DNA of 64,000 nucleotides from NCBI GenBank assembly GCA_009829735.1, contig CM020618.1, positions 9,267,119 through 9,331,118 on the forward strand. The letters run 5' to 3'. The position numbers and the translations under genes were made by a program. A model generated the notes under the pieces. It saw nothing but the letters and a program-made list of their open reading frames with translations. It was not told the DNA's origin and did not search any database. The DNA comes from Pyropia yezoensis. Its lineage: Eukaryota; Rhodophyta; Bangiophyceae; Bangiales; Bangiaceae. Shown here piece by piece: positions 1-64,000 of this stretch. Positions within the stretch are counted from its first letter, which is position 1; every line of letters begins with the position of its first letter.

Positions 1-5
1 AAAAC

Positions 6-1582
6 CCGCACGTGACGTGCGATCACGCCCGATCACCCCCGGTCGGGGCGCCTTTCTCAGTGCGTGTCACGCCCAAAGTGGCCCACCTAAAGGGCAGAGC
101 CACTACAATTCGGGCCAGTCACTGAGATGTAATATTTGTGTCGTATACCTAATTCCTAATCACGTCCCCAATCTTGCGCTTTCTTGCCGCGCGTGACGTG
201 AGATCTCGCGCTAAATCACGCATGATATCACGCAAAATATGTGATCTACATTCCGGGGTCAAAAGTATTTCCACTCCCTGCGCTGGCTTGATCCGTCGGG
301 ATCCTGCCTGCACGAAGTTCTCAAAAGTGGCGATTTCGATATCACGGAGGCACCCCCTCAATGCCGTTGTGTTCAGCATCAAGTCAGTGCCGCTTGGCAA
401 CCGCTCCCTTTCCGACCCCCTCCTCCGTGACGCACCCCCCCCCGCCGCATGATCGGGCGCTGCACCCGCCTCACGGACGAGCAGCGCACCGCTGCGTCCG
501 TCATGGCGCTCAACGGGGCGACGAACCGGGCAATTTCGGAGTTTGTGGGCGGTAAGCTGGACACGGTCGCCGAGGTTGCGGCGCGCGTGCGCTGGACTGA
601 CTCCCTAGTGGCCCCGATATCTTCCGGGCGTCCTCAAATTCTGGGGCCCCGGGACCGTCGCCGGCTTCTGCATCTGTTCCTGCGACATAGCGATCTGGAG
701 CTGCGGCGTGTTGTCGACCTGTTCAACATTGAGATGCCGCGCCCCGTGTCCGTGCGGACCGTCAAGCAGTGTCTTTGCGCGGCTGGTGTGCGGGTGCTGC
801 GTCGGCGGATGAAGCCGGACGTTTCCACACGCAACCGCGCGAAGAGATTGGCCAGGGCGAAGGAGCGGCTCAACTAGAAGGAGGTGTGGTGGCGTGTGTT
901 CTTTACGGACGAGAGCAGTTATGTCGTTAAGTCCGGCCGTCGTTCCTATTTTTGGGGTCGTCGAGGCGCTCCGTGGCGACCTGAGACCTCCATGCCCTCC
1001 TATAAGAGTGGGCAACTGACTGTGATGGTCTCGGGAGGCTTCTCTTATCGCGGGCGGACAGACTTGGTGCTTGTGGACAGACAGCTGAACGCCTTCTCCT
1101 GCCAGAACCAGTTGGTGGAGGTGGCCTACGACCATATAATGGCTGACTTTGGGTCTACTGAGAACGTGCTGCTGCAGGACGAACCCGCGCCCCCTCACAG
1201 TGCCAAGAGCACCCGCGCGGTTCAGCGTGAGCTGGATTTGAGCCTGCTCCCCTTGGTCGGACAGAGCCCCGACTTGAACCCCACCAAAAACGACTGGGCC
1301 GAGCTCGAGCGGCGCATGCGGCGGCGCCAACCTGCTCCCACGACCAAGGTGGACCTGCTCCTGGCGCTGCAGGAGGAGTGGCCATACCCGACGCTTACTT
1401 CAAAAATCTGGCCGACTCGATGGTACGCCGGTGCGCGGCCGTTGTCCAATCCAAGGGATGGCGTGCAAAGTACTAGTAAAAACCCCGAATGGCTTTGCCT
1501 TGTGCGCGTGCCGACTTGTTCCGCCGAGTCGGCCTGGAAATCGTGGAAACCCTTCTGACCCCGCACTGTACATCACGTGCGG
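6..1582 (+). mobile_element. Tc1/mariner-like DNA transposon remnant
   Basis: A transposase relic (449-1558) is flanked by a short inverted repeat. Bases 6-18 (CCGCACGTGACGT) match the reverse complement of 1570-1582 at 12 of 13 positions. The size of about 1.58 kb suits Tc1/mariner elements. Both ends and the leader are rich in ATCACG/CGTGAT words, as in subterminal transposase-binding repeats, though that role is inferred. I see no TA target duplication next to the repeats. The left repeat lies almost at the window edge, so the true left end could be further out. Confidence 0.5.
449..1558 (+). pseudogene. Tc1/IS630-like DDE transposase, broken
   Basis: This is a cut-and-paste transposase relic. 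Residues 1-142 form a helix-turn-helix N-terminus with the GRPxxL motif and basic tail usual before the catalytic core. An in-frame TAG at 875-877 then interrupts the gene. The same frame continues into the catalytic half, with the first Asp in FFTDESS, the second Asp in LLQDEPAPPHSAK and the QSPDLNP motif. The third catalytic acidic residue, normally in NPxEN, reads NPTKN, so the acid is replaced by Lys. The nonsense codon and the lost catalytic residue together show that this copy is dead. After about residue 170 of the second half the sequence no longer looks like a Tc1 C-terminus, so a further frameshift is possible. The start at 449 is the first ATG of the open frame. Confidence 0.8.
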
Positions 1583-3097
1583 CGCGTGATACCCAAGCCT
1601 ACCGCCAGCATTGGATGGCAAAGAAAAAACATTTACACACCAGGTAGATTAATCTATATAAGTATCTATTAAATCTCGAGTTTTAATTTAAACTATTGTT
1701 TTTTTGCTGGTCTAGGCCTGACCCTCACTGCCGCGACACCGTGGGCCGCACCTCTCACGTCGTCGCTCAGAAATTGTGCTTTACACCTGCTCGCTTCTCG
1801 CACTCTCGTTGCCGCCCTTCTTACCGCCCAGGACGGTGCTGAAGGCGGCGATGGGTAGGCTGCGACCTTCGGCGTAACGGCAAAGCCGACAGATCCATAG
1901 GCCGTAGCATTCTCGGCACTGCAGTATTGTGTTCTTCTGCGTCGCACCGACCCCCCACCGTACTTGGCGCGTGCAACCATCAGAGTGGGGTTGTCGGCGG
2001 CCAGGGCGGTGGCGAGGCAGTCTTCGGTGTCAGCGAGAGCAGTGGAGCCACAAGTAGCAGCGTCCGCGGGAGCGACTGACCGTCGCGCTGCGCCAGTCCA
2101 GCTGTGGCTGATCCGTGGCGTAGCTGGGGCAAGTGATGAGATAACGAACAGGACAAGAGGCTGCGGGGAGAAGTGGAGGGTGGGGGGGGGGGGGGCTCAC
2201 CCAGCGTTTAGTTAAAACACATATAAGAAAACGGGAAAGCCCCGATGCTTAATTTTAATTAAACTATGATGAATTGTGTCAATTTCATGCATCGCTTTTA
2301 TTTGTGCCATACATGGCGCCAGCACGACACGCCGTAGCTGATTGATGCTGTGGCCGAACGCAAAAGGATTGCACAAGGGGCCAGGCAGCGAGTCGCCCCA
2401 CGCGACACTAGAGACTTTCAGCGACGAGCTTTCTCATTGAGTGTTCTCGTATCTTGCTCGTTATAGTGGCACAGTCGTGGCGTATCCTGTGACCGCAGGT
2501 GTGACTTTTAGCAACTAAGATTGTGATGATCTCGTAATTATCTGACTAAGCAAGCGCACAGTCTCTTGAGGCCTATTCGACTTGTTACGCAGAGTACATT
2601 CCTCACGTACGGTCGGTGTGGGCTCTCTCTACTGCTCTTCTCTGTGAACGCCGCCTGCGCCACATCCCATACGGGGCGTACAACGCCCCACCGCACGCTC
2701 TTTCTAGCCGTCGTGCACATCACCTCCAATGCGTCTATTCACGGCAGGCACAAGTCTCCCGCCTGCCCTTTTCCCTCCCCCGCCGTGTGACCTCTTTCTC
2801 CACGGCTTGGATATTGCTTTGCCTGCCCCCAGGCATCCATGTATCTCTACGCTTTCTGAATCTTCGCTACCGCCCCTCCGTTCCCTTTCCGGGTCGTCGC
2901 CCCTCCCGCCGACCCTCCCCTGCCCGCAAGTGGCGCTCCGATCGCTGCTACTATTATCTATCCTCCCCTCCTCTGGCAGTAACATATCTGTCGCCGCTGC
3001 CATTTCCCCGCATTCCCCTTCCCGCATTTGAAGCGCGTGCCGCCGCCGTCGCTCCCCTCTCGTCCCGCTCCATGCTGGTGACGCGCCTGGCGCTGTG
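1583..3097. other. Intergenic, no recognised gene
   Basis: There are only short overlapping frames and none has family motifs. The stretch is AT-richer at 1620-1710 and 2210-2310, and carries a run of 14 G at 2182-2195. From about 2740 to 3090 it becomes pyrimidine-rich on the plus strand. I see no tRNA or terminal repeat here. Confidence 0.6.
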
Positions 3098-3834
3098 TGG
3101 TATAAAAGTCGATCCTCTCAGACACGTCAGTATCCCTCGGGGAAAAGGGACAGGTAACGCAGAAAGGGGAACTACGAGAGTGGTATGCCTGTTGCCTCAC
3201 GTGCCTGCTCGCAGAGCGAACATATACGCACGGTAGTGCATACGGGGAAGAGGAACGCAAACGCGCAGTTGTCTTTTTTCCTCAGGACGCGGGCCAAGGG
3301 CGCCTCGCTGTCCCTCTGAACGTGCATCTGGGTGAGCCTCGGCACTCTTGGCCAGGTAGCCCCCACATACCCCCGAATGGCCCCGACCCGAGTCTAACCT
3401 GGTCAGGTCGGGGGCAACTATCACTACTAATTCTATTCTCCCTCACTCATCTCACACTCGAATTCTCTCGAATCAAGTCCCTTAGAAATATGCAAGAACC
3501 CATCTGAAATCCCTCTCTAACGTGTGGGTAGCGTAGTCCATCGCATCCCAGTGCCTGGTAAGGGCCACGGCCGCCAACCATCCCCACACCGCGGGCGTGT
3601 CCTGGCACCTGGTGTCCCGTGGTCGCCATCCCGGGACGACGCCAAGTCAGGGCCAGGGATGCTACATAGCTCCCTCCTTAGTCTGGCACGTCCTCGGGCC
3701 GTACCAGGTGCCACCGTGCACAGCCTCGAGCGCGCCCACACCGGTTCCGAGGTCGAGCATCTTCACTCTGAGCCGTAATCACCTTCCACCTGTCCCGCCC
3801 ATTTCCCCTTTCTTCACCTTGGCCTTCCCGACCA
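3098..3834 (-). repeat. 3' LTR of element A
   Basis: This is a near-identical copy of 21529-22267. The boundaries were set where the two copies stop matching and where TG...CA termini appear. The copy lacks a GT dinucleotide after GACACG that the other copy has. No strong polypurine tract is visible on its internal side (3835 onward, read on the minus strand), unlike element B. Confidence 0.85.
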
Positions 3835-4040
3835 CCTTGGTTCTGGACGGTTTGCCCAGCTCCGAGATTCAGGTTGGGCCCGTGGCTGCGGTGGCGGGTG
3901 CTGTGGAGGCAGGACTCGGGTGGTCGTGCCGCTCTCCTGCCTCCGGTTCCTCGGGTGTTGACGCGAACGCCGGTCGTTACGGCGGAGGAGGCGGATGAAG
4001 TGCCCCCGGCTCCGGCGTCGCGCCCAGTCGAGACCCCCCG

Positions 4041-4895
4041 GTGGGTCTCCCAGAGATTCCTCTCGGCCACGACCACCTGGCGGCCCGGCGCTACACCACG
4101 GTGGTCGGGAACGTCAGCGCGGTCCAGTGCCAGCAGGACTGCCTGGCCATCTGGCGTAAGGAGCTCCAGCGCGGGGTCTTGACCGAGATGGACAAGACGC
4201 GCTTGTACACGGCGGACCAGATGCGCCTGGCGCAAGGCCGCTCCCAGAGCGTTTCCGGTTCGTCTTGGGTTGCCAATCTTGGGGACCTCCCCTTTGCGCT
4301 GGTGCTAGATCTTCCCTTGCCCGAGCGCCGAGTGTCTGCGTCCGTGCTCCGGTGGCCGGAGGAGGACGATAACGTCCGCCAGGCGCTCAAGGTTTGGGAC
4401 AAGGCGCTCAAGGGACCGGGGAGCTTGGCTTGTGATCTCCGTCCGGAGATGATCGCCCTGGGGCCGCCCTTCTTGACCCACATGTACTCCATGTTGTCGC
4501 CGTCGCGGGAGCAAGGCGAGCGGCGGGGGCGCCAGCGGGACTACATCGTGAGCTGAAACCACCAAGAGTTTTGACAGCTTCACAAAGCCAACCGGGCGGC
4601 GTACTACACCAGGGTCATCCCGCAGCAGTAGGAAGTCGAGATCCCGGTCGAGTTTGCTCCGTCCAGCATCCCTTTTACGTGATACGTCCTGGACGCCCTG
4701 ACCCAGGAGTCGATCAAGGGCTTCTTCCACTCGATCCCGTTCATGATGTACACTTCCGAGATGACGGTCCTGGCGGCTAACCACTGGCTTCACGAGGTCT
4801 TGGTGTCCAACCGGCTCTGGCTTCTCTCGGACCTTATGATGGTCTGGATTGTCGAGAACCTGACCGTCGACTTTTTGTGCAGCCAGGATGTGGAG
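4041..4895 (+). pseudogene. Extra antisense ORF of element A, first part
   Basis: This plus-strand reading frame is antisense to element A, between its integrase/chromodomain and its 3' LTR. It reads in one frame from 4041, with four nonsense codons at 4554 (TGA), 4572 (TGA), 4629 (TAG) and 4680 (TGA). It continues across the element B insertion into 14275. The stretch 4359-4802 aligns by eye with the antisense ORF of element B (13104-12684, minus strand). Shared landmarks, in order, are GPP[FY]L, Y[IL]V[ST], a short gap to [EQ]F, then YY, then VE[IV], and finally WLxEV. Frame conservation despite nonsense codons implies a once-coding gene. I recognise no domain. A frame change near 4000 leaves the start unresolved. 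Confidence 0.6.
4891..4895. repeat. Target site duplication of element B, left copy (TGGAG)
   Basis: TGGAG directly precedes the left LTR of B and is repeated exactly at 14275-14279 directly after the right LTR. Removing B plus one copy deletes 9384 bp, a multiple of three, and restores the frame of the antisense ORF of A. Confidence 0.9.
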
Positions 4896-5364
4896 TGTGG
4901 CAGTATTGACCCCCAGGTACGGGGGCAACACGTGCCATGCAAGGGGCGGCAGGCCACTAGCCTGATCCGTTCCTCCCCCTGCATTTGGGTCCGTATTCCC
5001 TAAGTTTGGGATTGTTAGCTTAGTAGTAAATCCAACTTGGATTTGAGGGTTTTCTGCATTTATCGTCTTGAATTTTCGTGTGGCCCGGTGGGCAGGTGCT
5101 GGGGTGGGAGATTCTGAGTGGCGAGATTCTGAGGGGACCCTGGGGGGATAAGGGGAGGGACAGCGGGGCTTGGCCCTGCGTCCCCGTCCCGACCAAGAAA
5201 CTGTTGGACCACACACCATCCTCTTGTTTGTCAGTGGGGGGTTTGCCCCACAACAGGGACAGAGTGTGTGCGACTTGCACTTCTTCCGGTTCCTCCGACA
5301 CGGGAGGCAGCCCTTGTTCACCGCCTCAACTTGGGTGCCGTGTGTGTAAGCGGTTTTTTCCACA
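4896..5364 (+). repeat. 5' LTR of element B
   Basis: It starts TGTGGCAG and ends CCACA. It matches 13806-14274 over 469 bp with about seven substitutions, most of them in the last 70 bp. It should contain the promoter and polyadenylation signal. No sharp TATA box stands out. Confidence 0.95.
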
Positions 5365-5383
5365 TTTGGTGGAGCAGCAGGGG
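5365..5383 (+). promoter_or_regulatory. Primer-binding site of element B
   Basis: TTTGGTGGAGCAGCAGGGG follows the 5' LTR directly. The TGG at 5367-5369 would pair with a tRNA 3' CCA end and the rest with its acceptor/T arm. The same 19 nt occur at the corresponding position of element A (21506-21524, minus strand). Confidence 0.75.
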
Positions 5384-5482
5384 ACAGAGGTAAACTTTAC
5401 CTCCGGGTGCACCCGGGTGTAGGGGGCCCTCTGTCTCAGAGAGCGGTGGACTTGGACCGTGTCATACGGATCGTCAGCCAAC

Positions 5483-7430
5483 ATGGCTAGCTCGGACCCC
5501 CCGTCGTCCGAGGAGTACACGGGTGACGCACGCACTTCAGTGCCTTTGAATACTGGTGAGACACAGGTGGGTTTACCTGGGGTCGCAGAGGGACTAGAGG
5601 TCCCTCAAGCCAGCAGGACTGGACGTGCGGGCGGGCAACAGGCCACCCCGACTCAGTCGGGAGTTCATTCGGGTGACACTTCTGATGTGGGTGGGCCGAA
5701 GTCTGGCCACCGTGTGGTATACTCAACGGGAACGTCCCAAGGGGTGAGGACTGTCCCCGCGGGTTCCACTCGGGTTGGAGCCAACTTTGGCTTGGAGCCG
5801 TCGTCAACTAGGCTTTCGGAGGACGGCGGACCTCCGTTGGTCGGCGATGGGCTCGCGCCCATGCCCCCGGTTGAGACCCCTGAGGAACGTGGTTACCCCT
5901 CAGGTGGACTCCCGGAGGCGGACCGAGACTCAACTGGAGTCGTCAATCCACTCCTCGCGGAAACTGTCCGTCGGGAGGCGACCAATGTGTTGCGGCAGAC
6001 TTTGCAAGACCTGGTGGTCACGATGACGAATACTATTCTGAACCAGATTGTGGCGAGTTTGCCAGATGGCCTTAATGTCCAGACCGGATCGGGGCTTCTG
6101 AGCCCGCAGGCGCAGGGGGAAATCCCTCCTCACGCCTATCTCGGGTCGCCCCGAACAGGGGGCGACACCTGTGACTCCCAACGAGGGAGCCACACCATAC
6201 TCGGTGGGGCGTACGCCCTTCATGGGGGAGTTTCCCCCGGAAACGCCGGCGGCTACACCAAGCGCGCCGCGCCAGACTATGGGCACTGTGGGTCAACTTA
6301 CGCCAGTGCCACAGCGGCTGTTCCCTCAACGTGAGGTGCCGCCCAAGATCCAGGTAGCCAGCCCGGTCTACCAGAGGATCTTTGATTGTGAGACCTACGC
6401 CCTCCACAACAAGTCGGTGGCGTATGGTCCTGACCAGGCCCGAGCCATGGGCGGTGCCAAGAAGAATGCACTTCACTCTTTTGGGCACAAAGCGGAGTGG
6501 GATGGAACTCCCCCCCTCCGTGTCTTTGAGTTCCTACGTCGTTTCAAAAAAGCCTGTGACGACAATGCCATAAGTGAAGGCATGGCTTTTTACATGCTAC
6601 AGGAGTTTACGAAGGGAGACCTGCGGACAGAACTCATGTCCGTCATGCCCAGCTCCTCAAGTGGAGGCGCTGGGGTGGTGACGTCCTATTGGGAGCTCGT
6701 CAACTGGTTGTTGAGGGCCATGGTTGATGAAGCGGCGTTGGCTTCTCAAGTCGAGGAGTTTACGCAAGCCCATCAGGAAGAGGCGGAGGACGAGTTGTCC
6801 TTTGCGGAGAGAGTCCGTAAGCTCAACAATCTTTGTGGGTTTCTTCATCCACAAGCTGTGGTGAAGAGTCGGTTGGTGGAGGGACTCCATTGGTCAGTCC
6901 GGATGGAGACCCGGAAGCATAACACAGCCCGGGCGACCCTGGCCGAGTTGGCTAGGTTCGCCTACCGCAGAGGCGAGGCCTACCGCAAGTTGCGGGAGGA
7001 ACAACGCCAGGAGCGTCAAGCCGAGTTGGCCAAGGAACGGGAGGAGGCGCGCCAGGCTAGAGAGTTGAGAGAGGCACGCCGAATCCGCAAGGAGAGGGTG
7101 GTAGCTGCCGTGGGAGCTTCCCAGGGTACCTCTTCGTCTTCCCCAGTTGGGAAGACCCCTCCGGGAACTGATAATCGGTGTTGGAACTGCAACTCCGATG
7201 GACACTGGGCATATGATTGCCCCAAGTTGAGTAAACGCATCCAACTACTTGTTAGGAATGCGAGTAAGAAGTTGGCTACGAACGAAGTACGTTCACGCCG
7301 CGAGGGTGGGTCTCGACCAGTGGTGGCGGTCGCCACACCCTCGGCGGAGGGGGCGCACACGTCGTCCTCGGACTCGTCGTCTTCCCCTTCGTCCTCAAAT
7401 TCGGACGCCAAGTCGGCGGGAAACGAATGA
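5483..7430 (+). CDS. Gag polyprotein of element B (one frame change)
   Basis: This is the structural protein that packages element RNA. The start at 5483 (MASSDPP) is preferred because element A has the same ACATGGCTAGC context at its own start. The N-terminal Pro/Ser/Gly-rich part reads in one frame to about 6150. The rest reads in another frame, open to 7430, with the switch near a GGGGG run at 6158-6162. The second part contains the Ty3-type capsid region (FEFLRRFKKAC, around nt 6520), a charged Glu/Arg-rich helix (about 6980-7110), a CCHC zinc knuckle (C-x2-C-x4-H-x4-C, starting at 7179) and a Ser-rich tail. It overlaps the protease frame by ATGA at 7427-7430. The frame change may be a real lesion, a programmed shift or a sequencing error in the homopolymer. 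Confidence 0.8.
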
Positions 7431-8068
7431 CCGTTGGAGCTGGTCGTCCGAAGCTCACAACGGCAGCCTCGGCCAAGTGGGTCAAGAGGACGAACCAACC
7501 GTGCCGCATACTGCGGCGACCTAAGGGAGTCCGCCCACCTCGGGTAGGACTCCCCAAGAACGTAAACCCACGTCGGGTCATCGCGGTGCTGACGGGTGAG
7601 AACTTCCAGGTGGCTGGACGGGTGCAACTTGCCCCCGGCCGCGCCTGTTGTGCCCGTATCGTACTTGATACCGGGTCAGGAGCCTCCTTGATACGCAAGT
7701 CGCTATTACCAAAGGAGATGGAGCTCCAACGCTGGAAGTCTAAAGCTGACCATCTGATCGATATCAATGGTGGGGTACTTCCCATCGTTGGTGCCGTGAC
7801 CCTACCAACGAGGTTGGGGACCCACGAGGTCGACGTGACCTATGGAGTAGTTGAGAATATATCGGTACCCCTGCTTCTGGGTACCCCTTATGTTGTTACA
7901 CAAGTGCCTTTGATTTGTGGCCCTGAGTATTGGGTCAAGTTGATGAATGGGGAAACCATCCCCATCCTTGGTAAGGGAAAGTCTGTGGCTCCTGTGACAG
8001 TCTCACAGTCGAAGCCTGTTTGCTCTGTGAGAGAGGGGGTTTACTGCTACCCTGCATTTAGCCCGTAA
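7427..8068 (+). CDS. Retropepsin-like aspartic protease of element B
   Basis: A 213-residue frame whose ATG overlaps the gag stop (ATGA). It contains the aspartic protease active site LDTGSGAS (Asp at residue 81) and the second conserved strand ending LLLGTPYV, as in Ty3/gypsy retropepsins. It matures the Gag and Pol polyproteins. The frame closes at TAA 8066-8068, just before the RT frame opens. Residues typical of the protease-RT linker can be read across 8040-8100 only by moving between all three frames, so one or two single-base changes probably separate protease from RT in this copy. Confidence 0.85.
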   Translation: MTVGAGRPKLTTAASAKWVKRTNQPCRILRRPKGVRPPRVGLPKNVNPRRVIAVLTGENFQVAGRVQLAPGRACCARIVLDTGSGASLIRKSLLPKEMELQRWKSKADHLIDINGGVLPIVGAVTLPTRLGTHEVDVTYGVVENISVPLLLGTPYVVTQVPLICGPEYWVKLMNGETIPILGKGKSVAPVTVSQSKPVCSVREGVYCYPAFSP

Positions 8069-8091
8069 GGTCACGTTGCCCCCCCAACTCG

Positions 8092-11000
8092 GTGGCGCAC
8101 GTTGACGTTGAAACTGATTATACGGGGAACGGGTTGGTGCACCCTCGCCCCCGTCTTGCTCGCAAGCACCAGGTGCATGTCGCCCTTGGCACGATGGAAT
8201 CCAAAGCCGGAGTCCCGTGGAGGATCCAGGTGATGAACCTGAGCTCGTCGCCCAAGTACTTCAAGTCGGGAGCCAAGTTCGGCTATATCGACCAACACGA
8301 GGGACCGGTAGTAGCGGTCACCCTCAACGCGGGCGCAAGTAGCGACCCGAAGTCCGGAAAGGAGAAGCATCAAGCCAAGTCGGCCGCCTCTCCTCGGCCC
8401 CATGTGAACATGGCGGGTGTCCCACCCAGGTTGAGGATTCAAGTTGAACGCCTCTTGGACCAATGTAACAAGTTGTGGGATGGTCAATTGGGACTCATGA
8501 GAGCCACCCAACACCGGATCGAGTTGAAGCCCGGTGCACCCCCTATACGCCAACAACCGTATAGGGGAGGATCCCGTTCAAGGGCCCTCGTTAAGGAGCA
8601 AGTTGCTCGCATGGAGGCCCTCGATGTGATCGAGGCCAGTAACGCCGAGTGGGCGAGTCCGGTGGTTATCGTCCCCAAAGATGATGGGACCCCCCGGTTC
8701 TGTATCGACTACCGTAAGCTCGACGAGAGCACGGTGAAGGACAGTTATCCCCTACCTACGATGGACGACTGTCTGGACTCCCTGGGGGAGGCGAACGTGT
8801 TCTCTACCCTGGACTGTAACGCGGGGTACTGGCAAATTCCCATTGCCCCGGAGGACGGGCATAAAACTTCCTTTACCTGTTACTGTGGTACCTACCAGTG
8901 CAAGCGTCCACCGTTCGGCCTGTGTAACGCGCCGGCAACTTTCCAGCGCGCTATGGACATGATTCTGGCCGGAGTACGGTGGCAGATCTGTCTCGTGTAC
9001 CTAGACGATATCATTGTGTTCTCCCGAAGTCCGGAGGAACACATTGGCCATCTTGGCCAGGTGTTCAAGCTACTTGCTGACGCCGGTGTGTCACTGAAGG
9101 CGAGTAAGTGCCACCTCTTCACTCAAGAGGTGGAATACTTGGGACATGTCGTCCGTCCGGGGCGTCTCAGTGTCAACGAGAAAAACTTGAGGGCCATCCG
9201 TAAGGCTCAGTACCCCCGGACCCAAACCCAGATGAGGAGCTTCCTCGGGATGTGCAACGTGTACCGACGTTTCACCAAGGGCTTCGCCAAGGTGGCGAAA
9301 CCGTTGAATGAGTTAGTGAGCTCAACGCTACCGAAGAACCTGCTTCCCCCAAGTCGGGTGGAGCAGGAATCCTTTGAGACTCTTCGGGACCTTCTGCTGA
9401 AGCCCCCTATCCTGGCTATTCCCAGGTTGGGAGGCCACTACATCCTGGATGTGGACGCTAGCTACGACCAACTTGGTTGTGTGTTGCTTCAGCAGCAGCC
9501 GGACAAGGAGTACTTGCCGGTGGGATACTTCAGCAAGGGGCTGAACTCGGCCGAGAAGAACTACGGAGTCACCGAGTTGGAAGGACTCGCAGTGGTGTGG
9601 GCGGTGACGTCCCTTCGTCACTACCTGGAGGGTGAGAAGTTCCTCATCCGCTGTGACCACCGCGCGTTGCAGTTCATCTTCAAGACGGACTGTACGAACA
9701 CTCGTCTCAACCGGTGGAGGGTGCGACTGGCACCCTTCAACTTTGATATTGAGTACCGACCTGGCAGGCAACATGCCCTTGCCGACGGCCTCTCTCGGGT
9801 ACCTACCGAGGGGCTGGACACTAACCCAGTCGATGAGGACATCCCCATCGTGGGGGTAGTCACGCACTCGGGTCAGGTGTTGAACCCCGAGGCGCCAGGG
9901 AACAATAAGTACTTGCCCCTGTCCCTGGACGAGGTGGTGAAGGCCCAGGCCGAGGATCCCTTCTGCAAGTCGCAGAGGGATACACTGGATACAGTGGCGG
10001 AGACGCGGTTCTTTCTGGGAGACGATGGCCTCCTCATGAGGAGGGGGGTATTCCAGGGGACCGAACAACTTGTCGTCCCCGCATCCCTCAAGGACAGTAT
10101 CCTTGAGAGGGAGCATAACGCTCCCACAGGTGGACACCTGGAGTCCAGTACACTGTTCCAGACCCTGAGGACCAGGTACTACCGGCCTTCCATGGTGGTG
10201 GACATCTACAGTTGGGTGGCTGCCTGCACAAGTTGTGCACAGAACCGTCTGATGGAACGGCGGCCTACTACGGCTATGCTATTGTTCCCGGCCAAGGAGC
10301 CCTTTGCCGCGTTGGCGATGGACATCCTTGGGCCACTGCCAGTGACCGAGGAGGGCAACAAGTACCTCCTGGTTACCTGTGACCGCTTCACGAAACTTAC
10401 GCGAGCGATCCCACTGGCAGAGATCACGGCCATGTCGGTCGTGTCAGCCTTCCTAGATCACTGGGTTGCGGCGTATGGCATTCCGGATAGTACACTATCG
10501 GACAATGGACCGCAATTTGCGTCTGTACTGTTTCAGGGAGTGCTGGATATGTTGGGGGTGCGGGCAAACTATGCCACCCCCTACCACCCACAAACTAATG
10601 GGCAGGTGGAGCGCTTCAACAAAACTATTGTTAGGCAGCTGCGCCACTATGTGAGTGAGCACGTGAAAACGTGGGACCATTACATTTCTATTCTTACCAC
10701 TGCCTACAATTCGCAGGTTCACTCATCTACCGGGGAAGTACCCCTCGCTTTTGTGACCCCCCGTCGCGTGCGGTCTATTGCCGTGCGGCGGCCGCTCCCA
10801 ACCAGGGAGGATGGTGGCAGGACGCCTACTCCTACTGAGAGTAAGGCGGAGTTCGCTGCTAGGCTTAAAAACCTCATCCCTAAAGTCAGGGCTGAGATGG
10901 ACAAAGCACAAAAGCGCTACAAGCGTACCTTTGACAGAAAGGTGCGCAACGCCAAGCATGTCCCCGAGCAGGGTGACTGGGTATTGGTCCACTCACACAC

Positions 11001-11412
11001 CCCAACTGGGGGTAAGTTGGTATTCCAGACGAAGGGGCCGTACCAATTCCTTCGTACTGATGGGCGGCGCTTCACCATCGAAAGTGACGATGTGGTCCGC
11101 ACAGTGAACGGACAGGATGTGGTCAAAGTTGCACCACCGCCTGCAGGCGACCCAGTTTGGGCGCGTGCGTTGGAAGCGTGGCGCCTCCCCTCACTGCCTG
11201 CGGCCAAGCAGGGCCCGCAGGAGTACGTGTCCGATAAGTTCATCGACCACGGCTGGGATGAGGACACTGACCGCCTCATGTTGAGGGTGCGTTGGTTTGG
11301 CTACAAAGCCAAGGATGATACGTGGGAGTATGTGGAGGACCTTCCCGCTGAGAAGGTCCGGGCCTACTGTGCCCGGAATGAGATAGACCCTTACAGCCCT
11401 CCCTCAACGTGA
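8092..11412 (+). CDS. Reverse transcriptase-RNase H-integrase-chromodomain polyprotein of element B
   Basis: A long open frame of about 1106 residues; 8092 is only the first GTG after a stop at 8059. The RT domain spans residues about 130-350 with the YLDD catalytic box at 303-306. RNase H follows with its acidic residues in DVDAS, TELE, CDHRAL and ALADGLSR. The integrase has an HHCC zinc-binding N-terminus, then D744, D804 and E840, giving the classic 35-residue D-E spacing. The C-terminus is a chromodomain (about 1042-1095, with the aromatic stretch LRVRWFGYK), which places the element among chromoviruses and probably targets integration to modified chromatin. There are no internal stops. 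It converges on the antisense ORF, with 111 bp between their stop codons. Confidence 0.95.
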   Translation: MAHVDVETDYTGNGLVHPRPRLARKHQVHVALGTMESKAGVPWRIQVMNLSSSPKYFKSGAKFGYIDQHEGPVVAVTLNAGASSDPKSGKEKHQAKSAASPRPHVNMAGVPPRLRIQVERLLDQCNKLWDGQLGLMRATQHRIELKPGAPPIRQQPYRGGSRSRALVKEQVARMEALDVIEASNAEWASPVVIVPKDDGTPRFCIDYRKLDESTVKDSYPLPTMDDCLDSLGEANVFSTLDCNAGYWQIPIAPEDGHKTSFTCYCGTYQCKRPPFGLCNAPATFQRAMDMILAGVRWQICLVYLDDIIVFSRSPEEHIGHLGQVFKLLADAGVSLKASKCHLFTQEVEYLGHVVRPGRLSVNEKNLRAIRKAQYPRTQTQMRSFLGMCNVYRRFTKGFAKVAKPLNELVSSTLPKNLLPPSRVEQESFETLRDLLLKPPILAIPRLGGHYILDVDASYDQLGCVLLQQQPDKEYLPVGYFSKGLNSAEKNYGVTELEGLAVVWAVTSLRHYLEGEKFLIRCDHRALQFIFKTDCTNTRLNRWRVRLAPFNFDIEYRPGRQHALADGLSRVPTEGLDTNPVDEDIPIVGVVTHSGQVLNPEAPGNNKYLPLSLDEVVKAQAEDPFCKSQRDTLDTVAETRFFLGDDGLLMRRGVFQGTEQLVVPASLKDSILEREHNAPTGGHLESSTLFQTLRTRYYRPSMVVDIYSWVAACTSCAQNRLMERRPTTAMLLFPAKEPFAALAMDILGPLPVTEEGNKYLLVTCDRFTKLTRAIPLAEITAMSVVSAFLDHWVAAYGIPDSTLSDNGPQFASVLFQGVLDMLGVRANYATPYHPQTNGQVERFNKTIVRQLRHYVSEHVKTWDHYISILTTAYNSQVHSSTGEVPLAFVTPRRVRSIAVRRPLPTREDGGRTPTPTESKAEFAARLKNLIPKVRAEMDKAQKRYKRTFDRKVRNAKHVPEQGDWVLVHSHTPTGGKLVFQTKGPYQFLRTDGRRFTIESDDVVRTVNGQDVVKVAPPPAGDPVWARALEAWRLPSLPAAKQGPQEYVSDKFIDHGWDEDTDRLMLRVRWFGYKAKDDTWEYVEDLPAEKVRAYCARNEIDPYSPPST

Positions 11413-11523
11413 GGGAAGGCCGAGCAACAGTGCCAAGAGAGTGCTTCAAGTCAAAGTGGTACGCAGAGTGGCTTTTAACTACAGCCCTAACCCTCACACT
11501 CTCACAACAAAGGCAGCTGCCAA

Positions 11524-13698
11524 CTAGGCATGCATGCTAGACTCTCCAGCCCCACGACCCTCGCCCTCACGTGGAGGCGAGCGGCGAGGCCCCCGGCGAT
11601 AACGCTCCCCACCAGTCGGGGGGGCCGGCGGCTCCGAGTCGGACCCGTTGCGCCCCTCACGGTCGCGCAAGTGGCGACGACCGCAGCTGCTCTTCTGCTT
11701 AGTCTTGCGCGCAGGTTGGCGACGCAGACGCCGGACCGACTCCGACTCTGACGGAGTCGAGGACTCCGAGACGGAGTAAGACAACTCGTCTTCCGACACG
11801 GAGGGAGAGCGCCGCGAGCGTCGGCGACGACGGCGAGGAGGCGAGTATGCCCGGCTCGCACGACGTTTGCCACGCCCAAGTGGGGCTGGATGGGGCATAA
11901 TAGCCCCAATGCGAGCCAACTCGGCCGTCATAAACTCCGCCACCGACTCGCAACTCGCGGTCGCCACTGCAGTACGCACGCGCTCCTCAAGTTGAGGAGT
12001 CTCGGAAGTTTGAAGGGTTGCGGTCGACGCGGCCAACCAGGAAATGGTACGCACCAACGTGGTGATCATCATCTCTGAGGTTAGAGGCGTGGGCGGTAAT
12101 ACCAACTTGGGGTATACCGTCAGGAGGATGGCCCCCAAGTTGGGGGACACCGGGGTGGACGACTCAACGGCCACGCTAATCGGGATGTCCCCGTGCGGCT
12201 GGTACGGGACAGGAGGAAGCGGAGGGGCACGCCGAGTTGGCGGGACCCGGGTGTAACTGCGACCCCGACTTGGGGCCCCCGCAGTGGGTTGAGTCATATG
12301 GTCATCATGTGAGGGCACGGCCATAACTATGGCCTTGTCCGGGGGTGGCGCAGTGTGGCGATCCACCCCCGGGGCATACGGGTAGTCCCCGATGCCCAAC
12401 CCCTCTCGTAGGACCACACGACCGTCGTGAAGTTCACGAGCGACCCATACGAACTGGCGAAGTGCGCCATCGTCCTTGGGCCCACGAGTGGGGCGGCGCA
12501 ACTTGTGCTCGATGCTCTCCCACTCGATAAACTTGTGGAGGCGGAGCATCTCCTCAAGTAGAGTGAGTTTTCCTGATGAGCACCCCTCAGCGACTAGCTG
12601 AGGGGTGAGCGGTTCCAAACCTTGGATAAGCCGGAGGGGGAGATGTCAGAGCATCCCCCGCCGCTGAACACAAGACACCCAGGTCGACATGACCTCGAGG
12701 AGCCACTGGGTGGCCAACATGGCCCACACCAGGTGATCAGGGCCAGCCGTCAACCTGACGGAGCCGAAGTGGTCAAGCAACCGTGGCAGCAACGCCGGGA
12801 ACCCGTAGAGGACCTCAACTTGAGGCCACCACTCGGGCTTCTTCGGATAGTACTGCTCCTCACTGGCAGCAGACTGCTGAGGAAACTGAAGTTGAGCCGA
12901 GGTCACCAAGTAGGGACCTCGCCGGAAGTCCTTCTCCATCCGCACATCAAAGTGATGAGTGTGCGGATCGGCCTCGTGAAGGTACGGGGGGCGAGTTGCC
13001 ACCGCGTCCCAAGTAAAGGTCGGCAAGTCACCGGGACCCGGGATAGTTCCCCCGCGGTCCACCATGGCCTTGGCCCGCTGTACGTCTTCGACCTCCTCAT
13101 CGTCCAGGAAGGCAAACTGGTCCGTCCTGAAGCCGGCAGGGAACCCGACCCTACGGGGATACTTCTCCCCTAGGCGGTCCCATACGCGACCTATGGCTGC
13201 GCCAAGTCGGCCACAGCGAAGAACAGTCAACCCCTCCTCATATAGAGGCCAAGCGGGGTAAAACCATCACCCCAAGGCCTCACGCGGGACAACTTGTCCC
13301 GCTTCCGGGGAGGATCCCGCCGTCAACCCAAAGCCGGGTGACGCGGGAGTCCCATCCCCCGGAGCGATCGCGGAGCCCCCGCCGAAAGTCCCGGCGGGCG
13401 CTGCACCGTAGGGGGTGTCCTCCATACGTTTGTCGAGAGAGTCCGTCTCCACCCCCGGGGTCGCCATGGCTCTCCCCAAGTTGGGGAGAGACGCCCTGGC
13501 TACAGCGGCACGAGACCCGCCTCGAGTTGAGGGGGACTCGGATCGTGGGTAGACGGGTGGCCTCCCCAGCGTGGGGCGGCCCAGTGGAAGGTGAAGGGGA
13601 GGTCGTGGTGATGGTGAAGTGAGAACCGGGGCGAGCAAGCTGCCGAGTGGGAAAGCTTGAGGAGAGGGGCGGTCAACGTGAGCGCCTCCACATCCGCG
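11524..13698 (-). pseudogene. Extra antisense ORF of element B
   Basis: Minus-strand frame between pol and the right LTR. One frame runs from about 13698 to the stop at 11524, broken only by TGA at 13267-13269 and TGA at 12646-12648. Coding-like sequence runs straight through both (for example WFYPAWPLYEEG after the first). The middle part (13104-12684) aligns with the antisense ORF of element A. The C-terminal third is Pro/Ser-rich, with an Arg-rich patch (RRRRRRSRRS, near 11830) that could act as a nuclear localisation or nucleic-acid-binding segment. An upstream TAA at 13699-13701 limits the frame. I recognise no known family, and it resembles neither gag nor pol. Whether the stops are lesions or readthrough sites is unknown, and an antisense promoter would be needed. 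Confidence 0.65.
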
Positions 13699-13792
13699 TT
13701 ACGTACTCAATGGGGGACAGCAAGTCGCGCCCCCAACGCCGAGACGTGCGTTTACGCACCCCCTCACAGGGCCGACCGGGTCGGTCGGAATT

Positions 13793-13805
13793 GAGGAGAG
13801 GGGAG
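13793..13805 (+). promoter_or_regulatory. Polypurine tract of element B
   Basis: GAGGAGAGGGGAG, thirteen purines in a row, abuts the right LTR. This is the expected plus-strand priming site. Confidence 0.85.
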
Positions 13806-14274
13806 TGTAGCAGTATTGACCCCCAGGTACGGGGGCAACACGTGCCATGCAAGGGGCGGCAGGCCACTAGCCTGATCCGTTCCTCCCCCTGCATTTGGGT
13901 CCGTATTCCCTAAGTTTGGGATTGTTAGCTTAGTAGTAAATCCAACTTGGATTTGAGGGTTTTCTGCATTTATCGTCTTGAATTTTCGTGTGGCCCGGTG
14001 GGCAGGTGCTGGGGTGGGAGATTCTGAGTGGCGAGATTCTGAGGGGACCCTGGGGGGATAAGGGGAGGGACAGCGGGGCTTGGCCCTGCGTCCCCGTCCC
14101 GACCAAGAAACTGTTGGACCACACACCATCCTCTTGTTTGTCAGTGGGGGGTTTGCCCCACAACAGGGACAGAGTGTGTGCGACTTGCACTTCTTCCGGT
14201 TCCCCCGACACGGGAGGCAGCCCTTGTACACCGCCCAAACTTGGGTGCCGTGTGTGTAAGTGGTTTTTGCCACA
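13806..14274 (+). repeat. 3' LTR of element B
   Basis: TGTAGCAG...CCACA, 469 bp, a near-identical partner of 4896-5364. The TSD TGGAG follows at 14275-14279. Confidence 0.95.
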
Positions 14275-15291
14275 TGGAGTACCAGGAACTCTTCCAGGAG
14301 ATGATCGACTTCCGGCGTCAAGTCCCAGTGCACGACCGGACCTTCTTGAGCTTGATCACGGACCAGAATATCCCGCGTCGGGATGGCTCGGGAGGTCTTC
14401 CTGCGCCGGCCGCTCTGGATCTTCTGCCGACTGGGCCGCCGGTGCAAGAGTCGGGGTGGGCTGCGGCGGTTGGTCGGGCGTCTGCAGCTGTTCAAGCTCC
14501 TCCGGTTCCTCCTGTTGCACCGGTAGCTTCGCCTTCGCCGTCGCCGGCGCGTGCACACCAGGCCCTTCCTGCACCGGTGCTTCAGGCTCCTCCAGCACCG
14601 CGTTTGCCTGCTGCGGCTCTTTTCGTTGCTCCCAGCGGTACCGTCCGGTCACCCACTACTCCGGCCGCTCCTCCGTACGCAACTTCCACGGCTGGTGGCG
14701 GCTCGGTGCTTACCCTTGAGTTGAGTACTCCTTTTTCCGGCAACGATGGTAGCCGTCCGGGTGTGGCGTCCTCAGGTCGGTTTGAGACTCCAGCGCCGAC
14801 TCCGCGCCTTTCCCGCTTTCGGGTACCCGACTGGTACCTGAGTCAAGGGGGCCCGGCCTGCGACCAGGACGACGTGGGCATAATTGAGGATCAGCTGGGC
14901 CGACTTCCGGTGCAGGTCGAGGGCGTCGGGTCTTTCTTCGTGCTGGGCACGTAATGCCAGCGTCTTGAACGACGTGGTCGACCAGGTGTTTGCTTGGGCG
15001 GACAGCGGCCAGATGTCGGACAGTCCGGTGGTTGGTGAGCTCCTTGCAACCTTGCCCCGGCATGGCTTGGCCCAGCGTTGGTCGGGGACTTTCACGAGTT
15101 TTCAGGAGCGTCAGCGGATGTACATGAAGGAGCGCGAGCGTCCGGCGGCTTCTAGTGCTGCTCCAGTGGCGGAGTATGTTGAGGCGTCTCGGCCGCCTCA
15201 CTACGTCATCCCGTCATCCTCTTGGTCCCGTCGTGCTGCTGACGCGGCGCTGGAGGACGCTCCCGCGGCGCAGCGTGCGGGCCGGGAGTAA
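14275..15291 (+). pseudogene. Extra antisense ORF of element A, second part
   Basis: This continues the frame interrupted by element B: the peptide before the insertion (SQDVE) runs directly into YQELFQEM once one TSD copy is removed. The frame goes on through a Pro/Ala-rich linker (about 14380-14680) to a stop at 14952-14954. Coding-like sequence then resumes in the next frame (NDVVDQVFAWAD, about 14968) to 15291, so a single-base shift near 14945 is likely. The protein therefore ends about 340 bp from the chromodomain of A, in convergent orientation, the same layout as in B. The function is unknown. Confidence 0.55.
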
Positions 15292-15628
15292 CACTTGAGG
15301 GCAAAGAGGGTGAGAGTCCTGGGAGAAGGGAGAAGGGATGAGGCGGAGAGAAGGGTTGCTCGAGCGCGTGCTTGCTTGTCTTCTGGTAGTTCCACGCTCG
15401 TATTACTTGTTTTCCTTGGTACACCCGTTCCCTTTTCTTACTATTCTTGTTCCGCGTCCGTTGCGGCCAAGCTCGCCTCGGCCCGCAAGCCGTGATCAGT
15501 TCCTTCCTTCTCGTCATCCTCCGAGTCCGACCCCAAGATCTTACCAGCTCTGGCTACTGGAGTGCCTTCCATCCCGTTCCGCCGTGTGTAGGTGCAGACT
15601 TCAGCAATGGGCAACCGGTTGGAGGGTT

Positions 15629-16786
15629 TCAGGAATCATCAGCCGGGTTGAAACCGAACCAGCGCACACGCAGGTACAGGCGTCCCTCCATGCAGGCATG
15701 GTCAACGAACTTGACGTAGACGTATTCTGGGCCTTTCTGTCGGGATAACCAGGGAACTGCGGCACGCTTGCGCCGGGTCAGGTCCCGTTTGCTTGGCGGT
15801 GGAGCTCGAGTGACGCGGTTGCTGCTCACCCGTTACGGAGAGCCATCCTCGTCTACGAGGAACGTCCAGCCTTCCGTCCTCAGAATTTCGTAAGGCCCAT
15901 TCGTCTTGGAGTCCAGCTTTCCCTGGGTCTTGCTATGATTGTCCACGAAGACCCAGTCGCCATCACCCAGTTCCTTGTTCTTTTCCCGGACACCCTTGAT
16001 CTAGTCCCGCTTGTATCGCTTCTGGGTCTTCATGATTGACTACTTGACTCGTGGGAGAAGGAGCTTCAGTTGTTCCAGGAAGTCGTCCTTTGCCTTGCGG
16101 CCCGACTTCAGGGCAGGCTGGAGACCGTCCGGTATTCTTTCCAGGGAGAAGTTTGTCAGCCGCCTTGGGGTGACAAAGTCTAGTGGAGCTACTCCTGCTG
16201 TCCGGTAAACACGAGAGTTGTAGGCTAGAGTGAGGAGAGCCAGCAGCTCTTCCCAGTCTTCTTGATGCTCTTCATCGTAGTGCCGAAGCATGTCCGCCAG
16301 GGTCCGGTTGAATCGTACCACTTGGCCATTCGTTTGTGGGTGGTACGTCGTAGTAAACAAGTTCTTGATACCCATCAAGTCAGAGACTCCTTGGAAGAAC
16401 AGGGATGCTAAAGTGGGGACCGTTGTCGATTAAGACGGAGGCCGGAGGGCCATAGGCAGCTATCCAGAACTCGTAGATGGCCGACGTAACGTCCAGGGCC
16501 GTGATGGTTCTTAGCGGGATTGCTCGGGTGAACTTGGAGAACCGGTCACAGATAATGAGCAGGTATAGGTTGCCACTGGATGTCTCAGGTATGGGCCCCA
16601 GGATGTCCATACTCAAGCTTGCAAAGGGTTCCGCCGTCGGAAGCAGGCGTAGCTTAGAAGTCTTATTCCTCTGGGTCAACCGGTTTCTTGCACAGGAGAT
16701 ACAGGCCTCAAGATGCTTGTGGACATCGCTTGCCATGGTTTCCCAGTAGTAGTGTCGCCGCATCGAGGCATACATCCGGTTGATGC
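15629..16786 (-). pseudogene. Integrase and chromodomain relic of element A
   Basis: Read on the minus strand, the integrase is recognisable from the zinc-binding part (HLEACISCARNR) through the first Asp (LSMDILGP), the second Asp (VLIDNGPHF) and the catalytic Glu region (HPQTNGQVVRFN). In the last motif the expected Glu is Val. A frame break lies near 16380. A separate frame at 15829-15629 carries a chromodomain (LRVRWFGFN) that stops early. Nothing before the zinc-binding part is retro-element-like: upstream of 16786 the sequence changes abruptly to a G-rich low-complexity stretch. The integrase matches element B in order and motif spacing but is clearly divergent. Confidence 0.8.
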
Positions 16787-18750
16787 CAGGGGGGCTGCCG
16801 CCGGACGCCCCCCCCCATTCCCCCGCACCCACCACGCCTGACCTCTCACGTCGTTCCCCCTCCCAACCCCCTATCCCTGACACCCCTTCCCCGTTAACTC
16901 GCTGCTGGACGCGTTCGCCGCCACGTTGCCTGGCGACCGTAGCGGCCGCCGACCCCCCCCGACCCCCCCCACCCCCCCCCCCCCCCGGCGTTGCTAGCGA
17001 CGGCAGCGGGGCAAAACGTCGCCGCCACCACTCCCATGCCAATCGTCCCTGCCGCTGCACGCGGCCGCCGCGAAGGTGACTGGCGACGGTGGCAGCCGCG
17101 GTAGCTGGCGACGGGGGCGGCCGCCGACCCCCCACACAGATCTGGGTGGCGGGATGGAGGCGGGAGGCAGAGGGCAGCCACTGTCCATCGCCTCCATAGC
17201 CACAAAAGATGAAACAGGGGGCGCACATGCGGTGGCGGATAGACGCGGTTGCCCTCGAAGAAAATGCAAGAAGACTTTGTAAGTTTCTTCAAAAAACTCC
17301 TCTCAAGTTATGTAGTCGATAAATTCAGAAGAGGTGTCGTCTCTAAGTGCACACGAGTCCAGAAGTACGAGCACGACGGGGAGGTGCTTCCAAGGTACTT
17401 TCGCGCATCCACCAACCAGAACGCGCACGTGTCTCTCGTCTTCGGACGAGTACTTACCTCACAGACAGACAGCGGTATGGCCTGAGACTTGGCATGCGGT
17501 GACATTACGTGTGACTATCTCACGTGACACCGAGCACTTCTGAGGCCTACTTAACAGCTCATAATTACTCGTGTGCGCACCAGGGAATCTTTAGGGAATA
17601 CAGTACCGTCTGAGGAAGCAGGATATCGCCCATTCAGATGAAGTGACCAGACCGCGAGCGCGATTGGACAACAGTGTGAGATGCGCCGTCTCTGCGCCTT
17701 CGAAAGAGTGGTTGTAGTGCACGAAGCAGATGCACGAGAAGTGAGGAAGGACGAAGGGCGGCAGGGCGCGGTCACGGGGGAGCGTGCGGCAGGAGCGCAC
17801 GAATGTAAAGAACGTGAGGGTTGGGACGAGTTGGCGAGGAAGTAACGTAGGCCAGTGGCCTTCATCAGCGCGCGCCGTAAGCTTCTTCTTTCCGTCGCTT
17901 TTTTTCCGCTTTTTCTTCGCTCCGAGCGTTCCGTAGATGTGATTTGGTCAAGCACGTGCAGCACGGCGGTCGAACGGGGCACATCGAGGGAACAGGAAGA
18001 AGTGGCGCTTGTGGGGACCGTGATTGAGCAGGTTTCTGCGAACGATTTCGTGCTTGTGTGGGTGGGAAGGGCTGACGGCACAAAGAAACGGGACGATGGA
18101 TAGAAAGAACCAATCTTTGTCAGGTCAGCGCCTGGGCCGTTAGTGTTCGTTCGCGGCACCAAGTCGATTGTGCCCAGACTTGGTCGCAGAATCGTCCGGA
18201 CCGGGTAGTATGAAATCTCTGAGGGGGGTTCGATGATTCTCAGAGTGTGTCGAGTAAAATATTGAGGCAGGATCCGCTGTTCTGATGGCAACAGAACATA
18301 ATCAGAGTCGAGGGAGAGGCCCTCTGTCGTGAATCAGCTCGGTGGTGAGCGTGGGCGTGGGAAACTGCGTGGACGTGACGGGTTGCCTCGAGGTAGCCCC
18401 TGCCTATTGAGCTTTGGACGAGGTGTGGGGACGTCGCTCAAGCGCGAACCTCCCCGACAACGAGATCTGGCAGCGCCGGAAGAATTTATCGGACGGGTCG
18501 GAAGTGTAATTTCTGCGATGGCGCCGCTCAATGCTCGTAGTGGGCAAGTCCGTTTTGACGGATCCGGAGGCCGCAGGCTTTCCATCTCCAGTCATCCGCA
18601 GCTCGTTCAGAGGTGTGGCTACGAGGCAATTCATGAAGTTTGTATTGCACTGACATGCAGACAAAAACAATGCAGTTCAACGGAAGGCGTGCATTGCAGC
18701 ACAGGAGTCTTGCGAGCAGTAGATGGCGCACTATTGTGAGCTACAGGGGA
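16787..18750. other. Unrelated segment replacing RT/RNase H in element A
   Basis: Between the protease-linker relic and the integrase relic, A should hold about 1.6 kb or more of RT and RNase H. No RT motif is visible in any frame. The first part (16787-17240, plus coordinates) is GC-rich with long C runs (16960-16985); the remainder is of mixed composition. The longest frame, 17551-18291 on the minus strand, is Ser/Arg/Pro-rich and matches nothing I know. No terminal inverted repeats were found at the junctions. It is probably foreign DNA joined in with a deletion. Confidence 0.5.
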
Positions 18751-19373
18751 TTGCAACGATTGCAACCCGTTGAAGGGGCAAAACTCGGAGATGCAACTCA
18801 TCGCGCGTGGTTCCGTTCGCCGACGATGGGCTAAGTATAGCCGGGGTTTCGCCAGAAACTCCTTGCGTCTGTAGATCAGGCATTGACCCAATGTCCGGGT
18901 AGTCATTTGAACCTTGTTTTCCGAGCGATGAGGAAGGAGCACAAATTTGAAGAGTGTCAAGGTACTAGGTGGGATACGGTCCTTCTTGCTCTTGACTACA
19001 CGAACCTTGGTGTCCAGATGCTCCAGCACCGGTGACACGAACCCATGGTTGAATTGCACTTTCCTTCTCCTCGCAGGATACTCTTTACATACTGCTTCTT
19101 GAAGTCCCAGCCTAGGATGAGAGGGACTGAGAGGATCTTGACTACGAGAAAGGGAAAAAACATTGGTTCATTGTTGACAAAGATGGCGACAGTAAGGCGG
19201 CCAAGCGGTCGTAAAGTTTGACCCGAGGCGTCTACAATCTGGGTCTTGGTAGGGGCTCTCCAGGCTTGTCGGCGCCAGCCCGTAGGTAGCAGGTTCTCAG
19301 TGATGACGCTTGGTCCGGCTTCCGTGTCAAACACCGGTGCAACAGCTTGGGGAAGGCTATCCCCCACACACAT
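18751..19373 (-). pseudogene. Protease and linker relic of element A
   Basis: The minus-strand frame 19373-18996 has the retropepsin signature with a change: FDTEAG where DTG is expected, so the active-site Gly is Glu. The second conserved block reads VPLILGWDF. The frame then shifts (about 19030), and the next frame carries the protease-RT linker to about 18750, including an IPPSTLTLF stretch that corresponds to the linker of element B. The relic ends where the unrelated segment begins. It is inactive by both the motif change and the frame break. Confidence 0.7.
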
Positions 19374-19797
19374 ACGAGCATTAATCTTGAGGTTGTCTTT
19401 ACGCAGGTCGAGCAGGGTCCCCTTGAAAAAACAGGGTGTCCAGGCGGCTACCAGTTGAGCAGGTAATTGCCGTCCTTTCTCCCGGCGCGAAAGGGGAGAA
19501 CGGGTAAAAGTACCCTGTCATCGACCATTCGGGAAGACACTTGGGGAGAGCGCCTGCCCTACTCGTTTCCCGAGTACGAGGATTCCTTGGATGTCTCAGT
19601 CTCCAGGTCAAAATCCGTAAGAGCTTCCTTGGTCAGAGCCTCGGTGATGCTCTGCAAAGTTGCCACCCGAATCGCGTGTACCTGTGCCTTTATGCCTTGG
19701 TAGGCGTTCGCCGGTCAGCCCAGTTGACCGCCTTAGCGAACACTAGTCCTTGACGCTTGAGCTTCTCCTTGAGATCCTTAGGGATGGTCGGGCACTG

Positions 19798-21317
19798 CTA
19801 AGACAGGCGGTCCTCCTTCTGGCACAGCCAACAAGACCGGAAACGCTGGTTCTTGACTGTTTTAGGGGCCACCAAGGAAGGCCGCTCCTTGGAGACGAAG
19901 CCACCCCACTTTTCACCTGACGCCACGGGAGAGGTCTCGTCAACAGCCAGTACCGGTACTGGGTTGTCGCCTCCCTTATACTTGTCGGGTTCGGGACGAG
20001 CTCGCGACAACGGCTTGGGAGTCAATACCATGGGGGCCTGGAGTGCCTTGGCGTGCCAGTACTTGCCCTGGGTGTCGGCCTTCAGCTGCTGGAAGCTATG
20101 CTCTTGGTGTTCCTGGTTGTATTTCTCAGCATCAGCTTGAAGATACTCAGGAAGACCTTCGGAGAAGATCATCGTAAGCCTGTCCTCAGGGTCAACGTTG
20201 CCACAAGCCGTGCTCATCTCCCGAACACAGCGGGCGAAGGCCTCTGGAGTCTCTTGTCGTTCCATTGTTGCCCGGTTCAACTTGCCCACTGCCTTGCACA
20301 GGGAGTCCGCGTCAGCGTAGTTGGACAGGAGCCAGTTGACCGCTTCCGGATAGCTACCGACGGTACGCCGGAAGATGTGTCCGGCTGAGTCCGGAAGAAC
20401 TTGCGCGAACCGCTGTTCTGCTTCTCCGGTCATGAAGGTGACCAGAAGGTAGAGTGCCCTTCCCTCGGACACGTCATTGTCGTTACATGCTTTGACAAAC
20501 CGGCGCAGGAAGGCAAAGATAAGCGCCGGCTTCATCCCGGAAAACGTAGGATGTCCCCCGAACCTCGGCTGCATGCGCTGGTTCAGGGATGCCATCTTCT
20601 TGGCCATCCCCCGGGTGTAACCTTGGTCTTGGTCCTCCAGCCGGTAGTTGCCCCAATACGTGACCTCATTCAGGGAGGAGTCTCCAGCTTGGTGGGCAGG
20701 AAAGTCAAACTCGACTAGGCTGCATCGAGTGGGACCAGGGGATGCGTCCCAGTCGTATTCCTCCTCAGATCTGGAGGAACTGGTCTCGCTGGTGCTAGAG
20801 TGACGACGACGACGCCGCCGCCTCCGGCTGCTCCGGTTACTGATCTTGGAGCTCCCCGCCCCATGGGACGCCGCGGGAGGAAAAGCTTGGCCGGTCCCAG
20901 GAGTCGAGGTCTTAGGGAGACCCGTAGAACAAGTCGCAGCGGTGCCTCTGGCACTGCTAGTGCCCACAGGAAGAGGAGTATACACCCAGCTGCCATGTGT
21001 AGGTCCAGGAGTAAACACACCAGGGGGTATCCCTGGAAGTTCAGGAGTAAAAATGGCAGGAGGGAGTCGTCTGCTTCGAGCGGTCTCGAAGCCGTTGACC
21101 CTGGAGTCGCTCCCACAGGAGGGCCAGCCGGAGGAACGGGAGCAGGAGGTACTTGGCCGCCTGTAGACTGCAGCCCGCTACCGGGTGTCGCGCCCAGGTC
21201 TGCTTCGCCCGAAGGGACAACGCCGGGTTGGACACCGTCCCCCGCGGTGACCAGAGATGGGTCAAGGGACGCAGGGTCTACCCCTTCGGGCACCGTCGTG
21301 CCAGGGAGGCTAGCCAT
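19798..21317 (-). pseudogene. Gag relic of element A
   Basis: It starts at 21317 (MASLPG) in the same ACATGGCTAGC context as the gag of B. The N-terminal Pro/Gly-rich part is in one frame to about 21050. The main part, 21018-19798, is in another and includes an Arg run (about 20810) and the capsid region with FAFLRRFVKACNDND (about 20500), which aligns with FEFLRRFKKACDDN in B. The zinc knuckle is damaged: CWLCQKEDRLS has Arg where the His should be, and a TAA at 19798-19800 stops the frame before the final Cys. It is clearly a non-functional copy. Confidence 0.8.
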
Positions 21318-21505
21318 GTTGGTCTCTTGACTTCCACAGTCCAGTTGCCTGCGTGTCCAAAGATCGTCAGACCACGAGAGAGGGGTTGGACAGCCAGGAA
21401 TGGGATTCATGTGAACGGGTGCGAATAAATCCCAAACCACAGAGGAGGACAGAACAGGAGCAACCCAATTACTGCTCCCAAATGTCTCTTCTCTAACACT
21501 CCAAT

Positions 21506-21524
21506 CCCCTGCTGCTCCACCAAA
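21506..21524 (-). promoter_or_regulatory. Primer-binding site of element A
   Basis: On the minus strand it reads TTTGGTGGAGCAGCAGGGG, identical over 19 nt to the site of element B and 4 nt inside the LTR end. Both families therefore appear to use the same tRNA primer. Confidence 0.75.
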
Positions 21525-21528
21525 TATC

Positions 21529-22267
21529 TGGCAAAAAACTCGATCCTCTCAGACACGTGTCAGTATCCCGCGGGGAGGAGGGACAGACAACACAGAAAGG
21601 GGAACTACGGGAGTGGTATGCCTGTTGCCTCACGTGCCTGCTCGCAGAGCGAACATATACGCACGGTAGTGCATACGGGGAAGAGGAACGCAAACGCGCA
21701 GTTGTCTTTTTTCCTCAGGGCGCGGGCCAAGGGCGCCTCGCTGTCCCTCTTAACGTGCATCTGGGTGAGCCTCGGCACTCTTGGCCAGGTAGCCCCCACA
21801 TACCCCCGAATGGCCCCGACCCGAGTCTAACCTGGTCAGGTCGGGGGCAACTATCACTACTAATTCTATTCTCCCTCATTCATCTCACACTCGAATTCTC
21901 TCGAATCAAGTCCCTTAGAAATATGCAAGAACCCATCAGAAATCCCTCTCTAACGTGTGGGTAGCGTAGTCCATCGCATCCCAGTGCCTGGTAAGGGCCA
22001 CGGCCGCCAACCATCCCCACACGGCGGGCGTGTCCTGGCACCTGGTGTCCCTTGGTCGCCATCCCGGGTCGACGCCAAGTAAGGGCCAGGGATGCTACAT
22101 AGCTCCCTCCTTAGTCTGGCACGTCCTCGGGCCGTACCAGGTGCCACCTTGCACAGCCTCGAGCGCGCCCACACCGGTTCCGAGGTCAAGCATCTTCACC
22201 CTGAGCCGTAATCACCTTCCACCTGTCCCGCCCATTTCCCCTTTCTTCAGCTTGGCCTTCCCGATCA
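21529..22267 (-). repeat. 5' LTR of element A
   Basis: This is the 739-bp partner of 3098-3834. On the minus strand it begins TGATCGGG and ends TTGCCA. Homology stops at both calculated ends. Confidence 0.85.
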
Positions 22268-25200
22268 CCTTGGTCCGCGTGCCGAAACGCAGTCCGCGCC
22301 GTGACAGCTCTTTAGATGTACCGAAGGCACGTTTTTTCCGTCGCCTTTGCCCAAGTGGCGCCTGAGTATGTGTTTCTAATATGAACATCCTGAAGGACAA
22401 AGCGGCCAGAAACGGCAAAATAAGTGACCTCTCCATTCAAAATGTCCCTATGTCGGACCCACGTGGCAAGGCTTCCATCATATTCCAATGAGATTCTGAT
22501 GAGAATCTGGTTGCTGAAAGTCTCGACGTTCTCAACTGCTTTGTCAGAAGCCACCTGACCTACGTATGTAGTTGCCAAAATGAGAAACGCCGCACTCGGA
22601 TGCAGCCGGGCATGGCCAGCGTGATGGGCAAGCCTCTCTAAAGAACTTTTTAATTCAGTAACCAGCGAAGCTCTGTACGATGTGGACAGCCTCAAGGATA
22701 ATTCGTGCCTCACAATCGCATTCCGCGTGACGTGAATGGAGGCGCTGATTCGTCAACTGCCGGGTCGCCCGGATGAAGCTTGAATAGCGCTCAGCCGCTG
22801 GTTCTGAAGCTGCGACTTTTGATTGGGTGATAAGTAGTCGACGAAGATGGTCCGAACTGTGCGCTTCTCTGTGATTAGGTGATGAATAGTCGACGAATGT
22901 GGTCCAAACTGTCCTGATCTGGAAGTGAAATACATGCTTTTGTATGACCTTCCTGAGAAAATTCAGAAGCGGAGCCCCGAGCGGCCGCAGATATGCGCAC
23001 GCCAGTTTAAGATTGGGTTCCTGCGGACTTCTGGCTCACCACCCCAAGAAGTAGAGTGAGGCACCAGAGACAAAAGAGAAGAAATGCGCTTCAAAAAGAG
23101 TAGCTCACAGCGCTTCTGATGGTGTACGGCTGCCGTTATTCCTCTGCCGTTCTGAGCCCAGGTGCCTGTTTGTGTCTCTGTCCAGCGTTCTTCAGGCTCT
23201 CTTTGTGCGTGTTTCAGGTGTTTTCACGCAATAAGAAGCACTCGTTCTGACCCAGAAGTCCGCTCTTGACTGGGCGTGAGCTGGCTGCTAGCAGCGAGCT
23301 GGCCAGATGCCTGCGGCGGCTGCAGCGGCCGGTGTCTGTGTCCTGCCCCCAGAGTCCGAAAGCTTCTTCCGAGTCCACGCGGATGCCCGCCATGCAACAG
23401 CGGTGTGCACTTGTGCTGGCGCGTATCGAACACCCTATAGGGTGGCAAGTAGGGAGGCTGCGGGCACGGGCGCCCTCGTGCTCGTGCCAAAGGTGTGCCG
23501 CGCAGCACGCGGCCGCGCGTTCACGTTCGAGCCACACCCCCCCGCTTCCCCTCTCCCTCCTCCGCAATCCCCCTCCTGACGTGCCGCACCGATGTGTGCC
23601 CCTTGCAACGCGACACATCCGACTGTACTGCCGGCGGAGTTCTGACGCTTGGGAGCAGTGCTAGAGGAGGACATGGCGAGAGGGGCTACAGGGCCAGGGG
23701 AGCATCAGGGGAGGGGGTCTGAACGTTTCAGCTCTGATCGAAAAAAGCTTCGCTATCAACCCCACTCGCACTTGGCTGGGGGCTACATTGCTTGTTCTGG
23801 ATACTCTTGGGATGATCGACAGTGAGTGTCAGACACCCACTCTTTTGACTTCATGAGTATCCGGTCCGAATCCAGAAATGGTTAAGAGTAGCCAAATACT
23901 CATGGCCATATGCTCGAGTGCAACCGATGGTCCACATCATGGCTGTTCAAGGGTATCAGATTTCGCCATGTGTATTGTATCGGAGAGTCTTACGTCACTG
24001 AGTATAGGAGGCTGACAGTGGACCGTGGCTGAGCCAAGTGTATGAAGCGGTGAGGGAAACACAAGTGTATTGCCCAAGGGTATTGTAGCGTAATGGGACC
24101 CCCCCCCCCCCCGTTACCAGAAACCACAACTGCGCACACAGAGACCACAGTCCGGAGCCCAGGAAGGAACAGGTAAGAGCCCTTGCTGGTCCACTCGCCC
24201 GCCACGGTACGAGGCAAAGGTAAACAGGACAAAAGCCCGAGGGAGATGAAACCCAAAGTACTGTTGATTTTACAAGATGGCCCCGGGGAGAACGCCGGAG
24301 CAACCCTCAAAAACCTCCCCCCCTCGCCCCTCCAGGGGCCCTGAGCGAGGCCCTCAGAAGGCGCCCCCAGCAGGCCAAGTGCCAACAAGGCACCGGCCGC
24401 TCACCGGGCCAACACACAAAAAGCCAGCGAAATCCCCCCACACACAGATGTCAATCCGCCCAAAAAAAACAGTGGAAAAAGGGGAAAGACATGAAATCAC
24501 GCAAGAAAAACAAATGTGAAGAATCAAACAAATAACCCGAAGGTCAGTATGCCCCAGCCCGGCAATTCTGCCCCTCCGGGTGACCATTCAGGGCACCTGG
24601 CGTGTCGCTACTGCCCCGGGCCACCGATGCAGGGATCCTCGGCCAGCGCGTGGCTCCTCGTAACGCTGCCAGCCGGGTCTCAATTCAGTCTCCCGGGTTC
24701 CAACAGTCTCAAAGGCTCATAACGCCACAGGTACTTACCCTTGCTCTTGATTAGGCGCATCTATGTATGACAAAACACGGACAACTCGAGTCTATTGATA
24801 CCCTTCAGGACGACTGACGTCTTCGAAAAAGACGGGAGTATCCTAAAAAAAACCACAGTGGAACGCATCGAGCCTGCCGTTTCCGGTGAACATTGAGCAA
24901 TCTGATGCCCATGGCCAATCACAAGCCTTGCACGGTGAAAAACGACGACCTTCAGGCCCGTTCGCAAAAGCTTTTCGCAGTTCGCGCGGAGCGCATCCAC
25001 GGGGCCCACAGCTGCAAAACGATTTGGGCTTGCTCCTCCGGACAAGAATAGTTTACAATCCAGAGAAGACAAGTAGAATGCATGGAAAGCTAGTCAGTGA
25101 CGTGGAAATTGGGCAATTATTCGCACTGACAGACTAACAACGACTACTGCCCTCTTTCGCGGCGAAGGCGCACAAGTCGCTGCTGCCACCTCCGCCACGA

Positions 25201-28200
25201 CCATCAACACTTATAGCGCCCCAACGTTTGCGGGGTGTAGACAGTCGTCCCTGATGGCAGCCCCGCCCACATGGTAGGTAACTACTGATGCTAAGATGGA
25301 CAGTGGGCATATTGATACATCATTTGTGTACTTTCTTTATACCCTTGGGAATCTGGGGCAAAGTGTATCACAGATACTCTTGGATACCCACTTCCCACCG
25401 AACGCGTTTGCTTCGACTTGCAGTATACTAACATCGAAAATTCACAATTTTTGAGCACGTGGATCCCGTCACCCACCCAGACTGCTCACGGCGGGGCGGT
25501 ACATACCCTGGGTCAGACCGCCTCACTGCCGCTACCGGGACAGTCCGCATGCTCTTCGCTGGCTGAGAGCTTGCGCGGGCCGCCGCCGCTGCGGCCAGCC
25601 GTAGAAATCTGACCGACGGCAGGAGAGCTCTCGTAAGGATTACGGATGCCGCGCGAGTGACCTCGTCGGTGCACCCTCGTGGGGCCAAGGCGCCACGACC
25701 TGGACAACGATGCGGAGCGTGCTCACACCGCCGCTGTGATTTCGCCGCTTGTGGCGAGCTTCAGCGCGTGCCGCTTCCTTGACGCTCCATGCTGGTGCCA
25801 TGCACGAGTCACTCCTCCTCTGCGCACGGGGGCCTGGAAAAGCGCTGACGCTCTTTTCAAGCCCCTTTTTTGTTCGTTTACGTGTGTCCTCGCGTACGCG
25901 GCTCCCATTGGTCGCCCATATGACGGCGCAGCGTACACGTGCAGACTTCCGAGAGGGCCAGCTCTGTTTCTGCTCGAGGCATACATCGGTGTACTTCGAC
26001 ACTAACAGAACTTACAGCGCATTTATCTGTCGTAACATATAGTGGCCTCTCTCAGGATCAGAATGCCCTGCAACCGACACCGGCAACCAGTCTACACTGG
26101 CACCGTGCTGGGCCCCGTCGACCGGCCCCCTTTACCGACCACCACTCTGGCCGACTACCCCCTCCCCCGACCATCCCTCGTGCCCCCCGCCCCTGTAGCT
26201 ACGTTCCCCCTGTGCCGCCCGCCTGTGGTGCCGTGAACACAATTGGCCACGTCGCGTGTTGGGAGCGGCTTTGCATCTCAGTACGCGGTACACCGTCGTG
26301 GTACGGAAACTGCTCACCATGTCCTCTCCAAGCCCGTCACTTGATACAGTACCGCGCTACACGAAGCAGGTGGAACTTGGAAAGGGCGTGAGCTCCCTTG
26401 TGGACGCCGAAGGCGAATATAATGATCCAAAAGTTGAGCATCGGTCATGATACGTAGAGAGATATTCGCCACGTGGGTTCAGTGCAACTGACGTTCGGGC
26501 GAATCCATCCGGCGTTCGGGTGAATCTACCCTAATTTGAAAACTGAAACCGCAACTGAATCACCCCCCCCGCCACCCTGGATCCGGGGGCTTGGGTACCA
26601 TGCACACACGAGTCTTTTGTTTTGATTAAGGATGCTTTTGATTATTGATTTGCGCTTTGCTGGCTACATGAAAAGTTTTAAAGTTTTCGAATATTTTTGC
26701 TCGCCCAGGAAGGAGGCAGTGGAGCGAACGGCGTCCTCTCGCATGACTGCGGTCGTCGGACTTCCAGAAGCTGCACTATTGATGGCACTATTGATGGCGA
26801 CGTATTATGGTGGAGAGGGACCGCCGGGATGGTAAGGACATGGCACGACATTCAACTGAATGGGGTATGAGGGTGGTTTCGTGGCGAGGCGTCCCTGCGT
26901 AGGTCTCTCATGTGAGCGGGGACGAACGACGCGAGAGGAGAGATCGTGCGGGGAGGTGGAAAGGTCTCTTGCAATATAGAAATGGGCGAGTCATTAAGGG
27001 GAGCGGGGGCCCAGGGTGTGGCGGAGAGGGTCGCGGCTGTCCAGCAACCTGCCCTCCCTACTGCACGCAATGAAGGCAAACGGAAGGAGGGGCAGAGGGC
27101 TGCCGAGAGCGTCAAGGACGCTCCCTCCGCCCCATTAACCGCGCGTCCGCGACGGAGGTCGCTTGCCGCCCCCGCCGCTGCCGAGGGGCCTGCGCTGCAG
27201 GGTGCGACGGGGGCCGGGGCGTGAGCGCCGGTGTCCACCACCGGCAGGAGGTGGGGGCCTCGACGCGGCCGGCGGGGCGACAGCGGCGCTCGCGGACGCA
27301 CTAACAAATGTAGTAGGGGGTGGCGGCGGCCCCATGGGCGGTGACTCGCCCCCGTCCGCGGCAGTGACTCCTCCCCGTCAGTGGCGGTGACTGCGGCTGG
27401 GAGCCTGTCGGCCGGCGCTACTGCCAGTGCCCCTGCCACTACGCGCGCCGCCGCTAGTGTGGGCGGCGCGGACCAGGTGGAGGCTTGCATCGACGCGGGG
27501 GCTGCGGCAGTGGTGTTCGCGGCCGCCGCGGGGGGGACAGGCGGCGGTCGCAGCGACGGTAGCGGCGGCGTCGTCGGCGGCTGTTCCGGCGACGACGGCC
27601 ATCGGCAGCGGTGGCCATGCTGGGGGGGGGGGGGGGCTCTCGGCATGACGCGGGGTGCGAATGGTGATGGCGGTGAATGTGGTGGGGGAGCCTGGACACC
27701 CGACAGGACGAGGTATGGGGGCAGCCCCAGGGACGGAAGGGTGAGGTGAGGGGCGCGGCGACCACCAGAAACCTGCCCCTGGGCAAAAGATTATTTCAAA
27801 GTCGAGGCGATGATGATCATTCAAACTATTCTTCCCATGCGCGGTGAAATATGTGAATGCAGTATTCCGGGGAATCTATTGGCTGAAGGCCAAATGCCCT
27901 CGTGCGCTGTGAGCCGGTACATACTACACGCGGCTAGGAATCGTCAAGAGCGGTCGCTCCTGTCCATCACTAACTGAACGAACCTGGGCCAGGTCGGATT
28001 CTTTTGGTCGGAAGAATATTGAAGAAATTTAGAGCTCGTGTGTGCAAGGTATCGGGGCCGATCCGGGAAGACCCACTGAGCACGATTCACGATTCGCTGA
28101 CTTACGGGGTCGACTTAAATCCGACTTCATATGAGGGTGGTCTCAAAACCCACCTTCCGTCTTAGCGAAGGACCTAAGTCTAGAAGACCTCTTGGAGGTC

Positions 28201-28476
28201 TTCCAGATCCTGAGTCGAAGGCCGGTCTCGGAGCCCGTAAATGCGGCGACTTGACTCGAGACTGCGCATCCGATTTGAACCAAGTGTAACCAACTGCGAG
28301 ACAGCCGGCCGCCGCCAAGGACCAGTGTGCCGCGCGCCCTCGTTCGCCGGCACCCCCTCCCAGTCCTCCCCAGTCGTCTTGGCCGTCATCCTCGCCCCGG
28401 CTGGACCCCACTGCCCTCCGCCCCCCTCCCTCCCCATTCACCGTGGTGGGGTGAGCTACCCCTGTGCAGTTGCATC
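22268..28476. other. Intergenic, no recognised gene
   Basis: About 6.2 kb without a frame I can assign. An ORF at 22312-22713 (minus, 133 residues) reads like protein but matches no family I know. A run of 14 C lies at 24099-24112. From 26850 to 27760 the sequence is very GC-rich, with long frames on both strands that look like composition artefacts. A 9-bp perfect hairpin, GAAGACCTC/GAGGTCTTC, lies at 28183-28203 near the Harbinger transposase. Confidence 0.5.
22821..22924. repeat. 52-bp tandem duplication
   Basis: Two diverged copies start GATTGGGTGATAAGTAGTCG (22821) and GATTAGGTGATGAATAGTCG (22873). The match fades over the last dozen bases of each unit. Confidence 0.65.
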
Positions 28477-30379
28477 ATGGCTGGTCTTCCGGGTGATGCC
28501 CTTGAAGGCCTGCGGGTGGCCGGACAGCACGATCCCGAGTTCCGGGAGCTTGCCGATTTGCTCTCCGTGCAGGAGGCGGCCCTCGGCTTGTGCTCCGCTG
28601 GGTCGGATGAGCCACTGGGGGCATGGTTTGCGAGGGTAGTGGGGCTGCTCCGAGCAATAGACTCGAGTGCGGGGGGTCAATGGGCTGTGATTGAGAGCAT
28701 GCTAGTTTCATTTTCATCGGCGTTGGGGGCGGGCGCGGTGGGGGAGGGCGACGCCGACGATCTCTTACAGCTGGCGGAACTGGCGGACCTCACAGACATC
28801 TGTGGCCAGGGAAACCGTGCTGCGCGCCACGCACGCGACCTTGTTGGTCGATTTTATCAGAAGAGCATTGAGAGTGGCTCTTTCTTTCGCGACGTGCGCA
28901 TGACCCCTTCTCACTTTGATGAGGTTGTGACGCTGACAGAATGTCACCTTCCACGCGGCCGTCGAGGCCCAGAGGCTCCCCCCCCGGCCTGGCGTGTGTT
29001 CGCTGTCCTGTTCTGGCTTGCGCAGGGGGGACGGCAGCGGGTCATCGCGAGAGCCGTAGACGTGGCCACGTCCACGTTTGCGAAGTTTTGCACCCCTGTC
29101 GTGCAGGCCCTCTGTGTTGGCCTGCCTGCACCCACATGGCCTGGGCGGGGTGAGCGACAACAGATTTGCATGGACTTCTCCCGGCTGACGGGGGGGAACC
29201 TGGCGGGGTGGCGGGGTCTGTACGTTTTCATGCGCTCCAATGACTGTTCCTACTGCTGACCGGCAGCGTTGTTGATTGAGCATGACAGTCGAGGTACACG
29301 GACCCTGGAGGATACCCCGACATCCAGAGCATTTTATCTCACACAAGCGGAACTTTTTCGCTTGCTACGTTCGTTGACGTAGTTGTGGAGCCGTTGATGG
29401 TTGCCACACCCCACTTTTGACCCCCTTTGGAGAACACAAAGAGGATTATACGACCAAGAACGCCACTTCTTCGCTCCTCTTGTTGGCCATATCGGACACG
29501 CGCCGTATTCGCTATTTTGTTGGCGGGTTTCCAGGGTCCTGTGGCGACTCAACGGCGTTGAAGGGTCGCTCGTGGTTCAAGGCCATATTGCTGCCTGATA
29601 GTACCTTTCGACCACTGTCGGCCGGAGAGTTCATCCTCGGTGATGCGGGTTTTGGCCTCACACCGTTCCTGGTACGTTCCATGCTTATTTTTTGAGGTCT
29701 AGGTAGGGTCCAGAAGAGAAGGAGATGCGAAGAGGCGCAATGTAGGAGGAGTCACGAGTGACGAGCCACATGGGGCGCGCGACGGTCCTCGCAGCGGGAC
29801 GAAGACTTTCACAGTGCCGAGCGCACAATGAGGATGGCCGTTGACCGCTGACAGCTGTGCGGCACACTCGAGTGCCTCATATCCTTGCTGGAACGCTCGC
29901 CCTTGCAGCTCTGCGCGATGCATCCTGCCATTGTTTCTGTTCTCTCTTGGATGACTACACTGCCCCCCTCCCCTTCTTGCTTCGTTCGTTTTTGCCATGG
30001 GCTGCCACAGATAACGCCTTTCAGGGAGGTCGACGTGCACGGCCCAAACGTTGCAACAATGCGGCGCTTCAACCATTAGCATGCAAAAATGCGGGTTGTC
30101 GTGGAGAATACTTTCGGACGTTTGAAAGGTCGCTGGCACGTTTTGCGCATGATCTACGCGCACCCTGGCCATGCTGCCTCTGTACAGGAGGCTTGCGTGG
30201 CTCTTCATAACTTCCTGGAGGCGCGGGACGCGGCGGACGACGCGGACCTGGAAGTCCCGGATGAGCAACCGGACAGCAGCGCGTTTCCAGGTGCGGGAGG
30301 TGACGCTTTGTTGTCAGCGGGCCAGGCGCGGCGGGCGGAGATAGTCAAGGCCCTTGGGCTGCCGTGGGTAGCCGTCTGA
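28477..30379 (+). pseudogene. PIF/Harbinger-type DDE transposase with two introns
   Basis: A DDE_Tnp_4-family nuclease. Exon 1 (28477-29219) starts at an ATG and holds the N-terminal helical region. Exon 2 (29383-29671) begins at CGAVDGCH (first catalytic Asp, 29396-29398) and contains YFVGGFPGS and LGDAGFGLTPF (second Asp, 29642-29644). Exon 3 (30011-30379) carries ITPFREVD, RRFN and VVVENTFGRLKGRW (catalytic Glu, 30104-30106). Both inferred introns start GTACGTT and end in AG (GTAG, ACAG); they are 163 nt (phase 2) and 339 nt (phase 0). Splicing removes a TGA at 29375 and joins the conserved motifs in frame. One lesion remains in this model, an in-frame TAG at 30077-30079. The predicted length of about 466 residues suits the family. 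I could not locate terminal repeats. Confidence 0.8.
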
Positions 30380-30761
30380 GCCATGGCTCAACTGGGAGGT
30401 GGCTGAAGTGGATTACGAGGTGGGGTGGGGGGGGTGTATCGGTGCGGGAGGCGCTGGGTGCGGGACGTTGGGAGGTCGGTGACGACTGGGCATGCGCTTT
30501 CGTATTGTTGATGTTCTGTTTGTGTGCACGAGAAAAAGTGGAGACTCGGGGAAAGTGTGGCGCGTTGCGCGCGTTCAAAGTGGGAGTAAAGATTGTTGTG
30601 CGCCTTGAGTTGAGAATTGGAGAAGGGGACGAGGTGGCTTCGAACAAACAAGTCACAGGCACAAACAAAATGGGCTCATCCGCGGAACACATCAAGAGAT
30701 ACAAAGCATACGACAGTTCATGTCTATTCAGGGCCATGGGGCTGCCAAAGGAGGGAGAGGC

Positions 30762-31823
30762 CTACTGGCCACGTGCCTTCTCGGCAAAAGCGTTGAGAAG
30801 ATTCACAACCGCGAGACGCACCTCCCCAACACTCGCCTCACCGGGCCCACTGGCGCCGGCCGCTTTGCCGGCCTCGCTACCACCCTCGCGAGCCGACCCG
30901 TCAGACATTTTGGCCTCCAGGTACTCGCGCAACACGCTGGCCGCCGTTTCCTTCTTGGCCTTTTTGAGGGTCTTCGACTCCTTGGCCTTGGCCTGGGCCT
31001 CAATTTCAACTGCCGTCTGAACGACAGAGGGCGCGGTGGCCGGGAGCGGGCTCTCGACAGTGGTAGTCTCGGGACAGTCACTGCAGGAGCCGTCCTCGTC
31101 ACCGTCCATCTCCGTCGCAGGCTCCTCCGCGTTCCTGCAGCCCTCCCCAGCCACAGCGGCCCCCTCCGCCTCAACAATCTCGCCCGCATTCATGCGGCGC
31201 CGCGCCCCCCCAGGCGCCGTGCCCCCGCCAACCGCGTCTCCTCCCTCTATCTTCTCGACCACCGGCGCCCCCGCCGACCCCTGCGTCCCCCGCGCCGCGC
31301 TAGCTCCACAGCGCTCCCCCTGGTCGCGTGACCCCCCCGCGCCCCCGCCGGCGTTGAACAGATCAACGGGTTCACGGACCGTGCGCTCGTTTGACACAGG
31401 GCATTCGTCAAAGACGGCTTTTGCCATGTCGAAAAGGACGACGCCTCAAAACTTGATGACAGCGTCCTCCTTCTGAGCCGTGCTGGCCCCCGACCCCGAC
31501 GCCTCCTTGACGGCCACGCCGTAGCTAGTGCGGAGATTCTTCAGCTTCTTTTCAAGCGCCGTAGTGTCGCGCGTGACAGCGTAGGCCTTCTCGGCCGCCG
31601 GCACGTTGGCAACAAATGCGCCGACCAACTCCTTCCCGGTGCGGCGGGTCTTGTCCCCCGTGCGGCGGCCTCGGAACTCCGTCCAGTGGTCACGCGCCGC
31701 CGCAAGCAGAGCCATGCGCTCGCCGAGGTTAAAGTTCTTGGCCCGAGGGGTGGTGAGCTTCCCCCCGGCCGACCGCTTGCCGCCGCGCTACTTGGTTTGC
31801 ACCGGCGTGCGTGCGCTTGTCAT
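30762..31823 (-). pseudogene. Myb/trihelix-like companion ORF of the Harbinger element
   Basis: Convergent to the transposase, with 382 bp between their stops. One minus-strand frame runs from an ATG at 31823 to the stop at 30762, broken by TAG at 31788-31790 and TGA at 31446-31448; coding-like sequence continues across both. The first third looks like a Myb/SANT-like helical domain (LLAAARDHWTEF, then a basic KLKNLRTSYG helix). The middle is Ala/Gly/Glu-rich and acidic. The last part has a Lys-rich helix and ends in a Leu/Val-rich helix. PIF/Harbinger elements usually encode a Myb-like partner needed for nuclear import or DNA binding, so position and content fit that role. The domain call is by eye only. 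Confidence 0.5.
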
Positions 31824-32314
31824 TGTCTCGGGGGGGGGGAGGGGGCAACCGCTTCAGGCCAGGGAGAAAGGGAAGGGGGCAATGGGGAAAGGTGTGGGGG
31901 GGGGAAGGGACCGGGGCGCAGGGAACAGACCGGCCGCAAGAGGACCAAAGAGGAGGAATAAAAAGCGAAGCGTCACTGGTGTTTAATGAGAACAGGGGCA
32001 CCCACATGGGCGTTGTTAGCTCGTCTACGGGCGCCGCGCCGCCGGCCCACCAGCACGGACAGGTGCAGAGAGAGAGCGCGCGCGCCGTGATGATGATGGC
32101 GCGCCCCGACTAGGCACGAAAGGGCGGACGCACCGCCAGTCCCTTCCGTTCGTTTTCAAGTGCTGTACAATTCTGTATCAAGTGCTCAACACCTATTTCT
32201 CCATGCACGTCTTAGATCCTGAGACCTGACTTAAGCAGGCAAAAACTGTGAATCGCCCTCTGCGCGTCGAAGGGGCCTCCCATTCATGCTGGCTCTTGAT
32301 GTTGAATATTTAAA

Positions 32315-32364
32315 TCTAGTTGTAGCATTGCTCAATTGGTCTAGTTCTAGCATCGCTCAATCGG
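32315..32364 (+). repeat. 25-bp tandem duplication at the tRNA-like 5' half
   Basis: 32315-32339 and 32340-32364 match at 22 of 25 positions. Each copy contains the D-arm/A-box core GCTCAATYGG. The second copy leads into the tRNA-like sequence. Confidence 0.75.
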
Positions 32365-32418
32365 TTGAGCAACTGACTTGTAATAAGTACGTTGCAGGTT
32401 CAAGTCCCCCGACTAGCT
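32346..32418 (+). tRNA. tRNA-Thr(UGU)-like sequence, probably degenerate
   Basis: A 73-nt cloverleaf can be drawn. The D stem is GCTC/GAGC (32355-32370). The anticodon stem is ACTGA/TAAGT with loop CTTGTAA, giving anticodon TGT. The T loop is GGTTCAAGTCC, a B-box match. The 3' acceptor strand is GACTAGC with discriminator T. Only four acceptor pairs form, and two T-stem pairs are broken (GCAGG against CCCCC). It is probably a pseudogene or an organelle-derived relic. Confidence 0.5.
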
Positions 32419-33196
32419 CAAGAAAACAGAGTAGGACCGCACACGTGGGAGCGCTCGCGCGTGGGGCCTTCCAGAGACACCCGATTTGAGCCAGTGCGGA
32501 GAGGGCTCTGGGCGGGGGGGGTCGACCAGGAGCGCGTTGCTGCTGTCACCCCGTGGTGTGCCGTCACAGCGTGCGAACCTGGAACGCGAACGCCAAACCC
32601 TCCCCCCTCACCCCCACCCACGTTCGAGGTGTCGTGTTTTGGGGGTTTGTGGTTTGCTGGCAACCGCGCTGTAGCGGTGCCCCTTGTTTGTTTTGCACCG
32701 CCCCCGTCTGTGCGTGGCATGGTCCGTGCCGACGCCCGTCGCACCTGACGCGGGGAAGCGCCCCACGCGGCAGCTAGCCGGCGCGGGTTAACCAGGCGTG
32801 GGACACCGACGACAGCCGACCGGGGGCGGCATACGATGGAGGGCGGCGACAGCGCGCGGCTGGCGCGACTGGCTGTACGTTATCTTTCCCGTTCTTTTTC
32901 TTGTCGCGTCTGTGTGTGAGTGTTGGTGTTGCCGGGCCCTCGGTCGGGCTTTGGGGTCTTGCGACCGTGGGCCTCTCGCCGTTCCTCTTCTGCTTGGTAT
33001 TGTCTTATGGGCGCAGCACCTTCTCCTTGAAGGCGGCAGGGGGTCGTGGGTGCTTCCTGCGCGCGAAGATCAGCCGCCCTGACCGCATCGCGCTCGCGCG
33101 CTTTTGATGGTTTGCACCGTGGACCTTGTGTGTCGCTTTGCCCCTCGATGACCGCCCCCCCTGTGGCGGCGGCGGCGGGTGACGCAGGTCAAGACA
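32419..33196. other. Upstream region of the UBR4-like gene
   Basis: There is no recognised gene. The last 300 bp before the UBR4-like start include T/C-rich patches and no clear TATA box. An ATG at 33148, out of frame with the main reading frame, opens a short frame that runs into the N-terminal coding region. Confidence 0.4.
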
Positions 33197-36100
33197 ATGC
33201 GCTCCGCGGCGGTGCGTCATGCCGCGAGCCCGACCCGCGGCGGCGGGGGTGGCGGCGGCACCTCCCCCTCCGTGCAAGCCCTGCTCGCCGCGTGGGACCT
33301 CCCCCCCGTGGTCCTGTCGGTCCCCCCCGCCTCGCCGGGCGCGGCGGCGCCGTCGCTGACGCTAGCAGACGCCCTTGCCTCCCCGGCGGGCGCCCGCCTG
33401 TCTGTCCCGCTCGACGATGAACGCATGGTAGTGGCGGTGGCGCCCGAGGGGGAGGTATCGCATGGTAGTCTTGATGAGGCCTCGCCTTTGCCACCGTCGA
33501 CACCGCCTTTGCCGCCGCCGCAGGCCCTGGCGTTGGACGAAGACGGGACGTCTCTGCATTGGGCGCTTGTCGATGCCGCTGCGGTGGTGGCGCTCGCCAA
33601 CATCGTCTCCTCTGCCGCCGCTGTCTCGTCCGCCTGCGGTATTGGTAGTGGTGTGGGGGGGAGCGCCACGTCATCCGTCTCAGCGGTATCCATGGCGGCG
33701 GATGCGGCCGATGCGGTGTCGGCGTTGGAGCGCCTCTTTCCCAACGCTCCCCGCCCTGGGAATGGCGGCGACGCCGCCGCTGGGGCTATGTCGTCGCCCT
33801 CTCGTCTGTGCGCCTTGTTTAGCCACGCCTCGTTACTAGGTCTTGTCGGCTCGGCGGCGGTGTCGACGTCGCCGTGGTGGGGAAGCGCCAGCGGCGGTGG
33901 GCGTGGCCTGCCGCCGTCTGGACGCGGGTCGTCTGAGCGTGGTGTCCTTTTTCCGGCCTCCCCGCCGCTCTTGGTGTTTGGCGAAGTCGGCGCGTCTGCG
34001 GCCTTGACGTCGGCCGCCGCCGCACTAGCGGCTGGTGCCCGCGGCGGGCGGGGGAGCGACGCGATGGGGCTACTCGACGTGTCAGCCCGGTGCTTGTGGC
34101 TGGCCGCTGCCGCTGCGGACCTCGAGACCGACGTGGCGGCAGTGAAGGACCTAGATGGGTCTGCCGGCGGTCACCCCCTCACCGCCGATGGCGTGCGTCG
34201 TGGCGCAACTATGGCCGCAGTGTCGAATCTGCTCTCCGCTGCCGAGTCGGTGGCCGCCGCTGCGGCGGTAGCACCGGCTCTGGAACCGGGACCGTGGCTT
34301 GCGGCTGCGGCGGTAGCGGCGGCGGCAGTGGGCGGGGTGCTGCCACCGGTTGGCGTGCGGGGGCTCTTTTGCGCAACCTTTGGGGGGCTCGCCGCCCCAC
34401 CTGTGGTTGCATCCGCGGTCGCCGCCGACCCGTCGCGCCCGCTGGCACTGTCGCTGAACGCTTCTGGCCGGCCAGCCACGGAGGCGGCGCTGGCCGCCGC
34501 GCTCGTTGCAACCAACACGGGTGGAGCAGCAGATGTCCTGTCGACGGCAGTCGCGGCCACTCGGCGGCGGCCACGCGGCGTCCATCCGCAAACCGCGGAC
34601 GATCTTGTTGCGCGGGCCTCGCGTCTTCCGCCTGGAGGTCTGGCCGTCTGTGTGTCCGCCGCGGGGACACTCCTGCCGTCGACGGTCGCACCGACGCCTC
34701 CGGTGGTTCTCGCCGCTCCCGTCTGGGCGACGGCCTCGGGAGGCAAGTCGGCGGCCGCCGTCGAAGACGGCGCAGTCCAAGAGCTGGTGGCGTCAGCGCT
34801 TGGAGCGTACGTGGAACGCGTGGATAGACGTGCCGTGGAGGGCTTGACTGGTGGCAACCTGGCCGGGGTATTGGCCACCCACCTGTTGACCGTTGTGCAC
34901 GATAGTGTGGCGTGCGTTGCTGAGGCCGCGGAGATTGCGATTGCTGCGGAAGCGTCGACAGCTGCAACCTCCATCGGCACGGACACTGTGGCCTGCAGCA
35001 CCCCCCCTGCTTCCACATCTGCCAGTGGTGAACCCGACAGTATGCCCGGCACGCCAGCCGGTGGCCCGACGTCTGGTGAAGCTGCCCCTGGTGGACCGCC
35101 GTCGCTGGGGAGCTCCCCTCGCGGTGGGATGTTTGGTAGCCTTTTTGTAGAGCCGCCTTCCCCCGCCGCCCGAACGACTGGGCCGACAGGGAGACTACGG
35201 GGGGCGGGGGGTGTCCGCCGGATGACGTCAGCTGACGCCCTTGCGCGGTCTCGGCGGGAAGCTGCGGCGCAGGCCTTCGGCGCCGCCGCGCTTGGACTAG
35301 AAGCGCTCGGAACGGCTGTTGGACTGGGCCCGCCGCTGACTGAGGCTAGTGCGATTGTGCTGCTGGGCGGCCTTTTCCACCTGTCGGTGACCATGGCCAA
35401 CGTTCTGATACTACCGAGTGGGAGTGGCAAAGAGGGTGGTGGCAATAGCGGTGCCTTAGACCCCACTGGGTCGCCTGCGATGATCTCCGCTGCGGACGCG
35501 GAAGCGGCCATGGCGAGCCTGGTCGCCCTCTCTCCCCTTCTGGAGTGCGCTACCCTGGCGGTCCTGGAAGCGGTCTCGTCCTCGGGCGTCGACCCGTCGG
35601 TCGTTGTGGGCGACGTGTTGGACCATCCAGCGGGTACACCGCAAGCCAGTGCGCCAGAGGTGGTCATTGCTACCCTGCCCGCTGCAAGTGCAGCCTGGGC
35701 CACTACCGTCCTAGACTGGCTTCGGCAGGCGTGCCCATCGGCTGTCGTGGGGACCGTTGGCGGCCGCCTAGTTCGCGCCTACGCTGCTTCCTTGAGGGAT
35801 CTGGCTGCACCCACCGCTAGCACTGCCGCTGCCAGTGGCTTGCATTTGGAAAGTGTGGGAAGGGCATCTAACGCTGCGTTCTTCCTTGCTGCGCACGGAC
35901 TCGCGCTAAGCGTCGAGCAGGGGCCGCCATGCCGCAGCGACGGTTTATTGAGCAGCCTGCATATTCTTTTCGGGCTGTTATCGCCACCATCTCGGCCTGC
36001 GTCAGCGGGCGGTGATGCGCCCACGGTCGTCTTACCGCTGGCGATGGATGCACGTGCAGTGGCGGCGCTTTTAGCCTTGACCGAGCTGGCGCTCCTTCTC

Positions 36101-39100
36101 TTTGCTCACCCTCAGCGGGCGCCTGAGGTGGCCCGCGCTGCCCGACGTGCATTGGGGGTGTCGTTCGGTCCCGCTGGGGGTCGTTCGTTGACTGGCTTGG
36201 CTGGCCTGGCTGATGCCCCTCCAGACGCGTTTTCCGGTTGGGTAACAGCACTGATCAGCCGGTTGGAGCCGCTGCCACTGCGGGGCGCCCCAGTGGACGG
36301 CGCTGTCTCGGTCTTGTTCCTTCGTGCTGCGTTATCAGCTGCGCGCGCTGCAGACGCAGTGTATATGCCGCTGTGTAGTGCCCCCGCGGGTAATGGTGGG
36401 GCCGCATTAGGGCTGCTACACGACGACTGGGCTGGTAGCGCGAGCGTGGTCAGTGAAGGGGCGCTGCGACTGTCTGCCCGACTGCGTGCCCTCGCCCACT
36501 CGAACAACGACGAGGCTGATGACGACGAAACAACTGCAGCGGCTGCCGTCGCGGGCCGCGCAGCCTCGTCAGCTGGCCTCGTTCACGAGCTCGTCGACGC
36601 TCTAGCATCGGGCATGTATGCGCCCTCTCTTGCTGACGTCCTTGCCGCCGTAGCGGCGCTGCACTCGTCGAGAGCACCGACTGTCGGTCACGCTGTTGTC
36701 GCTGAGGCGTTGACGCGGTCGTGGCTCCACGACGCTCGCACCTCAGCAGCGGCGACCGACTCCCTGGACGCCCTCTTGGCGCCGCCCCAGCTGGCTGCCC
36801 TTCTCGAAATGGTGGGCAGTTGGGTGGCTGCGACCAGTGGAGGCGCGGTCGATTGGAGCGATGGTGACCTGCCGACACGGGCGGCGGTCGATGCAGCTGC
36901 TGTGCTGCCGCCAGTTCCGGCATACCGCATCGACGCTCTGCACAGCATGCACATGATTGCGTTGGATATATGCATTGTACGAATGGTGGCTTTGAACGCT
37001 GCTCTGGATGCTGTTTGCATGCTTGCCTGCGCGACAGGTCGTGGGGCTGTTGACACGGCCGCCGCGAGGATGGCCGCAAGCATTGCTGCGGGGCTGGTGC
37101 CCACAGAAGTCAGGGTGAGTCCAGATGCGGCTGCGCCCCCGCCACCGCCGCCCTCGACAGCTTCGTCATTGCGTCCACAACCGTCGTCGTCGACATGGCT
37201 GGGCACCCATGGGCTGCCCCGTGCTGCCGCGTCCGCGCTGTCGCTACTGGTGCGCTGGATCCGTGCGCGCGCCGACGCGGCTGGTGTTGCAGACGTGGAC
37301 GCCTATGCTGCCGCTCTGCGCGTCGTCTCTGCCCACGGGCTGGTGCGGGCAGTGTCTGCCGCTGCCGCAGGCACTGCTGCGCTGAGCACTTGGAGTGGCA
37401 ACGCAGTGTCGTCGACGAGTGCCGCGATGCGGAGCGTTTTTTGTCTTCCAGGTGAGGACGATGGTGGAGGTGAGAGAGCCACCACCATCGATCCCCCACT
37501 CCGTGCCACGTCTGTGGCCCTGGATGCGGACCTGCGATCGCTGCTGCCGCCTCCTGTGTCGCTCGCATCTACTGTCACAGCGGCGCTGCGCTCGGCTGCA
37601 GGGAAAGACTTATCGGAGGGTGGACCCGCGGATGATGGCGCGGGTCTGTGCGCCCTAACGGCGCTTATTGAGGAGGCCCCAACGACAGCGGATGCGAGCA
37701 TGTGGCGATGCGTGGTGGGGGCTGCCTTGGATGAAGCCACTGTGGCGCCATGCGACATGGGGACGGCGCCGTTCCGCACTTTAATCGCCGCGGTGGTGGT
37801 GGAAAGCACCAATGATGGAGCGGCCGCCGCACTGCAGTCACTCTTCCAGGCTCTCGCCGGAGACTCGCACGGGGCTACCGCCGCTATCGCCGCGGCCACT
37901 GCGGTTTTGGCAGCCCTGCGGGCGATCGAGGCCACGTCCCTGAGCTTTGACACCCTCCGTCGAGGCGTCGAGTTTGCGGCCGTAGCCGCGCGGCACGGGA
38001 GCGATTCGTCATTGTCGGTGGCTAACGATCTGGTCTCGCTGCTGTGGGAATTACTGGTGGCCCTTCAGTTGCCAGAGGCACCATTGCCGGATGCCATTGA
38101 AGCGGCCGCCGGTACGGCTGACGTCCCTGCGGTATCCCCGGAGCGGGAGGCGGGCGCAACACGCGACGCGGCGGCATCTGCGCGCTGCCGAAAAGTTCAT
38201 CTGCTGGTTTCGGCTTTAGATACGGCGTGCCGGGCCGTAGCCTCTGCTGTGCGTCAGCCTGGTGCTGCCCTCGACACTTCGGACTGCGGTCGCGACAGCG
38301 TCAAGGACGGTGGTGGCGTCGGTGGCAACGACGGCGGTAGCGATAGTGACGACTCGCCGACAGACGACGGATTCGCCTCCCCATCGCACACGGTATCATG
38401 CGCGAGCGGCGATGATGACGATGACAGTCTCACGGACATGGAAGAGGCAGAGGAGCTGGCGACCGAAGCGGCGCTTGCGGCCCGATGCTGCACGTTTACC
38501 ACTACTGGCTCGGAGTTTGTCGAGCAACACTGGTACTTTTGCTACACTTGTGGGCTTTCCGGCAGCGAAGGAGTCTGTGGAGTGTGCGCGCGTGTGTGCC
38601 ACGCAGGCCACGAGGTGGCCTACTCTCGGCTGTCCCGTTTTTTTTGCGACTGCAGCGCCGTGGCCGCGGCCGCGGCCGCAGCTCAGGCGGCGGCGCTGGG
38701 TGCAATGCCGATTGGGCAGCAATTAGGCATTGGGGGGGTGCGTGGCTCGCTGTCTCCGCCTCCGCCGCCCCCTCCGCCGCCGGTGCGGGCGGGAGCGGGG
38801 TCGGTAGGGCGCCTCCGTCACATCTCCTCCCTCTCGTCGCGGCGCAACATGCCGCTGCACTGGAGTCGTATGGGCGCCGCTGCGAGCGGGCGTCTGGGTG
38901 GTGCTGGTGGTGGTGGCCGCGGCAGCGACGGCGGCCGCGGTAGTGGGGTTGGCGAGGGCGGTGGTCGAGGTGGGGGTCCACCCGCCCCACGCGAGGAGCC
39001 ACCTGCATCGGGCGGCCGCTTTTGTATATGCATGGAACCACGTCCACCGCCGAGCCTTTCCGAACTCCGCGCTTTGCGCCGGGACCGCCGCAGCCTACGG

Positions 39101-42100
39101 CGGTCGCGGCAGGCAGCGGCAGCGGCGGCGGCGGGTGCCGCCCACGACAACGACCGCGGCGTGGCGGCGCAAGCGGCAGATGCTGCGCGCGACCTGTACA
39201 AAGCTCTTGCGGAAGGAGCTAGTGCGATGCGCTCCGACGCCCGCCGCCACGCTTCGCAGGTGACACAGGCTTGGCGGCACGAGTTGGCGGGGCTGGTTTC
39301 TGCCGTCGACACGCTGTTTTGGGGGGTGGCCGCCGCGGCGGAGGAGAAGGGGGGGGGCGCCTGGCAGTCACCCCTTCAGCTGACTGGGGCGTCCACCGTG
39401 TCGTCAAACTCGGTGTGCGAGTCACTGCTGTCAACTGTGCAGTCTGCAGTGCGGAGCTGTTTCTTGCCCACTGCAGGAGTGGGATGCGCGGGCGTAACAT
39501 CTGTCCCCGGGTCGCACAGCTACGGTGGTCTGCCATCACCCCCTTCGACTTGGCCCGAGGCACGGGGCGTCGGGGAAGTGGTTGGCTCTGCCGCCCGCTT
39601 GTCATGGGGCCTCTTCTCGCACGCGGGGACTATCCGAGGGGGCTCAGCGTCTGCTCTCCGCCGCAGCAGTGTTGGAGTTGACCTTGCCTCGGGAGGCGGC
39701 TCGTTGCTCGTGGCCGACGCATCCGGTCGAGTGGCGTTGGCCGATCCGGCCGGCCGCATTACGCTCGCGACACTGCCGGCGCTGCTGGCGCTTCCCACTG
39801 TGCCGCCGACGTCCACAGGTGCAAACGCTGGGGACGACGGAGCTGCCGCCGCGTCCTCCAGCGGCCAGTCGAGCCTTGACCGCTCGGCCTTGCAGACTCT
39901 GTCTCAGACTGAGGCGGACTTCCCCGTGGCTGGCCTCGAGTTTCACCCGTTTGACCGACGGTACCTGCTCATTTATGGCGACACGCGTTGCGAGGTGTGG
40001 AAGCTTGATGCAGACACCGGGCGGGTTTGCGGCCGGCTTGGCGTTGAAGTGGGGGTCGTTGATGGTGGCGGCCGTGATGGCGACAATCGGATGCTGTCAG
40101 CAGCATGGATGGTCGATGCGGGTGGGCCTATCGCACGAGTGCTCGCCACCACTCGCCAGTTTGTCAAGGTTTTTGACTTGGACGAGGACGCGCTGTGCCC
40201 TTCCTATTTTCTTTCCCTGCCCGTCTCGGGGCCGCCGCCGGTGCTCTCGTTGACATCTTTGTCTGGGGGGGAGGCCATTGTTGCTTGCGCGATGTACCCG
40301 TTGTATGGGGACGGTCTGGACCGGGACGAGGCAGACTCAGCGCTGAGGCAGGCTCGCCTTGCTGGAGGGATGTTGGCGGTGCTGGTGCTCACATCTGCTG
40401 GTCGCATCTTCATCGCCATTCCCTCGGACGAGGAGCGCGGACCTGTAGACTTGGCCTTCGTGGTGGATCTCATGGCCCCGCCCGACGACCCGAAGCTGTC
40501 ACCCGTGTCCGAGCGTAGTCGGCCCGTGTGCCTGGCCATTCTCCAGTGTCCACGACTGGTAGTCGTGGGCTTTGAGAATGGCACGATGATGGCAGCCACC
40601 CTGAATGTTACTGCCTGCCGGCTGGAGCGGATCTCCCGCTTTTCCAGTGCCCTACCGGGCGTGACGTCGCGTGCGTTGCGGCCCCTACCTGGCGCGCCGG
40701 GCCATCTGCTCGTGTGGAGCCGCGGCCGAGGTCTGTCTCACACGGCGCTCGTGCGCTTTGACGGGCCGGAAGCAATTGCTGTGCAGCTGGCGCTAGGGCA
40801 TGTTGGGGGAATCACCACCCGCGTCGACGGTGCGGCAGTGGTTCTTCCGGCTCCCGCTCTGAGTGCGGCGAGCGGCAGGGGCTGCGCCGCCGTCTCCATG
40901 TCGCTGATGGGAACAGTCGCAGTCTCGGCAGCCTCTGTGTGTCTCCCACCGCGCCCTGCCGTGCTGCTGCTTCTCGACGACGGTGCCATTCACCGGGTTG
41001 ACGTTGCGGGTGCTGAAGTGGGGCCCGCCAGTGCGCCATCAGTAGATGTGGCGGCGCTGTTGCGGGGCACGACGGTGACAGCGAGGCTTGGTCTGCGCGC
41101 CAAGCGCGCTGCGCGTGGTGGTGCGCGCGGCGGTAGCGGGGGCCACCGTGCCAATCATTCTGTCGAGGGCAGCGTCGCTGAGGCGGCGGCTGCGGCGTAC
41201 GGCGGCTACGTGTCCATCCCCCCCGTGGTGTCCTTCTTTGAGCAGACGCGCTCTTTAACGGATGGTGTCACGCTTGGCGGCGATGTGCTACGTTGCTCTG
41301 GGGGGATCACCGCGGAGCGGGCACGTGTGTTACTGGCCGGCGGTGGCTCGGCTGCTTCGAGCACCCTCGTCGCGCCCGACCCGCACCGACCGTTCCGCGT
41401 GAAAGTGCACGTGGACTCGCGGGGGTCAGTAGTAGTTGGTCTCCGCCTGCAAGTAGGGTGCACTCCCTCCTCGGCGGGGCGCCTCCCAGGCGCTGTGCGT
41501 GTGCACGGCCGTACCGTGGATGTGGCGTTCGGCGGGCGGGAAACCAGTCGATCGGTCGGCTCGGCCGGTGGCGGTGGCGACGGCGGCAGCCTTGGAGTCC
41601 GCCGGTGGGTGGATGTGCCTTTGACAGTGGCCGAGTCTGAGGCTTCACCGCGGGACGTCACGCTAGAGCTGGACCCGCCCACCTCGGGGGGTAGCGGTGG
41701 CGCATTTGGCGACGGATGCGCGGCCCTGGATGCACTGGAGGTTCACTCGGTGTGTGCCGCTGAGTTTGCAGACCGCCTGAGTCGGTGGAAGGTCCGCGCC
41801 CGCCGCGTCCTAGCTGAACGTCGTGTTGCGGAGGAGGCGCGTGAGGCTGACCGAGAGCATCGGCTGGAAGCCGGGGCTCGTCTCCGCCGGCGGCGAGGAG
41901 TTCGCTGTCTGCCACCCGAGCTGGCGTGCGCGGGGGCGGCGGTGCGGCTGCTGATCGCTTCAGGACTGGCATGTTCTTCGAGTGTGAGCGGCATTGTGCG
42001 CCAGCTGTTGGAGGCGTCCATTATGCTGCGGGCAGCTGGTGACACGGACTCGGCCGTGCGTGTCGAGTCGGGACGGCTGCTGCTGAGTTCTCAATGCGAA

Positions 42101-45100
42101 CGTGCGGCATCGCAGCTCTTGTTGGCAGCAAGCAAGAGCAACGACGACGCACTTGGCGCGTCGGAGGGCGTCGATGCGGCACTGCGGCGCATTCGTTGGG
42201 ACGTGACGACCAAGGTGGCCAGTGATCAGCTGGGACGATTGGCAGCCGGGCGCTCGCTCGCATCTCCTGACACATTGGCCGTTTTGCTACGGATGGTTTC
42301 ACACGCGCTCCCCGTTCCTCCTGACGTGGCTTATGCAAACCGCGATGCGGCGCGGCAGGTGGCAGCACTTCTGAGTACCCTCTTTGGGGCGCTGGGCTCG
42401 ACCGGCCGCTCGCAGTTTCCATCGCTGCTCTCTGCCGCTGACGATCTCACGGACGTGCTGGTCAGTTGGTTGCAAACTGACCTGGCTGCCACACCCTGCA
42501 AGTCCGGCGAACGCACTGCGTCCGGGCCATCTGCAGCGCTGGATGCGTTGCTGGGTCTGCTGACTGGGCATGACCCGACATTGCGCGCGCTGGTGGCACG
42601 CCGGCTGTACGAAGCCGCCACTCGTTCACTACCAGGTGTCACGCACTACTCTCCTCCCGAGGACGTCCACGGAGTAGAGGACGCTCAAGGTGGGGCGAGG
42701 GCCGCCCTACTTGGCTCCGCGGGTGTCGGCGTCTCCACCACCTCTACGACTGACCCTTCTGTTGGTGGCAGCGTTGGAAGTGGGGAAGACGCCGCTGCCC
42801 GCACAGTCGCGTCAGTCCCTCCGCCCAACTCGTCTCCATGGGCGTATCGCTGCGACCGCTGCAATCAGCTGCAGCGTTCTGAGTGGTGGCACTGCACCGC
42901 TTGCCCCGACTTCGATTTATGCACCGCATGCGTGCGGCTGACCGATGGGCTTCAGCTGCCACACGTTCCGTCGCATGTTCTACTGCGCCGGACGGCGGCT
43001 TCTGAGGTCGCGGACGAGGACGACTCTTCTGCGGCGGTTCCAGCAGGCGGAAATGGCTCACCACCACCTTCGAGCGAATCGCCGCTGCCGCAGCAGCTTG
43101 CCTCGTCTAAGAGTCGGGGCACGCCACTTTCTGCACTGGGCTTTGTTCATTCCCTTCTGAGTGTGCTGCTGCCCGGCGTGTTTTCGCAAGTAGCCGGCGT
43201 ACGACTGCTCGATGGCGCGCAATTGTGTCTCGCGCTGGCCCTGTTTTCATGCGAAGCGTCCCCCACCGCTGTGGTGTCGGACGCGTCAGCGGCTGCCGCT
43301 GGCAACTCATTGCCCAATGCCACTGGTCCTGATGTTGAACCCCCACTAGACGTGCCGCGTGTCTCCCTAGCCTCCTCTGTGGACGCACTGGGTAGCGTGC
43401 GTTCTCGACTAGAGGTCGTGTTTGACGCCTTTCACCCGCTGTTGGCTGGTGCGGCCGACCTGTCCGCCGCTGACTGGGGCCAACCTCGGCGGCTTGCCAC
43501 ACAGACCGCCTATGTGCGGCTCCGCACACTCCTCGGACTTGTTGAGGCGGACGTGAGCACTGCGGCGTGTCACACTGTGGAGCTGCTCTACCGCGGCGGT
43601 TTGCTTCCTCGGTTTGTGAACCAGCTGCATGTCGTGGCGGTGCAGTTGGTGGCTGATGCCACCCGGGGGGAGGCGAACGGGGCTGTCGCCGACTTGCCGT
43701 CAGCGGTGCCTGATGCCACTAACGGTGTCGCGAATGGTCGCAGTGGAACTGTCGATCCCGCAGAGGCCGTTGTTCTCTCCACGCTTCCCACCGCGTCTTC
43801 ATGCCTCGGCGTGTCGTTTGCACCGTTGTTGTCGAGGCCGCTGTCAGTGGCCTCTCGGGGACGTGTCTCTGGGTCAGGTATGGTGGTGGACTCGGTATTT
43901 GGGGATGCTTCCACGTCGAACGTGACTGGGGAAACGGGCGCGGCGTCACTTGAGGCTGTTTGTATCACGCTGCTTCGCATTATGGAACTTGTACTTCCGA
44001 ACTACGTCGGCGGCGCGAACACGGAGGACCTGCGCAGCTCTGTTGTGCCCACGTTATGTGTACTGGCTTCACTCTCTGAGCAGGAAGAGTCTCATATGGA
44101 AGCGCTCCGCGACAGTCGTTCAGACAGGGCAGCCCCTGAAGCGCCTTCGAATGAGGCAGCCACCGGGCATGCGGCGTCTGCGGCCCGCCCGCTTCCGTCG
44201 TCGATTGTGTCGTGTCTGGCGCGGCGCACGTTGTTGGTGCTCTGCCACAATGACGAGCCCGCATTTTACGACAAGCTAGATTACGCAGCGCACATGCGAC
44301 TGGCGTCCGAGTTGGAGATTGAGCCTGTTCACGTCCGGCCGACAGCTAGTGCCTCTGACGACAGGTCTTTGGCAGACGCCGCGGCGATGGGCGCTGCCCT
44401 GTCGGCGACGCTGGCGCGCGCGACCGCCCGGCCCGTCACGTGGCGGCGTGCGAGTGCATGTTCACCCCGCCTGATGAAGAACTTGTTTTCCTTCGCATCG
44501 AAGCGCGGCGGTGGGGCTCAAGTGGCGGCGCTTCGGTTGGTGGCGATTGCCATTGGGGGTGCGGCGGACGGGTCTGTCTCGCCAACAGCTGGCGGCTCTG
44601 CTCTGCTCTCGTTGGAACGTGGCACGGGCACTAGCCGCAAGACAGATTCATCATCTGCACCTGTGTCCGCTGCCACGACCGCGGACACGTCGGCCGCGGG
44701 GGCAGCATCGACGGCCACTCCGCTGGCCCCTGTGGATGAGGTCGTTGCCCATTTGGATGCGCTCTTCGGAGACTACGTGCTAGGGAAGCAGGATGCTGCT
44801 GCACGCGCTGCGGCGGCGTCAGTGCTGGTTGCACTGCTGGAGAGGTGCTCTGTCCGAGATAGCGAGGTTGCTGGTAGTAGTAACGGCGTGCGTAACTGCG
44901 ACGCCGCCCTGTTTGATGCCCCTGCCTCAGATGACCGGAGCTTGAGTCGTCAAGCGCTGCTGGCTCTGTTGCGTCGCAAGATCCTTAAGTACTTGCCGTC
45001 GGCGGCGGCGGCCGGCAAGTTGGGCTACGAGCTGCTCATCGTCTTTCAGCGTGCGATAGTGCTTGGTCGTACTACTCAAGGTGGCCCCGAGTTGGACGCC

Positions 45101-48100
45101 GCATCGATGTTTGAGGTGGAAGCAGCGCGACTACTCGTCACCCTCACCGAACTGTGCGGCCGGTTTCTTACCGCCCACCCCAACGCGCACGTGTACAAGG
45201 CGCTGGCATCGGCGATCACGCTCGATGGCTACTTTCTTGAATCAGAGCCGTGCCTGACCTGCTCGGCTAGCGCATGCGGCGACGTCGCGCCGCGGCCGAC
45301 GCGGGTAGACATTCTGCGGCTTGAGTCCAAGTTTACGGAATCTGCTCTGTTATACCGCCTTTCAGCCCCCCAGTCGGTGGCGGGCGTGGCCGTGTCGATT
45401 GTTGAGCCGCGAGGGCGCCGGGTGCGGCGGGTGCAGGTGTACACTTCGCCACGTTTTGTATCGGACGGTGCTGAGCTCAAGCGCCAAGACCACCCCTGGC
45501 GTCTTGTCGCCGTGTTGACCCTGGGGCCGACGCAGACAGAGGCCAAAATGGACTTGCCCGTTGCAGTTGTCGCATCCAACGTCAAAGTGGCGTTTACTGA
45601 TTTTCATCCGTCAACTGATAGCAGTGGGGGGCTCGGTGGTGGCGGCACGGGCAGCGGCGGCGGCGGCTCAGGTCGCTCTGCCGATGTGAGCGGCGAGCGG
45701 CTGCAGTGTCCGCGCTGCTCGCGGCCCGTCAATGACCGACATGGCATCTGCCGCAACTGCCACGAGAACGCGTACCAATGTCGGCAGTGCCGTAACATCA
45801 ATTATGAGCACCTAGACGCCTTCCTCTGCAACGAGTGTGGGTTTTGCAAGTACGGGCGGTTCGACTTTACCCTGGTGGCGTCGCCGTCGTTTGCTGCGGA
45901 GCGAGTCGAGAATGAGGCCGACCGTTTGCGGGCGTCAGCGGTCATTGAGGAGGAGACTGCGTCGGTGTACCAGCGGTACGAGTCATTAACAGCCTTGCGC
46001 GCAGCGCTAGTGCGCGTCATTGCCTCACCAGAACTGCTCATGGCAGATGGTGCCGAGGATCCGACAGCGGCGGGGATGGCTGCGCAGGCGCCCGCTACAG
46101 GCACTGGAACGGCCCCGAGGTCCCGGTTGACGACAGCACCCGCTACTTCTGCCGCAGCGTCGCGAGGAGCCGGGGTCTCCGCCGCCGCTGCGACAGCTCC
46201 GGCGGTCACCTCGGCGGCGCCATGGCCACCCATCCATCTGGGCAGTCCTGGTGACGACGGGGCGCGGGCGAGTGAGGCGGCTGGCCTGGAGATCTTCCTT
46301 CGATCCCCGTTCATTCGCGAGTCACTCGTGGGCGGCGGTGATGCCACTGGTCACGGGGGGCGTTCAACCATAGACCCTGGCCTCGCGTCTACCATTATAT
46401 CTGCTGCGGGCGGTACCGGCGGCGCGCTCAACCCGGCGGCATTGGAAGCGCTTCTCGGTGGGCGCCTCGACAGTCTCTCTTCAACTGCCGCGCTGCTCGC
46501 GTCGCTTTCTGGGACGGGAGGAGCCGTTGAGCCGTCGACACCCCCGTCGGTCAGGCCGCAGCGGTCGACACTTCGTCGGGGCGACCGCGTGGCTCGCGAC
46601 GCGCCCGTTGCGGGGCGCGATCGGGCGGATGGGGCCGGAGCAGTTGCGCCGCCACCTCCGTCGGCCCCTTCCGCCGCACCTGCCAGCGGCGGGTCTAACT
46701 CGGCGGGCAGTCGTGCAGCAGGGGTTGGGCCAGCGGCTATCGACATGGCGCCTGGTCCGTCGCCAGTGAGTAAGCATGTTGCGCTGTTGGCGAGCATGTA
46801 CGGCGGTTCGTGCAAGGAAGCGTTCATCACGCTCAGTCGGGGGGTGCGCACGCTCTTGGCTACCCGCGAAGAGCTCGTGCGTTACGCGTCGTCGCTGCAG
46901 CAGCAGGGTGTGCCTCGCAGTGACGTTGCGGCCGAGTCACAATCCGCGATTCCGGCGTCATTGAAGAACGCAGCTGCTGGAGAAATGAGGCCGGTGGAGT
47001 CAGTTGGCACCGACCAGGACTTGATTAGCCGGTCTGTGGCTGCCCGTCTGCTCCGCTGCTATGGCTGTGTGCAGTCGTTCATGTCGCGCTGCCTGCCACT
47101 GGCGCTGGACTTTTCCCGTAACAGCCCGGCCGCACGGTCTGTGTTTCTGGCTCGCCACTTGGCCATCCATCTCCTATCCAGCAGCGCAGTGTTGGACTCG
47201 GCGGCTGCTCAGGACGCCGCTCGGCAACTGGTTGCGCTCCTGTGTGACCACGACCTCGGCACCACCGTCGCGGTTGGTGGACTGATCAGCAAGAAGCTCG
47301 ACTTCTGCATCGACTCTCACGCGTCGCTGGATATCGCAATTGCCGCCCGGGGTGAGCTGGCCGCACTCGAGGCGCTTGCAGCAGCTGTGGGTGTGGCGGG
47401 AGATGGTGTGGCCTGTCGCAGGGACGACAGTGATGAAGACAACGACGATGGTGACAGTGTTAGGGACGCAGCCCGTGCGGCCGAGGGTCTTGACCACGAG
47501 CTGTGGGAGATGCGCCTGCGGCTTGTACTTCGCCTCTTGTTTCGGGCGGCGGACAAGGCTGCCTCATCGTGTGCGGTCGCCGAGCACATCATCTTGCCAT
47601 GCGTGCGCGCGGCGTCCCACCTAGTTGGCGCTGTGTCGGTGGGCGGCGACGCAGTGTCTGATGCGGGCGGGCATGACGGTCCGTGCGCGGACGAATCGGG
47701 TGCGGCAGAGCCGGAATCGGGGGGGGAGCTTCCATCGAAGGATGGCGTTGACTATCGTGCGTGGGCATCGGGGCGGCAGTCATATGCTGACTGGCTTGAG
47801 CGCAAGTGTGAGGCGACGTCAGAGGGAGACCGAGCAGGGGATAACCCCGACGCCCAGACGGCACTCGACACAGGCACTCTTCTTGGTGTTGTGGATGGCT
47901 CGTCTGCGTCAACTTCGTCTACGTCGGGTGGGCATTCGTCTTCGTCGAGCATGGCGGAGAGCGGCGAACTTGGGGACGACGTGCTGGCAATGACTGGGAA
48001 TAAGTCGTGGGTGCTGCGATTGCTCCTCGAGACCCCCAGCTCGGCGGTGCGGCAAGAAACTGCCAGCTTGGTAGAGTCCCTCATTGGTGATAACGAGACC

Positions 48101-51100
48101 CTGGCCCTGCGACTGCTGACCACTCTTACTGCCCCTAAGACATTGCGGGAAGTGGTGGACGTGGGTGAGCGTTCCCTGGAGCTATTTGAGTTGGTCACCC
48201 GGCTGCTCGCCCCCCGGCACCGGAGGCGGTACTTGGCAACCCACGAGTTCTTGTCGCGTCTCGCATCGTTGATTGAGGAGGAGGCGGTTGCGCTACGCGA
48301 TGGCGAGCTGGCGCGCTGTGACTCGCGCCGTTTTGAGCTGTCGCACGGATTCGTGCTACATCGACTGGTGCTGCTGCTGCGACAGGTGCTGTCATTGGCG
48401 GAGGAGTCGGGCGGTGGCGTCGACGACAGTGACCCAGGGCAAAAGGAGGATGTTGATGTGGAGGCGGACGTCGATGAGATTGATGTCAGCGACGACGGAA
48501 GCATTGCGTCCAGCTTGCTGGGCGGTGTGCTGGTCGGTGCTACTCTTCGCGCTTACCTCGCGGTGCGCTGCCTTGTTGCCCGCCGCACGCGCCTGACCGA
48601 CGAGTGCGCCGCGGTTTTGTCCGAGCTTTTGTCATCCCGGTCGCTCCTCTTCCGCCGCGATGGGGAGCCTGTGCTTGAGGCATGTGTGGTGGAGCTGGCG
48701 GTTGCACGAGGCCCAAGCGTGGCGGTCCTTGTTGAGCAGCTGTGTGATCTGTTGTGGCCCAAGGAGGTGCGCTCCTCCGTACCTCTGCTTTTGACAAAGG
48801 CGCCATCACAGGAGGAGTTTATTCGTGGAAGCATGTCACGCAGCCCGTACGACTCGGCCGAGGTGGGCGAGCTGATGCGGGACGTCAAGAACAGGATCTG
48901 TCGGGACCTCGACCTGGCCGGCCTTTTGGACGACGACTTTGGGATGGAGTTATTGGTGGCCGGTAATCTCATCAAGCTAGACCTACCCATCGCCGCTGTG
49001 TATCGCAACGTGTGGTTGCCGGCAGTAATGGCACCCGCGCTGACAGCCGCTGGGCGTGGTGGGGGCGGGGGTGGCGGTGGCCGCGGGCGCCATGCGGCGT
49101 TCCCACCTGCGGTTGTGCGAGGGCGCCGGTCGGGGCGTGGACGACAGGAGGGGCCAGTCAGCGCTGGTGCTTCACCTGTGCTTGGCAGCGGAGGCGGTGG
49201 GGCGATCGGCCGACTGCTCGCATCGCCCCCTGTCGGCGGGCCGGCTTCGGCTGCCGGCCGGCCACGGCGCGGGGACCGTTCGCAACCAGGCCGGGGACCC
49301 TCCCCGCCTGATTCGGAGCATCCCATGATGGTGGTCTTTCGCCTCACAGGCTTGGACGGTGAGGCCACTGAGCCCATCATCGAGTCTCTTCAAAACCCTG
49401 AAGAGGAGGGAGGGGGTGTGGAGGTGGAGGCCGTGGATGCGTTTGCGCGGGCCGGAGGCGTGGCCACTTTGCTGGCCGTTCTTCGCGGAGTGGCCAGCTG
49501 GGATGACGATGCGGAGCGGGCGGTTCGGGAGCCAGCCTTGCGCATCCTGCGCGCGTGCTGCGAGGTAGGCGCCGCGTGTGCAACGCTGGCGGCCACGACG
49601 GGGGCAGTGGGGATGCTCCTCGACTGTGCCGCAGCTGCGCTGGCGTCAGAGCCTGGCGAGGCCGCCGCCGAAGCGCTGCTGCTGGCAGCCGAGAAGATTC
49701 TCGCCAAAGACCTGGACGAAGACGCACTGGATACAGTCGCTCCTGTTGCACAAGATGGCGCGGTGGGCTCTTTGTCGCTTGATGGCCACCCCAGCAGCGT
49801 CTCACTCGGTGGCGGCGGTGGTGGCGCAGGGGAGGCCGGTGGCAATGGCACCTCGGAGGGCCTCGGCCGGCGGCGGCGTCGGCAGCTGGAGAGCAGCTCC
49901 GTACTGGACGAGCGAGAGGTGGTGGCTCGCCTGGAGCGCTTTCTCGCGTGGCTCCCTGTATCGTCAGCGCGCGCCAGTGGCACCCTGCTGCACGTGTTGC
50001 CGCACCTCATGCGTGGCCTACCATCGGCGGTGGACGCGGTCGTCGCGCACTTCCGGACTCACTTGGCGTGGGGGGAACTGAACACCAGCGCCCGTGCTGC
50101 GGCGGCAGCGTCGCAGTTGGCTGCCCTCCTCCGGTCGGCCCCCGCTGACAGCCGCGGCCGCGCTCTGCGACGGGCTGTCGCGACGGGTCCCGATGGGGTG
50201 GCTGCCCGCGGGGTGGCCTTCCTCGCTGCAGCCTTCCCGTTCCCCAAGGTAGACCACGAGGCGGCTTGGGAGGCCTCCCTGTGTCTGCCCGGCGCGCCTC
50301 TGGCGTTGGAGCTTCTGGCGGGGGCGGGCGACACGTGCGGGCCAGCCATTGAAGCGTTGCTGCCGACGCTCGTTGCCCTCGAGCGGACCGCGTCGAGCAG
50401 CGCCATTGGCTCGCGTGCGGAGGATGTCCTCGAGTCGCTTGCGAACGCGCCAGCTCTGGCCACCCAGGTTAAGGCTGTCCGCGACGAGGCACGTGCGGCG
50501 CGGCGGGCAGCGGCCATGGCCGCCCGCGCCGCCGTGCTGCGCGACGCGGGTATCATGGCAAGCGGGCCGAATAGCTCCCGCTTGACCGCTGCCTCACTGG
50601 GCAGCACACCCCCGTCTGTCGGCCTCCACCCTCGCACGCCTGGAGGCGCGGCTGCCTCATCGACGGCGACCCCGATGGTACCGTCGTCCCAGCTGCCGCG
50701 GCATGTATCCCCCTCGGCCCGCGTGGCGGCCGCGTCCATGTCCATGGACGCCCTCGCGGACGCTGTAGAGGATGAGGTTGGTCCCTCGTGCGTGGTGTGT
50801 GGCGATGGCTTCCGGTCGCGGCCCGAAGAGGCGCTCGCGGTCTACGCGTACACCAAGCGGGTGGCGCTGGTGCTTCCGCCAGCGCCGCCCGCGGATCCAC
50901 TGCCACCGCCAGCCGCTGCCGCCTCGAGCAGCGCGGCTGACCCGTCGCCGCCCGCATCGCAGGCGTCGGGGCGTGTCCCAGGGGGTCCAGACTCCACTTC
51001 GATGGCGACCGTCGCCAGTGATGATGGTTCCGAGTCGACGGCGGACACCGCCCCCGAGTCGTACGCCACTTCTTCCGTGCGGTCGAGCAGCGTGGCCACC

Positions 51101-52480
51101 TCCCCACCGCTGCACCCGCTTGCGGGCGAGCTGGTCGGCGGCCGGGGTCCCGCTGTCGCCGCTCCAGACCCCCCTCCCTCCTCTTCGTCATCGATGGCTG
51201 CGTCTGCGTCGCCAATAGCAACGTCCATGGCCGCCACACCAGCCACAACTGCGGTCGCACCCGTGGCGGTTTTTGCGTTTACGAGCGTAACCCATTGGAA
51301 TGCAGTGCACCCGGCGTGCCATCGGGAGGCGGCGCGCGCGGCGCGCAGCAACCGGGCGTCGCGGGACGAGTGGGAGGACGCGGCGCTGCGCAACTCCCAG
51401 ACTCGGTGCAACAACCTCATCCCTCTTCGCCCCCCCGCCACGGCGGTGTCCCCCGACAGTGAGGGCGGTGGCGGCCGCGGTGGCGCTGGTGGCTCTGGCG
51501 CCCCCGTTGCCACCCCCGCCGTCCGGGCGGCGGCGTCTGCCAGCTACGCCACGAGCGTGGACTATTACTTCGGCCGCCTCCCGGCGCTGGCCCGTTCGGG
51601 CCTGCCGCAGGTGAAGCTCGCCCTCCACGAGCTGTCAGCTGCGCTGATGCGATTTGCCAGTTCAGAGGTTGGTGTCTTCTCCGCAGACGCCCGTGGCGGT
51701 GGAGCGCACAGTAACGCGGCTGTGTTGCTGCCGTTGATGCACCTAGCTTCGCATGTCATGGACCGCACGGGCGGCGGCCGGTCGCACGCCCGCGCACTGG
51801 GCGCCTACTTGATGCCTCCCAGCGGGGACGCTGCCAGCGGCGGCGGCGGCAGCGGGGGGCAGCCCACTGGCTCCGCCGTGGCGCCGGCCGTCTCGGCGGG
51901 CGCGACGCCCGTGGCTGGGGAGGGCATGGCGTTTCACCTGGCGCTGTCGCTGCTGCTGCACCCCCCCGACGCGTGGGCCGCCGCCGCCCGCCCGTTTGCC
52001 GACGCGGCGTGCCGGGAGCTAGCCGCCACTGACCACAGTGGCAGCGGCGGGGAGCGTCTGAGCCGCCCCCGCGCGCGGGCGCTGCTAGGCGTTGTGGACC
52101 GTCTGCAGCGGTGGCTCAAGGCGCCCCGATTTGACCCGGCAGCGGCAGCGGCAGAGGTGGTGGTGGATGGCAGGCCACCGCCGTCGCCGCCGCCGCTGCC
52201 GCCGCCGCCGCTGCCGTCGCCGTCGGCCACGGCTCCCGCCGACGATGCCGAGGCGTGGCGCCGGCGGTGGATGTTGGTGGTGGGTGCAGATGAAGCGACG
52301 CCGGGCGCCCTTGCGGACGACCTGTCGGTCTATTGGGAGACTACCATCGTCGCGCCGGGGGGGCTGGCCGCGGGTGGCATGGCCGCGGCGCTCGCTGCCA
52401 ACGCCGTCGTCGGCTACCGCCGCGCCGAAGCGGTGGAGGAGCCGTGGCGGCGGGCCGTGTGTCGGGCTTTGGATCCATAG
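33197..52480 (+). CDS. UBR4: UBR4/BIG-type E3 ubiquitin ligase, single exon
   Basis: A giant E3 of about 6427 residues; animal UBR4 and plant BIG are about 5100-5200. It should act in the cytosol in N-degron recognition and quality-control ubiquitination. A UBR box lies at about 1765-1820 (CTFTTTG ... FFCDCSA), with the full Cys/His set. A propeller-like region follows (about 2155-2630), then a ZZ finger (3215-3265), a jelly-roll-like segment (about 4040-4138) and the Cys-rich module starting CPRC at 4171 with the NENAYQCRQC-type core (here CHENAYQCRQC). At the C-terminus is the hemiRING: C5865, C5868, H6033, H6038, C6041, H6042. Long Ala/Ser/Gly/Pro stretches explain the extra length. No stop or intron interrupts 19.3 kb. 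The start at 33197 is the first in-frame ATG; an out-of-frame ATG at 33148 is an alternative if the GC-run nearby is misread. Confidence 0.95.
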   Translation: MRSAAVRHAASPTRGGGGGGGTSPSVQALLAAWDLPPVVLSVPPASPGAAAPSLTLADALASPAGARLSVPLDDERMVVAVAPEGEVSHGSLDEASPLPPSTPPLPPPQALALDEDGTSLHWALVDAAAVVALANIVSSAAAVSSACGIGSGVGGSATSSVSAVSMAADAADAVSALERLFPNAPRPGNGGDAAAGAMSSPSRLCALFSHASLLGLVGSAAVSTSPWWGSASGGGRGLPPSGRGSSERGVLFPASPPLLVFGEVGASAALTSAAAALAAGARGGRGSDAMGLLDVSARCLWLAAAAADLETDVAAVKDLDGSAGGHPLTADGVRRGATMAAVSNLLSAAESVAAAAAVAPALEPGPWLAAAAVAAAAVGGVLPPVGVRGLFCATFGGLAAPPVVASAVAADPSRPLALSLNASGRPATEAALAAALVATNTGGAADVLSTAVAATRRRPRGVHPQTADDLVARASRLPPGGLAVCVSAAGTLLPSTVAPTPPVVLAAPVWATASGGKSAAAVEDGAVQELVASALGAYVERVDRRAVEGLTGGNLAGVLATHLLTVVHDSVACVAEAAEIAIAAEASTAATSIGTDTVACSTPPASTSASGEPDSMPGTPAGGPTSGEAAPGGPPSLGSSPRGGMFGSLFVEPPSPAARTTGPTGRLRGAGGVRRMTSADALARSRREAAAQAFGAAALGLEALGTAVGLGPPLTEASAIVLLGGLFHLSVTMANVLILPSGSGKEGGGNSGALDPTGSPAMISAADAEAAMASLVALSPLLECATLAVLEAVSSSGVDPSVVVGDVLDHPAGTPQASAPEVVIATLPAASAAWATTVLDWLRQACPSAVVGTVGGRLVRAYAASLRDLAAPTASTAAASGLHLESVGRASNAAFFLAAHGLALSVEQGPPCRSDGLLSSLHILFGLLSPPSRPASAGGDAPTVVLPLAMDARAVAALLALTELALLLFAHPQRAPEVARAARRALGVSFGPAGGRSLTGLAGLADAPPDAFSGWVTALISRLEPLPLRGAPVDGAVSVLFLRAALSAARAADAVYMPLCSAPAGNGGAALGLLHDDWAGSASVVSEGALRLSARLRALAHSNNDEADDDETTAAAAVAGRAASSAGLVHELVDALASGMYAPSLADVLAAVAALHSSRAPTVGHAVVAEALTRSWLHDARTSAAATDSLDALLAPPQLAALLEMVGSWVAATSGGAVDWSDGDLPTRAAVDAAAVLPPVPAYRIDALHSMHMIALDICIVRMVALNAALDAVCMLACATGRGAVDTAAARMAASIAAGLVPTEVRVSPDAAAPPPPPPSTASSLRPQPSSSTWLGTHGLPRAAASALSLLVRWIRARADAAGVADVDAYAAALRVVSAHGLVRAVSAAAAGTAALSTWSGNAVSSTSAAMRSVFCLPGEDDGGGERATTIDPPLRATSVALDADLRSLLPPPVSLASTVTAALRSAAGKDLSEGGPADDGAGLCALTALIEEAPTTADASMWRCVVGAALDEATVAPCDMGTAPFRTLIAAVVVESTNDGAAAALQSLFQALAGDSHGATAAIAAATAVLAALRAIEATSLSFDTLRRGVEFAAVAARHGSDSSLSVANDLVSLLWELLVALQLPEAPLPDAIEAAAGTADVPAVSPEREAGATRDAAASARCRKVHLLVSALDTACRAVASAVRQPGAALDTSDCGRDSVKDGGGVGGNDGGSDSDDSPTDDGFASPSHTVSCASGDDDDDSLTDMEEAEELATEAALAARCCTFTTTGSEFVEQHWYFCYTCGLSGSEGVCGVCARVCHAGHEVAYSRLSRFFCDCSAVAAAAAAAQAAALGAMPIGQQLGIGGVRGSLSPPPPPPPPPVRAGAGSVGRLRHISSLSSRRNMPLHWSRMGAAASGRLGGAGGGGRGSDGGRGSGVGEGGGRGGGPPAPREEPPASGGRFCICMEPRPPPSLSELRALRRDRRSLRRSRQAAAAAAAGAAHDNDRGVAAQAADAARDLYKALAEGASAMRSDARRHASQVTQAWRHELAGLVSAVDTLFWGVAAAAEEKGGGAWQSPLQLTGASTVSSNSVCESLLSTVQSAVRSCFLPTAGVGCAGVTSVPGSHSYGGLPSPPSTWPEARGVGEVVGSAARLSWGLFSHAGTIRGGSASALRRSSVGVDLASGGGSLLVADASGRVALADPAGRITLATLPALLALPTVPPTSTGANAGDDGAAAASSSGQSSLDRSALQTLSQTEADFPVAGLEFHPFDRRYLLIYGDTRCEVWKLDADTGRVCGRLGVEVGVVDGGGRDGDNRMLSAAWMVDAGGPIARVLATTRQFVKVFDLDEDALCPSYFLSLPVSGPPPVLSLTSLSGGEAIVACAMYPLYGDGLDRDEADSALRQARLAGGMLAVLVLTSAGRIFIAIPSDEERGPVDLAFVVDLMAPPDDPKLSPVSERSRPVCLAILQCPRLVVVGFENGTMMAATLNVTACRLERISRFSSALPGVTSRALRPLPGAPGHLLVWSRGRGLSHTALVRFDGPEAIAVQLALGHVGGITTRVDGAAVVLPAPALSAASGRGCAAVSMSLMGTVAVSAASVCLPPRPAVLLLLDDGAIHRVDVAGAEVGPASAPSVDVAALLRGTTVTARLGLRAKRAARGGARGGSGGHRANHSVEGSVAEAAAAAYGGYVSIPPVVSFFEQTRSLTDGVTLGGDVLRCSGGITAERARVLLAGGGSAASSTLVAPDPHRPFRVKVHVDSRGSVVVGLRLQVGCTPSSAGRLPGAVRVHGRTVDVAFGGRETSRSVGSAGGGGDGGSLGVRRWVDVPLTVAESEASPRDVTLELDPPTSGGSGGAFGDGCAALDALEVHSVCAAEFADRLSRWKVRARRVLAERRVAEEAREADREHRLEAGARLRRRRGVRCLPPELACAGAAVRLLIASGLACSSSVSGIVRQLLEASIMLRAAGDTDSAVRVESGRLLLSSQCERAASQLLLAASKSNDDALGASEGVDAALRRIRWDVTTKVASDQLGRLAAGRSLASPDTLAVLLRMVSHALPVPPDVAYANRDAARQVAALLSTLFGALGSTGRSQFPSLLSAADDLTDVLVSWLQTDLAATPCKSGERTASGPSAALDALLGLLTGHDPTLRALVARRLYEAATRSLPGVTHYSPPEDVHGVEDAQGGARAALLGSAGVGVSTTSTTDPSVGGSVGSGEDAAARTVASVPPPNSSPWAYRCDRCNQLQRSEWWHCTACPDFDLCTACVRLTDGLQLPHVPSHVLLRRTAASEVADEDDSSAAVPAGGNGSPPPSSESPLPQQLASSKSRGTPLSALGFVHSLLSVLLPGVFSQVAGVRLLDGAQLCLALALFSCEASPTAVVSDASAAAAGNSLPNATGPDVEPPLDVPRVSLASSVDALGSVRSRLEVVFDAFHPLLAGAADLSAADWGQPRRLATQTAYVRLRTLLGLVEADVSTAACHTVELLYRGGLLPRFVNQLHVVAVQLVADATRGEANGAVADLPSAVPDATNGVANGRSGTVDPAEAVVLSTLPTASSCLGVSFAPLLSRPLSVASRGRVSGSGMVVDSVFGDASTSNVTGETGAASLEAVCITLLRIMELVLPNYVGGANTEDLRSSVVPTLCVLASLSEQEESHMEALRDSRSDRAAPEAPSNEAATGHAASAARPLPSSIVSCLARRTLLVLCHNDEPAFYDKLDYAAHMRLASELEIEPVHVRPTASASDDRSLADAAAMGAALSATLARATARPVTWRRASACSPRLMKNLFSFASKRGGGAQVAALRLVAIAIGGAADGSVSPTAGGSALLSLERGTGTSRKTDSSSAPVSAATTADTSAAGAASTATPLAPVDEVVAHLDALFGDYVLGKQDAAARAAAASVLVALLERCSVRDSEVAGSSNGVRNCDAALFDAPASDDRSLSRQALLALLRRKILKYLPSAAAAGKLGYELLIVFQRAIVLGRTTQGGPELDAASMFEVEAARLLVTLTELCGRFLTAHPNAHVYKALASAITLDGYFLESEPCLTCSASACGDVAPRPTRVDILRLESKFTESALLYRLSAPQSVAGVAVSIVEPRGRRVRRVQVYTSPRFVSDGAELKRQDHPWRLVAVLTLGPTQTEAKMDLPVAVVASNVKVAFTDFHPSTDSSGGLGGGGTGSGGGGSGRSADVSGERLQCPRCSRPVNDRHGICRNCHENAYQCRQCRNINYEHLDAFLCNECGFCKYGRFDFTLVASPSFAAERVENEADRLRASAVIEEETASVYQRYESLTALRAALVRVIASPELLMADGAEDPTAAGMAAQAPATGTGTAPRSRLTTAPATSAAASRGAGVSAAAATAPAVTSAAPWPPIHLGSPGDDGARASEAAGLEIFLRSPFIRESLVGGGDATGHGGRSTIDPGLASTIISAAGGTGGALNPAALEALLGGRLDSLSSTAALLASLSGTGGAVEPSTPPSVRPQRSTLRRGDRVARDAPVAGRDRADGAGAVAPPPPSAPSAAPASGGSNSAGSRAAGVGPAAIDMAPGPSPVSKHVALLASMYGGSCKEAFITLSRGVRTLLATREELVRYASSLQQQGVPRSDVAAESQSAIPASLKNAAAGEMRPVESVGTDQDLISRSVAARLLRCYGCVQSFMSRCLPLALDFSRNSPAARSVFLARHLAIHLLSSSAVLDSAAAQDAARQLVALLCDHDLGTTVAVGGLISKKLDFCIDSHASLDIAIAARGELAALEALAAAVGVAGDGVACRRDDSDEDNDDGDSVRDAARAAEGLDHELWEMRLRLVLRLLFRAADKAASSCAVAEHIILPCVRAASHLVGAVSVGGDAVSDAGGHDGPCADESGAAEPESGGELPSKDGVDYRAWASGRQSYADWLERKCEATSEGDRAGDNPDAQTALDTGTLLGVVDGSSASTSSTSGGHSSSSSMAESGELGDDVLAMTGNKSWVLRLLLETPSSAVRQETASLVESLIGDNETLALRLLTTLTAPKTLREVVDVGERSLELFELVTRLLAPRHRRRYLATHEFLSRLASLIEEEAVALRDGELARCDSRRFELSHGFVLHRLVLLLRQVLSLAEESGGGVDDSDPGQKEDVDVEADVDEIDVSDDGSIASSLLGGVLVGATLRAYLAVRCLVARRTRLTDECAAVLSELLSSRSLLFRRDGEPVLEACVVELAVARGPSVAVLVEQLCDLLWPKEVRSSVPLLLTKAPSQEEFIRGSMSRSPYDSAEVGELMRDVKNRICRDLDLAGLLDDDFGMELLVAGNLIKLDLPIAAVYRNVWLPAVMAPALTAAGRGGGGGGGGRGRHAAFPPAVVRGRRSGRGRQEGPVSAGASPVLGSGGGGAIGRLLASPPVGGPASAAGRPRRGDRSQPGRGPSPPDSEHPMMVVFRLTGLDGEATEPIIESLQNPEEEGGGVEVEAVDAFARAGGVATLLAVLRGVASWDDDAERAVREPALRILRACCEVGAACATLAATTGAVGMLLDCAAAALASEPGEAAAEALLLAAEKILAKDLDEDALDTVAPVAQDGAVGSLSLDGHPSSVSLGGGGGGAGEAGGNGTSEGLGRRRRRQLESSSVLDEREVVARLERFLAWLPVSSARASGTLLHVLPHLMRGLPSAVDAVVAHFRTHLAWGELNTSARAAAAASQLAALLRSAPADSRGRALRRAVATGPDGVAARGVAFLAAAFPFPKVDHEAAWEASLCLPGAPLALELLAGAGDTCGPAIEALLPTLVALERTASSSAIGSRAEDVLESLANAPALATQVKAVRDEARAARRAAAMAARAAVLRDAGIMASGPNSSRLTAASLGSTPPSVGLHPRTPGGAAASSTATPMVPSSQLPRHVSPSARVAAASMSMDALADAVEDEVGPSCVVCGDGFRSRPEEALAVYAYTKRVALVLPPAPPADPLPPPAAAASSSAADPSPPASQASGRVPGGPDSTSMATVASDDGSESTADTAPESYATSSVRSSSVATSPPLHPLAGELVGGRGPAVAAPDPPPSSSSSMAASASPIATSMAATPATTAVAPVAVFAFTSVTHWNAVHPACHREAARAARSNRASRDEWEDAALRNSQTRCNNLIPLRPPATAVSPDSEGGGGRGGAGGSGAPVATPAVRAAASASYATSVDYYFGRLPALARSGLPQVKLALHELSAALMRFASSEVGVFSADARGGGAHSNAAVLLPLMHLASHVMDRTGGGRSHARALGAYLMPPSGDAASGGGGSGGQPTGSAVAPAVSAGATPVAGEGMAFHLALSLLLHPPDAWAAAARPFADAACRELAATDHSGSGGERLSRPRARALLGVVDRLQRWLKAPRFDPAAAAAEVVVDGRPPPSPPPLPPPPLPSPSATAPADDAEAWRRRWMLVVGADEATPGALADDLSVYWETTIVAPGGLAAGGMAAALAANAVVGYRRAEAVEEPWRRAVCRALDP

Positions 52481-52857
52481 AGGCAACTCTTATTTTCTTG
52501 TGTGTGTCCTGTTTTGTTTTTCTTTGCTCTTGTGTGTGCGTATTGGCGCGGTACGGGGCGGCGCTTGTAATTTGGGGTGCTCCTCGACCGTTTTCATAGT
52601 GTTTTTTGAGTCCTGGCGGCGGCGCGCCGGCCCACCGTCACGTGCGCTCGCCCGTGGCTACCACCAGGGAGCGCGACCGCGCGCGGCCGCCTGTACCCGC
52701 CGACGGCATTCAAGTCGCCGCCAGCGCCGACATGTCCGCCGCCCCGGCGGCACCGCAGCCAAATGCCGTAACGCCGCCAGTGGCGGCGGCCAACGACACC
52801 CCCACCCCATCAGCGTCGGCGGTAGTGGTGGTAACGACGGCGACACGTGCTAGAGCT

Positions 52858-52898
52858 GGGGTAGACGCAGGGCAGGGAGGGCCCTGCGTCTCTACCCC
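52858..52898. repeat. Inverted repeat hairpin
   Basis: GGGGTAGACGCAGGGC (52858-52873) pairs with GCCCTGCGTCTCTACCCC (52881-52898), allowing a 2-nt bulge and a 7-nt loop. It lies 378 bp after the UBR4-like stop. It may be a transcript 3' structure or a miniature element relic. Confidence 0.6.
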
Positions 52899-54933
52899 CA
52901 CACCACCCTCAACAGCAGCCGCACGCCGCCCGACCCCACACGCGCGGCGGCCACCGTCGCCGCGTGGTCGTCGTCTGCCACCGCCGCTGCCGCCAGCCGC
53001 CACCACCACGGCCCCGATGGCGCCGCAGTGCGGCACAGCGCCTGCCGCCGCTACCCCACCACCCACCGCAGCCTGCCCACCGCAGGCCGCGGCCATCGCC
53101 GGGGCCGCCGCCCGACCACCAACCCCAACCGCACCGGGGACGGCGTAGGGGATGATGACAGCATCTCTAGTGGTCGCGGGTGGTCCATCCGAGAGATTGC
53201 CCGACGCCACCGGGCAAAACCCCCCCAGCGTCGGCACGACCTCGCCCCACTTGCGCCTGGTACTCCCCGCCGAAAGCTCGCCCGCCGCGGCCAGCCCATT
53301 GTCATTGCCCGTCGTGGCCGCCCCCAGCACCGTCACCGATCGTCGCCGCGCAGCCGCCGCGCCGCCGCCGCCCATGGGCGGCGGCGGTGGCATCCGCCGT
53401 ACGCATGGGGAGGGCCCCCCCCCCAACCCCCTCGCTGGGCACTCCTGCCACCCCCCCCCACCCCAAACGAAGCCACGACCCACAGCGGGGGGGGCGGGGG
53501 CGTGTCCCGAGCGGAGGTGGTACAGGCGGGAAGGGGTTCCCGGTGCGATCGGTTTGTGCCGGGGGGGGGGGGCGGCAAAGAGGTTAGGGGGGCCACCGCC
53601 ACGCCACCCCTGGGGGGCAGACTCTGCCGCCGCCCAAGCAGCGCGCGCGTGGCGGGGATGGGCGGGGGCGGTTGGGGTCCTCGGTTCCACGCGTACGCCC
53701 CGGGCACGGCCTGCGCCACCCTGCCGCCGCCACCCGGCCGCCGCCGCTGAGGCGCGGGGTCCCTCCCCCCCCCCCCCTGGCTCCCTTTCGCGGAGGTGCC
53801 CGCCCGCCATGGCCGCCAGCCATATTGCGAGGGACACCGCCGCCGAAAGGGGGCGGTGGGCGGGATGGTCGGGCGGCGAAGACGGGGCCCGCCCTTTTTC
53901 GCCGGGATCATCCTATATGATGCGCCTCCCCGGGGAGAGCCCCCCCCATGGATCGCGTTGGCTCCCGGCCGACGCGTGATGATGTGGGATACGGGCATGA
54001 CGGACCAACCTGATCCAGCAGATCTTGCTCCAGGGTACTTATCTACTAGAGACGAGGAGCTGGCCTCGGACGCGTAGATGCACCCCATCTGCGCAGCCGC
54101 CCGAGCGAGAGGCCTCTCAAAGAGTGGGCACACAGCCTCCACCATCGCTACCGTTCCCACTGCGGCGCCGCCGACACCCCCCCGCCCACAGCTCCGCCGC
54201 GGCCCCCTCCACAACAAGCCGCAAAGCGCCCATACACCGTGGTGGATACCGAGCCGGCCGCATCCACAGCAGCGCAGCCGCCGGCCGTCGGCACCACCGC
54301 CGCCACTTCTCCGCTTGGCGCCACCTCGCCGCTTTGCGCGGGGGGGTCGCAGCTGAGCGCATGGCGGCGGCGGGGAAGCAGGCAGGGGTAGATTCCACCC
54401 CCTCGACACGCAGCACCCCCCCCACCGAGGCCAACACCGTCCACGTGAACGCCACCCGCCGATGCCAACCGGTCCTCTGCGGCCTTCTCTCTTTTGGCAT
54501 CCACGCCGTAGGACCCTGCGCGCTTGAGTCGCACACGCTGCCCCGGCCACCGCCTTGCCAAAAGCCGCCGCACACGCTCCATCCAGCGCGGGCAACGTCG
54601 TTGCCAAAAGCGGGGGCGATTCCGCTCCCTGCCGTGGCCCCCACCCCCGCGTGAGCGGGATGCGACGGCCAGCACACGGCGTCTCTACCAGCCGAGGGTG
54701 CAGAGACGGCGTTTTCAGGAAGCACAGCGCCGCGGCCACCGTCGCGCACCACGTGGGCGGGTGGACAGCTGCGCAGAGGCGCGGCACCCCCCGCCCCCAC
54801 CTCCCTTTGCTGTTGGCATCCCCTGAGCTCCACTCCCCATTGGCTTTCGTAGCCCCAGAACCAGGTTTGATTGCAAAGGCACCCCTCCCTCCCCCTTTTC
54901 CTCTCCCAAGCACACACAAGCAGCCCCCAGCCA

Positions 54934-54959
54934 CCCCCCCCCCCCCCCCCCCCCCCCCC
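54934..54959. repeat. Homopolymer run of 26 C
   Basis: It lies just downstream (minus-strand sense) of the NYC1/NOL-like gene. The length is likely unstable in sequencing and in nature. Confidence 0.9.
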
Positions 54960-54978
54960 ATCATTGTACCCCCCTCTG

Positions 54979-56331
54979 TCACTTGGACAGCCGCTCCACC
55001 CGCACGCCCAGCTCATCAAAGTCGTCTGGCGTGTCCCCGTCCCGTAGCACCCGCCGGCCGTCGGCGTCAAAGAAGCGGCCCCGGCGGACGCCGAGCACCC
55101 CCCCCCACACCAGCTGTGCCACCGCCGCGGCGCCACCAAGAAACCGCACCGCCGGCGCGCGGCCGGCGCGCGACCTGAGGCCCGCCCCACCCAGCGCCGC
55201 CGCGCGGACGCGGGGCACCAGCGCCGCCGCCACCGTCGGCGGCTCTTCGGCGAGGAGGTTGAAGAAGCGCCGAAACGGGACGGTGGAGCCCCGCAGCAGC
55301 AGCGGCGTCAGCACCATCCCGGGGCTGAGCAGCGCCACGCGGACGCCCGCCAGGGGTTCCCCCGCGGCCGCCCCCGCGGCGAGCTCCTTGGCCACCGACG
55401 CGGCCAGCTGGGGCAGTGCCCGCTTGGTCGCCCCGTACGCGGCGTAGCCGGCGGTGGCGCCCCCCGCCGAGCCGGCGCCCTCCATCAAGTAGATGAGCCC
55501 GCCGGGGGGGGACTGGGCGCCCATGGCCAGCGCCGCGGCACGGGTGGCGAGCAGGCTGCCGGTGAGGTTGGTGGCCACACACGTCACCACCTCGTCGGGC
55601 GCGAGGGCCGTCAGCGGCGCGCGGGTGCCCCCAATCGTCCCCGCATTGTTGATCCACACGTCCAGCCGGGGGAGCACCGACGACGCGTACGCGACGAGCG
55701 CGTCCACCGCCGCGGGGTCTGCTACGTCTGCGGCGGTACCCCAGACGCGCCGCGGTGGCGGAGTGGGCGCGGAGCCCGGCTCGCCGAAGGTGGTGGCGGC
55801 GGCGGCGGCGGCGGCAGGGTCGGCGGCCGCGCTATCGGCGGCCGCCGCCTCCCGGTGAAGCGCCGCAACGACCGCCTCGACGCGGTCGGCGGTACGGGCG
55901 CACAGGACGACCCGGTCACCGGCAGCAAGGAAGGCGCGGGCAAGTGCCAGGCCCACCCCCGACGATGCCCCGGTGATGACCACATTGAGCGGCGCAGACG
56001 GCGGTGCAAGGGCAAGGGGGGACGGAGAGCTCGCGCTCGCCACAACCGCCGCCGCCGCTCCACTGCTGCCGCTGCCGCCACCGCCACCGCCACTGCCTCG
56101 GCGGCCGCCGCTGCCACCGCCACCGGTGCCGGGGAGGCGCCAGCGCAGGGGGTGTGGCAAGCGCATGGCGTGGGATAGGGTGGGGCGATGGGTGGGCCAC
56201 CGTCCCACGACGGTGGGGGGGGGGAGGGAGCCGCACCGCCGGCTGTCGCTGCGGGTGACCACGGGGGTGCCAACAAAGGCGGTAAACGGGGGGATGTCCG
56301 TGGCGGGGGCGGGGGAGGAGGGGGCGGCCAT
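54979..56331 (-). CDS. NYC1/NOL-like chlorophyll b reductase family short-chain dehydrogenase
   Basis: NAD(P)H-dependent SDR of 450 residues from the chosen ATG. The Rossmann fold starts at NVVITGASSGVG (116-127) and NNAG is at 228-231. The catalytic residues are S288, Y299 and K303 in the segment MEGAGSAGG ... YAAYGATK, which is characteristic of NYC1/NOL. The family C-terminus LSPGMVLTPLLL and NLLAEEP also match. In plants these enzymes reduce chlorophyll b in light-harvesting complexes during turnover; if this organism lacks chlorophyll b the substrate is open. The first 110 residues are Ser/Pro/Gly/Arg-rich and could include a plastid transit peptide. The frame is open to 56637, but that extension is low complexity and crosses a 21-G run, so the internal ATG at 56331 is preferred; the ATG at 56166 is another option. 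No introns are seen. Confidence 0.85.
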   Translation of the reverse strand: MAAPSSPAPATDIPPFTAFVGTPVVTRSDSRRCGSLPPPTVVGRWPTHRPTLSHAMRLPHPLRWRLPGTGGGGSGGRRGSGGGGGGSGSSGAAAAVVASASSPSPLALAPPSAPLNVVITGASSGVGLALARAFLAAGDRVVLCARTADRVEAVVAALHREAAAADSAAADPAAAAAAATTFGEPGSAPTPPPRRVWGTAADVADPAAVDALVAYASSVLPRLDVWINNAGTIGGTRAPLTALAPDEVVTCVATNLTGSLLATRAAALAMGAQSPPGGLIYLMEGAGSAGGATAGYAAYGATKRALPQLAASVAKELAAGAAAGEPLAGVRVALLSPGMVLTPLLLRGSTVPFRRFFNLLAEEPPTVAAALVPRVRAAALGGAGLRSRAGRAPAVRFLGGAAAVAQLVWGGVLGVRRGRFFDADGRRVLRDGDTPDDFDELGVRVERLSK

Positions 56332-56430
56332 CACGGCAGCGGTGGGCGCCCGCGGCGGCGGGCAGAGCGCGGCAGAGTGGGGAAGCGAAGGGGTCGAGTA
56401 GGGAGGTGTGGCCAGTGAAAGGCAGCGATT

Positions 56431-56451
56431 GGGGGGGGGGGGGGGGGGGGG
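56431..56451. repeat. Homopolymer run of 21 G
   Basis: It lies about 100 bp upstream of the preferred NYC1/NOL-like start, so it falls in the probable 5' UTR or promoter. Confidence 0.9.
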
Positions 56452-58959
56452 TCGCGTCGAGGGAGTCGCCGCATGCCGGTCAGAGTGGAAGGTGCGGGTG
56501 TCTCCGCGGGGGTGGGCGCCAATGGCGCAGAGGCGTCGCCTGACCGCGGTGCGTGCGTGACGGTGCCCGGCGCGTCTGGGGGCCCGCTGGGGGGGCGCAG
56601 GGTGCCATCCCTGGGTCTCCTCTGCGTGCAGATCCATCGGCAGTCTAGTCTCGAGATGCTCTCAGAGCACTGCTCTGGGATGCTACGTCCGTCCAAGTCT
56701 ACTGACAAACTTATATTTTGTAGTATTTGTCTCGCTGCCACGAGTTGAGTGTATGTGCTTACACTACAGTGATGCTAAATTTGGGTCGCTGATCCCGGCA
56801 CGTGGGACGCTGCGCGGGAAACAGCGCATGCATTCAAGAGAATGGTGTCGTGGGTGGGAATCGCCCACCACCTCGGCGCTGCGCCGCCTCAAACCGCGCG
56901 AGCCTTCCCGCGGGACCGCCGTCGACCCGCCACGCCAAGGCCGACGGGGAGACGCGGGTGACTGGGGTGAGGGCGAGCTGCTGATCCCGCTCGTCCACCC
57001 CCACCGCTGCGCTCGAGGTCAGTAGCACCGGCCTTGGCGGCAGCGCCGCCGCCGACTGGCAGGGCGCGGGTGCGGGATGGGGGGGGGAGGGGGCCGCGGA
57101 AGCCCACCACCGGCAGTGCCACCATCTGGTGGCCCCAGGCGCGGGGGTGCCGCCGCCCCCGGCCAGCCGCTGCCGCCACGGACGGCGGATGGCTGGGCAG
57201 GGGCAGCCGGCCGCCGCGGGCGACACGAGGCTGATTGGTGACGCCCCTCGCGACGGCGGTGAGGTTTGGGCAGAGGAAACTATTTAGGAAGATCTCCCCA
57301 GCCGACGTGACCCCAGGAAGGTGGGTGCCCGCGACGCGAACCGACGCGGGCGCGACCGCCACAACCGCCTGCTTGGGTGCGCCCTCGCCATTGAAGCCCG
57401 TGCTGTCGCCACCGCCGCCGCCGACACCACCACTGCCTCCGTCGCGCGGCAGAGGGGTGCCAGCCCGCTGGCGGAATCGAGGGTGCTGTCCCACTCGGCG
57501 CGTCTCGGCAACGACTCTTGACGAGCTGCGGCGCGATGGACCGCAACGAAATCGCCGGCACCAGCGTCAATGCCACGGGGGAGACGAGGGCCGGCGCGGC
57601 GCGGCAGCGTGGCCGTCGGCAAAAGCGGGGGCCCCTGCAAGCGGCGCCAGCAGCGGCGACGGCAGCGACCGCAGGTCAGCGGCGCCGGCTCCGTCATTGC
57701 CTGTCACCGCAGCCCCGGCGCAACGGGGAGCAGCCGCAGCGGGTGGAAGACGGCCGCCGGTGCCGGCGTGGAGGAGTCCCGCCCTCTCTCCTCCCAGGCA
57801 GGCGCAGCGGTTGTCACCCTCACCCTGCAGGTTGGCCGACCGTCCGGCAGGGAGGCCGCGGAACCAGCGGGAGGCCACTGCTGCCCAGCTGGGCCGTGGA
57901 GGTCACCCCAGCCAGCAGGGTGGCCGTCGCCGGGGCGGCGATGGCAAGAAAGATGCTGACGACGCCGACTCAAGACGGGGCGACTAGCAGCTGCTTCAGA
58001 GTCATGGTCGCCACCACCTGCGCCGGTCGATGGACTCTTCGGTGACCATACGCACCGCCGCGGGGCGGGACCGCGGGGCGCACCCCCCATCAGCACTGTC
58101 GGGGGCGACGGCCACACCTGCACAGGTCGTGCAACCGGGCGGCGGCAGCGGCGGCGGGCGGCGACGGCCCAGTGGGGACGGCGGTCACACGAGAAATGGG
58201 GGAGGTCCTTGGACATACTGCCCACGCCGTGGGCGGCCTCGCAGGGGAGCCCTCAAAACGACCACGCCGGCGACCAGGACTGGCGGCAGCGCCGTCATAG
58301 CAGAGGGACGCTGCTTTCGGGCGCGAGGGCAGTGGTGCCCCCGGCACCGCCCGCTAAGCACCTCACTGCCCCCCTCCCCTTTCCGCGGGCCACCGTCCCC
58401 ACCCCTCTGCGGTGACGGCCGTGGTGTTGGCCACCACCGCCTCTGACACATTGCTGTCTCCGACGCCACCACTGCCTGCTGTCGTGTCTCCGCCGCCGTT
58501 CCTGCCGCGGACGAGACAGCGCCCACCGCCGCCGTAAGCGTCGACAGCGGCGGGCAGGGGGAGTCCCGGTGACGGCAAGGCCGTCGTGACCACGGTCCCA
58601 CGGACGAGGTCGGAGGGGCGGAGGGGGGCACCGCCACGGCTGTGGGGAGGGCCTGATGACATGAGGCTGGAAAAGAGAGGAGACGGGGGGGGACGGGGGT
58701 CGACGGTAGGGGTGGCACCAAAAAGACGCGTGTCTTGTATGAGGAGTCGTTCTTTTGGGTACAATCCTTCGCTGCTTCTTACCCGGGGTAAAGACATAAA
58801 CTGAATGGGGGTGGCGGGGACCGCGGTCGTGCACTCGGTCATGGAGTAGGTGTCTTTATTTTCCGGGGTCCATAAGACTGGTTTAGAAGGACCTCTGGAA
58901 GGGACACGTCTCTTCATCTCGTCCGAACGTGCTCGCCAGAACAGAGGCGCATGTCATTA
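56452..58959. other. Intergenic, GC-rich, no recognised gene
   Basis: Many overlapping frames without family motifs. One minus-strand stretch near 57230-57330 (VTSAGEIFLNSFLCPNLTAV) faintly resembles a BspA-type leucine-rich repeat and may be a decayed repeat protein. I would not call a gene from it. Confidence 0.4.
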
Positions 58960-59893
58960 CAGTCTGTATCGGTTATCGTCTGACCTGATATTGTCACGTC
59001 CGTGACAATACCCGGTCACAATCGTTCGCACTGGTACTGTAAAGAAAGTTTTGAAGATGATTGACTGACATGGCCCTTGACTCGCCAAGCAAGGGTGGTG
59101 GTGCTCCGGCCACGCGCCGGGGTCAATCCGGGTCGAAGAGAGCAACATGCGCAATCAACGTGGATAGCAGTGCTGTGTCAAATGTCCACCACCGCCGGAA
59201 ATGTTGACCACACCAGGGTCTTCTGGAGGCCCCGAGGAGGCAGACTCGTGACCGCAGTATTTTCTTTTCTTTTTGTCTGCTACTTCCAAGTCAAGAACAA
59301 GAGAAGCACACATGGCCTGGGCATCAGGCCTTCCAGCAATGGATACTCATAGACGTTGCTGTTTTTCTTGTCATGCATCAAGACCTGAGCCTCAACTCTC
59401 TTTTTGCTGTGCTTTTTTCTCTGCTACAGAGTGTATTATTCTCGGAGACATACTGTACGGCACCCTTGTGGCATCAAAGGGGTGGTCGGGCCACACTCAG
59501 CAAGAATAATACCCCCATTGGCCCCAAGACGTGGTCGACATAAGTGAGCACATAACTGACAGTACTTTTTCCTTCTCTCCTCATAGCTCAGAGAAAACAA
59601 GAGCACTCAGAAAATAAAAAATACCATCTGACTCCCCTCAGTCTCCTCTACAAAGTGGTATGTCGTGCATCTCATGCAGTACACAGAGACCAAGGATCTC
59701 ATCGAGAATGGTCGACATTTGAACCAGACTGGCTACGTCGATGGCTCAGCTGCACTCCGAGACGCTCACACACTCTATTGTTCTGTAATCCGCCGGCCGA
59801 TCGCCAACATGTTCGGTGCCATTGGCATGCCCTCGTCTGGAACAATGTCTCTAAACTCCCTGCGTCCGACGTGACAACAACCGATACAGACTG
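58960..59893. mobile_element. 934-bp TIR element with TA target duplication (Tc1/mariner-like MITE candidate)
   Basis: CAGTCTGTATCGGTT at 58960-58974 is repeated as a perfect inverted copy at 59879-59893, and each end is flanked by TA (58958-58959, 59894-59895). A second shared word, TTGTCACGTC, lies inside both ends (58991-59000 and, inverted, 59869-59878). The terminal CAGT and the TA duplication are typical of Tc1/mariner. I find no transposase motif inside, so it is probably non-autonomous. The repeat differs from the ends of the 6-1582 element. Confidence 0.75.
58989..59010. repeat. 22-bp near-perfect palindrome
   Basis: TATTGTCACG-TC-CGTGACAATA lies just inside the left terminal repeat. 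It could be a transposase-binding or cruciform site. Confidence 0.75.
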
Positions 59894-59895
59894 TA

Positions 59896-62001
59896 ACACT
59901 ATGATCCCCCCTTCAGATCACGCTGCAATTCGATGATCAAAGGTGAGCTGGCAAATGTTGCAGAGGGCTCCCTCGGAGCAAGCGTGGAGACAACACGGCG
60001 ACAACGCCAGAACTGCTCAAAAAACCATGCTGCACTGGAACTTGCCAAAGGCCTCCAAGGCGGCCTTTGGTGGAGCTCGTCGAAGTAATCCGCGCTCAGT
60101 TGGGCACAGCGAGCCGTCTTCTACAGGTAGTAAAAGAAGAAAGCGACTGGAGTCTGCCAAGACGTTCGGCCTCCACTGGGTCACACGCTTGACGTGATCC
60201 GGTCAACGATGAAGGCGCTGGTCGAGAATCGATGGCCACGTGGTCCAATGTGATGGCCAGACAGGCGGTGGCAGCGGCTGTCGAAAAGCTCACAGTGGGC
60301 GGCTGCTTGCACTGGTTCGAAGAGAAAGGCGCATTCGAAGGAGGGCTGGGGCCAGCTGGGGGACAGCGTTAACTGGCGCCAACACCCCCCCGTATCCGAC
60401 TTTCTAGCTCTGCAGCCTGGCAGGAGTAATGGCGGGGCCGCTCCGAATAACAACGATAGGCGCGCCAACTGGACAGCTGCTGACGCTTCTCGTTCCCTTG
60501 CCGACGCCATCCTTGGTCTCTGTCGGCGGCGCATGAGACTGCATCGACAGAAACGGGCTCCCAATCGTTGCCGGCACTATCCTACAGGTCATGATAGCTA
60601 GCGATAGTCAGCACAGACGTGGTTGGCCGCTTCGGTGCGCCTCCGTGGCCCGCCAGGCCTGCTGGGTCAATCAGGGAACCGTGTTGTGGTCAGCTTGAAC
60701 AATGGGATGCAGCCAATGGGAAGGCCGTTCTATGCTCAGAGTGTTTTTTTATCTTTCATAATAGCAATTAGAGTGTATAATTGTTGGGGTTCTGAGTGTT
60801 TTTTATATGTCATGATAGCAATTAGGGTGTGCAATTGTCGGGGTTCTGCTTCCAGTGGTACTTGTAGGTGTACCACGCGGGCAAAAGAGAAGTCGCTGGA
60901 TGCCGATACACGTTGTTGTCTGCTAGGCGTATGCATAGTCGTGGCCGACGGCCAACTGAGCTCCATGCCTTCCAGCTGCTCCCTCATCATGATGACGCGT
61001 GGTCGTGACCGCGGCTGGCTTCGTTGGATTTCTACAGTCACTCTGCCTGTGAGAGGTGGTGTTTCTCGGAGGTATGACCCAGATTCTCGATGCGACGTCC
61101 TCATGCGCTTGGCTTCCGACTGTTGCCGCTCTGGCACAGACGCCTCCCTTCCACGCATACGTTCTGCCACGCATTTACCGCGGTCTCTGGAATATCATTG
61201 GCAGACCGCAAAGAGACGAGCCATTGCCAATCGCAGCACGTTCTTCCTACGTCGGTGGGTGGGGTCCTCGATGATCTCGTGTTGTCTTTGGATTGTAGTC
61301 GCATGTCGCGGCTGCCCCGAGTTGACGCTACCAAGCCAGCGAGCTGCACCATCCGTGGGCGTCTGCTCGCTGGGAGGGCCCATGAACCATTGGTCCGACA
61401 ACAGGCCTCGACATGGGAGGACGACTGCAACGGTAGAGTCCGTGAACCCCGCTAGCGACGGTGGCTAGCCTGGCGTCTGTCAGGCCGTGCGGGGTGGAAC
61501 TGGGCCGGCGCGGAGGAGACGGGCGCGAGGATGGGGGGGCACGCACAACGGACCAACCATCCGTGGGGGTGCCACCGCTGTGATGGACAGTGCCACTCGC
61601 TGTTGACCGCGGCTCGTCGGCGCGGTGGCCACCGCGGCCCAGCAGTTTTTCCGCTGGCGCCCTGCTTTGCGAGGCGTCCTGTTTCCCGCCAATGTGGCCT
61701 CGGCATGTCCTGTGGGCGTGGTGGGGCCGGCATTCCGACGCCAGTCGTCGGGGCGTACCGCTGCACTGCAGCGTGTCTGCCGGTGTGCCGCATGCCGCAA
61801 ACGCGCGCAGTATAAGACTGCCCGAGGGCCGGGTGGAGGAGGTGAGGTGCAGCTGCCAGCGTCAGCTCTTGACCACCGTGCCCCACTCCCCCATCCCTCG
61901 AGAGACATTGAACGCTCTCCCCGCCCGCCAGCGTGCCTAGCACCTAGATTTGCCCCGGTCGCACCACCGACCTTCACCCGCCTGTCTTCACGACGTGCGT
62001 C
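59896..62001. other. Intergenic and catalase upstream region
   Basis: No recognised gene. The frame at 60623-61468 (plus, 281 residues) has no motif and crosses a tandem duplication, so I do not support it. The last 500 bp should include the catalase promoter and 5' UTR; no clear TATA box or binding site stands out. Confidence 0.5.
60739..60847. repeat. 55-bp tandem duplication
   Basis: Two copies, 60739-60793 and 60794-60847, share ATAGCAATTAGRGTGT and GGGGTTCT blocks with several substitutions. Confidence 0.8.
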
Positions 62002-64000
62002 ATGGCTGCCCGCCGGATGCTAGTTGCGGCCGCTGCAGCGTCGGTGGCGGCGCTCGCCCTCACCGCTGGCACGGCACAGGCGGCCGCTGCTTCCCGCGAC
62101 CGGCCCGCCGCGGGCGACGCTGCCAAGCCCCTCACCAGTGACTTTGGCACCCCCGTGGGCGATAATGTCAACACTCTGTCGGTGGGTCCACGGGGTCCCC
62201 AGCTGGTGCAGGACACGCGGGCGTTTGAGAAGCTGGCCCGCTTCAACCGTACGTTTCGGTGTCTGCCTGGTGGGGTTGAGCGGAGGGGGGGGAGGGGAGG
62301 TGGACAGGCTTGGTTGGGAGTGGCGTTGCGGTGGTTGGGGTGTCGGAAGCCAGTCTGAAGGCGGGGGGTCGGCATCGGATGTAGACTTGGTCATGAGGGC
62401 GGCCGGTGCTGACTTGAGTTGTTCTTCGTGTGACCGCTGTTTATGATCGTCCTGTGCTCCGTTGTGTGTGTGTGTGTGTCGCTGCTGATCCCCCTCCCCT
62501 GTTGATCTGCTGACAGGCGAGCGCATTCCTGAGCGCGTCGTCCACGCGCGCGGGACGGGCGCGCACGGCGTCTTTGAGTCGTACGGCGACCTGTCGGATC
62601 TGACGCGGGCGGGATTCCTGGGGGGGGCCGGCCGCAAGACGGAAGTGTTTGTTCGCTTCTCCACCGTCATCCACTCCAAGGGTTCCCCTGAGACGCTCCG
62701 GGACCCGCGCGGTTTTGCGGTCAAGTTTAAGATCGCTGAGAAGTATGGCGGCGGTGTATGGGACCTAGTCGGCAACAACCTTGACGTTTTCTTCATCAGG
62801 GACCAGGTGTCTTTCCCAGATATGGTACATTCCTTGAAGCCCGGTACGTTTTGCGCAGGGGGTGGGGAGGGGGGCGGGAAGGTGTCAACTGGCTCACGAG
62901 TGCAGTGGCCTCAAGGCAGGCACGTTGTTCTCGGGGACGAGGGGGGGGGGGAGGAGTCAACAGTCTCAGGAGCGCTGCGGCCGAGTGTCGATGGGTGCTC
63001 GGGGGCTGTGGTTCGTGGCGGCGAGAGAATGGCAGTGCACCGGCCTTGACTGCTGGTCTGACACGTTGATGCTTGCTGGTTTCTCGTCCGTGGTTTGTCT
63101 TCTGCGCCACTCTTTGTTACTCTCGACGGTGTATTGATCATTATCTTGTTCCCCGCCAACGCAGACCCGGTCACCAACATCCAGGACCCGAACAGGTTCT
63201 TTGACTTCTTTGGTGCTCTCGGGGGTGCAGCCACCAACATGCTTACGACTTTGTACAGCGACCTGGGGACTCCAGCGACACTTCGCGAGATGAATGGTCA
63301 TAGCGTGCACGCTTACAAGCTCGTCTCGGCGGAGCGCAAGGTCACGTACGTCAAGTTTGAGTGGACCAGCCAGCAGGGCATCAAGAACTTCACCGCCGCC
63401 GAGGCGATGGGAATGCAGGGCAAGGACTTCAACCATGCCACTCGCGACCTGTACAACTCGATCAATGACGGCAAGTTCCCGTCTTGGGAACTGCGGATGC
63501 AGGTTGTGCCGTCGGACCGGATGGACAAGCTGGCCTTTGACCCGCTCGACGCTACCAAGCGGTGGCCCGAGTCGGTTGCCCCCTTCAAGGCTATCGGAAA
63601 GATGACTCTTAATCGGGTGCCCGATAACTTTTTCCAGACTACGGAGAGCGTCGCCATGTCGCCCGGGACGTTTCTCCCGGGTGCGATCGAACCCTCGGAG
63701 GACAAGCTCCTCCAGGGCCGCCTGGTGTCGTATCCCGACACGCAGCGCTACCGCCTGGGGGCCAACTATGCGGACTTGCCCATCAACCGCCCCTTGTCGC
63801 CGGTGCGCGCTTACACCCAGGACGGGGCAGGCAACAATGGTGCCATGACGGGCACCCTCAACTATGGCCTCAGCCTGACCCACCCCGTCTTCCCCACTGT
63901 TGACGCGGCGCGCTTCTCCGAGTCGAAGGTGTGCGACGTGGTCACCCAGGCGCCGATTCCCATCACGGCCGACTTTGCGCAGGCGGGGGAGCTCTACGAG
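62002..64000 (+). CDS. CAT: Catalase with secretory signal peptide, 5' part, two introns
   Basis: A haem catalase that converts hydrogen peroxide to water and oxygen. Exon 1 is 62002-62248, exon 2 is 62517-62843 and exon 3 starts at 63165 and runs off the window. Introns are 268 and 321 nt, both phase 1, both starting GTACGTTT and ending CAG; splicing joins FNR to ERIPERVVH and KP to DPVTN. Residues 1-28 form a signal peptide (hydrophobic Ala/Leu core, cleavage after AQA). The distal His is H92 in RVVHARG, the Asn pair N169/N170 lies in [12 protein letters not shown], and the haem-ligand Tyr is Y381 in RLVSYPDTQ. About 470 residues are visible. The signal peptide suggests secretion, a vacuolar route or a bipartite targeting signal rather than ordinary peroxisomal entry. 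Intron 1 contains a (GT)n microsatellite near 62463. Confidence 0.93.

What the first reader, a model, noticed from the sequence alone, without database searches (positions are those of the whole stretch)
4041..15291. A conserved antisense extra ORF shared by two chromovirus families
Element A (minus strand) and element B (plus strand) each carry a long ORF antisense to their own gag-pol, between the chromodomain and the 3' LTR and convergent with pol. The two proteins align by eye (A 4359-4802 plus strand, B 13104-12684 minus strand) with landmarks in the same order and spacing: GPP[FY]L, Y[IL]V[ST], YY, VE[IV], WLxEV. Both end in Pro/Ser-rich tails. A gene kept in the same antisense position in two diverged families is unlikely to be chance. 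It may be an undescribed accessory protein (env-like, regulatory or chromatin-related). Antisense ORFs are known in some plant LTR elements; this one matches no family I recognise.
Basis: partly seen in the sequence, partly recalled or inferred. Interest (0 to 1): 0.88.

Follow-up and report, generated by a model that had tools for sequence, protein, structure and literature searches.

The report
Antisense accessory gene in algal retrotransposons
Jumping genes of the nori seaweed carry, on the strand opposite their normal genes, a long extra protein gene that natural selection has kept in at least five diverged families; what the protein does is unknown, but it looks like a real gene.

Summary
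Both window copies are broken (B: two stops; A: stops, frameshifts, B inserted in it), but genomic relatives keep one open antisense frame, 724 aa (B) and typically 760-850 aa (A). Three further families (C, D, E) of the same pol clade carry a homologue in the same convergent position; two other Gypsy families examined do not. Codon-level selection is strong: pN/pS in B is 0.99 upstream of the ATG, 0.02-0.04 in the core, 0.31 in the tail; in A 0.71, 0.13, 0.34. Homologues stand as 'hypothetical proteins' in Pyropia vietnamensis; the genome fits Pyropia yezoensis. No convincing Pfam, NCBIfam or PDB match, no membrane segment, no gag relationship; AlphaFold models were poor. [quoted passage not shown] this is a separate protein family in red-algal chromoviruses. 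Most likely a nuclear trans-acting regulator with its own antisense promoter: inferred, not shown.

The parts
11524..13698 (-). Element B antisense frame (stop-to-stop in relatives; inferred start codon ATG at 13467-13465, stop TAG 11526-11524). This copy has two internal stops (13267-13269, 12646-12648).
   Evidence: 92% identical to a 724-aa open copy (L012); 24 of 30 fetched copies have the full 724-aa frame
12684..13104 (-).
   Evidence: BLASTP E 5e-7 with A; pN/pS 0.02-0.04
3629..4890 (+). Element A antisense frame, first piece (leader lies in the A 3' LTR; core from 4023); broken by stops and frameshifts; no ATG between 3780 and 3919, where open copies have their start
   Evidence: 80% identical to residues 131-421 of a 779-aa open copy (L050)
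14275..15288 (+). Element A antisense frame, second piece on the far side of the B insertion
   Evidence: matches residues 421-779 of the open copy with a frame change near 14930-14950
4896..5364 (+). Element B 5' LTR (469 bp)
   Evidence: 7 differences from the 3' LTR
13806..14274 (+). Element B 3' LTR (469 bp)
4891..4895 (.). Target-site duplication TGGAG (left); right copy at 14275-14279. Shows that B inserted into the A antisense frame
6222..7430 (+). Element B gag frame with CCHC zinc knuckle
8194..11412 (+). Element B pol: RT, RNase H, integrase, chromodomain-like C-terminus (Chromo E 0.0009, below Pfam's cut-off)
15632..16775 (-). Element A pol remnant: integrase and C-terminus
   Evidence: 43-53% identical to B pol
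19798..21177 (-). Element A gag-like frame (33% identical to B gag over 181 aa)
3098..3841 (-). Element A 3' LTR (edges from blastn, not refined)
   Evidence: 96.6% to 21529-22274
21529..22274 (-). Element A 5' LTR

Best explanation
Shown: a clade of chromovirus-like Ty3/Gypsy elements in this genome carries a third protein gene beyond pol, antisense to gag-pol and converging on pol (in A and B demonstrably before the 3' LTR), present in families A-E and still selected as protein. The selected region begins at or near an ATG that is about 340 bp from the 3' LTR in B and, judged from copy L050, close to the inner edge of the LTR in A. Inferred: it was gained once before A-E split; it is transcribed from its own antisense promoter in or beside the 3' LTR; and its soluble, mostly helical core (about 200 residues, followed by a variable Pro/Arg/Ser- or Pro/Ala-rich tail) acts in trans, most likely in the nucleus, to regulate the element's own expression or the fate of its genomic RNA or cDNA, as suggested for antisense proteins such as Grande gene23 and, by analogy, HBZ of HTLV-1.
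For: One open frame in relatives: 24 of 30 fetched B copies have 724 aa, 19 of 30 fetched A copies at least 705 aa; 144 E copies at E<=1e-172 of 146 scored, 67 with exactly 909 aa and 121 with 800 aa or more by my count of the list; 6 C copies with 995-1085 aa. Homology A-B: BLASTP E 5e-7 (14); hhalign of A against B plus its database relatives 95%, E 3.7e-8, against those relatives without B 93%, E 2.8e-7; B plus relatives against C+D 93% and against E 94%; six reversed controls 0.1-0.6% (57). Selection: pN/pS 0.39 (A, 26 copies) and 0.18 (B, 22 copies); the other frames exceed 1.1 except the mirror frame (0.45, 0.22), which has 12-29 stops in the 5 copies checked; by region B 0.99 / 0.12 / 0.02 / 0.04 / 0.11 / 0.31, A 0.71 / 0.36 / 0.13 / 0.37 / 0.34, the first figure being upstream of the ATG. 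Convergent in A, B, C and E with 145, 111, 156 and 480 bp between the two stop codons. Same pol clade: 49-64% pol identity among A-E against 30-36% to the other lineage. No membrane segment.
Against: No transcript, protein, localisation or activity is shown. No nuclear signal is common to the families; an RS-rich run is beyond chance only in C (0 of 500 shuffles; not in the 12 other proteins tested). A with C+D, A with E, and C+D with E are not linked directly by profile comparison (under 1%), only through B and its relatives. The copies used for pN/pS were the best-scoring ones, which biases towards intact copies, and the region bins were cut at the suspected ATG, not scanned. The window copy of A lacks an ATG where L050 has one (121).
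Confidence: 0.55

Rival explanations
1. Same gene, but the protein works later in the cycle: a particle, cDNA or integration-targeting factor rather than a regulator of expression.
For: A constrained core with variable tails, predicted mostly helical though with poor confidence, suits a structural or adaptor protein as well as a regulator; the chromodomain beside it is already a targeting module (established knowledge).
Against: Antisense expression would uncouple it from Gag-Pol translation and packaging, which is awkward for a particle component (inference). No gag relationship.
Confidence: 0.25
2. The antisense RNA is what matters (dsRNA or interference with the sense transcript); the protein is a by-product.
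For: Antisense transcripts of this kind are discussed for other elements (PMC7264820).
Against: Selection follows the codons; core pN/pS is 0.02-0.13 against 0.71-0.99 upstream of the ATG.
Confidence: 0.04
3. A host gene or a piece of another mobile element captured by an ancestral element and merely carried along.
For: Origin is unknown; homologues are annotated as ordinary hypothetical genes in P. vietnamensis.
Against: Kept in five families whose pol proteins differ by about half; none of the 32 database homologues has a precomputed Pfam domain. Capture as origin is possible; passive carriage does not fit the selection seen.
Confidence: 0.08
4. Env-like protein.
For: Position between pol and the 3' LTR.
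Against: Antisense; no 19-residue window with Kyte-Doolittle mean of 1.6 or more in 11 of 11 proteins.
Confidence: 0.02
5. Spurious frame of a GC-rich genome.
For: The window is 63% GC and long chance frames are common (mean longest 204-235 aa per region).
Against: Length, homology across families and codon-level selection.
Confidence: 0.01

Closest known systems
Antisense aORF-3R of plant LTR elements (maize Grande gene23, rice RIRE2, Phaseolus PvRetro13)
   Same: Between pol and 3' LTR, antisense, in most copies of a family, function unknown; Grande's is a nuclear protein with its own promoter (PMC7264820, parts 1 and 2 of 3 read)
   Different: Flowering plants; no sequence of theirs was at hand to compare; here a red alga and chromodomain-type elements
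Retand antisense ORF with Transposase_28 / TRP28 (PF04195)
   Same: Antisense ORF that marks a whole lineage (97% of clusters; passages, with parts of the abstract, and the Discussion of PMC11963269 read)
   Different: PF04195 gives no match at E<=10 in the whole genome nor in the proteins scanned; Retand is a non-chromovirus lineage, and the paper says that TRP28 appears only in flowering plants
brtn, antisense gene of fungal Boty elements
   Same: Additional antisense gene of an LTR element outside plants (PMC7264820; BcGypsy1 brtn in PMC8365987, passages)
   Different: Fungal; sequence not available here, homology not tested
HBZ of HTLV-1
   Same: Antisense gene of a retrovirus, nuclear protein (PMC11963269, passages); read from an antisense promoter in the 3' LTR (PMC7264820)
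   Different: No sequence relationship claimed or tested; analogy only
Ogre extra ORFs with plant mobile domain (PF10536)
   Same: Extra ORF typical of one Gypsy lineage (PMC6317226, passages)
   Different: No PF10536 match in the proteins scanned; the genome-wide search rang nowhere, controls included, so it is inconclusive

Membership tests
Antisense additional ORF between pol and 3' LTR (aORF-3R, eORF-3'R) | Lies between pol and the 3' LTR | tested here: met
   A and B in the window with both LTRs; in C, D and E the frame lies beyond pol, but the 3' LTR was not located
Antisense additional ORF between pol and 3' LTR (aORF-3R, eORF-3'R) | Antisense to gag-pol | tested here: met
   Five of five families
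Antisense additional ORF between pol and 3' LTR (aORF-3R, eORF-3'R) | Present and conserved in most copies of the family | tested here: inconclusive
   Long frames in most of the best-scoring copies; the tool scores only the best candidates, so the rate over all copies is not known
Antisense additional ORF between pol and 3' LTR (aORF-3R, eORF-3'R) | Transcribed antisense from its own promoter | not testable with these tools
   No RNA data
Transposase_28 / TRP28 antisense proteins of Retand | PF04195 domain | tested here: not met
   0 matches at E<=10 in the genome; 0 in the proteins scanned. A relationship below HMMER sensitivity is not excluded
Transposase_28 / TRP28 antisense proteins of Retand | Carrier is a non-chromovirus (Retand) element | tested here: not met
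   Chromodomain matches at the end of pol
Plant mobile domain (PMD) proteins | PF10536 domain | tested here: inconclusive
   No hit in the proteins; genome search rang nowhere, controls included
Chromovirus (carrier) | Ty3/Gypsy order RT-RNase H-integrase | tested here: met
   B and A pol; C, D and E by alignment to B pol only
Chromovirus (carrier) | Chromodomain at the integrase C-terminus | tested here: inconclusive
   D is above Pfam's cut-off (39.8 against 25.1 bits); A, B and C match at E 3.5e-4 to 9e-4 but below the cut-off; E only at 0.083
Env-like protein | Transmembrane segment | tested here: not met
   hydropathy only
Gag duplicate | Homology to gag of the same elements | tested here: not met
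   hhalign 0.1-1.8%, BLASTP best E 0.21

The most novel reading that the evidence does not exclude
The red-algal antisense protein and the TRP28/aORF-3R proteins of land-plant Gypsy elements descend from one ancient antisense gene, so that an HBZ-like antisense regulator was part of Ty3/Gypsy elements early in the red-green plant lineage and was lost or became unrecognisable elsewhere.
Probability: 0.07. Interest if true: 0.85.

Novelty: new variant of a known kind. Interest (0 to 1): 0.6.

Why it matters
Antisense genes of LTR elements are known from flowering plants, a fungal group and some retroviruses, and their function is unknown in the retrotransposons. Here is a further case in red algae: a clade-wide, unnamed protein family with strong codon-level constraint, in high-copy families (B, E) whose best-scoring copies are nearly identical, so the question whether an antisense product serves the element can be put directly to RNA and protein data. 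It also matters for annotation: homologues are entered as 'hypothetical proteins' in Pyropia vietnamensis.

Tried and rejected
Rejected: gag duplication, env-like protein, chance frame, sense-strand coding with the antisense frame as its mirror (the three sense frames have 7-29 stops in the 5 copies checked), and a shared RS domain as a family trait (beyond chance only in C, 79).

L075 showed no antisense frame but also no pol end, so it does not count either way. In L074 the homologous frame belongs to a neighbouring minus-strand element (E), not to the element whose RT hit I had chosen, and that one stays unassessed. L069 showed none, but a B-type gag begins soon after its pol, so L080 was fetched: the same family has 1.8 kb between pol and the next gag and no homologue. 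L070 shows a 406-aa minus-strand frame beyond pol without similarity to the antisense proteins. I also corrected the A spacing from 146 to 145 bp (121), and 'most' E copies with 909 aa to 67 of 144.

Full report
Where this is. The window is G000:C1:9267119-9331118 of a 107,475,971-base genome in 11 contigs. The three contigs read are 43.59, 34.33 and 29.39 Mb, which agrees with the three Pyropia yezoensis scaffolds of 43.6, 34.3 and 29.4 Mb in PMC7423979 (passages read). That paper says 48.0% of the genome is repeats, with LTR retrotransposons predominant.

The observation. Element B is flanked by 469-bp LTRs (4896-5364, 13806-14274) with seven differences and by the duplication TGGAG. It lies inside the antisense frame of element A, whose LTRs are 3098-3841 and 21529-22274 (96.6%). 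Each element has a frame opposite to gag-pol between pol and the 3' LTR. In the window both are broken: B by two stops, A by stops, frameshifts and the B insertion. The genome holds open frames. The 206-aa B piece matched 150 scored copies of 1872 candidates, about 115 of them in one 724-aa frame by my count of the list; the 185-aa A piece matched 150 scored of 577 candidates, with frames up to 854 aa. Of the 30 copies fetched of each, 24 B copies have the 724-aa frame and 19 A copies at least 705 aa. These are the best-scoring copies, not a random sample. The longest chance frame in 1000 simulations was 486 aa (B region) and 452 aa (A region).

Homology. With low-complexity filtering on, E is 7e-6 and 2e-4 in the two directions; reversed proteins gave at best 0.01 and 100 shuffled proteins at best 0.46. 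Profile comparison gives 95% and E 3.7e-8 for A against B plus its database relatives, 93% and E 2.8e-7 for A against those relatives without B, but only 59% (E 9e-5) for A against B copies alone. Six reversed controls gave 0.1-0.6%.

More families. I fetched the stretch beyond pol of seven elements chosen by frame length from 150 scored RT hits (3927 candidates). Four of seven loci hold a homologous frame: L071 (family C, 995 aa), L072 and L073 (family D; 761 codons to the end of L073) and L074 (909 aa, belonging to a neighbouring minus-strand element, family E). Three do not: L069, L070 and L075, of which L075 is uninformative. BLASTP links B with C, D and E at E 1.4e-5, 3.7e-8 and 2.7e-8, and C with D at 7e-11 and 7e-18 in the two directions. 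A with C+D, A with E, and C+D with E are not linked directly by profiles. Family E has 144 copies at E<=1e-172 (146 scored of 2375 candidates), 67 with a frame of exactly 909 aa and 121 with 800 aa or more; one has a stop inside the match. C has 6 copies at E<=1e-120 (106 scored of 1135) with 995-1085 aa.

Carriers. The pol proteins of A-E are 49-64% identical to each other and 30-36% identical to the L001/L004/L005/L008 lineage (a second E copy, 99% identical, is included). That other lineage has chromodomains too (L069 and L070). In L080 only 1.8 kb lie between its pol and the next gag, with no homologue. C and D are sisters in the pol tree (support 100), as they are closest in the antisense protein; the other nodes among A-E are weak (37-38). 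One gain in an ancestor of A-E is the simplest reading; with a single non-carrier lineage in the tree it is not proven. The distance between the convergent stop codons is 111 bp (B), 145 (A), 156 (C) and 480 (E). The D copy in L072 stops 313 bp from the pol stop, but its last residues depart from those of relatives, so the true end of D is not known. Since pol is about half identical among families and the antisense core under 30% in aligned stretches, the antisense protein evolves faster than pol, yet under constraint.

Selection. Nei-Gojobori counts on the antisense frame gave pooled pN/pS 0.39 for 26 distinct A copies (4 of 30 dropped: frame under 450 aa) and 0.18 for 22 distinct B copies (5 of 30 dropped: frame under 700 aa; 3 identical ones collapsed). 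The other frames gave 1.1-2.2, save the mirror frame on the opposite strand (0.45 and 0.22), where third positions coincide. That frame is closed: 12-17 stops in three A copies, 29 in each of two B copies. By region, B (22 copies): residues 1-77, before the ATG at 78, 0.99; 78-140 0.12; 141-280 0.02; 281-460 0.04; 461-590 0.11; 591-724 0.31. A (19 copies of at least 700 aa): 1-75, up to the ATG at 75, 0.71; then 0.36, 0.13, 0.37, 0.34. The bins were cut at the suspected ATG rather than scanned. The constraint sets in there and peaks in the core shared by the families. This is the best evidence that a protein is made.

Outside this genome. Protein searches found 32 proteins in all (the weakest at E 0.029), some of them near-copies of B, D or E, none with a precomputed Pfam domain. 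They are B-like proteins including four Pyropia vietnamensis 'hypothetical proteins' (MMPV_009578, 009580, 004663, 001338), and D-like and E-like proteins including P. vietnamensis MMPV_005735, two EukProt entries and JGI sequences (typed). The first and third searches scored only the 8000 candidates sharing most words. Three viral-contig scans gave no relative. The hosts of most of these proteins are not named, so the spread beyond Pyropia is open.

What it is not. No convincing Pfam, NCBIfam or PDB match. PF04195, the antisense domain of Retand, has no match in the genome. No membrane segment by hydropathy; no relation to gag. AlphaFold gave poor models and fold comparison nothing of use.

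How it may work. From position, strand and start codon I infer a separate antisense transcription unit with a promoter in or beside the 3' LTR, converging on pol. In A the leader of the frame runs through the LTR (residues 1-46 match 3629-3766 and 22062-22202), and by extrapolation from L050 the ATG lies near the inner edge of the LTR; the window copy of A has no ATG there. A soluble core with variable charged tails, made apart from Gag-Pol, fits a trans-acting regulator. Grande gene23 is nuclear and has its own promoter (PMC7264820, parts 1 and 2 of 3 read), and HTLV-1 HBZ is an antisense-encoded nuclear protein (PMC11963269, passages). Function remains inference. Overlapping convergent transcripts could also make double-stranded RNA; the selection on codons says that this is not the whole story.

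Known or new. [quoted passage not shown] I found no report of them in red algae. The searches were 'antisense ORF, retrotransposon, Rhodophyta, algae' (43 papers with three of four terms, 12 listed, none of the 12 with 'antisense ORF'), 'retrotransposon, Bangiales, antisense' (no paper) and 'chromovirus, red algae' (seven papers, seen as a listing); they cover only the open-access papers held here. Hence: a new protein family, a new variant of a known kind.

Noticed in passing
L071:2-1489 (+), residues 347-416: In family C the pol C-terminal extension after the chromodomain matches DNA N6-adenine methyltransferase (Dam, PF05869, E 2e-7, 31.2 bits against a cut-off of 28.1): a retrotransposon polyprotein with a Dam-like domain.
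   Followed up: no
window 33152-52480 (+): One open frame of 6442 aa, a UBR4/BIG-type E3 ubiquitin ligase homologue (E3_UbLigase_R4 E 5e-120; UBR box and ZZ finger just below their cut-offs), with no interruption of the frame.
   Followed up: partly
window 449-1558 (+): Broken Tc1/mariner-type transposase: HTH_Tnp_Tc3_2 and DDE_3 matches below their cut-offs in two separate frames.
   Followed up: partly
L070:1847-2593 (+) and L080:1813-2196 (+): In the other Gypsy lineage a frame ahead of gag has the look of a C2H2-type zinc finger (by eye, recalled motif).
   Followed up: no
L070:1315-2532 (-): A 406-aa minus-strand frame lies beyond pol of the other lineage too, unrelated to the antisense proteins by BLASTP; not tested for selection.
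   Followed up: no
window 28279-29259 (+): 326-aa frame that reminded me of a PIF/Harbinger-like transposase (recalled); Pfam finds nothing.
   Followed up: partly
window 54979-56661 (-): Short-chain dehydrogenase gene (adh_short E 5e-30).
   Followed up: yes
L072:3660-3750 (+), family D: The last residues of the D frame in L072 depart from those of D-like database proteins such as P0018 and P0019, and L072 has a 500-base N run in the frame, so the end of the D gene and its distance from pol are unsettled.
   Followed up: partly
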